NCBI GenBank assembly: GCA_032622095.1
Contig: CP136064.1
Location: 259,823,863 to 259,887,862 of the forward strand
DNA from: Siphonodentalium dalli
Lineage: Eukaryota > Mollusca > Scaphopoda > Gadilida > Siphonodentaliidae
Length of the DNA stretch: 64,000 nucleotides
Direction of reading: 5' to 3'
The number at the start of each line of letters is the position of its first letter. Positions within the stretch are counted from its first letter, which is position 1. The position numbers and the translations under genes are program-made. Positions 1-64,000 of the stretch are shown here, in pieces. The notes beneath the pieces were generated by a model. It searched no databases, was not told where the DNA came from, and was given only the letters and a program-made list of their open reading frames with translations.

Positions 1-165
1 AATTTCACCCATACAGAGCCCCAGACAAACATGAGCAGACGACACTCTTCTATGTGCTTCTATTTATGTGTGGGGCTCCCTGAAGGGTAATGATTGTTTT
101 TTTTATTTTATGTCCTAAAAATTGTAAGAAACATTTATTTAAAAAATATGATAAAAAATTGTTAA

Positions 166-234
166 GCCAATGCATTCTCTTATATATGCGAGGCGACCTA
201 TGGTCGACTCGCATATATAAGAGAATGCATTGGC
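166..234. repeat. 69-bp near-perfect palindrome (copy 1)
   Basis: Arms of 33 bases with one mismatch around GACC/TATGG. It starts GCCAATGCATTCTCTTATAT and is followed by CACAGGG. Two more copies lie at 23410-23478 and 23611-23679, where they form the two ends of one small element. This copy looks like a right end whose partner is lost or left of the window. Confidence 0.85.
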
Positions 235-401
235 ACAGGGTAAAAAAATCCCGACTTCCGACTGGATTTGATATGGCGGGTCACATATATAGTAGAATAA
301 ACTAGTATAATATGACACAAGATATTTTACAAAGGTATCAACTGTAACATGGTAGAATACCCTGATACAGTTCCATGGTACTATATATGGAGGTACCATG
401 G

Positions 402-1012
402 TAGTACCATGGTACCTATGGAGGGTTATTAGGGTCACAATCCTAACTTCACATTTTAATTATAACTTAACATTTTAATTCTTATATTTTAATTCTAACT
501 TAACATTTTAATTCTTATATTTTAATTCTACTAACATTCTACTTACATTCTATTTACATTCTATTTACATTCTATTCACATTCTAGAAACATTCTAGAAA
601 CATTCTAGAAACATTCTATTAGCTCTAACTTAATATTTTAATTCTTACTTAATATTTTAATTCTAACATAACATTTTAATTCTTATATTTTAATTCTAAC
701 TAGATATTTTAATTATAACTTCATGTTTTAATTTTTACTTAATATTTTAATTCTTATATTTTAATTGTAACTAACTTTATATTTCAATTCTTACTTAACA
801 GTTTTATTTTAATATTTTAAATCTACTACAAAAAGGTCTAATGTTGGAATTAAAATATAAAATATCAAGTTAGAATTAAAATGTAAAGTTAGAATTAAAA
901 TATAAGAATTAGAATGTAAATAGAATTAAAATATAAGAATTAAAATGTTAAGTTAGAATTAAAATGTGAAGTTAGGATTGTGACCCTAATAACCCTCTAT
1001 AGGTACCTTGGT
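402..1012. repeat. AT-rich inverted-repeat element with long terminal arms
   Basis: The left end (GGTACCTATGGAGGGTTATT and onward) returns as its reverse complement ending near 1012. Both arms continue inward as many short copies of ACATTTTAATTCT-like sequence (left) and its complement (right). The middle (520-800) holds runs of TTCTAGAAACA and TTTAATTCT. No coding potential. It is probably a fold-back type DNA element; a target duplication is not clear. Confidence 0.7.
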
Positions 1013-1304
1013 AAATATCACTAGCATCATTGGAGAAAAAATAAATAGTCCCCTATTGGCAGAGGGAGCAGGTTGATTCGAACATTTGTATCACTTGATC
1101 GATATATTCAAGCCTATAGTGATGGTCATGGAGAAGTATGTTTCCTAATATTTTAATCTGTATATCAGAACAAATTAAAACAATAGTTGTACCATGTTTT
1201 ACAGACTATACATATTCATAACAAATGTATGTCGTGAAGAATAGTCAAAACCAAAAGACCCGTATTCAACATCGAAGGTAGGTATTTGTCAGTGTAGACA
1301 TATT

Positions 1305-1310
1305 TTTATT
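1305..1310 (-). terminator. candidate polyadenylation signal of the DHRS11-like gene
   Basis: AATAAA on the minus strand, 182 bases past the stop codon, a plausible 3' UTR length. Other A/T-rich variants lie nearby, so the exact cleavage site is not fixed. Confidence 0.5.
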
Positions 1311-1492
1311 TCCAATTCCAAACAAATAACATAGTATACAAATGACACATACATTCAAAGTAGAAGGGACAGGTATTTGTTGTGGTGCAATACACGCAAA
1401 CAGCGATCCAACAAACATACGCACTGTGGAAGAGCAGCGTTCCAATTTTGGATTTAATCGATATAATATTCCAACTGTCTCAATTGTCCATT

Positions 1493-1534
1493 TCACATAG
1501 TCATGTCCGTTGGTCTGATCACCAAATCGTGAAC
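1493..1534 (-). CDS. DHRS11: DHRS11-like exon 7 (C-terminus and stop, residues 239-251)
   Basis: After a pyrimidine-rich tract and AACAG acceptor, thirteen codons read VHDLVIRPTDMTM followed by TGA at 1495-1493. DHRS11 proteins end with a similar strand (Asp-Ile-x-x-Arg-Pro-Thr-Glu), so this short exon is placed with good confidence despite the 6-kb intron before it. Confidence 0.87.
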   Translation of the reverse strand, partial: VHDLVIRPTDMTM

Positions 1535-4500
1535 CTGTTTGATAAAAAAATAGGCGAACAGATAACTTATACGGTTGATATCTTAAAATGAGATATTGGT
1601 AATTGCTTCGACAAATTTGCTGAGAAAAACGAAACATTTTTACTAAAAATGTTTGTTACGATAGTAAGCTTGAGAAATATGAAAGTGTCAATGACATTGT
1701 AGCTTAACTTGGAGACGTGATAAATTTCTCATGTCCCATGTAAAAATGGCTGAGGATAAATCATTCATTCATTCATTCATTCGTCCTGCCATACATTACA
1801 ATCATTGGAGCGATAAGGAAAGCGGAAAGTAATACCAGATCAAATACCAGATCAAATATAAAGCCATTTGAAGTTTGGGATCAAATGGATGAAAATTCGC
1901 CTCTTTGTTTTTGTGTCTATTTTCGTTAGTGCAACGAAGTTGGACAATAATTTAACTTTAGTGAACATAGCAATCATTTTACATTGCCTGGCATTGTTGT
2001 CATGTAATAAGGCTTTACGTAATAGTATTAATCCGCCTGATTCAATGTAAAGTCATTTTGTTGGCGACTCCAATTTGGCGGGAAGCACGCGCCCATTCGT
2101 CACTAGTGAGAGATAAGGGGAAATATGTAATGGCTTTTTAAATGATATAATAGGGGCTTTATGTAATATATATATAGATATATAGGATTCATTAACTATT
2201 GAACACGATTTAATGTTATGTAAATGATGGGGCCCATTGAGCCCCAACATATGTGTAACCATATGTGTTTTTCAACACGTCTATATAAAATATGTATTCA
2301 GGGTTCAAAACCAACCTCAAATTACAACAACAATAACAAAAGAACATAAACAAACTTCAATTTAACATCTTTTTTGCTTTGTTCTCTTTAACTAATATTG
2401 AAAACCAGATATATGACATATAAACTAGACCTATAAATACCAAAAAAACTTATTTTTTGTATGCAAAATATAACAAAATATTTGTTGAAGTTCCTTCAAG
2501 CCATCGAAGTAATATGAAATTAATTCACCACCGAAAATTATACATAAAACAAATATCGTCTTTTGTGTGAACCCTCTTGTTCCAAACATGTTAATTTATG
2601 CATTAGAATCAAACAAAAGTAAAATAGGTGTCGTAAAAATCAGACTGGAACCCTGGGTTCATCTTCAATACGTGATGGTCCTCATATCTTCAGATTCCAA
2701 CAACAACAACAACAACAACAACATTTTTTAAATGCCACTTCAGTTATCAAAAGTAATGCTGGCCACGCTCAACTGTATTATAACATTGTATTATAACATT
2801 GTATTTTAATATTGTATTATAACATTGCATTATAACATTGTATTATAACATTGTATTATAACATTGTATTATAACATTGTATTTTAATATTGTATTATAA
2901 CATTGCATTATAACATTGTATTATAACATTGTATTATAACATTGTATTATAACATTGTATTTTAACATTGTATTATAACATCGTATTATAACATTGTATT
3001 ATAACATTGTATTATAACATCGTATTATAACATTGTATTATAACATTGTATTATAACATTGTATTATAACATTGTATTATAACATTGCCCAAGAAGTGTT
3101 ATATATCAACATTTTGTTCAACGAAATCTGGCAGGATTGTCAAATATCTAACACCAAAGTCACTTGATTTAGAGATATTCATCTTCATCCGCAATTTGGT
3201 CCGAGACCGTCGGCTTGACGAAAGTTTGCCTTTGATGGATGGTTTTTCGACTCGAATCAAATATTTTTTACCCCGAAGCCAGAGAAAACAGTAATTTGGG
3301 AGAGTTATTTCAGATTATGCATCTTTAAAACAATACTATCCTAAGTGGCTTATCCTGATGAGTATCTGCCCCATGGCCCAATTACCGAACATTATTTAGT
3401 GTAACACACAAGCTATGTAAATACAAGAAAACCATAGTCAGAAATAGCAACGCCATCTAGATCACATTAGGCCTTTACTAAATAAATTGGAGCTTTAATG
3501 TAGTGATTGTAAAACATGTCTATATAGGTAATGGTATATATAGTTGATTATATGTAATGTTTGTGTATATGTGTATAGCATGTGCTTGGCGAGAAAGCAT
3601 ATTAACACATTTTTTTTAATCGGACGTGCGAAACTAGTTATGATAATTATGAAATATGTACACACATACGTCACGTATGATGTGTTCACAAAGGGCGCAT
3701 ACGTTCCAATTGGTTGAACAGTTCATCGCCAAACATGCAACGGCCATTGCAATGATACACCAATATGTTATTGGTAATGACCTTATTTTTTCGGTTCTCA
3801 TTACGAGATAAACGTACCCTGTTTCGTTGTACATTCTGGGATTCGAGCATGAAAACTGTGAACGAGCCGGCGAGTTCACAAACTGTTTTCATGCTCGAAT
3901 CCCAGAATGTACAACGAAACATGGTACGTTTATCTCCATTGTAATTCAATCTAGCAAGGAATTTGCACACAAAAAACTGTATAAAAGGTATATCATTTAG
4001 TAATTTTGACGCGAATCGATCGAGACTTTCATTTTGCCGTTGTCACCGTGCACAAATCGTTGGGTTTGTTCATTCCGTTACTCGGAACACTGCTCCGTAA
4101 CAATTTCCTGTGGGGCGGGTTGGCTCGTTTCGCTACTCCGTTCTGCGCCGATGAAATTTTACCGTGCTACATTCAGATTTGATGCACGCTGAAGCGGCAG
4201 ATGAACGGTATCTATAGCCAACAACGCGCGGTGTGCTCGTTTCGCTACTTCGTTCCGCGCCGATGAAATATTACCGTGCTACATTCAGATTTGAGGCACG
4301 CTGAAGCGGCCGATGTCGGTGAATCTAAAACTAAAGTTAGCCGCTCACGGCCAATCAGAATGCTTGCTTTTAGTGACAAATACTCAACTGAATTACAATA
4401 TACGACGCTATAATTGTTTTCGGCTGGCATGTATCTTTTCTTTGTTATTTGTTCTAATTTCTATCGAAATAGAGGTATGTAATTGACTGACAGAAGCCAA

Positions 4501-7500
4501 TATACGGCGGCTGAACACTGAATGATTTACAAACAATCTCGAGAGTCATTATGAAATAATTTCCCATAAGTTTTCATTCACCACCGATTATGGAGACTAA
4601 TTAATCATAATGCCTTCAAGGTTTTCATGAAAGCACCACCTCAAAATTCCGTTAAAACAACTAATACTTCAAATCATTACAACAACTGAGGCTAATCACT
4701 GAAAGTTTCTCATTCACCACGCCAGAAAACCTCTAAATGCGGACAAAAAATCCACTAATCGGATTAAATACACTCCGGATACTTCGCAATAAAGCCTTTG
4801 GTCTACATTCCAACGAAGACATATGTTCACAGTGTTCAGTTGTCGGGGTTATTTCGGACACCACCAAGGGTAATAAAAAGAAATATCACATCATCGCTAC
4901 GTTGGCTTTAAGAATAATAAAAATATACCCTCTTTAGACATAATTACAAGTCTGGAACACATTTCATTTATAGTGAAATAGAATGTATAAGCTATATTAG
5001 CGGTCGTGGCGGAAGATGATTACCCTGGGCTAGTGTCCGAAATCACCCCAAAGGAATTTTACGGGCCCACAAAAGGGTGTTTCCAATGTGAAAAATCCAA
5101 ATGTTAAGTTTTATTTTTTGTCTCATTTTAGACCACACAATTGAACATGCATGTTTATCGGTCATAATTTGGTTTCAATATGTCATTCAATAAATGCAAT
5201 TATCAGGGCGTCAAGTTTTGACGTATATACATTAAAAAACAAGAAAATTTACAAACTGCAACAATGAGATGAGACATCCGCGAAGATACATGCACCGGCG
5301 AATACATACATCCTGAATACATACATCCTGAATACATACATCCTGAATACATACATCCTGAATACATACATCCTGAATACATACATCCTGCAAACGTCTA
5401 ACAGGTACTGAAATTGCGAGTACAGTTTTAAGCACATTTCTATAAATAGAACCTCCGTGTCTCCACTGACATCCCCAGAACAGGATCACGGAAAACACCA
5501 TATATATAGATGGCATATAATTATAGTATACTATCACCTTATGCGCATAAGACCCGTTCCAAACGACGGATTTTTGTCGACTCGAATCTAATTGTATTAA
5601 ATCCGTCGGTGCATGGTGCGTCTGCGGTCAATTTTGTTTCAGACGGACGCATCCTTGTCGCGTCGAATCTAATACATCGGTAGATTTATATAAAGGTTCA
5701 CTCCATGTTACCTTCACAAAATGGTCACGCGTAGATATCGAGGCCTATATATACCGGTATATTATACATATATATACTAAAATACAGTATAAATTATGTA
5801 TAAATATATGCGCGATTGCAGCGCGAATATATGTGCATATGTATATGAGGATGTATATAGTACATATAGTTATATAATATAATATAATAGGCGCTACAAA
5901 TAAATGTTAGATCGTGCAACCAATTGCCATATATGTGTATACCATGCATGTAAATACAGGTATACAAGAATTATTATAAATCAGAGACTACCACCCCTAC
6001 CATTATAATAAGGAAACCCGGAATATATGAATTATTATAAATAAGAGGTTACCACCCCTGTACCCCTCATAATAAATAATGCCGGTATATATGAATTATT
6101 ATAAATATGATCAGTGGTACCACCCCTACCCCTTATGATGAGGAATACCGGAATATATTAATTATATATTATAAATCATAGGCTACCACCTATATATCCT
6201 TTATAATAAGGAATACCGGTATCTATGAATTATTATAAATCATAGGCTACCATCCCTACCCCTCATAATAAGTAATACCGGTTTATATGAATTATTATAA
6301 ATCTGCTATGAGGCTACCACCCCTACCCCTTATAATAAGGAATACCGGTATATGTAAATTATTATAAATCATAGGCTACCACTCTGCCCCTTATAACAAG
6401 TAATACCTGAATATATGAATTATTATAAATAAGAGGTTACCACCCCTTATCCCTCATAATAAGTAATATCGGTATATATATATGAATGATTATAAATCAG
6501 TAGTACCACCTCTGCCCCTTATAATAAGTAATACCGGTAAATATTAATTATTATACATCAGAGACTACCACCCCTATTCCTTACAATAAGGAATATCGGT
6601 CTATATGAATTATTATAAATCGGTTGCTACAACCCCTACCCCTTATACCGGTATATATGGATTATTCTAAAACGTTGATACTATATCCATTATAAGATGT
6701 GAGTCAGTGACATGCCATGTTCGTTGAGGAATCAAACTACCAAAATAATTACAATTTGCACAATGTTACCTAAGCAATGCTTATAGATATATCTTTCTTT
6801 ATGACAAAGAGAGCGTGCGACAAATGACGTCGTGTGGGTATTTCCTCAGATAAGATGAGCCCCCTCATTATTATACCATTATCATATCATTATCATATCA
6901 TTTGCATTCGTTCTTCGGCAACTTTCGGCTCTTCTCGTCACATGTATTAGATTCGCGTCGTCAAAAATCCGTCGTTTGAAACCGACGAAGATTCGTCTGA
7001 ATTGGACGGAGATTCGTCTGTGACACGGATCTAATTGTTTCAAACGTCGCATTTTTGACGCATTTAATACAATTGTGGGTCTGGTATTAGATTCGAGTCG
7101 ACAAAAATCCGTCGTTTGGAACGGGCCTTAGATTGTCCATTAATAAATGGACAATCCGTACCTTAATTTTCATTAATTAATGGTCAATCCGACCACGCGT
7201 GGCACGCGATCTTGTGATTGTCCACTAAATCACGACATATATAGATAATCCTGCATGTTAGCTTCATATTTAATCTGAAGGGTTATAACTCTATAAAGAA
7301 TGTACCTTTACTAAATAACGGCGATTTGTATGAGAAATTGCAACACCACAATAGATCAACTCTGGTGAAATATAAGTCAAATTCTTCTGTTTGGGTGGGT
7401 GGGCTTGGGGTAACTCCGTATTTAGTTAATTCAAATTAAATTCAATGGTTAGCGTTAATGGTTCTGTCTAAATGGACAACCACAAGCTGATTGACCATTA

Positions 7501-10500
7501 ATTAATGAAAATTTAGGTACAGATTGTCCATTTATAAATGGCCAATCCTTAAAGAATTGCCTGTATACTATATATACAACTAACCTGTACACGAGGGGGC
7601 GCTTCTAATGCGTAAATCACTGCGGCTACCACATCTGCTGGCTCCAAGCACTGAAATAATATCGAAATCGATGTTCAATATATCACTTCTTGGTAAACTG
7701 AAAATCGTGGAATCCCACTGTCACAATATAGTATGCGAATAAGGACAGCCAATCGCACACTGGGCGTCGTAACAAGCGGGTGGGGCAAAATATAGGGAAG
7801 CGGAGTAAACATTGTTCGATATGTGGTCATACATACATACATGCAGACGCAAATGAGGAGTACCACATTTCATATCCATCCGCAAATCCCGACTCGAGAA
7901 GGGGCCGGTGATAATTATGGTGTCCTGTTTCCACCACAAACATTTTTCTCTTCCGTCGCTTCATTCGTTTGGTTTTTAACCTTGCCTCGGTTCCTTCGCG
8001 ACGAATCAAGCGAAATAATCTCAATTATATAAAGGAAGCGAAAAAGTGAAACGAAGCAAGCGAAAAATCAAAATGACGAAAGCGCAAAAACATAATTGCT
8101 ATTTCGCTGGCTTCGGTTTGTTTTTTCGCTTTCGGCGGTTCCTTCGCATGCTTCGCGAAGTATCCAAAGCAATCGAAGGAACCACCGAAACCCAACAACG
8201 ACAACCAAGAATACTTAGCGAAGGAACCACCGAAAGCGAAAAATTAAGAACAACAAAATGTCGCACGAAGGAAGCGAAAAAAAACAAACGAAGCAAGCGT
8301 ATAATAGCGAGTTTGCGATTTCAAACCGGTACGGGTACCGGTACGCGTACGGGTAGCTACCCGTACCAGTACACGTTTTGAAATCGCAAACTGTTTTACC
8401 GGTAGAATTCATCACATCGACTGGTAATGTATGGTGAGCCAACTGCAACAAAAAAGATATTATGATATAGATTGTTATTCGCGTTATTGGCCTATGTTAT
8501 ACTTATAGCGTTATGGGTTGTTGTAAATATGTATTTAGATTAGATGAGCCCCATGATAATCAGTTGCTTTCACCACGGACGAGCTAGGTGGCAGTTGGAA
8601 GAGGACGTTGCTTTTCTTTCACTCATATTGGTAACATTTTCAACAATTGGATTCTACAAGTCATAGACCGATCGAGTGTTGACAATAAATCGGTTGGAAT
8701 TTTTAAACTTCGAAAATAGATTATGATAGCTCAAATATACAATTACTTTATATATAGTTAAAATGTCCAACCGATATTCGGTGTAAAATGTATTGTTTTA
8801 GACCAAGGGTCTAATATTGTCCTACGTGTACTTTCAGTTCGATATAATACCGCATGTGTCCCTTATTTTAGTTGGGGAATATTTAGTCATATTAAAGATG
8901 CATAATCCGAATTAACGCTCCCAAGTTACTATTTTTTTTTGGCTTCGGGGGTAAAACTAAATATTTGATTCGAATCGAGGAACCCACCATCAAAGCGCAG
9001 AGTGATCAGATATCGATTTTTGAAGTTGAAATTGCGGACGAAGATGCTTAACTCTAACATCATGTGGTAATGCGGCCAAAATTTTATACTGTAGTTGACA
9101 GCAATTAGCATTATTTTGTTGTAATTAATCGATTCTGATAACAAAAGCGTATTTTGAAGAAATGTTCTTGTTGTAACTTTATGTTATGGGGACCGTCTGA
9201 TCGGTTTGAGTATCTTTAAGTAAACCCTTGTTTGGAATCTTTCAACAGATCGAAGGGTCGGCCCGTCGGGACAAGGGAATATTTATCCCAAGAATTGGGA
9301 TTGTTGTCGGGATCTAAACACGGAGGTAGGTTGAAATGTTTAACTTGGTAACAAAAAAGGTGTCAAAATGTAGTCTGTTTATTATACGGATTGAATAAAG
9401 AGCGTTTGCTTCACTTCTGTGCGAAACACAGAAAACAGCTGAAACTCGCTCTGCTTATATGCTTAGATTTTGTAGAGTATGTATAGGTATTTCGTGTATT
9501 TGGCGACCTATATTATCCCCACTACAGTATACACAAGTATTGTGGTTCAAATCCGCCATGTCCGTTCAGATAGTAAATATATATTAAAATGAGAAATCAG
9601 TCCCCACCTACATACGATCAGGTAACTAAACGGTAATTGTATTCAAATGTGCAATGCATAGATAAATCCACGATATATTTATGTCCTTGTACAATGGGTT
9701 GAGACAGGGACGTGACGACAGGGGTGTCTTAACCCCCCTCCCCAACTTTGGTCAAATGTTCAACATTTGGAAATTTGATATACCTGACACAACATTTGTT
9801 GGAAATTTCACACAAACAATAGGTTGAAATTGTTTTCGTAGTTTGATTTTCGAACAATTTATTAGTGGATAATTTGTAGCTTTTGGACCAACATTTGCAT
9901 ATTTCGCTATTTTTGGCAACAAAATTTGGACTGAAATGGCTGTCAGAAACAGTTGGAAATTGTTCAAGCTTGTGAGGGGTCTCATGTCTCAAAATTTCCA
10001 ACAATTGGAAAGCTTGATGCCAGCCAAGGGGAGGGGTGGATTTACGCGCAAACTTGTGAATTTGATATGGTTCGAGATATGTAGTTAGAAATTCGAAGGT
10101 GGACACCCTTCCTAACGCGCAGACCATCTATAGCCATGTCCCTGCAATATGGGCATCTATAGCACCATCTACTCACTCTATTAATCACAACCTGTCATTA
10201 ATGCAGTGAACAAAGTTGTTAGTGAAAACAAATCGGCCTTCCGTATTTATCTAAGTGCTAGAAGCCGCCTCGAGAATTTGAACACAAATCCTGGGTTAAA
10301 ATGACAACTTTATCAATAATATTTGCCCATGAAATCTTTCAATAAATAGGTTAACGCATAGCTGACTGGAATTTCATGGAATTCATGGACCTTTGAGTGA
10401 AAAAATCGTAGTGAAAGGCTACCGGTCAATGGGACAAATCTACTCGTTTCAATTCGCTATCGCTTTATGTGTTGCATTGAAAGTACCCAAGTGACCGTGA

Positions 10501-13500
10501 CGATGTTCACAGATTTACCCGTACCCGTTCCCGTCGAACGGGTATCGCAAACTCGCTAATAACAATGTTTTGTTACTTTCATCGTTTTAGTTTTTCGCTT
10601 GCTTCCTTTGATATTTTCGCTTGCTCCCGTTCCTTCGCAGCGAAGCAAGCGTAAACAAAACAAACGAAGGAAGTGAAAAAACTATGTGGCGGAAAAGCAC
10701 ACCATAGAAAATACATCCCGCGATATTACTGGGAAGAACCTTCTAGATGGAAATTATATCCACTACTTTCTTCTCCTAATCCCGAAATACAGAAGGGATT
10801 TGGCATCCTACTTAAAATAGGGCTGAATAAGTTTGCATGAGAGATGACATAACATGGGCGATGAAGCGACGAGATAATGATGACGACGACAATAATGAGG
10901 ACGACGATGATGATTATGTTGTTGTTGACGATGGTGATGATGATGATAATGATGATGATGATAATGACAAATATTTTGTAAATAATGTACATATGTTCGT
11001 ATACTCTTATTTCATGTTAATTCATGATTGAGAAAACCTTGTTATATGACTCTAGAATATGTAATTATTATTAATTTGTAGTTATGAAGCCAGTTAATTA
11101 AATGGGGCTGTTCCTGAATCCAATCATAAATAAGACGCCTTCTAATATATTCAATGGTAAATATGAAACAAATTAATTAATTTGAGTCGGGTCGTATATC
11201 CAGAGGAAAGTTGGTACGTTGGTCGACTAACACTAACATACGTTCTATTCCAGAGCGATGTCAATTTCCATTGGTACTCACACTTGGCATATTAGTAAAG
11301 TTCTTATTATTTCAGTTAAGCTATAAGCAAATCCGTCAAATACTGGAAATTTGAGTACAGTCCCCCTTTAAAGTGACGTGAAACACTCCGATAGGGTGAT
11401 CAAATAGAAATGGATGATAACATTGCTCAAAGTAGTTATTTTAACAAATATTAAATCCAACTGACAACACACACCATCATTATTATGTATTAATTGATTT
11501 CAGTGACTCTCGATGGATAAATCGTTTTCGTTACGTTATCGCCGATAGTTTTGTCCCGAATCGAGAAGTAAATATTTACAATTGAGCGTATAGTTCAGAG
11601 GATGTTTTCTATGGAGTGGTACGGTAGATATGTTTGAGATTTTCGGCGATGTACTAGAATGCTACATTCCTCCAATTAGCATAGTGTCTGAATACTAACT
11701 TAACAGTTTAACGCACCTGAACAAGTCCATAATATGTCTTTAAGCATTATAATTACCCCTTAAATGGAAGACACTATATAAACGACCGTGTATGTACCAA
11801 CATGCAGTCATATTACCTTAAATCTACCGTAAACAAGCTTTGCCTTCTCTTTGCCGTATTTTCTCTCATGGAAATTAGTTTCCACGTAACCGGGGAAAAT
11901 TGACTGAAACACAAAAATATATTAACCTAGCTGATATTAACGGCGGTAGTTATAGACATCACGCATATAGTAGACCGTATACCAAATTATCTGTCACATA
12001 TCGATAACCATTCAATTGTACATGTACAGCGAGTTAGTATCTCACGCGACGTGAACTCGCAGGCCGGTTTAAAACCCCCATGGCGGTTTGCGATCAAAAA
12101 TAAACAACAATATTCGCTTTTGAATTATTCTCGGTATCGAAATATGTCAATAGATACTTCAGCTACCTTTCTACGAGCATTATATTTGCAAATAAGACGC
12201 GTGCATTTGTATTCATAGGAATTCTGGTATCGGAAACGGAATACCCAGAAAAGGTATTGCGTAATTATCTTAAATTAACATGAAACTATTAAAGGTACTC
12301 AATCCGAATTAACGCTCGTAACTTACTATTTCCTTGGTTTCGGGGGTAAAAAATATTTGATTCGAGTCGAGGAATCCACCCATGGAAGCTAGGAGTGATC
12401 AGATATAGATGTTTGAAATTTATTATTTTATGTGGCCCAGTAAACTGTCGACGAGTAGAACTTATCTGACCAGATAGCGGATGAAGATCGATAACTCTAA
12501 AATCCAGTGGCTTTTTTGTGTCAGATATTTGATAACCGGCAAAATTTCGTTGAACAAAACGTTGATAAATAACAGGTTTTGGGAAATTTTAAAATATAGT
12601 TGACAGTGTTTAGCATTATTTTTGGGCAATTAATCGATCCTGATAACTGAAGCGGCATTTCAAAAAATGTTGTTGTTGTTGGAATCTGATGATATGGGGA
12701 CCGCCGAATCAGATTGAGTACCTTTAAAAAAAAACATCCCGCATTGCTTTCTCTTGGTTTTAATAAAAAGTATTTAGTATACGATAAACGTTTCAGATCG
12801 ACAACATGCAGCGCTAGATTTTCTTCCCATGGCCAACAGTTGCAATTTTAAGCGACCGCTGCATGACTAAAAATCATTAATGGGATTCGAATGAGCCATG
12901 TCCGTTTATCCCTTTCTACAATAAAAACTCATTAACGAGTAGGGCAATAGCGAGTTTGCGATACCCGTCCGACGGGAACGGGTACGGGTAAAATGGTGAA
13001 CATCGTCACGGTCTCTTGGGTACTTTCAATGCAGCTCATAAAGCGATAGCGATTTGGAACGGGTAGATGTGTCCTGTTGACCGGTAACCTTTCACTACGA
13101 TTTTCTCACTCAAATGTTCATGAATTACATGAAATTCCAGTCATAAGTTTATTGTTAACCTCCTCAATTTAGGAGAGCATATATACAAATGACAATTATA
13201 TATAAGTTACATAAATATGCATGCAAATGTAATACCAGTCACAATATTAATATAACAGTGTTTATGCCATGTCACACGCATGCGGCCAGGTCTGATATTT
13301 TCAAATTCCATGTGTTAAGGTGGTCGGTGATAATCTAATATAGAAATGCCAGTTGTCAACAACAACAACAAAACAAAACAAAACCTGATTAGCAATATCA
13401 CATGCGTGTGATTTAGCGAAATAAAATTTCCGAATAAAATATTTATTGCAGATCAAAGTTGAGTATTGGAACTTTCGAATGTGAGTCGTCATATTAACTT

Positions 13501-16500
13501 GTCGAGTGAAAGTTGACGAGCGTTTCTGGAAATAAATTAGCAAAATCACATGATGTCATGAGCAAACATCATTGATAAAGTTGTCATTTTAAGCCAGGTT
13601 TTATGTTCAAATTCTCGAGGCGGCTTCTAGCACTTAGATAAATACGGAAGGCCGATCATTTCACTGACAACTTTTTTCACGCATTAATGACATGTAGGTT
13701 GTCGTCAATAGAGTGAGTAGATAGTGCTGCAGACACAGCCTCGACCATTGCAAGGACGTAACTATATATGGTATCCGCGTAAGGAGGGGTGTCCACCTTC
13801 GAATTTCTAACTACACCCCTTGAACCATATCAAATTCACAAGTTTGTGCGTAATTCAATTTGCCCCCCCCCACGGTTGGGCTTTTATTTTTCCCAATTGG
13901 TCCCTCACAACCGCCTGGACGGTATAGCATATTCTAAATAAATCAGTAGTATCACTAGTCGGGGGGGGGGGGGCATAATCCACTGGGTGGACAATGCAGT
14001 ACAAGAAAATGTGTAGATCTGAGCCTGAAAAATCCTAATTTCCTAATATCTAGTGTTCTAACGTCATGCAAATTCGCCAAGATTTGTTTTTTCTTAAATT
14101 AATTATCAGTTTCTGACTGGCCACTGGGGAGGGACCGGGACACGGACACATCGGATCGACCATGATTCGGCCCGGTGTGAGAATTTTTTTTAATCTGAAC
14201 ATGAAACTTGCTAAATCCTAGCATCCAGACTGGCATCAAGCTTTCCAATTGTTGTAAATTTTGAGACCTGACACCCCCCCCCCCCCCCCCCCAAAGGTTG
14301 GAAAATGTCCAACAGTTTCTGATAGCCATTTCAGTCCAATTTGTTTACTAATACTAGGAAAATATGTAAATGTTGGTCTAAAAACTACAAATTCTCCAGT
14401 AATACATTTTTGGAAAATCAAACTATACGAGAACAATTTCAACCTATTGTTGGTGTGAAATTTACAACAAATGTTGTGTCAGGTATATCACATTTCCAAC
14501 AGTTGAACATTTGACCAAAGTTGGGGGAGGGGCGAGACACCCCGGTCGTCACGTCCCTGTGTCAACCCTTTGTACAAGGGAATCAATATATCGAGGATTT
14601 ATCTATGCATTGTACATTAGAATACAACCGTTTAGTTACTTTCTCGTATATATATAGGTGGGGACTGATTTCTCATTTTAATATATATTTACCATCTGAA
14701 CGGACATGACGCATTTGAACCACAATAGTTGTAGCGGGGATAATATAGGTCGTTAAAGACACAAAATACCTATACATACTCTACAAAATCTAAGCATAAT
14801 CAGAACGAGTTTCAGCTGTTTTTGTGTTTCGCACAGAAGTGAAGTAAACGCTCTTTATTCAATACATTAAAATAAACAGACTACATTTTAACACCTTTTA
14901 TGCTTCCAAGTTTAATTTTTCAAACCTACCTCCGGGTTTAGATCCCGACAAAAATCCCAATTCTTGGGATAAATATTCCCTTGCCCCGACCCTTCGATCT
15001 GTTGAGAGATTCCAAACCAAAGATTATTTAATATGACTAAATATTCCCTAACTAAATAATGGACACATTCGGTCTTATATCTGGCTGAAAGTACATGCAC
15101 GACATTATTAGGCCCTGGGTTTAAAACAATACATTTTATACCGATTATTGGTTGGAAAATTTAACGTAATTGTAAATTTGAGCTATCATAATCTATTTTC
15201 TAAGTCTGAAAATTCCAACCGATTTATAGTCAACACTCGATCGGTCTATGACTTGTAGAATCCAATTGTTGAAAATGTTATCAAGATGAGTGAAAGAGCC
15301 GCCGCGTCCAAACTTGATGAAAGCAACTGATTATCCTGAGGCCCGCCCATCTAATCTAGATACGAACTTCCAACACTCCATAACGGTAAGTATAATATCG
15401 GCCAATAAAGCGAATGCGAATAACAATCTATTTATATTATAATATATTTTTTGTTGCAGTTGGCTCACCATACATTACCAGTCGATGTGATGAATTCTGC
15501 CCGTAAAACAGTTTGCGATTACAAAACGTGTACCGGTACGGGTGGCTACGCGTACCCGTACCAGTTTGAAATCGCAAACTCGCTAATATCATACGACTTC
15601 CCCGTCGTCGCCCAATGTTTTGAGTTTTTCAAAGAAATATAACTCTATAATATACCCGTTATTTAGTAAAATTCTAACATTTAGTACATTCTAACAATCT
15701 CCAGCCCAAAATATTCTTGACGGGGAAGTCGTATGAGATTGCCACGAGTAGTTCACTTGGGAAATGTTCAAATAATAAGTTCAACAAATAATATAGGTCG
15801 TTCTGTTGAACTTATATATTACTGATATCACGTGATACTTATGATAACTTACCGTTGAACGGATGTGAGTTTTCAGGTTTCTCAGCTCGTTTCGAACACC
15901 TTCAGCCACAGCACGCAGTGCAAACTTCGTCGCAATATAACAATGAGAACCTGGACTGTTCCCAACCATGAGTCCATATAAGCTATAACGTTGCGTTGAA
16001 AAGTACAATATAGTACATCAATTAGACAGAAAACATTCAGAAGGGTCACAGGGGCCTGTAACGCGCTCCGCTGCCCGCCCCTCTTTGCACTGCCCATATA
16101 CGCCGTTTCTATATACGCGCCTGCTTCACGTTAATGGTAGTATAATAAGGACCTGTAACGCGCTCCGCTGCCCGCCCCCTTTGCGCTGCCCATATACGCC
16201 GCTTCTGTATACGCGCATGCTTCACGTTAATGCATGGTAGTATAAAAGGGACAAGGGGAACTGTAGGTTTAACCCGTTTTACCATCGCTCGGGAATCGGA
16301 CAAATTTAGCCCCATTTATCCCAGTAATGCTATCGATATAGCCACGGGTGTGTCGGCGAAGGATTCCTCTTTCAGTCAATACCACAAGCTCCCCTCGTTA
16401 CCATATATATCCATAGCATTTGATATTTGTTTTACCACCGAATATTGTCTCCGGAGAGCGTAAATTTTCGGATTGATCCAACTCAGAGAACAATGGCCGA

Positions 16501-19405
16501 TATGTTCCTCTAAATACACCCCCATACAGCTTACTATAATTAAAAATCGGTCAAACGATCAACTAAACATCTAGCGGTCAGTGATTTCTTGTCGGCTAAT
16601 AATTTATTTACTCATATACAAATCAACACATCGTCAGTAAACTATTTTTATAGAGGCGAAATCTGTCGATAATTTCGAATTATTTATCATTTTTTTTGTA
16701 CCATTCACACAGCTCCTCATTACGACCTGACCTCGATTATAATACTGAGTGCTGATTGGCTGTTTCTACTATGGCAGTCATGGAAAGGTCAGGTCCATAT
16801 CAGAAGGGGTGACAATACCGTGACACCCTCATGCATGCAGCAGTGATTAAAACATTCAAACACGATCCAACCAGATTGATGTTTGGTCGCACTTGATGGC
16901 ATAATGATAATGAAGCACGGTTTTGGTAGATAACAATTCCTTGAAGATCGAGCTTTTTGTCTCTGATAAACATCTATATATATATATATATATATATACT
17001 AGAAAGTCACCCGACTTCGTCCGGGCTTTGACCTTGAATTGTCCATTTTGAAGGTCAAGGTCAAGTGGGGTCACGATTTGACCAGTCCAAAACACTGCCC
17101 GGACAAAAGTACCCAACAAACGTGGCCGTCGAAATCCATCCGGTTTTACCCGATTTTACCTTGAATTGATCATTTTGAAGGTCAAGGTCAGGTCGGGGTA
17201 ACGATTTGACCGTCCAAAACACTCAGTGGACAAAAGTAACCCCACGTATCAAATTTCGTCGAAATCCCATCAAAATTCGCGATTTGACCTTGAATTGACC
17301 CGATTTCAAGGTCAAGGTCACGTCGCACGGGCAAATTAATAGGCCTATGCCACACCCGACCGAAAGTGCCCCCACATACCAAGTTTCATCGAAATCCCGT
17401 GATATTCGGGCGTTTGACCTTGAAATGACCCGATTTCAAGGTCAAGGTCACGTCGCACGGGCAAATTAATAGGTGTATGCCATTCCCCGGCCGAAGGTAC
17501 CCCCACATACCAAGTTTCATCGAAATCCCGTGATATTCGGGAGTTTGACCTTGAAATTACCAGATTTCAAGGTCAAGGTCACGTCGCACGGGCAAATTAA
17601 TAGGCCCATGTCACTCCCCGGCCGAAAATACCCCCACATACCAAGTTTCATCGAAATCGGCTCGGCCGTTTTCGAGTCCATCGATTACAGACAGACACAC
17701 ACACAGATCTTCCAAAATATATAATAGATATATATATATACTAGAAGGTGACCCGACTTCGTGCGGGCTTTGACCTTGAATTGTCCATTTTGAAGGTCAA
17801 GGTCAAGTGGGGTCACGATTTGACCAGTCCAAAAACACTGCCCGGACAAAAGTACCCGACAAACGTGCCCGTCGAAATCCATCCGGTTTTACCCGATTTG
17901 ACCTTGAATTGATCATTTTGAAGGTCAAGGTCTGGTCGGGGTCACGATTGGACCCGTCCAAAACAATCGGTGAACAAAAGTAACCCCACGTACGTATCAA
18001 ATTTCGTCGAAATCCCATCAAAATTGGCGATTTGACCTTGAAGTTACCCGATTGCAAGGTCAAGGTCACGTCGCATGGGCAAATGAATATGCTTATGAGA
18101 CTCGCCATAAGAAAGTACCCCCACATACCAAGTTTCATCGAAATCCCGTGATATTCGGGCGTTTGACCTTGAAATGACCCTATTTCAAGGTCAAGGTCAC
18201 GTCGCACGGACAAATTAATATGCCTATGTTCGTCCCCGGCCGAAAATACCCCCACAGACCAAGTTTCATCGAAATCGGCTGGGCCATTTTCGAGTCCATC
18301 GATTACAGACACACACACACACACACAGATCTTCCAAAATATATAATAGACTAGCCGATGAGCCCGACGTTGTCCGGGCTATTCAAAAACCAAATTTCAA
18401 GTCAATAGCTCTACCCAACCCGAAATTTCAAGTCGATAGCTCTACCCGCTTCCGAGATCTGGTCTGCGCATGCGCGAAGCTGGCGTCGAACGGGCTCGGC
18501 GACCCGATAAAATTCGTATCCGGGGCAAGATACATTCACATAGCAAATTTCAAGTCGATAGCTCCACCCGTTTCCGAGATCTCGTCTGCGCATGCGCGAA
18601 GCTGGTGTTGCACGGGCTCGGCGACCCGATAAAATTCGTATCCGGGGCAAGATACATTCACATAGCAAATTTCAAGTCGATAGCTCCACCCGTTTCCGAG
18701 ATCTCGTCTGCGCATGCGCGAAGCGGGCGCCGCACAGGCTCGCCAATACGACAACGTTCACCGCCTGGTCAAACTACACACACGTACCAAGTTTCGTCCC
18801 GATCGGTCGAGAATCGTAGATTTGTATAAATGACAGACAGACAGACAGACAAACAAACAAACAAACAAACATACATACAGACAGAGGTCTTCAAAATATA
18901 TATGAGATATATATATATAACCCGAAATTTCAAGTCGATAGCTCTACCCGCTTCCGAGATCTGGTCTGCGCATGCGCGAAGCTGGCGTCGAACGGGCTCG
19001 GCGACCCGATAAAATTCGTATCCGGGGCAAGATACATTCACATAGCAAATTTCAAGTCGATAGCTCCACCCGTTTCCGAGATCTCGTCTGCGCATGCGCG
19101 AAGCTGGTGTCGCACGGGCTCGGCGACCCGATAAAATTCGTATCCGGGGCAAGATACATTCACGTAGCAAATTTCAAGTCGATAGCTCCACCCGTTTCCG
19201 AGATCTCGTCTGCGCATGCGCGAAGCGGGCGCCGCACGGGCTCGCCAATACGACAACGTTCACCGCCTGGTCAAACTACACACACGTACCAAGTTTCGTC
19301 CCGATCGGTCGAGAATCGTAGATTTGTATAAATGACAGACAGACAGACAGACAAACAAACAAACAAACAAACATACATACAGACAGAGGTCTTCAAAATA
19401 TATAT

Positions 19406-19448
<43 letters not shown>

Positions 19449-22400
19449 GCACACACCGGAAAAAATATATATGTATATTTACATACACTCGGTATTGCAT
19501 CCGGCGCTTTCCCAACGAAGAGCCACGTTAGACACTCCCAGGAGTCAATGCTTCCATAACCCCATGAACTACATTGAGTCAATGTGTTCATATAGGTCTA
19601 TGAACACATTAATCCGGAAATCACACATGTCCCATGCCGCAAAATGGCGGGGAATTATAACAAACCGTTATTGTGTTGTGTATATATACGCGAGTATAAC
19701 ATTATACAGTTATCGCATTGTTTCGAGGTTGACACGAGGAATTGTCAACCCGAGGAAGTCAATATTCACCAAGGTCGTAGTTGAACGTCGCTGGGAAAAC
19801 CCGACCTATTTTCAGGTCTGATAATAAGTTATGTTAACCTCTGAAGTATCTGACGTCACTCAGAACTGTTATATTAACCTGTTGTTTCATTAATGAGGTG
19901 AACATCGTTAGATATCTCAAGTTTTTCGTTACGTTTTAACATAGGAATTGGGGAAAGAAACTTATGATCATATAATAAAACATATCAATGCTCTGAAGAG
20001 AATTGTTAAAACACACAAATAGATATGAAACTATCATAATTCACAAAAGCCCTTCCACACGGCGTCGTTGCCGCGCGTATATCGCACGATACGCGCGTTT
20101 TTCTGCGGCAACTGCGTTTCTGCGACGACGGCGTTTTCTTCTGCGACGGCGCTTTCTGCGGTTACTCGTATGTTTCCGTTGATATCATGGTTTCATTGTT
20201 ATTCGCGTATTTTTTAAATGACTGATTGGTGAAGCGATGCACAATCACAGTCAAAAACTTACCTGCTTCGCATGCTTCCAGTGTCTTCGTTCTATACCGT
20301 CACTGCAAACGGCGGAATTTACCGAACAACCTCAGAGAAAAGGCACTGTTGCCGCGGCACCACACCACCGGATCAGGACATCGATGTAATCATCCGGCAG
20401 CGTTTTCTGCGTTACCTGCGATGTCGCCGGCATTGCACACCGTGTGCAAGCACCCATTGCATACAGTGTGTTCTAAGTCGGCGATACGCGCGGCATGCAT
20501 GCCGCGCCGCAAACGCCATAAGGGCCTTAATGAATTTAAAATATATAAATATAATAAACGGCGGATACAGTGAGGTCATGGGTTAATATTTGAGCGCGAT
20601 AAAAAATCAGCATGGCCCTCTTCGGGGGTTTGCTAATTTTTTCTCGCGGTCAAAATCCCATGACCACATTGAAACTTCCGCTCATTTCTTAAATAACTAT
20701 AGTACATGAATGTTGGCGGGAACTTTTGACTGCCAAATTTCTTCATTTCCAAAATGAAGATGACATCAGTTGAAAATAACCCGCCGCATGCATACATACC
20801 TGTTAATATAAACAATGTGACCGTCATCAATGTCTCTTTCTTGCATAGACTTGAAAGTTTCCCTGGTGCAAATCATTGGTGCCAAGACATTTACCTGGAA
20901 TGTGTCAGATAATCACAAAGTTCCACAATCTCTTGGCTGTTATAACGTCCGATATATCCATACGTATATCTATATATGCAGCATGCGATTCAGGACTCAG
21001 GGTGAGTGTTGATCGTTTTAAATGTGTTTGCTTTAGTGAACGTTAACAAATTTTCGTTTCATAAGCTAGCTCTCAGTACAGTGACAGTACTTGCCGTTTT
21101 ATTTTTTGGTGGGCCAAACATGCAAAATAATACTATTTTTCGTGATTCATAACAGCATATAAGTCGTTTATAAAATGTTGCGTTTCTGGTTCGATTATCC
21201 GTTGCTTTAATTGAGGAATGCATTGTTTAACCATGTCTTTACTAAATGGATTATTCCACCAGTTATTAACAGTATACATTTGGAATTGTCTATTTTTTGT
21301 ATATGGAAGGCTGTCTAGTTAAGGGTGCATTTACATTGCTACAGAAATGTACACAGATCTACACGCAGACAGTGTAAACGGGTTGATATATAAATGCACA
21401 CAGAAAGAAAACGGTATTAGTTCGTGTGAGCAAAAATCGTGACCGCTACACGTCACGGTCAACGCCCATATATTGCGACAGGCAAATCATTTTTGATTAA
21501 TTGTTACTCGGGCTTGGCGAATGTTTTCGTTGTCATTTCAACCCGTGTATTTCGAATATTGAACACGGATAGGGACGTGGCAACTTGTTCAACGGTTGGA
21601 TATTTCATACCTGACACAACATTAGTTGTAATTTCCAAACCAACAATAGATTAAAAATTATCTTGTAGTTTGATTTTCAAACATTTTATTTGGGGGGGGG
21701 GGGGGTATTGTTTTCGGACCAATATTTGCATAATTTCCTACTTTTTATATCAAAATTTTGGACTGGAATGGCCATCAGCTGGAAATTTTCCAACCTTATC
21801 ATAGGGGCGGATGTAATGTTGGAAATGTCCAACACTTGGAAAGATTGTGTCCTGGTCCCTCCCCGTGGCCAGTCATCATCATCATATGTATTGTCTAACA
21901 GCTATATATAAAAACTGCATGTAATTTAAGAAAACAATATTGTCCTACATTGGTTAACATTGTCATTGGAATTGTCATCAGTTGAAAATTTTACTACATT
22001 TGGTCAAATAAAGGGTGTTGCATGATTTTCATTCTTTCTTCGAACCATTATCAAGTGGTATAAGGATACACTTTAAATACATGCGGCACATACCAAATCG
22101 CTGTTACCTGCTGATAGTTGATACATTTTTATGTCTGGCCTAAACTGACACGACTCGCAGTGAATTGTCAATTACCAGAATACTGATCAGCGCGCGTTCA
22201 CTATTAGTAATCAGGTTGTGATCACAGTAATGCGCGACACGTGACTTCGTACAGATCTGTATACATTTCTATAGCAATGTAAATGCACCCTAAAGGGGTA
22301 CTGTACGCCAAGTGTTGTTGTTGGTTTCTATAGTCTCCGAGTCGGAGAATAAGGTAACAATTTTTTCATTATTTGAAAGTCTGTTGAGTACGAAGTAGTG

Positions 22401-25400
22401 TTACGGATGACAAATTTACCGGAATGCAAAATTACAAATTGTCGTTGTCGAGTAATATTTGTACAGTTTTCAACCAAATGAATCAAATAAAAGTTATATT
22501 ATAGGCATACTAGTCCCATATAATCATTTAAGTTATTGTATTGTCGCTAGTCAGTGAGTGGCTTGAGTGTTCTCCCCGTATCATCATAATATTTTTAAGC
22601 GATCGTGTGTGCGATCGGTTTAACAAGCCAGTATCCCTCAATTACTTTGTTTGATTACGGTAATTCGTAATTTAATTGACGCCATTTTATGGCTCCAGTG
22701 ATAAATTCAATTTATATCAAATTATTAACTTTTAAATTATTAAATTTTAAGATAGCCTATTAACCTGAGCGTTTACAGAATACATCTTCGACTCAAATTA
22801 CTTATGTTTCTATATATTATCGATATTAGATCGTTGTTGTCACCGGAAATTTAATGAAAATGGCATACAGTATACCCCTTTAATATAAGCATGCGGACAA
22901 CATACATACTATATATAAGGCTTGTTAATTGTGAACATTCTGCATGTGCTCGTATATCAAAATGGGCTGTATTCTTTCTTCGTTCGAAAAAAATATCTTG
23001 TAATTTACATTTCGGCGCCGCGCGATTCATCGTGGGATGAAAAACGATGTAAAAGAAGCGACGGTGGTTGGATTTTTCTTTGTACGCCAACATCTGAGGC
23101 ACAACGGAATGGCGTGGATAAATAAAGCTGATTTTAAATTTGGCGGTAGAAAAAATTAAATATTAGGTTGGGTAGAATAGAATGCGTTTGTGTTAGCCTG
23201 CCCATTCAAACGGAACCAATTGAGGCACTCGCAGCGGGTAAATGTACAAAACATATATAAGTCTGTAAAAACATCACAACACTAAGATGAACTTTCAGAA
23301 ATAGATAGACTTTGTTCTAATATTCTTTATTGATATAGTTCACCAATAAATAAATTTCGCACGTTGAAACCATTGGTGTTTAACCCTTTACCCAACAGAA
23401 CGGCCCTGTGCCAATGCATTCTCTTATATATGCGAGTCGACCATAGGTCGCCTCGCATATATAAGATAATGCATTGGCTTAACACATATTAAAAATGATA
23501 AAATTGTCAAAGAATGTAGAAAAATATTATAAAAATTGTTAAAAAATGTAAGAAAAAATTATAAAATTGTTAACGAATGTAAGAAAAAATGGTAAAAAGA
23601 ATTTGTTTAGGCCAATTCATTCTCTTATATATGCGAGGCGACCTATGGTCGACTCACATATATAAGAGAATGCATTGGCACAGGGCATAACTGTAACCAT
23701 CACAATGTGGTCAATGAACCGGTTCCAATGATATCCACATTTGTATGGTGTTATTGAGACAGACCAAAGATATTTTAGGCTGTTGAAGATTTATTTGGGC
23801 GTTTTTGGCCGGTTTGTTGGGTAAAGGGTCAAACAAAACCGTTATAGTGATTTGTCAACAAACATCGATAATCAGGTAATATATGTTCAAATATTTTAGT
23901 CTGAATATGATTTTTTTTTAAATTATTTTCAATGCTTTCACCTTTTACAATGTTTACAGACAAATTGTTATGTAACTAATTGGTATCTTATATCACTAAT
24001 TAGACTTTTATCGGTAATCCCTCTGCAATAATATTGTTTACATAACAACTGTTTAGACATACGAAATATTATTACTGGAGAATTATTAATAATAAAAATA
24101 AGAACAATTATATATGTCTATTTTCCATGTTCTTCTTAAAGGTACTCAATCCGACTAAGGTAAAAAAAATATTTGAGTCGAGTCGAGGAACCCACCCTCA
24201 AATATGGAATCCTATTAGGGCCACTTGCTAATGGCGCTTTCGGCGCTTTCGGCGCGATGCGCCGAAAGCGACAAAAAGTGCGCCATTAGTAACGCGCCGA
24301 AAGCGCCAAAATATGCGCCGTTACGGCGCACTATTTGTCGCTTTCGGCGCACTTTTTGTCGCTTTCGGCGCGTGCGCCGAAAGCGACAAAATGTGCGATA
24401 TTAGCGCATGTTTCGGCGCGTTACTAATGGCGCACTTTTTGTCGCTTTCGGCGCGCGCCGAAAGCGCCATTAGGCATACTATTAGGTCCACTCCCTAATG
24501 GCGGGCGCCGGAAGCGACAAAAAGTGCGCCATTATGGTATGTTTCGGCGCGCGCCGAAAGCGACAAAAAGTGCGCCGAAAGCGCCATTAGCAAGTGGCCC
24601 TAATAGGATTCCATACTCAAAGCTCAGAGTGATCAGATATCGATTTTAACTCTAAAATCAAGTAGTTATTATTGTTAATAGTAACCACTTGATTTTAGAG
24701 TTATCCATCTTATACCCGCAATTTGTCCGTAATTTGTCCGTTTGAGCACGTGGAAGTGGACCACAGCCCCAAAAATTAATAAATTTCAAAAATCGATATC
24801 TAATCACTCGGAGCTTTGAAGGGTGGGTTCCGCGACTCGAATCAAATATTTTTACCCCCCCCCCCCCCCGAAGCCAAAGAAATAGTAATTTAGGGGTGCT
24901 TAATCGGATTGAGTACCTTTAACGATGGTGGTTATAAAAAGTGTTTTAATTTTTCACATTGACCCATTGCGAGTGTCTTATGTCCATTTCAAAGACGAAA
25001 TTGGATAACAACTTGAAAAGTTATTAGTGAGAACCACGTTGTTTTATCTTTGGGGATTCACAACGACCAGCATAAGATATCATAAGATACGTACGTCATA
25101 CATATGCTTCCACAACGAGGTCTCTCCGATTAGAAGGGGAGCGTTCCAGCCGAGGCCTGCGTTATTCACCATCACATCCACTCCTTTATATTTTGTCTTT
25201 ATTATTTCAAACATGTTCATAATTTGTGATTCATCTCGCAGATCGCATTTGATGGCCTCCAGATTTCCTGGTTCGTCTTTCAATTCAGCAGCCATTTCCT
25301 GTGAATGCAGAATGATAATATCAAGGTCAATTTGGCTTCCCTAAATGTATTGTGACAGAAGTTTATATCGGGGCGGCAATTCAGTCAGGGTTAAGCTATA

Positions 25401-25718
25401 CCTATATTTTCCCTCAAATATGTTGTCTGTGGCAGACGGCATGCCAGGGACAAATGCGCTGGTAAATTCATTGCAGTCAATTTGATAACTCCGATAATAC
25501 AAGTAATATTCAATGGGAAATAACTCATAACCGACACACTCACGTATGCCGCATGGTTGGTGAAGAAATTATTATTTGCAACTCACCTGTATTTTTGTAA
25601 TATCGCGGCTACAGCCAATAACGTTCATGCTCTTGAGCACCAGGGCCTTCGCTATGGCAGCTCCGATTCCTGACGAGGCCCCGGTTATTAAAGCAACCCT
25701 TCCTGTCCACCGTTCCAT
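1493..25718 (-). CDS. DHRS11: DHRS11-like short-chain dehydrogenase/reductase, complete seven-exon gene (span)
   Basis: Coding exons, in transcript order: 25718-25587, 25298-25095, 20894-20800, 15982-15853, 11903-11817, 7650-7585 and 1534-1493. They join without frameshift into 251 residues plus a stop; the human DHRS11 protein is about 260. Visible features: TGASSGIG cofactor loop at residues 12-19, Arg38 after the second strand (suggesting NADP(H)), CDL at 62-64, NNAG at 89-92, Asn114, YIATK with Tyr159 and Lys163, and a PG motif at 191-192. Classical members carry the catalytic Ser 13 residues before the Tyr; here that position (146) is Tyr. The family reduces or oxidises carbonyl/hydroxyl groups on steroids and other small molecules. 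No signal peptide or membrane segment is seen, so a cytosolic enzyme is likely. Introns are 288 bp and then about 4-6 kb each, filled with transposons. The family call is firm; the substrate is unknown. Confidence 0.92.
1763..1782. repeat. (ATTC)n microsatellite
   Basis: Five consecutive CATT/ATTC tetranucleotides. Around it, 1535-2640 (intron 6) shows no exon or further repeat that I can support. Confidence 0.8.
2640..3324 (-). mobile_element. TTAA-type MITE family 1, copy carrying an expanded 13-bp array
   Basis: Inverted relative to the copies at 8898, 12293 and 24140. Shared blocks are the (CAA)n run at 2700-2723, the ACTTCAGTTATCA block, TCCGCAATTTGGTC, TCGACTCGAATCAAATATTT and an end GCATCT before TTAA (3325-3328). 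The 2640 end is diverged. The middle is replaced by the tandem array at 2774-3087. Confidence 0.65.
2774..3087. repeat. 13-bp tandem array, about 24 copies
   Basis: Unit ATTGTATTATAAC, with variants TTTTAAT and TATAACATCG. It sits inside the MITE copy where other copies have a single non-repeated stretch. Confidence 0.9.
3805..3936. repeat. 132-bp fold-back palindrome
   Basis: Arms of at least 52 bases with one mismatch, beginning GAGATAAACGTACC and ending GGTACGTTTATCTC, around a small loop that itself pairs (GTGAAC/GTTCAC). It gives spurious minus-strand open frames. No matching copy elsewhere in the window. Confidence 0.9.
4126..4315. repeat. tandem duplication, about 110-bp period
   Basis: GCTCGTTTCGCTAC through ACGCTGAAGCGG appears at about 4123 and again at 4233 with few changes. 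The flanks 3937-4120 and 4316-5220 show no recognisable gene or repeat. Confidence 0.75.
5301..5390. repeat. 15-bp tandem array, six copies
   Basis: Unit AATACATACATCCTG repeated six times without change. Confidence 0.95.
5551..7127. mobile_element. 1.6-kb non-autonomous TIR transposon containing a minisatellite
   Basis: The left end GACCCGTTCCAAACGACGGA and its continuation to about 5593 is reversed and complemented at about 7085-7127. The left flank is TAA, the right TTA, so the target site may be a TWA triplet (Harbinger type) or, if the ends start one base out, TA. No transposase frame is inside. Internal GACGGA/TCCGTC blocks repeat near both ends; the centre is the array at 5968-6670. 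Confidence 0.75.
5968..6670. repeat. degenerate minisatellite, about 60-65 bp period, 11 copies
   Basis: Each unit runs AATTATTATAAATCA, a CTACCACCCCTACCCC block, TTATAATAAGGAATA and CCGGTATATATG, with small indels. It lies wholly inside the TIR element at 5551-7127. Confidence 0.85.
7131..7546. mobile_element. 416-bp MITE with about 60-bp terminal inverted repeats
   Basis: Left arm GATTGTCCATTAATAAATGG onward to about 7190 matches the complement of 7490-7546. CTTA flanks it on both sides (or TTA if the ends are one base longer). It abuts the right end of the 5551-7127 element, sharing the TTA. Confidence 0.75.
7585..7650 (-). CDS. DHRS11: DHRS11-like exon 6 (residues 217-238)
   Basis: Twenty-two codons between TTTCAG and GTTAGT, phase 0 on both sides, encoding CLEPADVVAAVIYALEAPP then RVQ. 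This matches the family's C-terminal helix pattern (Leu-x-Pro-x-Asp-Val-Ala, then Ala-Val-x-Tyr-x-Leu). It lies just beyond a small TIR element at 7131-7546. Confidence 0.92.
7943..8305. repeat. GAAGCGAAA-rich repeat, left half of a split element
   Basis: Dense in GAAGCAAGCG, GAAGGAACC and their complements. Similar sequence resumes at 10561-10690 after the transposon at 8306-10557, so that transposon appears to have inserted into it. It generates spurious lysine/arginine-rich frames. Confidence 0.6.
8306..10557 (+). mobile_element. transposon copy A, 2.25 kb, TIR AGCGAGTTTGCGAT
   Basis: Left end AGCGAGTTTGCGAT and right end ATCGCAAACTCGCT are inverted repeats, flanked by AAT on both sides (or TA if the ends are trimmed). 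Next to each end are short GTACCGG/ACGGGTA palindromic runs. The same element lies in opposite orientation at 12949-15584. No transposase frame was recognised. It contains a TTAA-flanked MITE at 8898-9215. Confidence 0.85.
8898..9215 (+). mobile_element. TTAA MITE family 1, nested in transposon copy A
   Basis: Starts AGATGCATAATCC and ends GGTTTGAGTATCT, with TTAA on both sides (8894-8897, 9216-9219). The matching point in transposon copy B has a single TTAA at 15028-15031, an empty site. Confidence 0.85.
10561..10690. repeat. GAAGCGAAA-rich repeat, right half
   Basis: TTCGCTTGCTTCC and CGAAGCAAGCG motifs as at 7943-8305. Its outer end reads AACGAAGGAAGTGAAAAA, roughly complementary to the left outer end. 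Confidence 0.55.
10874..10977. repeat. GAT/GAC/AAT trinucleotide run
   Basis: Imperfect (GAY)n with GTT and AAT interruptions. It translates as an Asp-rich run but has no gene context. The rest of 10691-11371 shows nothing recognised. Confidence 0.85.
11372..11739 (-). mobile_element. TTAA MITE family 2, copy 1
   Basis: AGTGACGTGAAACACTCCG to CATAATATGTCT, with TTAA directly outside both ends. Same family as 35122, 48865 and 49461. It lies 78 bp from exon 5 of the DHRS11-like gene. Confidence 0.85.
11817..11903 (-). CDS. DHRS11: DHRS11-like exon 5 (residues 188-216)
   Basis: Lies between TTTCAG and GTAATA, both junctions phase 0. It encodes 29 residues starting SIFPGYVETNFHERKYG; PGYVET is the conserved PG motif after strand 6 that covers the nicotinamide. 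The donor GTAATA is weaker than the others. The exon sits in a 2.4-kb spacer between two inverted copies of one transposon, with a TTAA-flanked MITE 78 bp downstream in transcript sense. Confidence 0.91.
12293..12723 (+). mobile_element. TTAA MITE family 1, 431-bp copy
   Basis: AGGTACTCAATCCG at the left and GATTGAGTACCT at the right are inverted repeats, each flanked by TTAA. The interior has the family's TCGAGTCGAGGAA and GATCAGATAT blocks and a TGTTGTTGTTGG run. The remaining sequence 11904-12292 and 12724-12948 is intronic with no feature seen. Confidence 0.85.
12949..15584 (-). mobile_element. transposon copy B, 2.6 kb, inverted copy of 8306-10557
   Basis: Same TIR and same AAT flanks as copy A but opposite orientation. 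Homologous blocks run through the whole length in reverse order. Copy B has two extra segments, about 13165-13555 and 13850-14250, that copy A lacks, and lacks the MITE that copy A has. It has long G and C homopolymers at 13963-13974 and 14275-14292. No transposase frame. Confidence 0.85.
15589..15736. mobile_element. 148-bp MITE with TCATACGACTTCCCCGTC ends
   Basis: Perfect 18-bp inverted termini, inserted 2-4 bp from the right end of transposon copy B. The interior is A/T-rich. Confidence 0.8.
15853..15982 (-). CDS. DHRS11: DHRS11-like exon 4 (active-site exon, residues 144-187)
   Basis: Starts with the third base of Ser144 after a TTATAG acceptor and ends with Thr187 at GTAAGT. It carries SLYGLMVG, then YIATK with catalytic Tyr159 and Lys163, then the helix AEGVRNELRNLKTHIRST. 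Human DHRS11 (from memory) has SMSG at the matching place; here it is SLYG, so the usual catalytic Ser is Tyr146. Spacing to Tyr159 is the normal 13 residues, so this is a substitution, not an indel. A transposon and a small MITE end about 120 bp past its 3' side. Confidence 0.94.
16046..16241. repeat. tandem duplication, about 100-bp period, GC-rich
   Basis: GGGCCTGTAACGCGCTCCGC through CTTCACGTTAATG occurs twice in direct order with small changes. 16242-16970 holds nothing recognised. Confidence 0.8.
16976..18350. repeat. two tandem copies of a repeat rich in TGACCTTGAA/TTCAAGGTCA
   Basis: Copy 1 runs from about 17001 to 17735 and copy 2 from about 17742 to 18350. Both start ACTAGAA(G/A)GT(G/C)ACCCGAC and end with ACAGACACACACACAG then TCTTCCAAAATATATAA. 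Each consists of ~130-bp subunits with a TTGACCTTGAA, a short gap, and AGGTCAAGGTCA. Exact AGGTCAAGGTCA occurs at 17052, 17179, 17309, 17439, 17570, 17794, 18057 and 18188. The microsatellite-like tail suggests a retroposed (SINE or RTE-like) origin, not proven. Confidence 0.8.
18414..19417. repeat. 502-bp direct duplication built of ~122-bp subunits with NRF1-type sites
   Basis: The block 18414-18915 repeats at 18916-19417 with very few changes. Each has three subunits containing TGCGCATGCGCG (18465, 18587, 18709; then 18967, 19089, 19211) and a tail of (ACAG)n and (AAAC)n. A related 5' fragment begins at 18351. The open frames here, on both strands, are repeats and not genes. Confidence 0.9.
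19409..19446. repeat. (TA)n microsatellite
   Basis: About 18 TA dinucleotides closing the second 502-bp unit. 19447-20040 has a small hairpin at about 19577-19607 and nothing else recognised. Confidence 0.9.
20046..20535. repeat. GC-rich island with weak inverted ends, possible MITE
   Basis: AAAGCCCTTCC at the left and AAGGGCCTT at the right, with GGCGTCGTTGCCGCGCG pairing loosely with GCCGCGCCGCAAACGCC. Internal GCGACGGCG repeats. The two open frames across it have no family resemblance. It is strongly GC-rich against AT-rich surroundings. Confidence 0.45.
20800..20894 (-). CDS. DHRS11: DHRS11-like exon 3 (residues 113-143 plus 2 nt)
   Basis: Found by translating the minus strand between TTCCAG and GTATGT. 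It begins VNVLAPMICTRETFKSMQ, the helix-4 Asn motif (Asn114) and following helix, and ends DDGHIVYIN plus the first two bases of a Ser codon (AG). The phase-2 junction completes as AGC with exon 4. Too short to stand out as an ORF; the family alignment and matching phases on both sides support it. Confidence 0.92.
21323..22290. mobile_element. 968-bp Harbinger-like non-autonomous element
   Basis: Left end GGGTGCATTTACATTGCTA and right end TAGCAATGTAAATGCACCC are perfect inverted repeats over 19 bp, with TAA directly flanking each side. TAA/TTA triplet targets and GGG ends are typical of PIF/Harbinger elements. Inside, 21590-21890 is related to interior parts of transposon copies A and B (the ACCTGACACAACATT block). 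It has a poly-G run at 21691-21704. Confidence 0.8.
22294..22879. mobile_element. 586-bp MITE, TTAA family 3
   Basis: AGGGGTACTGTACGCC at the left pairs with GGCATACAGTATACCCCT at the right. The right flank is TTAA, the left CTAA (one change) overlapping the Harbinger-like element's TAA. The interior is A/T-rich with no gene. 22880-23383 shows nothing further. Confidence 0.65.
23384..23828. mobile_element. 445-bp TIR element, piggyBac-like ends, carrying a fold-back insert
   Basis: CCCTTTACCCAACAGAACGG at the left pairs with the complement of CCGGTTTGTTGGGTAAAGGG at the right. The left flank is TTAA, the right TCAA. CCC ends beside TTAA resemble piggyBac MITEs. Holds the fold-back pair at 23404-23685. 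Confidence 0.65.
23404..23685. mobile_element. 282-bp element whose two ends are each a 69-bp palindrome
   Basis: CCCTGTGCC at the left and GGCACAGGG at the right enclose palindromes 23410-23478 and 23611-23679, separated by about 130 bp of A/T-rich sequence. Each end can fold by itself and with the other. Third copy of the palindrome at 166-234. Confidence 0.8.
24140..24918. mobile_element. TTAA MITE family 1 carrying a nested GC-rich palindromic element
   Basis: AGGTACTCAATCCG and CGGATTGAGTACCT ends with TTAA on both sides. Interrupted at 24203-24615. A separate 50-bp hairpin (TAACTCTAAAATCAAGTRGTT type) sits at 24649-24705, and a poly-C run at 24847-24859. Confidence 0.85.
24203..24615. 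mobile_element. 413-bp GC-rich palindromic MITE with CTCAAA target duplication
   Basis: The left TATGGAATCCTATTAGGGCC continues for about 45 bp as a perfect inverted copy of the right end. CTCAAA is present on both sides (24197-24202, 24616-24621); other family-1 MITE copies have that host site unbroken. The interior is many inverted GCGCTTTCGGCGC and GTCGCTTTCGGCGC blocks separated by AAAAAGTGCGCC. Confidence 0.85.
25095..25298 (-). CDS. DHRS11: DHRS11-like exon 2 (residues 45-112)
   Basis: Opens after a CACAG acceptor and closes at a GTACGT donor after Asp112; both junctions are phase 0. It encodes 68 residues, including CDLRDE (adenine-contacting Asp63-Leu64) and the strongly conserved NNAG (89-92) that stabilises the central sheet. 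Intron 1, between exons 1 and 2, is only 288 bp, far shorter than the others. Confidence 0.94.
25587..25718 (-). CDS. DHRS11: DHRS11-like exon 1 (start codon, residues 1-44)
   Basis: Starts at the ATG at 25718 and encodes 44 residues beginning MERWTGRVALITGASSGIG, the first beta strand and glycine-rich cofactor loop of a classical SDR. It ends with Gln44 at a GTGAGT donor, phase 0. The start was chosen because the Rossmann strand follows within a few residues, as in the family, with no splice acceptor needed upstream. The 5' flank has a GCATGCGC motif and an inverted CCAAT about 50-60 bp upstream. Confidence 0.94.
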
Positions 25719-25764
25719 AGTTCACTATGATGAGCGGGCTCGTCAAAAAATAGCTCGCATACGA

Positions 25765-25772
25765 GCATGCGC
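25765..25772 (-). promoter_or_regulatory. NRF1-like motif upstream of DHRS11-like exon 1
   Basis: GCATGCGC (read on either strand it is close to the palindromic NRF1 half pair) lies 47 bp upstream of the start codon, next to an inverted CCAAT at 25776-25780. No TATA box is evident. This suggests a housekeeping-type promoter, inferred from motif only. Confidence 0.3.
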
Positions 25773-26217
25773 AGACCAATGCATAATTACATAACGTGCA
25801 CATCGTATTGTTTGCATTTATTGCAATCGCTACCTAACGGCATCTCGTTTTACCACACAGCGGTCGCCAGTGTCGCCAGTCTCTTCAAAAAGCCGACGCA
25901 AATTCCACAGTGGAAAATGTATATTCACCCAATAGCAATCGTCACCCTCGTCGAATCGGCTTACCTATTTCAGAGGAATCGACGGAAAGTACCGAGGATT
26001 CCGATTGACCCAATAGAGCGCCATCCGCGACCAATTTGGGTAATCTCATCCCGATTTAACCACGCCGCCGTAATTACTTCCTAGATACTGTCGCTAACTC
26101 TTACAAGAAAACCATAGTCAGAAATGGTAACGCCACCAAGATCCAAAAAAAAAGAAAAGAAAAAAAAAGAAGATATTATTAGCCATAAATATAAATTATA
26201 ATATAATTATAATATAA

Positions 26218-26269
26218 AATATTATTCATTAGTTAGCGCTAATATAGGCGCTAACTATTGAATAATATT
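26218..26269. repeat. 52-bp hairpin
   Basis: AATATTATTCATTAGTTAGC pairs with GCTAACTATTGAATAATATT across a 12-base centre. Confidence 0.8.
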
Positions 26270-26868
26270 ATTTGATTGGCTTGTTAAATAACATCTAATA
26301 AATATTCATCTTATTCACAACTTTAAGGAGTCCTTCTGGCACACGAGAATATTTATCGCCGTTTGATTTGCACCAAGTGAACTCGGCGCATATATAATTG
26401 ATAGAACAGACCTCTATTGTGATGAACGTGTCGTTATTTGTTTAAAATACGTATCAATTGACATATACGCACCCGTTCCCTCATTAAAATATACATATAT
26501 CGCCCATTTTATGGGACCTCCGCGAATTCGGGGACTTCCGCAAAGTGATCTCCGCAAATAGGGACCTACTGCAAATCGTCGCACCCAATGCAATTTGTAA
26601 ACAAATACGATTGACATGTGTTTTAACGAGGTGAGCTTTAATTAAATGAAAGAAGCAATGCTACATATAAACTATTTGTCATGGACTCAGCCAGTGTGCC
26701 ATATGTCTGTGTCAACTAAGGTCGCTTTGCGTGGTAAAAGTGAAAAGTGAAAGTGGAAATTCGGAAAATCCTATTGAAAATGAAAGTACAATTTTTGGGA
26801 ATTCCGCGGCAGATTAAGAGAATCTATACTATTGAAAGTGAATGTACGATTCCTGGAATTCTATCAGA

Positions 26869-26946
26869 TATCGCGACTCTGCTCGTTTTCGTGATCATAG
26901 GTTATATAGGGCCTATATGATCACGAAAACGAGTCGAGTCACGATA
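26869..26946. repeat. 78-bp hairpin
   Basis: GCTCGTTTTCGTGATCATA pairs with TATGATCACGAAAACGAG. The outer TATCGCGACTC pairs with GAGTCACGATA with a mismatch. Confidence 0.85.
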
Positions 26947-27394
26947 CATCTATCGGTACAAACACATTGTGTATAGGATACAATTTTGACTTGATGAACA
27001 GAAAATAAAAGATCGCAGTTACTCCAACAGAACAGGCATCCGCACTCCCAATTAAAATTACCCATAATTCACTTCACTACACCAGGGGCTCCCAATGGGT
27101 TATACATTATTTTCAGGCTATCAGATTATTTATATTTTCAAGAACATATTATTACACCGGTGACTTTAAGTTTACAATTTTAGCCTGTCCTGACTCTATC
27201 GGTACGATTGAGTCATATTTTCAAGAAAATATTATACACTGGTGGCGTTAACTTTACAATTTCAGCATCTACGTTATTCTATCGGTACGATTGAGTAAGG
27301 TATAAAACAAAAATTCTCACACAATGCCTTCGCCCAGTCGACCACATAATATCAAAATCTGTAAAACAACTGACACCACCTTGTGGCGTAATAA

Positions 27395-27524
27395 CAAACT
27401 TCAAGAATCGATATCGGATCACTCTGAGCTTTGATGGGTAGGTTCATCGACTCGAATCAAATATTTTTTACCCCCGAAGCCAAAGAAATAGTAATTTAGG
27501 AGCTTCTGATCGAATTGAGTACCT
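27395..27524 (-). mobile_element. TTAA MITE family 1, truncated copy
   Basis: Retains GATATCGGATCACTCTGAGC, the TCGACTCGAATCAAATATTT block and the GAATTGAGTACCT end followed by TTAA (27525-27528). The other end is missing. Confidence 0.7.
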
Positions 27525-27569
27525 TTAACAGTTGGAGCTAAAGTAGCCGTACAATACCACAACAGTAAG

Positions 27570-27803
27570 TTGTGGAATAACTACGGCACAGTTGTCCAAA
27601 TTGGTAACAACCGAGATTATTTAGTGAAGCTGCATGGCATCTGGACGTGTGTGGCGACGCAACAGCGGTTCATTCGAAAAAGGTTTACAGTTCCCAAACC
27701 TGTAAATGAAACAGTCGCCGGATCCCATGTGATCAACACAGAAAGCGCGAGAAGACCAATGCGACAATGCCGTCGTCCGAGACGGTTGATAGAGGAAATT
27801 TAA
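27570..27803 (+). pseudogene. Ty3/Gypsy-type pol C-terminal remnant
   Basis: A 77-codon open frame reading WNNYGTVVQIGNNRDYLVKL, then a TQQRFIRKRF stretch and a basic RRPRRLIEEI tail. The pattern Gly-Thr-Val-Val, Tyr-x-Val-Lys and Arg-Phe-Ile-Arg-Lys is that of the short module after the integrase core in many Gypsy-like retrotransposons. The catalytic core, protease, reverse transcriptase and LTRs are absent. A dead fragment; assignment from pattern only. Confidence 0.55.
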
Positions 27804-27974
27804 GGAAACATATGTTTAGTTACCTTTTTTATGTTTAATTTTCAACTTTCCGATGAAACGGAAGAGATGTGTCGTGGTCGTATATTCTGTAACGACCAAT
27901 AGTCGTTCCTGTTATTAGGGACCATAACTTTCATTGTGTATTTCGTCTTGTTCTTGGTAATAAAACACCATTCA

Positions 27975-29290
27975 AAGTGGCTAGCGGACGAGAAAGGCGA
28001 ATTGTCACCGTTTTGCAGGACCCCGGCCTTAACTCGTTCGGACTCTCGAACACACCATGAACTGAAGTTATATGATCTCAAAATTAGATTAGCTGTGTGT
28101 GAATGAAAGTTAATGCTATCAGGCAATTATCAAATGATATGAGTGGTTTGGTTCCCCCGAAACCTGGGGCGCTTTACAAAAAGCGGCTGGCAAATACTTT
28201 AATGCTGATGTTCAATGTTTTGATGTCCCCCACTCTCCCACTTGAAGTCTTAAACACGCCACGAACTGAAATTATATGCTCTCAATTTTAACTGAGGATG
28301 TGTACACATGGTAGTATTATCAGGAAATACACATGTGTTATGGACAAGATAGTTCCCGAATATCTATGGCACTTTACAACACGCGGCTGGCAAACGAAAA
28401 AGGATAATTTTAACTGTATGTCTTAAGGGACACCAATCCTTATTTGAAGTCTTGAACACACCACTAGCCTAAGGGATGTGCTATCAACATTACCAAAGAT
28501 TGTGGCTGAATGGCTGACCTATCAACAAAGATGCAATGTTTAATGATATGTTGGTTCACGAAAGCATGTGGCACCTTACAAAAAGCAGATGGCAAACGAT
28601 AAAGGCGAATTTTGACTGTTTTGATGGACCCCCTACCACATGTAAACTATTGAACCCATTACGAACTGAATGGATGTGCTCCGTGAATGTGAAACGACGG
28701 TATGGACAAATAGCAGGAAATACAACATTGTTATAGATGGGTTGTACCGCCAGCCAGGGACACTTGACAAAAAGCGGCTGGAAAATTAAAAAAATGTGAC
28801 TGTTTACTGTGTTAGGACCCCCTACCCAATTTGTGAAGGCTAGAACTAACCACGAACTGGAACGATATCCTCTCAATATTAACTGAGTGTATGGACAATG
28901 GGTAGTTGTATAAGGAAATACGCAATTTATATAGATGGATTGGTTCCAGAAAGCTTGAGCACTTTATAAAGGCGAATTGTTATGCACCCCTATACCCTAT
29001 TTGAACACATCACGTACTGAAGGGATTATGCTCTCAATATCAACAAAGGTTGTGGCTGAATGGCTATTATATCATGCACTATACGATATATAATATAAGG
29101 GTGCATATGTTTTTTTTTTCGACAGCCTGTGACACTTTACAAAAAGCGGCTGGCAAAACTAATAACAAAAATGCAATGTTAACTGTTTTGTGACCACCTA
29201 CGCTATTTTAAGTCACGAAAACACCACGAAATGAAGGGACGTTCTCTCAATTTTAACCGAGGGTGTGTACAGATGGCAGTTCCATGTGTT
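27975..29290. repeat. degenerate tandem repeat, about 190 bp, seven copies
   Basis: Each unit has CTTTACAAAAAGCGGCTGGC, a GACTGTTTTG(A/T)TG-x-CCCC block, GAACACACCACGAACTGAA and CTCTCAATATTAACTGAG. Copies start near 27975, 28160, 28375, 28570, 28760, 28950 and 29130. Open frames across it are chance. Confidence 0.75.
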
Positions 29291-30049
29291 TGTCTATAAA
29301 CAATCGTAGCGTAATGTTTTTGATGTGTGTTTACATAACCAAGGGTACAAACATGACAATAACATACAAGGGTACAAACGTGACAATAACATGCAATGTA
29401 CGCAATATTTATGATTGGTATGAGAACAATGTATCGTCCAATGAAAATGTTCCGTTCGCTGTGGAATGCGTAGACAAAATTATTGGTGCTATCAACAGTC
29501 ACATTCAAATCACACAAAATTTTATTTTAATCGACCCATTCTACTCGCCTATCAGTTCAAAATGAAGCTAATCCACGTTACTTCATGATTGAGAAATGAT
29601 CAGACAGAAAACGTGTACATAATAGAATTGTGACCAATATTTTTTTAACAGTCCTTCTATACATTTCCACATCTCTTGCCAAATTGTATCTTTTTTATAG
29701 AAAATATCTTTAATGGGAGACACTCTCAATTGTGTTATGGTATATGCGCCATTCTAACATGTCACCCTCTTGTGGTTTAATGTCCCTCGTTTTGCAAGAA
29801 TATATGTATCTGTTCAATAGAATGATAAATATACGTTTAATGCTTTGTTCTGTTTACCTGTTTTTGCTGGCTCAATATATGAATGCCCTGATTCCAGTCA
29901 CCATATAAACATATGACAGTTGAGAAGATATAATTGTTGAAGTGACTTAATGAAGTCACCAAATGTCGAGGTTGTGAAAAATGGAGATAACTATATATAA
30001 TTGTGGCGGATATCGGCGACTAAAACATTCTTATGTTAGTGTGGCTACT
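29291..30049. other. no feature recognised
   Basis: A/T-rich sequence. A 100-codon open frame at 29263-29565 overlaps the last repeat unit, has no family resemblance and no splice context. Confidence 0.4.
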
Positions 30050-31830
30050 GTCTCCATCCCTGACCCAATCGGCACCAAATATGGCGTCTTTAATAATCCA
30101 CAAAATTTGATTCATCGTATCATTGGATAAGCACATGTATGAATTTGGTGGAAATTAGTGCTAAACATATTTGTATCAGCTTTGGTATACCCATCCCCTC
30201 CCCATTCATGACTCGAACGGCGCCACTTTTGACATCTTTAAACCACACCATTGGTCTCACGATATAATGGAGATGATTGTGTAAAAGTTTGGTGGCGATC
30301 GGCAACAAAACCACTTCCTTTAAAATTTAGTGCCTCCATTTGTCACACCAAACGGCACCAAATTGGCATCTTTAAATCATACGATTAGTTTCCTCGTATC
30401 GTGGAGAAGAATATGCATCAATTTGGTGAAAATCGATGCTAAGAATAGGATATTATAATCAATGTTGGTGTCCCTCTCCGCCATCGTGCACACCTGACTC
30501 AAACGGCGCCTTATGTAGCATGAAGATGATTATGTATAATTTTGGTGGAAATCGGCGAGAAAAATTATTTTTGCTGGCACTCCACGTTTTCTGCCACAGA
30601 CACCAACGGTGTCACTTTAATTTTTTTTAACTCGCATCCTTATCTTCCTGGTAAAAAGTTACCACTGTTAGACCCCTTTGGTGCTATCTCGATGGTCCCC
30701 GTGAAATTAAATAGAACACAGACAGACATTCGAAAATATAGGCACCAAATGTGGCGTCTTTAACCCACATGATTTGATTTCTCGTATCACTGGAGAAGAA
30801 CGTGTATGCATTTGGTAGAAATGTTGGGGCTAAACATGTTGTTATCAGTTTGTGGTGACCCTCCATTCCTTATCCACGACTGAAGTGTCACTACTGTTGA
30901 CATCCTTAAACCACACAAATAAGACTCATTATGAAGATGACTATATCAAACGTTGTTGGAAATCAGCGACTAAATATATTCATATAAAATTTAGTGCCCA
31001 TCTCTCACCAAACGGAATCAACTTGGTGTCTTTAAATCGCACGATTAGATTCCTCGATCATGGAGAAGAATTTGTATCAATTTGGTGGAAAAGAAATCGA
31101 CGCTACAATATTTGTATCAATTTTTGGTTCCCAATTCCCCTTCCGTCCACCCGTGACTTGAGCGGAGCCATATTTGACATCTTTAAACACGCCATTAGAT
31201 TCCTCATATCATGGAGAAGAATGTGTATCAATTTGGTGGAAATCAGCTCTTGGAAATCAGTTTTGGTTACAGTTTTAAGCCACTAAATTAGACTTCTGAT
31301 ATCATGGAGATGATTATGAATACGTTTGGTGGTAATCGACGACTAAACAAATTCTTATCAGATTTAGTGCCCCCTCTCTCTCTCTCTCTCGTCCAAAGGC
31401 ACCAATTTTGGCATCTTTAAATCACACGATTAGATTCTTATATCATGGGGAAGAATGTGTATCAATTTGGTGGAAATCTGCTTCTAAACCTTTTTTTTTA
31501 TTATCAATTTTAGCGTCCCTCTCCCTGGCCCCGCCATGCACCCTGACTCGAATGGCGCAACTTTTGATATCTCTAAACGGTAAACCACACCATTAGACTC
31601 CTGATATCATGGAAATGATTAGGTATAAGTTTGGTGGAAATCAAATTAAACAAATTATTATCAAATTTAGTCCGCCCCGTCTCTCACACAAACGACACAA
31701 ATGTGTCGTCTTTATATCACACGATTAGAATCTTCTTATCATATGGAATAATGTGTATCAATTTGGTGGAAATCAGCGCGAAAATCATTTTATTACACCT
31801 TTATTCCATTCAATAGACCCATTCTATAAA
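30050..31830. repeat. degenerate tandem array of ~130-bp half-units in alternation
   Basis: Two related half-units alternate: one with ATCATGGAGATGATTATG and GACTCGAACGGCGCCAC, the other with CATGGAGAAGAATGTGTATC and TTTGGTGGAAATC. At 30650-30750 a tail with GAACACAGACAGACATTCG is like one at 37490-37530. Probably the internal repeats of one mobile family. Confidence 0.75.
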
Positions 31831-32180
31831 TTGTGATATTAAACGTTCGTTTAATAACAGGAAATAGTGCCAGGTGACCTTTGACTTCCGGTTTGTCGAC
31901 CTGTTAACATTCCGTACGCTACGTCTCAAAATACTATGGCTTCCAATATTTTTCCAACAAACTATTACGAATGAAGAGTTTGAAAAGTGTATGTCATTAA
32001 ATATACGCCATTAAATGCGTTAAAAAGTCTGTATTTATCTGGGACTATTTCGTTACACGGGCAAACAACGAATAGTTACGTGAAACGTCATCGCATGCCT
32101 TATAGAAGCCGACGTTAATTTCGCGTCACATTTGTCGATTTAAGTTTGTTTTGTCGATGTTTTGGATCATGTAATAAATA

Positions 32181-32328
32181 GAATCTACAACTCGTCCCCA
32201 GTTTATAACGGAAATTACAAAACTCGTCCAGTAAATTAGGTCTGGACCTCGCCAAAGGCTCGGTCCAGACCTAATTTACTGGACTCGTTTTGTAAATTCC
32301 GCTATAAACTGGGGACTCGTTGTAGATC
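32181..32328. repeat. 148-bp fold-back palindrome
   Basis: TCCCCAGTTTATAACGGAA, AACTCGTCCAGTAAATTAGG and GGTCTGGACC pair with the reverse complement on the right (AGGTCTGGACC versus GGTCCAGACCT), with a few mismatches. It interrupts the ~130-bp repeat region. 31831-32180 holds no gene. Confidence 0.85.
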
Positions 32329-33240
32329 CTCTATGTATCAATCGTGGTGGAAATCAGCGCGAAAATCATTGTATCAATTGTGGTGCATCTCTCCCCTTAA
32401 AGGCCCACTTAATTTTAGAACCACCAGATTACATTATATAAAATATATGCCATAGTATATACCATTTGAAATAGGAAGCTCCAAAACATTGTATTATCAA
32501 CTTATCCGGTGTAATAAACTGGACATGTTGTTTTTTGTTGAGTTGACAACGCGTTTTTGTCATCAATATTGAAGTAAAAAATCAGTATTATTTTCAATGC
32601 AGGGGGAATAACTCTATATATTAAAAAGATAGAGTTCTTCCCTTTCCATTGAAAACGTTTGAATTATGTTGCATTCTGGGTGCCAAAGGGGGGAAGTCAT
32701 TATATGATTTCAGCAGTTTTCTGTTTCTCTGTGGGCATCTTCTGAGACACAGATGTTTCAAATAGTGATGAATTACTAGTAGCATTTTAATCATATTTTA
32801 TGGCATAGATTGTTATTAAAACCGTATATCAAGTCACTATGAAAAAATAATCGGCGACTCGAAAATTAAATGGGCCTTTAAATACACCCCTGATTCGAAT
32901 GACGCCACTCTTGGCAACTTTAAGCCACACAATTAGACTCATGATAGCATGGAGATGATTATGTATCAGTTTTGCGGTAATCTGCGACTAAACAAATTCT
33001 TATCAAATTTAGTGCCCCCCAATCAATCAATCAAACGGCACAAATTTGGCGCCTTTAAATCACACGCTTAGATTTTTCGTATAATGGAAAATCGGAGCTA
33101 AAATATCTATATAAATTTTGGTGCCCCTCTCCCCTTCTGTGCACCCCTGACTATAACGGCGCCACTTGTGACACCTTTAAACCACACCATTTGAATCCTC
33201 ATATCATAGAGGTGATTATGTACAAGAAAACTAAGATGCA
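32329..33240. repeat. further units of the ~130-bp repeat, with unrelated sequence between
   Basis: Unit fragments at 32329-32400 and 32885-33235 carry GGTGGAAATCAGCGC and GGAGATGATTATGTA blocks. 32401-32884 is unrelated A/T-rich DNA with no gene seen. Confidence 0.6.
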
Positions 33241-34789
33241 TGCATCAGGTCAGCCATGAACTATTTAGCATAGAATAATTCAGTTCGGTTGCAGTTTCAC
33301 AACGTTACAACTGACATACGATTACACCTTGAATGTGGAACTATGTAAGAGTGAATATTAATGTTCTAAATCCAATGTTTCACCTTTAGTGGTAATGGGG
33401 TCGTACTTTATTAACACGCAAGTAGTGTAATTAAGTACGGGTAATTAGAAGTAACAAATCGTTTAGTTTCTATCGTATCGGCTAAAAGGGGTGAGCAGAT
33501 TGCTGATGATGAATGCTCTCGTTAGCTGCCAATATAATGTGCATATTTGCCCCGTTACGTTTATACACTGTAGCATTGGCGGGCCAGAGTGTGTTGACAT
33601 GTTAAGTGTTTGGTTCATTAATAACAGATCAGCAGGGATTTGTCGTGATAACGTATACGTGGAAATATGACGGTTAAATTAACGGTTGATCTATTACACC
33701 ACCGTGTATACTCGGTTTAAATAGGTATATTATATAGGGACGTGTGCTCAATTTTGGTGCGGACCGATGATAAAAAAAAATCAGAGGTAAATGTCGGCGG
33801 GCGGGACAGGGGCGGGAGGGCCATTTTTTCAATAATTTTAAAAGAAATTGAACAGTTGCAGCAGCAGCAAAAAAAGGGTGTACAATTGGCAAATGATGAG
33901 GGGCGGCGTGACGTGTAACTAGGATTGAAATTAGATATGCAATTTGGAAATTATTGGATGAGGGATGTTATATTAATTATATTAAAGGGACGAGGGGGCT
34001 TAGTTGTCGAAAATATTCATATTTGTTCCAAACACCGTAAACAGAAAAATATTAAAACGCATACATTTTGGTTCAAATATACGATCACTATCGCGTAAAC
34101 ATCATGCTCACATAAAGACCTACTAAATTTTACCTAAACAAGAGTCTGATTGTGTTATAGAAGGCAGCACAATGCTACTGGCTAATCACACACAAATGGT
34201 ATAAACGCTCTTTATTATTTTCAAATAAGGAATTGAGCAACAAAGAACGCTCTTTATGTTTACCATCATAATATAAAGAAACACCAAGAAAGTAACTTGT
34301 TATGCTTTGTTTACATAACAATCGTCAAATTTACGACAATAACATACTGTTTATGAGATATTTCTCATTTGTATATTAACAAAGTATGTCTATATTTGAA
34401 TATTATTTTCGTTTGTAGCGGTTTTTGACAGGTGGAAATATGTTCACAGGATACCCACCAAGGCCTTCCGTACCTTTAAGGTATACTGCAACTTTGTTTC
34501 TTGTCAATAGCAGAATACATAATGCTATTAAGAAGTGACACAAAACACAGAACATTTTTTTTAATTATAAGTATTGAGCAGTGAGAAATATTTGAGTCGA
34601 GGAAACCAGTAACGAAAGGCGATATTAACATGATTTCTGTCAGCGAATAATTGTTTACGTTCCAATGAATATTAAAATGTACTGAAAACAAACTGCTAAT
34701 GGGTGCCAGACTTTCATAAACACAAATTATGTATTAATGGTGTAACGACATATTTCGTTCTTAATTGTCTAAAAAAATAGGGGATGGGG
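33241..34789. other. no gene recognised; possible divergent MITE at the end
   Basis: Intergenic. A purine-rich patch at 33770-33900. About 34480-34620 resembles family-1 MITE (AAATATTTGAGTCGAGGAAAC) but its ends are not clear. Confidence 0.4.
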
Positions 34790-34794
34790 ATGTT

Positions 34795-35015
34795 TGGATC
34801 TCTAGTTTAACGACATTTTTCGGTCTTTAATAGTTTAATGACATTTTTCGGTCTTTATAATATCTCAAGATATAGGGGGTATTTGGATCTCTAGTTTAAC
34901 GACATTTTTCGGTCTTTATAGTTTAACGACATTCTCGGTCTTTAATATTTCAAGATATAGGGGCCCTTAGTGGGTATTTGGATCTCTAGTTTAACGACAT
35001 TTTTCGGTCTTTGAT
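34795..35015. repeat. tandem repeat of TCTAGTTTAACGACATTTTT-type units
   Basis: Five units with TTTAACGACATTTTTCGGTC, spaced 35-75 bp, with AAGATATAGGGG between some. Confidence 0.8.
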
Positions 35016-35121
35016 AGCAAAATGGAAGAAGTACATCTTTGGAAAGATGTGGTGGCCCTAAAAAGGAAAGTTGTTTGGTGATCTTGAAATGCAGTTTTTC
35101 TGAACAGTCTTCCTTGATTAA

Positions 35122-35513
35122 AGTGATGTGAAACACTCCGGCAGACAACGGGCAGAGTGATCAAATAGAAATTAAGAATAATCTTTCTCAAAGTAGTTAT
35201 TTGTTACGAATATTAATCCAAATGGATGATACACAACGTCATTCTTATATATTAGTTAAATGCAATGACTCTCGATGGCGAAATCATTTTTGTTTAATTA
35301 TAGCCGATAGTTGCGCCCCGAATCGAGATGTAAATATTTACAATTTGGAGTAGTTCAGACGATGTTCTCTATGAAGTGGGGTGGTAGATTTTTTTGGAAA
35401 TTTTCAGTGATGTTAGTAGAATGATAACATTCCCCAGGTTGGCAAAGTGCCTGAGCACTAACTTATCAATTTCTCGCACCCGAAAAAGTCCATAACAAGT
35501 CCATAATATGTCT
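35122..35513 (-). mobile_element. TTAA MITE family 2, copy 2
   Basis: AGTGATGTGAAACACTCCGG to CATAATATGTCT, TTAA immediately outside both ends. Confidence 0.85.
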
Positions 35514-35577
35514 TTAAGCATATATATAAATCTCCGAAAACAAAAATTCTAAAGCATTAAACGATTTGCTATATTTC

Positions 35578-35700
35578 CAGGGCATATATTTCATCTGATT
35601 TTGCGAGAATCCATATATACTTTTTCACGAGAATCCAGGGTAATTTGCGAGAATATTCACGAGAATCTAGATTTGGATTCTCGCCGAAATATAAGCCCTG
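35578..35700. mobile_element. 123-bp MITE, CAGGG ends, ATTTC flanks
   Basis: CAGGGCATATATTTCATC and GCGAGAATCC at the left pair with GGATTCTCGCC and GAAATATAAGCCCTG at the right. ATTTC flanks both sides (35573-35577, 35701-35705). Internal GAGAATCC/ACGAGAAT repeats. CAGGG ends suggest hAT-like, although an 8-bp duplication is not intact. Confidence 0.7.
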
Positions 35701-35705
35701 ATTTC

Positions 35706-37330
35706 ACTCTGAAGTGTGCCTAAATGGCATAAATTGTACCGTGGTTCCCATGTTCGCCAAAGTGGCATAAATTTATTTCAGGATAATACTAATTTTAGGC
35801 ATTCATTTATATCACTGATATCAGGACAATAAATAGCCATTTCCATTGCATGGAACAAAGAGCGTTATTGTTTATCGGTGTTGTTTTTGGAAGTGGTGGT
35901 AGTTAAATTTTATACATTTCGACCCCCAATAAGTATTTCCGAACAAATGAATTATTAACAAGCGTGACATGACATCATTGACGAAGATAATTAACACCGA
36001 TCTACAAGCAATTAAAGTCTTAAAATGAGCTAAAATTTAACATTTTCTTTAAAAAATTTACATTTTTATCTCTCGCGACATAATTGTCACCAATAAAAAC
36101 AAATTTGATTCATCGTGGAAGTTAGTCGGTGACTATAAATAATGTCACCATTCAACTGAATGTTGTTGAGCATATTTCAACCAATTTTGGAAGTTTAAAT
36201 GAATATTTTCTTCACACGCAAAGTAAAATTGACAAATTTCAGGATTTTAGCCTGCTTCGTTGGGACCAAAATTTGTTGTGCACACTCAAGAAACGTCTAC
36301 CGACACTCGCTAGGCCAAATTATGCCATGACCATGCTATAAACTAGCTTGAAATTGGCAAAACAATGAATTTTTTTTGGTTGAAAAAATTTACATGGGAA
36401 TCTCCAGACCAGTCCATAGGCATAGAGAACGATTATTTTTCGATAAAAACGAAAATAATGCGAAATGAAATTCGGCACTCGCCAGAATGGTGCAGAATAA
36501 CATACGAGTCTTGTTATATGCGAAAATTGACCTCATTCGATAAATTAGTCTCGTAATTAAGGAATGTGGAATTCCGTCGCACTGTAGTGTTACTGTACAT
36601 GGCCGACGCAATTTTGAAATGTAAACACGCATCAAACACGCATCAAATTTACCTTTTGTGAGAATAACAAAAGCGCAACCTTGATCAAAGTAATACAATA
36701 CGCAACAACACATAGAATAAAACTGATATAAGTGAGAATAAGACGCGTATTCAGACGTGGAATTTGACAACATTTCTTCGCTATAAATATATCTGACCCA
36801 GATAACCGGGATGCAGCTGTTTTGCGCACGTCACTTTCCATATTTGGAATTTCCATATATGGGATTTGTGTTAACCTCAATACCGATCAAGTTATCTTAG
36901 CATAAACATAAACTATATTGTAATTTATGCAACTACGACCCTGGTAACCCTGATAACTAATAAAATATACCGGCCAATTCATTTTAAGATCGTTATTTCA
37001 CTTTGCTTTAGGCATAAATACACTCTTAAACGCACATAAACGACCCATTGGCGTTAAATTAAATATACTCGGTATTTATTAATATTAGTTTTTTATTGCT
37101 CAGTATAGAGTTAGACCCTTGACACCTGTCAATATATTTGGGCTGAATTCATATGATGCGGTATTATTCCTCGAAATAAACAACAAAGCCGTCGTTACTT
37201 AGAAATGTCGTTTGGGCTAACATTTACACAAATCCTCCGTGTGTTCTCCTCAATTGACACGCAGGTTCTCAGTCGACACACAGGTTATCCCAGAAACCGG
37301 TGTGAAATAAACAGCCAAGGTTTGGCTGAA
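35706..37330. other. no feature recognised
   Basis: Intergenic A/T-rich sequence. Open frames up to 127 codons on both strands show no motifs. Confidence 0.4.
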
Positions 37331-37560
37331 ATAAGTTTGGTGGAAATCAGACACAATTGTTTTGCTGCCCTCCCCTTTTCTGCCCCTGACAGCACCAGCG
37401 CCATTTCACACAATCATCTTCCTCGAAAAAAAATATACCCCTGTTAGACCCCTTCGATGCCATCTGGATGGTCCCCCGTGCATTTCTATAGAACACAGAC
37501 GGACATACAAACAGCCAGACATTCGCAAATATAGATATAGATTTAAAAATCTTCGCGGCG
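37331..37560. repeat. 3' tail of the ~130-bp repeat family
   Basis: TTTGGTGGAAATCAGACAC, TGTTAGACCCCTTCGATGCC and GAACACAGACGGACATACAA correspond to 30540-30750. It ends in CAGACATTCGCAAATATAGA. Confidence 0.65.
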
Positions 37561-37915
37561 TAATTTTTACAGACGGCTTGTTGTTGGTTAATTAAAGCCC
37601 ACATTTCGGGTGTACGAGTAGGGTATTCATTACCTGAGATAATATTTTCAGCGGTCAGAAATGTAGATACGCGCGCGACGAATGTACCTGACCTAGAAGC
37701 AGTGTACTATATACACTACTTATATATATATACTACTTCTGTTTGATGCATGTTCATTCTGTTCTGTAGCATAATATATATGGAAATACAGTGGCCGTTT
37801 TACCAGCAGATTCTTCTGAAGATGTCTCATGTTGTGTGGATAGGCAGCTCAGTGATGCAAAAGCAATTACTTAACCATACCTGAGGCAGAGGAATGAATG
37901 TAAACAAAAATAAAG

Positions 37916-37921
37916 TATAAA
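37916..37921 (+). promoter_or_regulatory. candidate TATA box of the MRH-like gene
   Basis: TATAAA 90 bp upstream of the start codon, which leaves about 60 bp of 5' UTR if transcription starts 25-30 bp downstream. Motif-based only. Confidence 0.35.
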
Positions 37922-38010
37922 GCTATTGGACCTGCTCTGCTTGTGCCAGACGACAAAACGCATGCGACCTTCTCTGTTCATTTCTATGGAACCCTTCATC
38001 TACCGCAGAC

Positions 38011-38240
38011 ATGGCCACTCTTCGGTCACGCATGGCTTTATATTCTATTGCGGTTTTGTTCACCGGATATGCAAGTGTCATTCCTGGTCTTCTGGGTGGA
38101 GTTAGAGCAGCTAGTGATGCACCCTTACCGGAAGTATCTTCCCTGGAATTAGAAGTACAGCAAACTGGAGAGTGTTCTGTGACTGTCAATGGTAAGGTGA
38201 TTGATCTGAAACGACTGGCCAGTAAAGACGGATACCCTAG
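38011..38240 (+). CDS. MRH-like gene exon 1 (signal peptide, residues 1-76)
   Basis: ATG at 38011 opens MATLRSRMALYSIAVLFTGY, a basic N-terminus then a hydrophobic core, typical of a signal peptide. Downstream are Cys55 and the GKVIDLKRL strand. The exon ends GGATACCCTAG before GTAAGA; the AG joins a G from exon 2 to make Arg77. A TATAAA box lies 90-95 bp upstream of the ATG. Confidence 0.8.
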
Positions 38241-41200
38241 GTAAGATCACTACATATCGATATATCGATATATAATTCAGATCGATTATCAATATTACAT
38301 CGCGATGAACGCTATATGGTGTATTATGTGTTTACTTTACATGTATATAATATTATAGGAACATGACACTCTATGAATTGCAATAATGTCTAAAGATAAG
38401 TTGCATTTACGTCTTCGACGAGTGGCTAAATCGAGTAAACGATTATCACCATGGCATAACATGCTTATAGCACAATACAGGACATTGATAATTTATCGAT
38501 TTTAATTAATAACTGCCCAAGGTTCGTAATTAATCAAGGGTGAACAGTATACTCATGCATGCGTGATAGCTAATGAACATCGCGCTTAATTCGGCAATTA
38601 CATTTCAAAAGTCTCTTCTGTCACTGTCTTCGCTAGGTATAAGATACACATACAAGGTCATTGTCAATTTTGAAGGTAATTATGGAACTCTTTTTCTAAT
38701 AATCAACTGCCCTACCACCAGCCAAGTTAGCAATTTCAGAAAAATGATTGCGAAAATTTACTTCATACATTTTATTGCCAAATGCAAAAATTACAAAATG
38801 GTTAATTGCACTCTTAGAACAAATGTGTATAAGTACTACACAAATTGTGTTACATTTGATCTTAAACAAAATTGTGTAGAAATGCCACATGACATATAAT
38901 TATTAAATGTGTCGGTGGAATATCATCAACGTTGAATATGATTGAATATGTGAGTGTATCATAGTTATTAGATGAAATGTGTTCTATTGGAGACACAAAA
39001 CTCGTAAAGGCTACAACAGAACAAACAGCTTTAAACTTTGTTATACACTATGTTTGTGTAAAAACTAAACAACACATAATTGTGTAGATCAAAGTTTTAA
39101 ATCAGCTGCCAATTTGTTATTATGGCAGCTTTTACGAGGATTATGTCTCAAATAGAACATATCTCATCTACTAAATATAATATACTCACATATTCACTCA
39201 TATTCAATGTTGAGAAAATTCCACCGACACATTTATGTCATGTTGCATTCTACACAATTTTGTTTAAGATCAAATGTAACACATATTGTGTAGTATTTAT
39301 ACACATTTGTTCTAAGAGTGTGGGGCAAAACAACAAGGGACGGAATTTCTTGGCAGTTTTGATATGAGCGAGTATGGTTTATAACATCCTAATAGGGTGA
39401 TTCCCAGCTAGTGCAAATTGGAATGTCCCCAACACGTGTTATCACAATTGTAAACACATAGTATTTCCACGTGTATATAACCATGTAATCATGAATCACG
39501 TGTCTGTGTGTACATATTTGCATTTTCTTGTATATTATTTGTGTTACTATATATATAATTGATATATTTTCCACATTCATGATCTTTCTTTTTGGTCGTA
39601 TATATAGAGATTACATTTGTAATCTGATTAATTCAGTTGTTATGATTGATCCGACGACCACTGTGTAATGACCGCTCAATAACACGTTTTGAACAATAGA
39701 GGTGTACGATAAAGTAACATCCAGAGTGTATAGCTCGAATGACACTTTTCAGAATTGCTGCGATATTACCGCATTATATTTGTAAGTAGTCAAGTCAACA
39801 CAGGGTTTGACCTAGACAAAATGTGTACATAATTGATTTTATCGCTTTTCGAATCAGTATACATTGCAAGTCACAATTGCAAGTCACATTGCACTCACAG
39901 TTGTTGAATGTTAAAGGGACACAATGTACTCTAAAGGGACACGCGGCACTCACTGTGTTGAATGTTAAAGGGACACACGGTCTCAGTGGTTGAAAATTAA
40001 TAGGACACAGAACAAAATTTTAAACTTTAAAATTCCTAAAATAAAAAACGTTAAAAACTAAAAGAAAAGTATAAAATTAAAAACAAAATATAAAAACTTT
40101 AAAAACTTAAAAAAAATTCCAAAAGTAAAAAACAATTAAAATTTTCCAAAATTTCAAATTTTTCCAAAATTAAAAAATAAAATAAAATGTTTAAGCATAA
40201 TAAAAAAAAAAATTCATGTTCAATTTTCCAAGCGTTAAAAAAAAAAAAATTTAAATCTCGATACAATTTACCAATTTAAAACTTTTTCCGCATAATTGGC
40301 ACCCGTGCATTATCACGAATTATAGGGAGAACGATCGCCCTTATACAAGCGAAAAGAAGAGAGAACATGGTCACTCGCCACATTAAAAAAAAGTGCAGCC
40401 CCCTCCCCAACTTTTTTTTTGGTTTAGGTTTTTTTAGCCAGGGTAACACGAGGTTATAAGTGTAATAGACCACCCGTATTGTATTTTGTTACTTTAACAC
40501 AGGGAGTGGGGAAGTTAAGTGTAATAACTAGATCACCCATATTGTATTTTGTTACTTTAACACGGGGAATGGGGAAGTTAAGTGTAATAACTAGATCACC
40601 CATATTGTATTTTGTTACTTTAACACGGGGAATGGGGAAGTTAAGTGTAATAACTAGACCACGCGTATTGTATTGTGTTACTTTAACACGGGGAATGGGG
40701 AAGTTAAGTGTAATAACTAGACCACGCGTATTGTATTGTGTTACTTTAACACGGGGAATGGGGAAGTTAATTGTAATAACTAGACCACATGTATTGTATT
40801 GTGTTACTTTGACACGGGGAACGGGGAATTTAAGTTTTATAACGAGACCACCCATATTGTATTGTGTTACTTTAATACGGGGAATGGGGAAGTTAAGTGT
40901 AATAGACCGCATGTAACGTATTGTGTTACTTTAACATGGGGAATGGGGAGTAAAGTGTAATAGCTAGACCACCCGTGTTGTATATATTGTGTTACTTTAA
41001 CTCGGGGGATGGGGAGTAAAGTGTAATAGACCACATGTATTGTATTGTATTACTTTAACATGGTGAATGGGGAAGTTAAGTGTAATAACTAGACCACCCG
41101 TATTGTATTGTGTTATACTTTAACATGGGGAATGGGGAGTAAAGTGTAATAGCTAGACCGCATGTATTGTATTGTGTTACTTTAACATGGGGAAGGGGAA

Positions 41201-44200
41201 AGTTAAGTTTAATAACTTGACCACTCGTATTGTATTGTGTTACTTTAACGTGGGGAATGGGGAGTAAAGTGTAATAGCTAAACCGCAATGTTGTATTGTG
41301 TTACTTTAACACGGGGAATGGGAAAAAGTTAAGTGTATAGACCACGTGTATTGTATTGTGTTACATTAACATGGGAATGGGGAAGTTACGTGTAATAGCT
41401 GGACCATATGTATTGTATTGTGTTATTTTAACCATTTCTATACTGGATTCTCCCAACGAGTTATACAAATACACATTGGGACTGTCTATTATTCATTTAG
41501 ATGGGTGTTCATGTAATAAAAGCAGACGACATAAAAAAAAACAGATAAAGCAATAGCAGAATGATTCATATTAATTGGCGGGAAATGTTCAGATAATAAG
41601 TTCTGCGGTCGTTTGTTGAACTTCATTTCTGAACATTTCCTAATATAAGGGAACTAGTTGTTTATGAGTATGAGTATTTAGTATACTACGGTTTAAATTT
41701 AAGAGTATTTAGTATAGCAAGGTTTAAATTTAAGAGTATTTAGTATAGTAAGGTTTAAATTTAAGAGTATTTAGTATAGAAAAGTTTAAATTTAAGAGTA
41801 TTTAGTATAGTAAGGTTTAAATTTAAGAGTATTTAGTATAGTAAGGTTTAAATTTAAGAGTATTTAGTATAGTAAGGTTTAAATTTAAGAGTATTTAGTA
41901 TATAAAGGGTTAAATTTATGAGTATTTAGTATAAACAGGGTTAATTTATGAGTATTTAGTATAGTAATGTTTAAATTTATGAGTATTTAGTATAAACAGG
42001 GTTAATTTATGAGTATTTAGTATAGTAAGGTTTAAATTTAAGAGTATTTAGTATAGTAAGGTTTAAATTTAAGAGTATTTAGTATAGTACGGTTTAAATT
42101 TAAGAGTATTTAGTATAGAAAGGGTTAAATTTATGAGTATTTAGTATAGTAAGGTTTAAATTTATGAGTATTTAGTATAGTAAGGTTTAAATTTAAGAGT
42201 ATTTAGTATAGTAAGGTTTAAATTTAAGAGTATTTAGTATAGTAAGGTTTAAATTTAAGAGTATTTAGTATAGTAAGGTTTAAATTTAAGAGTATTTAGT
42301 ATATTAAGGTTTAAATTTAAGAGTATTTAGTATAGTAAGGTTTAAATTTAAGAGTATTTAGTATAGAAAGGTTTAAATTTAAGAGTATTTAGTATAAACA
42401 GGGTTAATTTATGAGTATTTAGTATAGTAAGGTTTAAATTTATGAGTATTTAGTATACTACGGTTTCAATTTAAGAGTATTTAGTATAGTAAGGTTTAAA
42501 TTTAAGAGTATTTAGTATAGTAAGGTTTAAATTTAAGAGTATTTAGTATAGAAAGGTTTAAATTTAAGAGTATTTAGTATAGTAAGGTTTAAATTTAAGA
42601 GTATTTAGTATAGAAAGGGTTAAATTTATGAATATTTAGTATAAACAGGGTTAATTTATGAGTATTTAGTATAGTAAGGTTTAAATTTATGAGTATTTAG
42701 TATAGTAAGGTTTAAATTTAAGAGTATTTAGTATAGTAAGGTTTAAATTTATGAGTATTTAGTATATTAAGGTTTAAATTTAAGAGTATTTAGTATAGTA
42801 AGGTTTAAATTTATGAGTATTTAGTATAGTAAGGTTTAAATTTATGAGTATTTAGTATAATAAGGTTTAAATTTAAGAGTATTTAGTATAGTAAGGTTTA
42901 AATTTAAGAGTATATAGTATATTAAGGTTTAAATTTAAGAGTATTTAGTATAGTAAGGTTTAAATTTAAGAGTATTTAGTATAGAAAGGGTTAAATTTAT
43001 GAGTATTTAGTATAGTAAGATTTAAATTTAAGAGTATTTAGTATAGTAATGTTTAAATTTATGAGTATTTAGTATAAACAGGGTTAATTTATGAGTAATT
43101 AGTATAGTAAGGTTTAAATTTAAGAGTATTTAGTATAGTAAGGTTTAAATTTAAGAGTATTTAGTATAGTAAGGTTTAAATTTAAGAGTATTTAGTATAG
43201 TAAGGTTTAAATTTAAGAGTATATAGTATAGAAAGGGTTAAATTTATGAGTATTTAGTATAGTAAGGTTTAAATTTATGAGTATTTAGTATAGTAAGGTT
43301 TAAATTTAAGAGTATTTAGTATAGTAAGGTTTAAATTTAAGAGTATTTAGTAAAGTAAGGTTTAAATTTAAGGGTATTTAGTATAGTAAGGTTTAAATTT
43401 AAGAGTATTTAGTATAGTAAGGTTTAAATTTAAGAGTATGTAGTATAGAAAGGGTTAAATTTATGAATATTTAGTATAAACAGGGTTAATTTATGAGTAT
43501 TTAGTATAGTAAAGTTTAAATTTAAGAGTATTTAGTATAGTAAGGTTTAAATTTAAGAGTATTTAGTATAGTAAGGTTTAAATTTAAGGGTATTTAGTAT
43601 AGTAAGGTTTAAATTTAAGAGTATTTAGTATAGTAAGGTTTAAATTTAAGAGTATTTAGTATAGAAAGGGTTAAATTTATGAATATTTAGTATAAACAGG
43701 GTTAATTTATGAGTATTTAGTATAGTAAAGTTTAAATTTATGAGTATTTAGTATAAACAGGGTTAATTTATGAGTATTTAGTATAGTAAGGTTTAAATTT
43801 AAGAGTATTTAGTATAGTAAGGTTTAAATTTAAGAGTATTTAGTATAGTAAGGTTTAAATTTATGAGTATTTAGTATAGTAAGGTTTAAATTTAAGAGTA
43901 TATAGTATAGAAAGGGTTAAATTTATGAGTATTTAGTATAAACAGGGTTAATTTATGAGTATTTAGTATAGTAAGGTTTAAATTTAAGAGTATTTAGTAT
44001 AGTAAGGTTTAAATTTAAGAGTATTTAGTATAGTACGGTTTAAATTTAAGAGTATTTAGTATAGAAAGGGTTAAATTTATGAGTATTTAGTATAGTAAGG
44101 TTTAAATTTATGAGTATTTAGTATAGTAAGGTTTAAATTTAAGGGTATTTAGTATAGTAAGGTTTAAATTTAAGAGTATTTAGTATAGTAAGGTTTAAAT

Positions 44201-46714
44201 TTAAGAGTATTTAGTATAGAAAGGGTTAAATTTATGAATATTTAGTATAAACAGGGTTAATTTATGAGTATTTAGTATAGTAAAGTTTAAATTTATGAGT
44301 ATTTAGTATAAACAGGGTTAATTTATGAGTATTTAGTATAGTAAGGTTTAAATTTAAGAGTATTTAGTATAGTAAGGTTTAAATTTAAGAGTATTTAGTA
44401 TAGTAAGGTTTAAATTTATGAGTATTTAGTATAGTAAGGTTTAAATTTAAGAGTATATAGTATAGAAAGGGTTAAATTTATGAGTATTTAGTATAGTAAG
44501 GTTTAAATTTATGAGTATTTAGTATAGTAAGGTTTAAATTTAAGAGTATTTAGTATAGTAAGGTTTAAATTTAAGAGTATTTAGTATAGTAAGGTTTAAA
44601 TTTAAGGGTATTTAGTATAGTAAGGTTTAAATTTAAGAGTATTTAGTATAGTAAGGTTTAAATTTAAGAGTATTTAGTATAGAAAGGGTTAAATTTATGA
44701 ATATTTAGTATAAACAGGGTTAATTTATGAGTATTTAGTATAGTAAAGTTTAAATTTATGAGTATTTAGAATAGTAATGTTTAAATTTAAGAGTATTTAG
44801 TATAGTAAGGTTTAAATTTATGAGTATTTAGTATAGTAAGGTTTAAATTTAAGAGTATTTAGTATAGTAAGGTTTAAATTTATGAGTATTTAGTATAGTA
44901 AGGGTTAAATTTGTGAGTATTTAGTATAGTAAGGTTTAAATTTATGAGTATTTAGTATAGTAAGGTTTAAATTTAAGAGTATTTAGTATAGTAAGGTTTA
45001 AATTTATGAGTATTTAGTATAGTAAGGTTTAAATTTAAGAGTATTTAGTATAGTAAGGTTTAAATTTATGAGTATTTAGTATAGTGAGGTTTAAATTTAT
45101 GAGTATTTAGTATAGAAAGGTTTAAATTTAAGAGTATTTAGTATAGTAAGATTTAAATTTAAGAGTATTTAGTATAGTAAGGTTTAAATTTAAGAGTATT
45201 TAGTATAGAAAGGGTTCAATTTATGAGTATTTAGTATAGAAAGGGTTCAATTTATGAGTATTTAGTATAGATATGTTTTAATTTATGAGTATTTAGTATA
45301 GTAAGGTTTAAATTTAAGAGTATTTAGTATAGAAAGGGTTAAATTTATGAGTATTTAGTATAGAAAGAGTTAAGACACCTCAAGCTTCATACGTTTCGCT
45401 GCAGGTTGTTCACGGTGCGTGACGGTTGGAACTATACGTTTGATCCGTGTAGTGCTTTCAATGTACCCAAAGTACCATATCTCAAGAAGAGTGACACTCT
45501 GGGTGATGATTGCGTCTTGGTGGCGGTAAGTACGGTACACACTTAGCATTTACTTATTCAAGTGCAGTGGTGCAATGGACCCATCCAATATATAATAATA
45601 TGCGTATTAGATATACTGCTGCATGTCTATTATGTAATGTATGAGTTAATTGAAACGCAATTGTAAAACGAATATTATCGTTTGGTGTTTGTCAATTATA
45701 TGGGCGTTTGCGCACATCCATTGCGCAGATGATAAAGATACCAGAAAATTTTTTCTCTCTCAGTTTCTTAGGCAAAAAATTCATATGTGGCACATGCCAA
45801 TGTGTTGATGTTCACAATTTAATATATAATATGTGTTAAATGTGATGGGCTGCAAAAAGATGTGCGCCGAGCAAAGCGAATCGGGAAAAGTGGATCAATC
45901 ATATAAAATGACTAATTTCCGGTAGACATGGGAAAATTTGACACGTTGGATTGAAAAATTTGTGTATTGCCCGGAACTTTTTTCCTGCCCCCCCCCCCCC
46001 CCCCCCCGGTAGACCTAATCTACCTGATGTGATACGGTACATCCCATTGTAAATGTGTTTTGGGATCTTAAACTGGGAAGAATTGTGTAGTAAGCAATGG
46101 AATTATGCAGTAAACGAAATAATTGACAGTTCTAAAATAAAATCCAAACACCAATTCAATCCTTTATGTCAGTGGAGAGATCGCTCAAAGCCGTTGTTCG
46201 CCCACGTCACCACCGTTTCCTTCTGATTCGATGAAACCTGGACTTTTTTACTATGTTTTTATCGTAAGGTAAGCATGTCTGAGGCGGAATGAACAATACC
46301 ATGGGTGATATGTGCTTCGCGTAACCCAGACACGTACAATAAATTAAACAATGTGGCTGTTATACTGTCGAAATTCGTAGAAACATTGACAAAACTCTTC
46401 GCCTCGATTATTCTAAAAATGGTAACAATCGCCACCGTTGTTTGTCGTTAAACGCCGTTGTAACTCGATCACCGCCGTTGGACATCGATCCGCGCCGATG
46501 TAATTGCTTCCCTGTCGTCACTTGATTACATTCGATTGACACGAGTTATCTGTGCTTGTTGTATTCATTTTGATCCTGTGTAGCTCTGCAAGTACAAGGA
46601 AGCGGAGCGGAGTTGGTATTTCCCCATCGGCGTTCAAAGCAAAAAGTCATTTCACGCAACTTACGACACGGCTCATAAATCTATGATGGTGGAGATGGCA
46701 TACAGGGGAATATC
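38011..46714 (+). CDS. MRH-domain-like secreted/lumenal protein, first three exons (3' partial)
   Basis: Exons 38011-38240, 45405-45525 and 46584-46714 join in frame (phase 2, then phase 0) into 160 complete codons plus two bases, with a donor at the end, so the gene continues downstream. Residues 1 to about 34 form a hydrophobic signal peptide. Then come Cys55, GKVIDL, Pro76-Arg77, WNYTFDPC (possible N-glycan at Asn86; Cys92), Cys113 and Cys119, and a beta-rich stretch SWYFPIG to MMVEMAYRG. This order resembles mannose-6-phosphate-receptor-homology domains, which fold lumenal sugar-binding or lookalike modules. The Gln that usually follows the fourth Cys is Lys120, so sugar binding is doubtful. 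No later exon was found before 64000; the next intron would exceed 17 kb. Confidence 0.7.
38809..39320. repeat. 512-bp inverted repeat in intron 1 of the MRH-like gene
   Basis: CACTCTTAGAACAAATGTGT at the left is matched by its complement ending at 39320. Arms of about 240 bp with scattered mismatches and a centre near 39060. Transcribed, it would fold into a long hairpin. Confidence 0.85.
40018..40270. repeat. A-rich low-complexity stretch
   Basis: AAAATTAAAAAC-like runs on the plus strand. Just upstream (39900-40000) are four AAAGGGACACA motifs. No gene. Confidence 0.8.
40453..41434. repeat. ~62-bp minisatellite, about 16 copies
   Basis: Units carry TTGTGTTACTTTAACACGGG, GAATGGGGAAGTTAAGTG and TAATAACTAGACCAC. 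Open on both strands for 145-152 codons because the unit lacks stops in those frames. Confidence 0.9.
41579..41641. repeat. 63-bp hairpin
   Basis: GGGAAATGTTCAGATAATAA pairs with AACTTCATTTCTGAACATTT imperfectly. A related sequence lies at 15758-15790. Confidence 0.65.
41670..45371. repeat. 3.7-kb array of a 31-bp unit, about 119 copies
   Basis: Unit contains GTATTTAGTATAG and AAGGTTTAAATTTA, with variants AAACAGGGTTAATTTATGA (29 bp), AAAGGGTTAAATTTATGA and GTAAAGTTTAAA. The variants recur in blocks (for example near 43450, 43670, 44220 and 44690), showing higher-order duplication. It ends 33 bp before exon 2 of the MRH-like gene. Confidence 0.95.
45405..45525 (+). CDS. MRH-like gene exon 2 (residues 77-117)
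   Basis: Follows GCTGCAG and ends at GTAAGT. It encodes LFTVRDGWNYTFDPCSAF, then the CVLVA strand after a Gly-Asp-Asp turn. NYT is an N-glycosylation sequon. The acceptor lies only 33 bp past the end of a 3.7-kb array of a 31-bp repeat, so the branch-point region touches repeat DNA. Confidence 0.85.
45526..46583. other. intron 2 of the MRH-like gene
   Basis: No further exon seen. Contains a C-homopolymer of about 18 at 45991-46007. Confidence 0.7.
46584..46714 (+). CDS. MRH-like gene exon 3 (residues 118-160 plus 2 nt)
   Basis: Starts after TGTGTAG with LCKYKEAERSWYFPIG and ends MAYRGI plus TC before GTGAGT. The order Cys-x5-Cys across the exon 2/3 join, a Gly after a Phe-Pro-Ile strand, and the closing Tyr-x-Gly fit the MRH pattern. 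The last codon is split (phase 2), so the protein must continue. Confidence 0.83.
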
Positions 46715-47227
46715 GTGAGTACATATCGATATACCAGATACACGCTCGGTATTATGACGCTGGGAGAGCTCGCAATTGCTCGGGAAATATGCATTGTCAC
46801 TCAGGGACGTTCCTATGGGTTCCAACTGGGGAGGGGGTGAGACGACCATAAAATTTCCAACTATAATTAAATAAAATTTCCAACTATATATGATTTGTTC
46901 TAATAAAAATTCCAACTATATAGGATTTAGTTTTAACTTTGAGTATTGCAACATTTCAATATTGGCTTAATTGCTTAATAATTTGGGTTTCTATATGTTC
47001 TTGTGTAAATAAAGACACTAGTAACAAGACTGACAAAGCATTGATCCATGTGTTATGTATTGAGTACACTGTGCATATATACAGTACATGTACATTATAC
47101 ATGATATTAATCAGAATATTGTTGAGGAACGAATACGAGTTACATGTATTCAAATTCCAAGGAGTCACAAGTTATAACTCACACAATGGTAACAATTATG
47201 CATGCTGAATGATTGCTATAACGTTAA

Positions 47228-48744
47228 GGGTACGTTCATACGCTGGCAATATTGCACTGCAAACTGCAAAAATGCCAGCTGCAAAATTGCCAAAACGGAT
47301 TAATTTCTGCCCACTGTCAACACATCATTGTTAGTAGTGATCAATGAACGACAGCCGTTTTGCGTGATTGATGAGCTGTTTTGCAATATATTGGAACAGG
47401 ATACCTGTTGGTATTCTTAGGCCAGTCAAAATAATGTCACTTGACTTGTTGGAATGTGATATCGCCACGGCCAGCTCTCTCGCTGGGATGCTGCTCATAT
47501 ATGAGTACAATAAACGTCACATAGACAGGAGATGGTGGATCCGCACTCGTTTTCAAATTGCCGACGTATAGTGTGCAATCCTCTCTGGGATAGCACCATT
47601 ACAATAAATTTATATTCACTCCGAATATTACTAGGTCGTTTTACGCAACGAAACCCATCCGCATCACACAAGTTACAAGTAAAATAATTATAAATGTCAT
47701 TTCGGTAGTATTCTACTTACAAACCCACAAACCACACAAACGCTTTTCAGCGGAATTACAGCATTCAAAAGTGGGTTGTAGTAGACGGCCCTTTCAAATC
47801 TTCCCGGGTATAATCCCAAACTCCAAACTGATCATTCAAATAATTTTAGTCACAAACTCGTTGGTCTTCATGTTAAGCAAAACAATAAGTTAAGAACAAC
47901 GGGGGGACGTGGTGCTGATGTTAAACAAAACAAAGAAATCAAATAAATAGTAACAGAAGTTAATCAAAAGCACACAATATATTGTTATTCAAATGGCATG
48001 AATAATTATATAGGCCCATAGATATGCTTTATCAATGCCAGAGACTAACATCCCATTATCCCTACTGTTAGACCCAACCTCCACCACGACGACACAAGCA
48101 GTTACTTTTAAACCACTACAATTACATCGATATCGCAGTCTGGGTAGATGGCGTTGGCACGTATTCGAACCCCAGCGACCAGCGTGGTCGAAAATCGTGA
48201 CCAATTTTCAAGCTTGATCTGAATTGGGTGATATCTCAATGTGCCATTCTGATCGATACATGACCATTTCGATAACAATTGAGAATTTGTACACGCTCAC
48301 TGAAGTAAGCACATTTGAAGCAATGCATGGATACTCATAGTGAGTCCTGCCACCATGCACCCCCGCCCTGTAGCTCCCACATTTATGACTCGGGAAGCAT
48401 CACTTTTTGGTATTCTTTGTACGCCTTATCACCATTAATATCCTCATATAACGGAGATTCACACTCATGTATAATTAAGTGTTTATGAGAATCACAGAGA
48501 ACACACCCCGATCCCATTTGATCGTATCAAGGACGGTACAGACACCATCAATTATTGTTAGTGGCCTTGAGTTGTGATATACGCCGTTATCATATATCAC
48601 CGTTGATTGTTGACCATCCACGACCGAGCACGAGCTGGTCGGTAGCTGGCAAAAATGCCAGCTAACAAAATAAAACAAAAACAACCTTTGCAGCTGGCAT
48701 TTTTGCAGTTTGCAGTGCAATATTGTCAGCGTATGAACGTACCC
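47228..48744. mobile_element. 1.5-kb Harbinger-type transposon, decayed
   Basis: GGGTACGTTCATACGCTGGC at the left pairs with the complement of GTCAGCGTATGAACGTACCC at the right; the match continues for about 55 bp with few changes. TAA flanks both ends (47225-47227, 48745-48747). It contains the remnant frame at 47368-47571. The GGGT-GC ends are like the element at 21323-22290. Confidence 0.85.
47368..47571 (+). pseudogene. Harbinger transposase-related N-terminal remnant
   Basis: A 67-codon frame ending LLIYEYNKRHIDRRWWIRTRF then QIADV and a stop. An Arg-rich stretch with Arg-Arg-x-Trp-x-x-Arg is common near the N-terminus of HARBI1/ALP1-like transposases. The DDE catalytic part is absent. 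Its place inside a TAA-flanked TIR element supports the call; the protein match alone is weak. Confidence 0.45.
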
Positions 48745-48864
48745 TAAAGCTCTCAGAAAGATATGGAGGTTTGATATTACTAATAGAATAGTGACCCTGA
48801 ATCTATGGTTGGTAAACATACCAGTCAGAACTTGAAGGAAATGCTTTGACTTAAATTTAATTAA

Positions 48865-49226
48865 AGACATATTATGTACTTGTTCGGGTTCGTGAAACTG
48901 ATAAGTTAGTATTGAGACAACTGGAGGCCTGTAACATTCTACTAACGTCGGCGAAAATTTGAAGCAAATCGACCGTACCACTCCATAGATAAACATCGTC
49001 AGAACTACGCTCAATTGTAAATATTTTCTACTCGATTCGGGACGCATCTATCGGCGATAAACTAACGAAAACGATTTCGCCATCGAGAGTCACTGCATTT
49101 AATTCATATATAAGAATGACGGTGTGTGTTGTCAATTTAGATATACTATTTTTAATATTTACTACTTTGAACAAGATTATTCTCCATTTGTATTTGATCA
49201 CCATATCGGTGTGTTTCACATCACTT
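48865..49226 (+). mobile_element. TTAA MITE family 2, copy 3
   Basis: Starts AGACATATTATGTACTTG after TTAA (48861-48864). The right end CATCACTTT is followed by a mutated target (TTAT). Confidence 0.8.
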
Positions 49227-49460
49227 TTATATATGTGTTCAGGTAATGAGCATTACTGGAATGTATTTACTCAAATGACTGTTTTAACTTGTAACATTGA
49301 CATTACATTGTTATGTACCTTGCAGGACAAATTTAAATAAACTGATTAATATACTGCTATGAGAGGAACTTATAATGTATAAGTGGAAGTCCTCTTGAAC
49401 ATTTATAACAATAATAAAAAAAACACACACGTTTAACATATATACATATCAACAAGTTAA

Positions 49461-49825
49461 AGACATATTATGGACTTGTTCGGGTGCTTGAAACTGATAA
49501 GTTAGTATTCTGGCGCTATACCAACTGGAGGAATGTAGCATTCTACTAACATTGCCGAAAATCTCAAAGCAAATCGACCTTACCACTCCATAGAAAACAT
49601 ATGCTCAATTGCAAATATTTACTACTCGATTCGGGACGCAGCTATCGGCGATAAACTACCGAAAACGATTTCGCCATCTAAAGTCTCTGTATTTAATGAA
49701 TATATAAGAATGACTGAGCGTGTTGTAATTTTGGAATTAATATTTGTAAAGATAACTATACTTTGAGCAAAGTTATATATTCTCCATTTCTATTTGATCA
49801 CCATACCGGAGTGTTTCACATGACT
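49461..49825 (+). mobile_element. TTAA MITE family 2, copy 4
   Basis: AGACATATTATGGACTTG to CACATGACT, TTAA on both sides. Same orientation as copy 3, about 235 bp away. Confidence 0.87.
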
Positions 49826-50020
49826 TTAACAATATATTGAGTGAAAGGCACCACATGATTTGAAAAGCTCAAATTAAAAAAATATAATAGAATCCTGGTT
49901 CGGAATTCGGAAAAAAACAATTTGTACAATTCCGGAATTGGAAAATCAGTGATGAGTATCTAGAATAAGCGAGATCACTGATTCACGGCCGCACTGGATT
50001 AGCTCCGTTCTGTGGTTAGC

Positions 50021-50162
50021 CCCGGTTCCGTGATTTTAGTGCTACCGGTCAAAGTTCCGGAGTAGAATTTCCATATATGGAAGTCAAGAATAGTTCATGA
50101 CTTCCATATATGGAATGCTACTCCAAACCTTTGACCTGTAGCACTAAAACCACGGAACCGGG
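50021..50162. repeat. 142-bp fold-back element, copy 1
   Basis: CCCGGTTCCGTGATTTTAGT, then GGTCAAAGTTCCGGAGTAG and TTCCATATATGGAAGTCA, pair with the right half (TGACTTCCATATATGGAA to CGGAACCGGG). Confidence 0.88.
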
Positions 50163-50417
50163 CCTGCGCGGTGGATCCAATATGTCCGTATTTATAGTGA
50201 CAGGGCGTATTGGAATTCCGAAAATAAACAACCGGCACAAATTCGGAGTCGGAAAATCGCGAACTCTGATTGAAACACTTAGATCATTTAATTTACATGT
50301 TACTTTTAATCTCCAACTATTGGAATTTGAGTCATGAAATTTAAACTGTTGAAAATTATGGTCCTCATGGGGGTGAGACATTCCCCACCCCCCTCCGTTG
50401 GTACGTGCCTGTTGTCG

Positions 50418-50610
50418 CTGAGTCGCGGTCATATTGGATCTCTGCAGCCCCGTTCCGTTTTTTTGTGCTACAGGTCAAAGTTCTGGAGTAGCATTTCATA
50501 TATGGAATTCATGAATATTGAAAAGCTCCATATATGGAATGCTACTCCAGAACCTATATTTTGCACTAAAAACGGAACGGGACTCGATCCAAAATATCGC
50601 CGCGACTCAG
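50418..50610. repeat. 193-bp fold-back element, copy 2
   Basis: CTGAGTCGCGGTCATATTGG outside, then CCCGTTCCGTTTTTTTGTGC and AAGTTCTGGAGTAGCATTTC, pairing with the right half ending CCGCGACTCAG. Inner arms match copy 1. Confidence 0.88.
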
Positions 50611-51544
50611 GCGTATATATAAGACAGGCGTATATATAAGACAGACCATGCAAACATACGGATTTATCGCTATAGACCGCGGACTAAAACACATTACGCT
50701 CCGTTTTAAAACGATCATATCAAAGCGAACATAATTTATTCTAAAAGGCATGAGCATTTCAACTGGGATTGTAAGAACTGGTGGAGACTCAAGCTTCATA
50801 ATTTTGTTTCCCACCACACGCGTGTGACAATCCCGCCGCGACATATCACTGTCATATTTAACTGACATCGGAAGCCCTTTGTGAAATAAAAGCTATATAA
50901 TGCACTTAAAATACCATACCATCTGTTGTCATGAAAATCAACAAAATTCAAGCGAATGTCAAAACATTATTTGAAACGCCATATTAAAATACCTTTTGAT
51001 GCATCTGTGACCTAGTGTTTGCATGGTGTTTTATATCGTAGAATTATAGTCACTGTAACTTGAGAGAACGTTTGTGTCGACAAAAGTGTGCCATGAAATC
51101 GTGTGGTGGTTGTTATAATGATAACTAGTAATTCTAATCCTATTTTGGTTACGGTTCATTTGTGATTTTCTGTGACATGGAACCGTAGCCTCGCACCAAA
51201 AATAGATATGCCCGATATTATGAACATCCAACGTTTGAGCTTTCCTGAATGAAAAGAGGTCTTAATCGTGTTTCATATTACGGACAGCTAAACTACAATA
51301 TATAACATAGTTCACATATCAGTGGAAAATACTGGGCCCAGATGTCATTATCAGCATTTTATCGTCGTGACCCGAACCACTGAGAACGATATACTCGGTA
51401 TGTATTTATATGCATGTGGTAACATAAATAATGAGTATATATTCATCATGAATCCATGCACTCAAGAAGGTTTTGTTTTCATATAACATACGTAATGTAT
51501 TGAATGTGGACAATGCACCATTTCACACCATTTCACACCATTTC
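50611..51544. other. unique sequence before the 40-bp array
   Basis: No gene or repeat recognised. Just before the array CACCATTTCA occurs three times (51518-51545). Confidence 0.5.
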
Positions 51545-54500
51545 GCGTACCTATGGTATTACGTGCAGGCTATTATCTATCTCTGCTTACCTGTGGTATT
51601 ACGTACAGGCTATTATCTATCTCTGCATACCTATGGTATTACGTGCATGCTATTATCTATCTCTGCATACCTATGGTATTACGTGCAGGCTATTATCTAT
51701 CTCTGCATACCTATGGTATTACGTGCAGGCTATTATCTATCTCTGTTTACCTATGGTATTACGTGCAGGCTATTATCTATCTCTGTTTACCTATGGTATT
51801 ACGTGCAGGCTATTATCTATCTCTGTTTACCTATGGTATTACGTGCAGGCTATTATCTATCTCTGCATACCTATGGTATTACGTGCAGGCTATTATCTAT
51901 CTCTGCATACCTATGGTATTACGTGCAGGCTATTATCTATCTCTGCATACCTATGGTATTACGTGCAGGCTATTATCTATCTCTGCATACCTATGGTATT
52001 ACGTGCAGGCTATTATCTATCTCTGCATACCTATGGTATTACGTGCAGGCTATTATCTATCTCTGCATACCTATGGTATTACGTGCAGGCTATTATCTAT
52101 CTCTGCATACCTATGGTATTACGTGCAGGCTATTATCTATCTCTGCATACCTATGGTATTACGTGCAGGCTATTATCTATCTCTGCATACCTATGGTATT
52201 ACGTGCAGGCTATTATCTATCTCTGCATACCTATGGTATTACGTGCAGGCTATTATCTATCTCTGCATACCTATGGTATTACGTGCAGGCTATTATCTAT
52301 CTCTGCATACCTATGGTATTACGTGCAGGCTATTATCTATCTCTGCATACCTATGGTATTACGTGCAGGCTATTATCTATCTCTGTTTACCTATGGTATT
52401 ACGTGTAGGCTATTATCTATCTCTGCATACCTATGGTATTACGTGCAGGCTATTATCTATCTCTGCATACCTATGGTATTACGTGCAGGCTATTATCTAT
52501 CTCTGCATACCTATGGTATTACGTGCAGGCTATTATCTATCTCTGCATACCTATGGTATTACGTGCATGCTATTATCTATCTCTGCATACCTATGGTATT
52601 ACGTGCAGGCTATTATCTATCTCTGCATACCTATGGTATTACGTGCATGCTATTATCTATCTCTGCATACCTATGGTATTACGTGCAGGCTATTATCTAT
52701 CTCTGCATACCTATGGTATTACGTGCAGGCTATTATCTATCTCTGCATACCTATGGTATTACGTGCAGGCTATTATCTATCTCTGCATACCTATGGTATT
52801 ACGTGCAGGCTATTATCTATCTCTGTTTACCTATGGTATTACGTGCAGGCTATTATCTATCTCTGCATACCTATGGTATTACGTGCAGGCTATTATCTAT
52901 CTCTGCATACCTATGGTATTACGTGCAGGCTATTATCTATCTCTGCATACCTATGGTATTACGTGCAGGCTATTATCTATCTCTGCATACCTATGGTATT
53001 ACGTGCAGGCTATTATCTATCTCTGCATACCTATGGTATTACGTGCAGGCTATTATCTATCTCTGCATACCTATGGTATTACGTGCAGGCTATTATCTAT
53101 CTCTGTTTACCTATGGTATTACGTGCATGCTATTATCTATCTCTGCTTACCTATGGTATTACGTGCAGGCTATTATCTATCTCTGCATACCTATGGTATT
53201 ACGTGCAGGCTATTATCTATCTCTGCATACCTATGGTATTACGTGCAGGCTATTATCTATCTCTGTTTACCTATGGTATTACGTGCAGGCTATTATCTAT
53301 CTCTGCATACCTATGGTATTACGTGCAGGCTATTATCTATCTCTGCTTACCTATGGTATTACGTGCAGGCTATTATCTATCTCTGTTTACCTATGGTATT
53401 ACGTGCAGGCTATTATCTATCTCTGCTTACCTATGGTATTACGTGCATGCTATTATCTATCTCTGCATACCTATGGTATTACGTGCAGGCTATTATCTAT
53501 CTCTGCTTACCTATGGTATTACGTGCAGGCTATTATCTATCTCTGCATACCTATGGTATTACGTGCAGGCTATTATCTATCTCTGCTTACCTATGGTATT
53601 ACGTGCAGGCTATTATCTATCTCTGCATACCTATGGTATTACGTGCATGCTATTATCTATCTCTGCATACCTATGGTATTACGTGCAGGCTATTATCTAT
53701 CTCTGCATACCTATGGTATTACGTGCAGGCTATTATCTATCTCTGCATACCTGTGGTATTACGTGCAGACTATTATCTATCTCTGCTTACCTATGGTATT
53801 ACGTGCAGGCTATTATCTATCTCTGTTTACCTATGGTATTACGTGCAGGCTATTATCTATCTCTGCTTACCTATGGTATTACGTGCAGGCTATTATCTAT
53901 CTCTGCATACCTATGGTATTACGTGCAGGCTATTATCTATCTCTGCTTACCTATGGTATTACGTGCAGGCTATTATCTATCTCTGCATACCTATGGTATT
54001 ACGTGCATGCTATTATCTATCTCTGCATACCTATGGTATTACGTGCAGGCTATTATCTATCTCTGCATACCTATGGTATTACGTGCAGGCTATTATCTAT
54101 CTCTGCATACCTATGGTATTACGTGCATGCTATTATCTATCTCTGCATACCTATGGTATTACGTGCAGGCTATTATCTATCTCTGTTTACCTATGGTATT
54201 ACGTGCAGGCTATTATCTATCTCTGCATACCTATGGTATTACGTGCAGGCTATTATCTATCTCTGCATACCTATGGTATTACGTGCAGGCTATTATCTAT
54301 CTCTGTTTACCTATGGTATTACGTGCAGGCTATTATCTATCTCTGTTTACCTATGGTATTACGTGCAGGCTATTATCTATCTCTGCATACCTATGGTATT
54401 ACGTGCAGGCTATTATCTATCTCTGCATACCTATGGTATTACGTGCAGGCTATTATCTATCTCTGCTTACCTATGGTATTACGTGCAGGCTATTATCTAT

Positions 54501-57500
54501 CTCTGCTTACCTATGGTATTACGTGCAGGCTATTATCTATCTCTGCATACCTATGGTATTACGTGCATGCTATTATCTATCTCTGCATACCTATGGTATT
54601 ACGTGCAGGCTATTATCTATCTCTGCATACCTATGGTATTACGTGCAGGCTATTATCTATCTCTGCATACCTATGGTATTACGTGCAGGCTATTATCTAT
54701 CTCTGCATACCTATGGTATTACGTGCATGCTATTATCTATCTCTGCATACCTATGGTATTACGTGCAGGCTATTATCTATCTCTGTTTACCTATGGTATT
54801 ACGTGCAGGCTATTATCTATCTCTGCATACCTATGGTATTACGTGCAGGCTATTATCTATCTCTGCATACCTATGGTATTACGTGCAGGCTATTATCTAT
54901 CTCTGTTTACCTATGGTATTACGTGCAGGCTATTATCTATCTCTGCATACCTATGGTATTACGTGCATGCTATTATCTATCTCTGTTTACCTATGGTATT
55001 ACGTGCAGGCTATTATCTATCTCTGTTTACCTATGGTATTACGTGCAGGCTATTATCTATCTCTGCATACCTATGGTATTACGTGCAGGCTATTATCTAT
55101 CTCTGCATACCTATGGTATTACGTGCAGGCTATTATCTATCTCTGCATACCTATGGTATTACGTGCAGGCTATTATCTATCTCTGCATACCTATGGTATT
55201 ACGTGCAGGCTATTATCTATCTCTGCATACCTATGGTATTACGTGCAGGCTATTATCTATCTCTGCATACCTATGGTATTACGTGCAGGCTATTATCTAT
55301 CTCTGTTTACCTATGGTATTACGTGCAGGCTATTATCTATCTCTGCATACCTATGGTATTACGTGCAGGCTATTATCTATCTCTGCATACCTATGGTATT
55401 ACGTGCAGGCTATTATCTATCTCTGTTTACCTATGGTATTACGTGCAGGCTATTATCTATCTCTGCTTACCTATGGTATTACGTGCAGGCTATTATCTAT
55501 CTCTGCATACCTATGGTATTACGTGCATGCTATTATCTATCTCTGCATACCTATAGTATTACGTGCAGGCTATTATCTATCTCTGCATACCTATGGTATT
55601 ACGTGCAGGCTATTATCTATCTCTGCATACCTATGGTATTACGTGCAGGCTATTATCTATCTCTGTTTACCTATGGTATTACGTGCAGGCTATTATCTAT
55701 CTCTGTTTACCTATGGTATTACGTGCAGGCTATTATCTATCTCTGCTTACCTATGGTATTACGTGCAGGCTATTATCTATCTCTGCATACCTATGGTATT
55801 ACGTGCAGGCTATTATCTATCTCTGCTTACCTATGGTATTACGTGCAGGCTATTATCTATCTCTGCATACCTATGGTATTACGTGCATGCTATTATCTAT
55901 CTCTGCATACCTATGGTATTACGTGCAGGCTATTATCTATCTCTGCATACCTATGGTATTACGTGCAGGCTATTATCTATCTCTGTTTACCTATGGTATT
56001 ACGTGCAGGCTATTATCTATCTCTGCATACCTATGGTATTACGTGCAGGCTATTATCTATCTCTGTTTACCTATGGTATTACGTGCAGGCTATTATCTAT
56101 CTCTGCATACCTATGGTATTACGTGCAGGCTATTATCTATCTCTGTTTACCTATGGTATTACGTGCAGGCTATTATCTATCTCTGCATACCTATGGTATT
56201 ACGTGCAGGCTATTATCTATCTCTGTTTACCTATGGTATTACGTGCAGGCTATTATCTATCTCTGCATACCTATGGTATTACGTGCAGGCTATTATCTAT
56301 CTCTGCATACCTATGGTATTACGTGCTGGCTATTATCTATCTCTGTTTACCTATGGTATTACGTGCAGGCTATTATCTATCTCTGTTTACCTATGGTAAT
56401 ACGTGCAGGCTATTATCTATCTCTGCATACCTATGGTATTACGTGCAGGCTATTATCTATCTCTGCTTACCTATGGTATTACGTGCAGGCTATTATCTAT
56501 CTCTGCTTACCTATGGTATTACGTGCAGGCTATTATCTATCTCTGCATACCTATGGTATTACGTGCAGGCTATTATCTATCTCTGTTTACCTATGGTATT
56601 ACGTGCAGGCTATTATCTATCTCTGCATACCTATGGTATTACGTGCAGGCTATTATCTATCTCTGTTTACCTATGGTATTACGTGCAGGCTATTATCTAT
56701 CTCTGCATACCTATGGTATTACGTGCAGGCTATTATCTATCTCTGCATACCTATGGTATTACGTGCAGGCTATTATCTATCTCTGCATACCTATGGTATT
56801 ACGTGCAGGCTATTATCTATCTCTGCATACCTATGGTATTACGTGCAGGCTATTATCTATCTCTGTTTACCTATGGTATTACGTGCAGGCTATTATCTAT
56901 CTCTGCATACCTATGGTATTACGTGCAGGCTATTATCTATCTCTGCTTACCTATGGTATTACGTGCAGGCTATTATCTATCTCTGTTTACCTATGGTATT
57001 ACGTGCAGGCTATTATCTATCTCTGCATACCTATGGTATTACGTGCAGGCTATTATCTATCTCTGTTTACCTATGGTATTACGTGCAGGCTATTATCTAT
57101 CTCTGCATACCTATGGTATTACGTGCAGGCTATTATCTATCTCTGCATACCTATGGTATTACGTGCAGGCTATTATCTATCTCTGCATACCTATGGTATT
57201 ACGTGCAGGCTATTATCTATCTCTGCATACCTATGGTATTACGTGCAGGCTATTATCTATCTCTGCATACCTATGGTATTACGTGCAGGCTATTATCTAT
57301 CTCTGCATACCTATGGTATTACGTGCAGGCTATTATCTATCTCTGTTTACCTATGGTATTACGTGTAGGCTATTATCTATCTCTGCATACCTATGGTATT
57401 ACGTGCAGGCTATTATCTATCTCTGCATACCTATGGTATTACGTGCAGGCTATTATCTATCTCTGTTTACCTATGGTATTACGTGCAGGCTATTATCTAT

Positions 57501-60500
57501 CTCTGTTTACCTATGGTATTACGTGCAGGCTATTATCTATCTCTGCTTACCTATGGTATTACGTGCAGGCTATTATCTATCTCTGTTTACCTATGGTATT
57601 ACGTGCAGGCTATTATCTATCTCTGCATACCTATGGTATTACGTGCAGGCTATTATCTATCTCTGTTTACCTATGGTATTACGTGCAGGCTATTATCTAT
57701 CTCTGTTTACCTATGGTATTACGTGCAGGCTATTATCTATCTCTGTTTACCTATGGTATTACGTGCAGGCTATTATCTATCTCTGCATACCTATGGTATT
57801 ACGTGCAGGCTATTATCTATCTCTGCATACCTATGGTATTACGTGCAGGCTATTATCTATCTCTGCATACCTATGGTATTACGTGCAGGCTATTATCTAT
57901 CTCTGCATACCTATGGTATTACGTGCAGGCTATTATCTATCTCTGCATACCTATGGTATTACGTGCAGGCTATTATCTATCTCTGCATACCTATGGTATT
58001 ACGTGCAGGCTATTATCTATCTCTGCATACCTATGGTATTACGTGCAGGCTATTATCTATCTCTGCATACCTATGGTATTACGTGCAGGCTATTATCTAT
58101 CTCTGCATACCTATGGTATTACGTGCAGGCTATTATCTATCTCTGCATGCCTATGGTATTACGTGCAGGCTATTATCTATCTCTGCATACCTATGGTATT
58201 ACGTGCAGGCTATTATCTATCTCTGCATACCTATGGTATTACGTGCAGGCTATTATCTATCTCTGCATACCTATGGTATTACGTGCAGGCTATTATCTAT
58301 CTCTGTTTACCTATGGTATTACGTGTAGGCTATTATCTATCTCTGCATACCTATGGTATTACGTGCAGGCTATTATCTATCTCTGCATACCTATGGTATT
58401 ACATGCAGGCTATTATCTATCTCTGCATACCTATGGTATTACGTGCAGGCTATTATCTATCTCTGCATACCTATGGTATTACGTGCATGCTATTATCTAT
58501 CTCTGCATACCTATGGTATTACGTGCAGGCTATTATCTATCTCTGCATACCTATGGTATTACGTGCAGGCTATTATCTATCTCTGTTTACCTATGGTATT
58601 ACGTGCATGCTATTATCTATCTCTGCATACCTATGGTATTACGTGCAGGCTATTATCTATCTCTGTTTACCTATGGTATTACGTGCAGGCTATTATCTAT
58701 CTCTGCATACCTATGGTATTACGTGCAGGCTATTATCTATCTCTGCATACCTATGGTATTACGTGCAGGCTATTATCTATCTCTGCATACCTATGGTATT
58801 ACGTGCAGGCTATTATCTATCTCTGCATACCTATGGTATTACGTGCAGGCTATTATCTATCTCTGTTTACCTATGGTATTACGTGCATGCTATTATCTAT
58901 CTCTGCTTACCTATGGTATTACGTGCAGGCTATTATCTATCTCTGCATACCTATGGTATTACGTGCAGGCTATTATCTATCTCTGCATACCTATGGTATT
59001 ACGTGCAGGCTATTATCTATCTCTGTTTACCTATGGTATTACGTGCAGGCTATTATCTATCTCTGCATACCTATGGTATTACGTGCAGGCTATTATCTAT
59101 CTCTGCTTACCTATGGTATTACGTGCAGGCTATTATCTATCTCTGTTTACCTATGGTATTACGTGCAGGCTATTATCTATCTCTGCATACCTATGGTATT
59201 ACGTGCAGGCTATTATCTATCTCTGCTTACCTATGGTATTACGTGCATGCTATTATCTATCTCTGCATACCTATGGTATTACGTGCAGGCTATTATCTAT
59301 CTCTGCTTACCTATGGTATTACGTGCAGGCTATTATCTATCTCTGCATACCTATGGTATTACGTGCAGGCTATTATCTATCTCTGCTTACCTATGGTATT
59401 ACGTGCAGGCTATTATCTATCTCTGCATACCTATGGTATTACGTGCATGCTATTATCTATCTCTGCATACCTATGGTATTACGTGCAGGCTATTATCTAT
59501 CTCTGCATACCTATGGTATTACGTGCAGGCTATTATCTATCTCTGCATACCTGTGGTATTACGTGCAGACTATTATCTATCTCTGCTTACCTATGGTATT
59601 ACGTGCAGGCTATTATCTATCTCTGTTTACCTATGGTATTACGTGCAGGCTATTATCTATCTCTGCTTACCTATGGTATTACGTGCAGGCTATTATCTAT
59701 CTCTGCATACCTATGGTATTACGTGCAGGCTATTATCTATCTCTGCATACCTATGGTATTACGTGCAGGCTATTATCTATCTCTGCATACCTATGGTATT
59801 ACGTGCAGGCTATTATCTATCTCTGCTTACCTATGGTATTACGTGCAGGCTATTATCTATCTCTGTTTACCTATGGTATTACGTGCAGGCTATTATCTAT
59901 CTCTGTTTACCTATGGTATTACGTGCATGCTATTATCTATCTCTGTTTACCTATGGTATTACGTGCATGCTATTATCTATCTCTGCATACCTATGGTATT
60001 ACGTGCAGGCTATTATCTATCTCTGCATACCTATGGTATTACGTGCAGGCTATTATCTATCTCTGCTTACCTATGGTATTACGTGCAGGCTATTATCTAT
60101 CTCTGCATACCTATGGTATTACGTGCATGCTATTATCTATCTCTGCATACCTATGGTATTACGTGCAGGCTATTATCTATCTCTGCATACCTATGGTATT
60201 ACGTGCAGGCTATTATCTATCTCTGCATACCTATGGTATTACGTGCATGCTATTATCTATCTCTGCATACCTATGGTATTACGTGCAGGCTATTATCTAT
60301 CTCTGTTTACCTATGGTATTACGTGCAGGCTATTATCTATCTCTGCATACCTATGGTATTACGTGCAGGCTATTATCTATCTCTGCATACCTATGGTATT
60401 ACGTGCAGGCTATTATCTATCTCTGTTTACCTATGGTATTACGTGCAGGCTATTATCTATCTCTGTTTACCTATGGTATTACGTGCAGGCTATTATCTAT

Positions 60501-63500
60501 CTCTGCATACCTATGGTATTACGTGCAGGCTATTATCTATCTCTGTTTACCTATGGTATTACGTGCAGGCTATTATCTATCTCTGCATACCTATGGTATT
60601 ACGTGCAGGCTATTATCTATCTCTGCATACCTATGGTATTACGTGCAGGCTATTATCTATCTCTGTTTACCTATGGTATTACGTGCAGGCTATTATCTAT
60701 CTCTGCATACCTATGGTATTACGTGCAGGCTATTATCTATCTCTGCATACCTATGGTATTACGTGCAGGCTATTATCTATCTCTGCATACCTATGGTATT
60801 ACGTGCAGGCTATTATCTATCTCTGCATACCTATGGTATTACGTGCAGGCTATTATCTATCTCTGCTTACCTATGGTATTACGTGCAGGCTATTATCTAT
60901 CTCTGTTTACCTATGGTATTACGTGCAGGCTATTATCTATCTCTGTTTACCTATGGTATTACGTGCAGGCTATTATCTATCTCTGCATACCTATGGTATT
61001 ACGTGCAGGCTATTATCTATCTCTGCATACCTATGGTATTACGTGCAGGCTATTATCTATCTCTGCATACCTATGGTATTACGTGCAGGCTATTATCTAT
61101 CTCTGCATACCTATGGTATTACGTGCAGGCTATTATCTATCTCTGCATACCTATGGTATTACGTGCAGGCTATTATCTATCTCTGCATACCTATGGTATT
61201 ACGTGCAGGCTATTATCTATCTCTGTTTACCTATGGTATTACGTGCAGGCTATTATCTATCTCTGCATACCTATGGTATTACGTGCAGGCTATTATCTAT
61301 CTCTGCATACCTATGGTATTACGTGCAGGCTATTATCTATCTCTGTTTACCTATGGTATTACGTGCAGGCTATTATCTATCTCTGCTTACCTATGGTATT
61401 ACGTGCAGGCTATTATCTATCTCTGCATACCTATGGTATTACGTGCATGCTATTATCTATCTCTGCATACCTATGGTATTACGTGCAGGCTATTATCTAT
61501 CTCTGCATACCTATGGTATTACGTGCAGGCTATTATCTATCTCTGCATACCTATGGTATTACGTGCAGGCTATTATCTATCTCTGTTTACCTATGGTATT
61601 ACGTGCAGGCTATTATCTATCTCTGTTTACCTATGGTATTACGTGCAGGCTATTATCTATCTCTGCTTACCTATGGTATTACGTGCAGGCTATTATCTAT
61701 CTCTGCATACCTATGGTATTACGTGCAGGCTATTATCTATCTCTGCTTACCTATGGTATTACGTGCAGGCTATTATCTATCTCTGCATACCTATGGTATT
61801 ACGTGCATGCTATTATCTATCTCTGCATACCTATGGTATTACGTGCAGGCTATTATCTATCTCTGCATACCTATGGTATTACGTGCAGGCTATTATCTAT
61901 CTCTGCATACCTATGGTATTACGTGCAGGCTATTATCTATCTCTGTTTACCTATGGTATTACGTGCAGGCTATTATCTATCTCTGTTTACCTATGGTATT
62001 ACGTGCAGGCTATTATCTATCTCTGTTTACCTATGGTATTACGTGCAGGCTATTATCTATCTCTGTTTACCTATGGTATTACGTGCAGGCTATTATCTAT
62101 CTCTGCATACCTATGGTATTACGTGCAGGCTATTATCTATCTCTGCATACCTATGGTATTACGTGCAGGCTATTATCTATCTCTGCTTACCTATGGTATT
62201 ACGTGCAGGCTATTATCTATCTCTGTTTACCTATGGTATTACGTGCAGGCTATTATCTATCTCTGCATACCTATGGTATTACGTGCAGGCTATTATCTAT
62301 CTCTGTTTACCTATGGTATTACGTGCAGGCTATTATCTATCTCTGCATACCTATGGTATTACGTGCAGGCTATTATCTATCTCTGCATACCTATGGTATT
62401 ACGTGCAGGCTATTATCTATCTCTGCATACCTATGGTATTACGTGCAGGCTATTATCTATCTCTGCATACCTATGGTATTACGTGCAGGCTATTATCTAT
62501 CTCTGTTTACCTATGGTATTACGTGCAGGCTATTATCTATCTCTGCATACCTATGGTATTACGTGCAGGCTATTATCTATCTCTGCTTACCTATGGTATT
62601 ACGTGCAGGCTATTATCTATCTCTGTTTACCTATGGTATTACGTGCAGGCTATTATCTATCTCTGCATACCTATGGTATTACGTGCAGGCTATTATCTAT
62701 CTCTGTTTACCTATGGTATTACGTGCAGGCTATTATCTATCTCTGCATACCTATGGTATTACGTGCAGGCTATTATCTATCTCTGCATACCTATGGTATT
62801 ACGTGCAGGCTATTATCTATCTCTGTTTACCTATGGTATTACGTGCAGGCTATTATCTATCTCTGCATACCTATGGTATTACGTGCAGGCTATTATCTAT
62901 CTCTGTTTACCTATGGTATTACGTGCTGGCTATTATCTATCTCTGTTTACCTATGGTATTACGTGCAGGCTATTATCTATCTCTGTTTACCTATGGTATT
63001 ACGTGCAGGCTATTATCTATCTCTGCATACCTATGGTATTACGTGCAGGCTATTATCTATCTCTGCATACCTATGGTATTACGTGCAGGCTATTATCTAT
63101 CTCTGCTTACCTATGGTATTACGTGCAGGCTATTATCTATCTCTGTTTACCTATGGTATTACGTGCAGGCTATTATCTATCTCTGCATACCTATGGTATT
63201 ACGTGCAGGCTATTATCTATCTCTGCATACCTATGGTATTACGTGCAGGCTATTATCTATCTCTGCATACCTATGGTATTACGTGCAGGCTATTATCTAT
63301 CTCTGTTTACCTATGGTATTACGTGCAGGCTATTATCTATCTCTGCATACCTATGGTATTACGTGCAGGCTATTATCTATCTCTGCATACCTATGGTATT
63401 ACGTGCAGGCTATTATCTATCTCTGCATACCTATGGTATTACGTGCAGGCTATTATCTATCTCTGCATACCTATGGTATTACGTGCAGGCTATTATCTAT

Positions 63501-64000
63501 CTCTGTTTACCTATGGTATTACGTGCAGGCTATTATCTATCTCTGCATACCTATGGTATTACGTGCAGGCTATTATCTATCTCTGCTTACCTATGGTATT
63601 ACGTGCAGGCTATTATCTATCTCTGTTTACCTATGGTATTACGTGCAGGCTATTATCTATCTCTGCATACCTATGGTATTACGTGCAGGCTATTATCTAT
63701 CTCTGTTTACCTATGGTATTACGTGCAGGCTATTATCTATCTCTGCATACCTATGGTATTACGTGCAGGCTATTATCTATCTCTGCATACCTATGGTATT
63801 ACGTGCAGGCTATTATCTATCTCTGCATACCTATGGTATTACGTGCAGGCTATTATCTATCTCTGCATACCTATGGTATTACGTGCAGGCTATTATCTAT
63901 CTCTGCATACCTATGGTATTACGTGCAGGCTATTATCTATCTCTGCATACCTATGGTATTACGTGCAGGCTATTATCTATCTCTGTTTACCTATGGTATT
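51545..64000 (+). repeat. 12.4-kb satellite array, 40-bp unit, about 311 copies, runs off the window
   Basis: Every unit holds CTATGGTATT, ACGTGCAGGC and TATTATCTAT plus a variable decamer: CTCTGCATAC, CTCTGCTTAC or CTCTGTTTAC. A second variable site is CAGGC/CATGC. No insertion or deletion is visible from 51545 to 64000. The unit lacks stops in all three plus frames, which creates open frames of up to 1350 codons; 40 is not a multiple of three, so the implied peptide has a 40-residue period. Probably in a downstream intron of the MRH-like gene. Confidence 0.97.

Follow-up and report, generated by a model that had tools for sequence, protein, structure and literature searches.

A 40-bp minisatellite of 927 units in Siphonodentalium dalli that was probably born inside a copy of a short dispersed repeat

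Introduction

Minisatellites are described as non-coding arrays with units of 11-60 bp that usually total a few hundred bp (PMC12692304), or as arrays of up to 100 units (PMC6947457); the passages cited from both papers call such size limits loose. Their origin from transposable elements is documented, for example from Alu, SINE B1 and LTR elements, and the model given in the cited part of the review has a first duplication between short (5-10 bp) repeats that flank the motif, followed by slippage, conversion or unequal crossing-over (PMC6947457). The Tetris foldback transposon of Drosophila virilis, as described in the section cited here, contains tandem repeats that have given rise to satellite-like arrays of kilobase size (PMC4079207). 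Maps of the MSY1 and INS minisatellites write each allele as a string of variant units, and the cited part of that work notes block duplications together with a preponderance of single-variant duplications (PMC2674676).

Here we describe a tandem array in the scaphopod Siphonodentalium dalli that has features in common with each of these systems. Like the minisatellites born from transposable elements, it has a unit taken from within a dispersed element, but it contains 927 units where the cited passage of the review gives up to 100. As with Tetris, element-derived repeats form a satellite-like array of kilobase size; in the cited account of Tetris the tandem repeats lie within the element, whereas here the other checked copies hold no longer tandem and one locus has been amplified. 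The array can also be written as a string of variant units with block duplications, as in the MSY1 and INS maps, but its neighbouring units show no excess identity, unlike the single-variant duplications that predominate in the cited part of those maps.

Results

The window analysed is a stretch of 64,000 nucleotides (C4:259,823,863-259,887,862) from a genome of 2.23 Gb in 9 contigs. Tandem Repeats Finder (TRF) placed a 40-bp array on its plus strand from 51,548 to the window edge (51548..64000; 311 full units and a remainder), with 311.3 copies, 97% matches and 0% indels. A 40-bp array reaching the edge had been claimed in an earlier, sequence-only reading of this DNA, and this is confirmed, although the first base lies 3 bases later than the start at 51545 given there. 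The right end was located by reading 37 kb beyond the window. It lies 24,685 bases past the edge, and the whole array (C4:259,875,410-259,912,547) comprises 37,138 bases without any N, about three times what the window holds, its length being that in one assembly. It is composed of 927 full 40-bp units and two 29-bp units; the latter are identical, have an 11-bp deletion in common and are located past the window edge. The spacing of a core word in the window part is strictly 40 or 80, and the register, intact within the window, is interrupted twice further right. The absence of indels claimed in the sequence-only reading therefore holds for the window but not for the two short units beyond it.

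In the assembled sequence of 2.2 billion letters, from which parts of the genome may be absent, a tandem array of the unit was found at this locus only. A genome search with a 31-base unit pattern (≤3 mismatches) gave 927 forward matches, none in reverse and none for the backwards control. The number of matches equals that of the full units in the array, and a pattern of this stringency misses more divergent single copies of the unit. Such single unit-like copies are present elsewhere, in a dispersed repeat (see below); the search for the unit outside this locus that had been proposed in the sequence-only reading thus yielded single copies but no other tandem array. For comparison, 13 pieces of 10 kb were sampled at round-number positions elsewhere; TRF, with periods of up to 500, assigned 13,396 of their 130,000 bases (10%) to tandem repeats. 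No single array in this sample exceeded ~2 kb within a piece (one, in L016, begins at the cut edge), the sample being too small to rate the rarity of giant arrays.

Variation between units is concentrated at a few sites, as had been claimed. Sites 21, 39 and 40 account for 696 of the 758 differences from the consensus across the 927 full units, and the mean difference between units, 2.8% overall, falls to 0.35% once these three sites are excluded. About half of the full units (468 of 927) are identical to the consensus, and none has more than 4 differing sites. There are 28 distinct site-and-base variants among the units, 14 of which are transitions, and the CpG at unit sites 15-16 is intact in 925 of the 927 units. 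The 311 full units of the window part fall into 14 sequence types, and the whole array can be written as a string of 929 letters with 38 unit types.

The order of these unit types is non-random beyond chance, and shows growth by block copying. The longest run of unit types that recurs exactly comprises 47 units (1,880 bp), its two occurrences lying 450 units apart, compared to 9-13 units in 20 shuffles, and 543 of the 929 units belong to exact repeats that are 14 units long or longer (0-30 in 20 shuffles). Units 130-416 align with units 560-890 with a score of 284 (at most 22 in 50 shuffles); 242 of the 259 aligned units are identical, with 28 and 72 units unaligned. Tandem blocks are also present at lags of 46 and 63 units. 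There are many lags rather than one regular many-unit period of the kind expected for a higher-order repeat, and at the best lag with more than 100 overlapping units (481), 47% of units match compared to 34% expected. Of all pairs of adjacent units, 31.8% are identical, compared to 33.6% (sd 1.2) in 2000 shuffles; as neighbour identity is not above that in shuffles, single-unit doubling left no trace. The exact 47-unit repeat and the low difference outside the three variable sites support the recent amplification suggested in the sequence-only reading, and give no age for it.

At its right edge, outside the window, the array adjoins the remaining ~260 bp of a dispersed repeat (L003:4688-4949). 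When the right flank (L003:4688-5030) was used as a query, its first ~262 bases matched this repeat at tens of places (40 of 59 candidates scored). The junction between the unit end and its right neighbour (35 bases, ≤3 mismatches) is present at 15 genome sites, 14 of them elsewhere, compared to 0 for the control. A single unit-like sequence stands just before the neighbour stretch in several copies: it matches the unit at 97% over 35 bases in L024, at 94% over 36 bases in L026 and L031, at 89% over 36 bases in L025, and with 21 exact bases in L029. L023 also contains a unit-like sequence (94% over 35 bases), but 280 bp further from the neighbour stretch. Of 30 fetched copies of the element, picked from search matches and hence non-random, 23 contain the unit stretch and seven lack it (L027, L028, L030, L032, L038, L048 and L052). 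None of the 30 has a longer tandem of the stretch; in L029 two partial copies of it are adjacent, and L036 contains the element twice.

Within the element copies, the unit stretch consists of 5 bases, 8 bases that are missing from the array, and 35 bases. With the unit split in this way (5 + 35 around an 8-bp gap), 25-37 of its 40 bases match in 22 copies (from 21 loci; L029 and L049, with a partial stretch, were left out), and the 5 bases are exact in 9 of the 22. The ACG of the array, which holds the CpG, occurs in none of these copies, and 17 of them have ATG instead. Many copies share the unit stretch together with ~75 bp to its left and 262 bp to its right. Because the 8 bp and the ATG are present in the copies, and the stretch is shared with both neighbours, the array appears to be the derived form. 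From these comparisons we conclude that the array is probably an amplified segment of one copy of the dispersed element, an origin that was not anticipated in the sequence-only reading.

The founding copy of the element seems to be only partly seen, because the element's left part (75 bp) was not found beside the left edge of the array; L024 is one other copy that likewise lacks this part. No likeness was found between the unit and its flanks (62-213 of 300 shuffles were as good), in keeping with a right flank that retains just what follows the unit in the element. The sequence CTTAT (5 bp), in the size range of the flanking repeats in the cited part of the review model (PMC6947457), is present on both sides of the motif in 8 of the 22 copies, yet a 2-base GC match fits the consensus junction equally well. 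Other tandems occur in or near copies of the element. Different stretches of the element itself are repeated in L029 (57 bp x 9; 2673-3185, element orientation; 98% matches) and L031 (29 bp x 3; 2319-2404, element orientation; 100% matches), and further minisatellites lie near element copies in L024 (1366-1959; 32 bp x ~15) and L030 (3201-3611; 24 bp x 17).

The sequence-only reading had claimed that the plus strand of the array is stop-free in all three frames, and had proposed that the strand asymmetry be tested for transcription or translation. The consensus unit alone is indeed free of stops on plus, with 5 on minus, but the array does contain plus stops: 1, 4 and 0 in the three frames of the window part (5 in total), and 4, 8 and 2 in the whole array (14 in total). 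The minus frames of the window part have 546-563. The three plus frames amount to one fact: as the unit length of 40 is not divisible by 3, all of them run through an identical set of 40 codon positions. In shuffled units, one strand and only one is free of stops in 7.6% of cases when bases are shuffled and in 27% when dinucleotides are. Stop-making variants make up 4 of the 28 observed, compared to 23 of 120 possible changes (~5 expected; P = 0.35, a weak test), and one stop-making change is carried by 11 units. The plus stops, the lack of avoidance of stop-making variants and the frequency of one-strand stop-freedom in shuffles all speak against translation, and the array does not keep an open frame as expected for a repeat protein gene.

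Searches for RNA structure and for protein families around the array were negative. The predicted fold of one three-unit stretch was no better than that of shuffles on either strand, and an Rfam search of 37,000-53,000 gave no match. No Pfam family was found in the plus frames of 38,242-51,542, in the minus frames of 45,400-51,540, in L003 from 4,700 onward (plus frames), or in L004 (both strands). The same method did detect a dehydrogenase at 25 kb in the window, where likely exons of a short-chain dehydrogenase lie on the minus strand (25,721-25,575 and 25,340-25,083; Pfam adh_short, PDB 1xg5). Further putative exons near 20.9 and 15.9 kb were picked out by eye, and Pfam gave no dehydrogenase match for the putative exon near 15.9 kb. 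Upstream of the array on the plus strand there is a candidate first exon (38,012-38,241) with a start codon, a hydrophobic N-terminus and a GT donor; Pfam gave no match for it and PDB a single weak one (E 0.32), and its continuation was not found. A mannose-6-phosphate-receptor-like domain was considered for a gene starting at 38,012 and found no support: a pattern search was without match, and the CIMR and Man-6-P_recep matches listed are on other contigs or no closer than 18 Mb.

The surroundings of the array contain several other repeats. Directly to its left is a 10-bp tandem of 2.9 copies (51516..51544), and the left flank (50640..51545) was present only here (1 candidate, 1 scored). A self-complementary dispersed repeat of ~200 bp (50412..50610) lies 0.9 kb to the left and has at least 39 other copies (40 of 1,477 candidates scored) with 81-87% identity in the better orientation; no relation to the array unit was seen. 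About 1 kb to the right of the array there begins a different, young dispersed repeat (L003 from ~5600; C4:259,913,460 onward), with at least 39 other scored copies, which are 96-99% identical to the query across 380-500 bp of it. A second long minisatellite in the window (41672-45367) has a 31-bp unit in ~120 copies with 92% matches, and its plus strand contains just 22 C among 3,696 bases; the register is broken at 9 of its 66 core spacings, and TRF rounds its indels to 0%. It is preceded by a 63-bp array (40466-41432).

Discussion

The explanation that we consider clearly the most probable is that the array is a non-coding minisatellite, born inside a copy of a short dispersed repeat and grown to 927 units largely by block copying. 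A stretch that is single in other copies of the element would have been duplicated in tandem, after or with the loss of 8 bp, and this first duplication may have used short matching bases. The array would then have grown at a single locus, largely by blocks of tens to hundreds of units (~1.8 to 13 kb), while gain and loss of units, together with point mutations, would have led to the 38 unit types. Block copying of this kind may reflect unequal exchange between sister chromatids or homologues, and the array is presumably neutral. Several points count against this explanation: the element's left part is missing beside the array, 7 of the 30 fetched copies lack the unit stretch, and the far blocks are not beside their source, unlike the expectation from simple tandem duplication. 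To account for the far copies, one would have to invoke additional deletions, other alleles or a different route. A more speculative proposal, to which we would give a small chance, is that the dispersed repeat is a minisatellite nursery, with different stretches amplified in different copies (the 40-bp unit here, and those of L029 and L031). Its long arrays would then grow by block copying through something other than plain unequal exchange, for instance by break-induced replication or by excised circles that re-insert.

An assembly artefact, in which a shorter array was inflated or two haplotypes were joined end to end, is unlikely. Joined haplotypes would themselves yield a duplicated half such as the near copies at units 130-416 and 560-890, and the four contig ends read have no TTAGGG- or TTAGG-type arrays and hence give no telomere-to-telomere sign. 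However, the array is without N, it has several lags and not one, and its longest exact repeat, at 1,880 bp, falls below the length of common long reads. Selection on the length of the unit, or on a motif within it (nucleosome phasing or a factor site), is very improbable. The strict spacing in the window, compared to the register-breaking spacings of the neighbouring 31-bp array, would fit such selection, as would the near-complete conservation of a CpG that is absent from all 22 element copies, but descent from one founding unit followed by young block copying explains both. Moreover, selection on length is not needed, as in-register exchange maintains the period and the 29-bp unit occurs twice.

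We regard the two remaining alternatives as scarcely credible. That element copies each acquired a single unit from an older satellite would account for single units beside the element at many places, but not for the stretch that many copies share with both neighbours, for the 8 bp that these copies have and the array lacks, or for the ATG found where the array has ACG. A translated repeat protein or a functional plus-strand transcript would be in line with the stop-free plus strand of the consensus, and the GT donor of the candidate exon upstream means that the array could be intronic. Against this are the plus stops of the whole array, the shuffle frequencies, the stop-making variants that are not avoided (by the weak test above), the unremarkable three-unit folds, and the lack of any Pfam family in plus frames from the exon to the array or in the 12.3 kb after it.

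The origin of the array within a dispersed repeat also bears on how it is classed. With a 40-bp unit in 927 copies and no sign of coding constraint it is a minisatellite by unit length, although at 37.1 kb and 927 units it exceeds both of the usual sizes given in the Introduction. It is also a tandem repeat of the transposable-element-derived kind, its unit being single in a dispersed element elsewhere that is known here as a dispersed repeat only. A classical satellite would have arrays at many places, and here there is one array (at ≤3 mismatches per 31 bases), with no longer array of the unit in the 30 fetched copies. The array is thus an unusually long, traceable case of the known kind of minisatellite born from a transposable element. 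The process as such is already known. At this one locus a long tandem array can be traced from its birth through its growth, with single-copy relatives that reveal the starting state and 38 unit types that record the copied blocks. It can therefore serve as a test case for the origin of satellite-like arrays in dispersed repeats and for their later growth.
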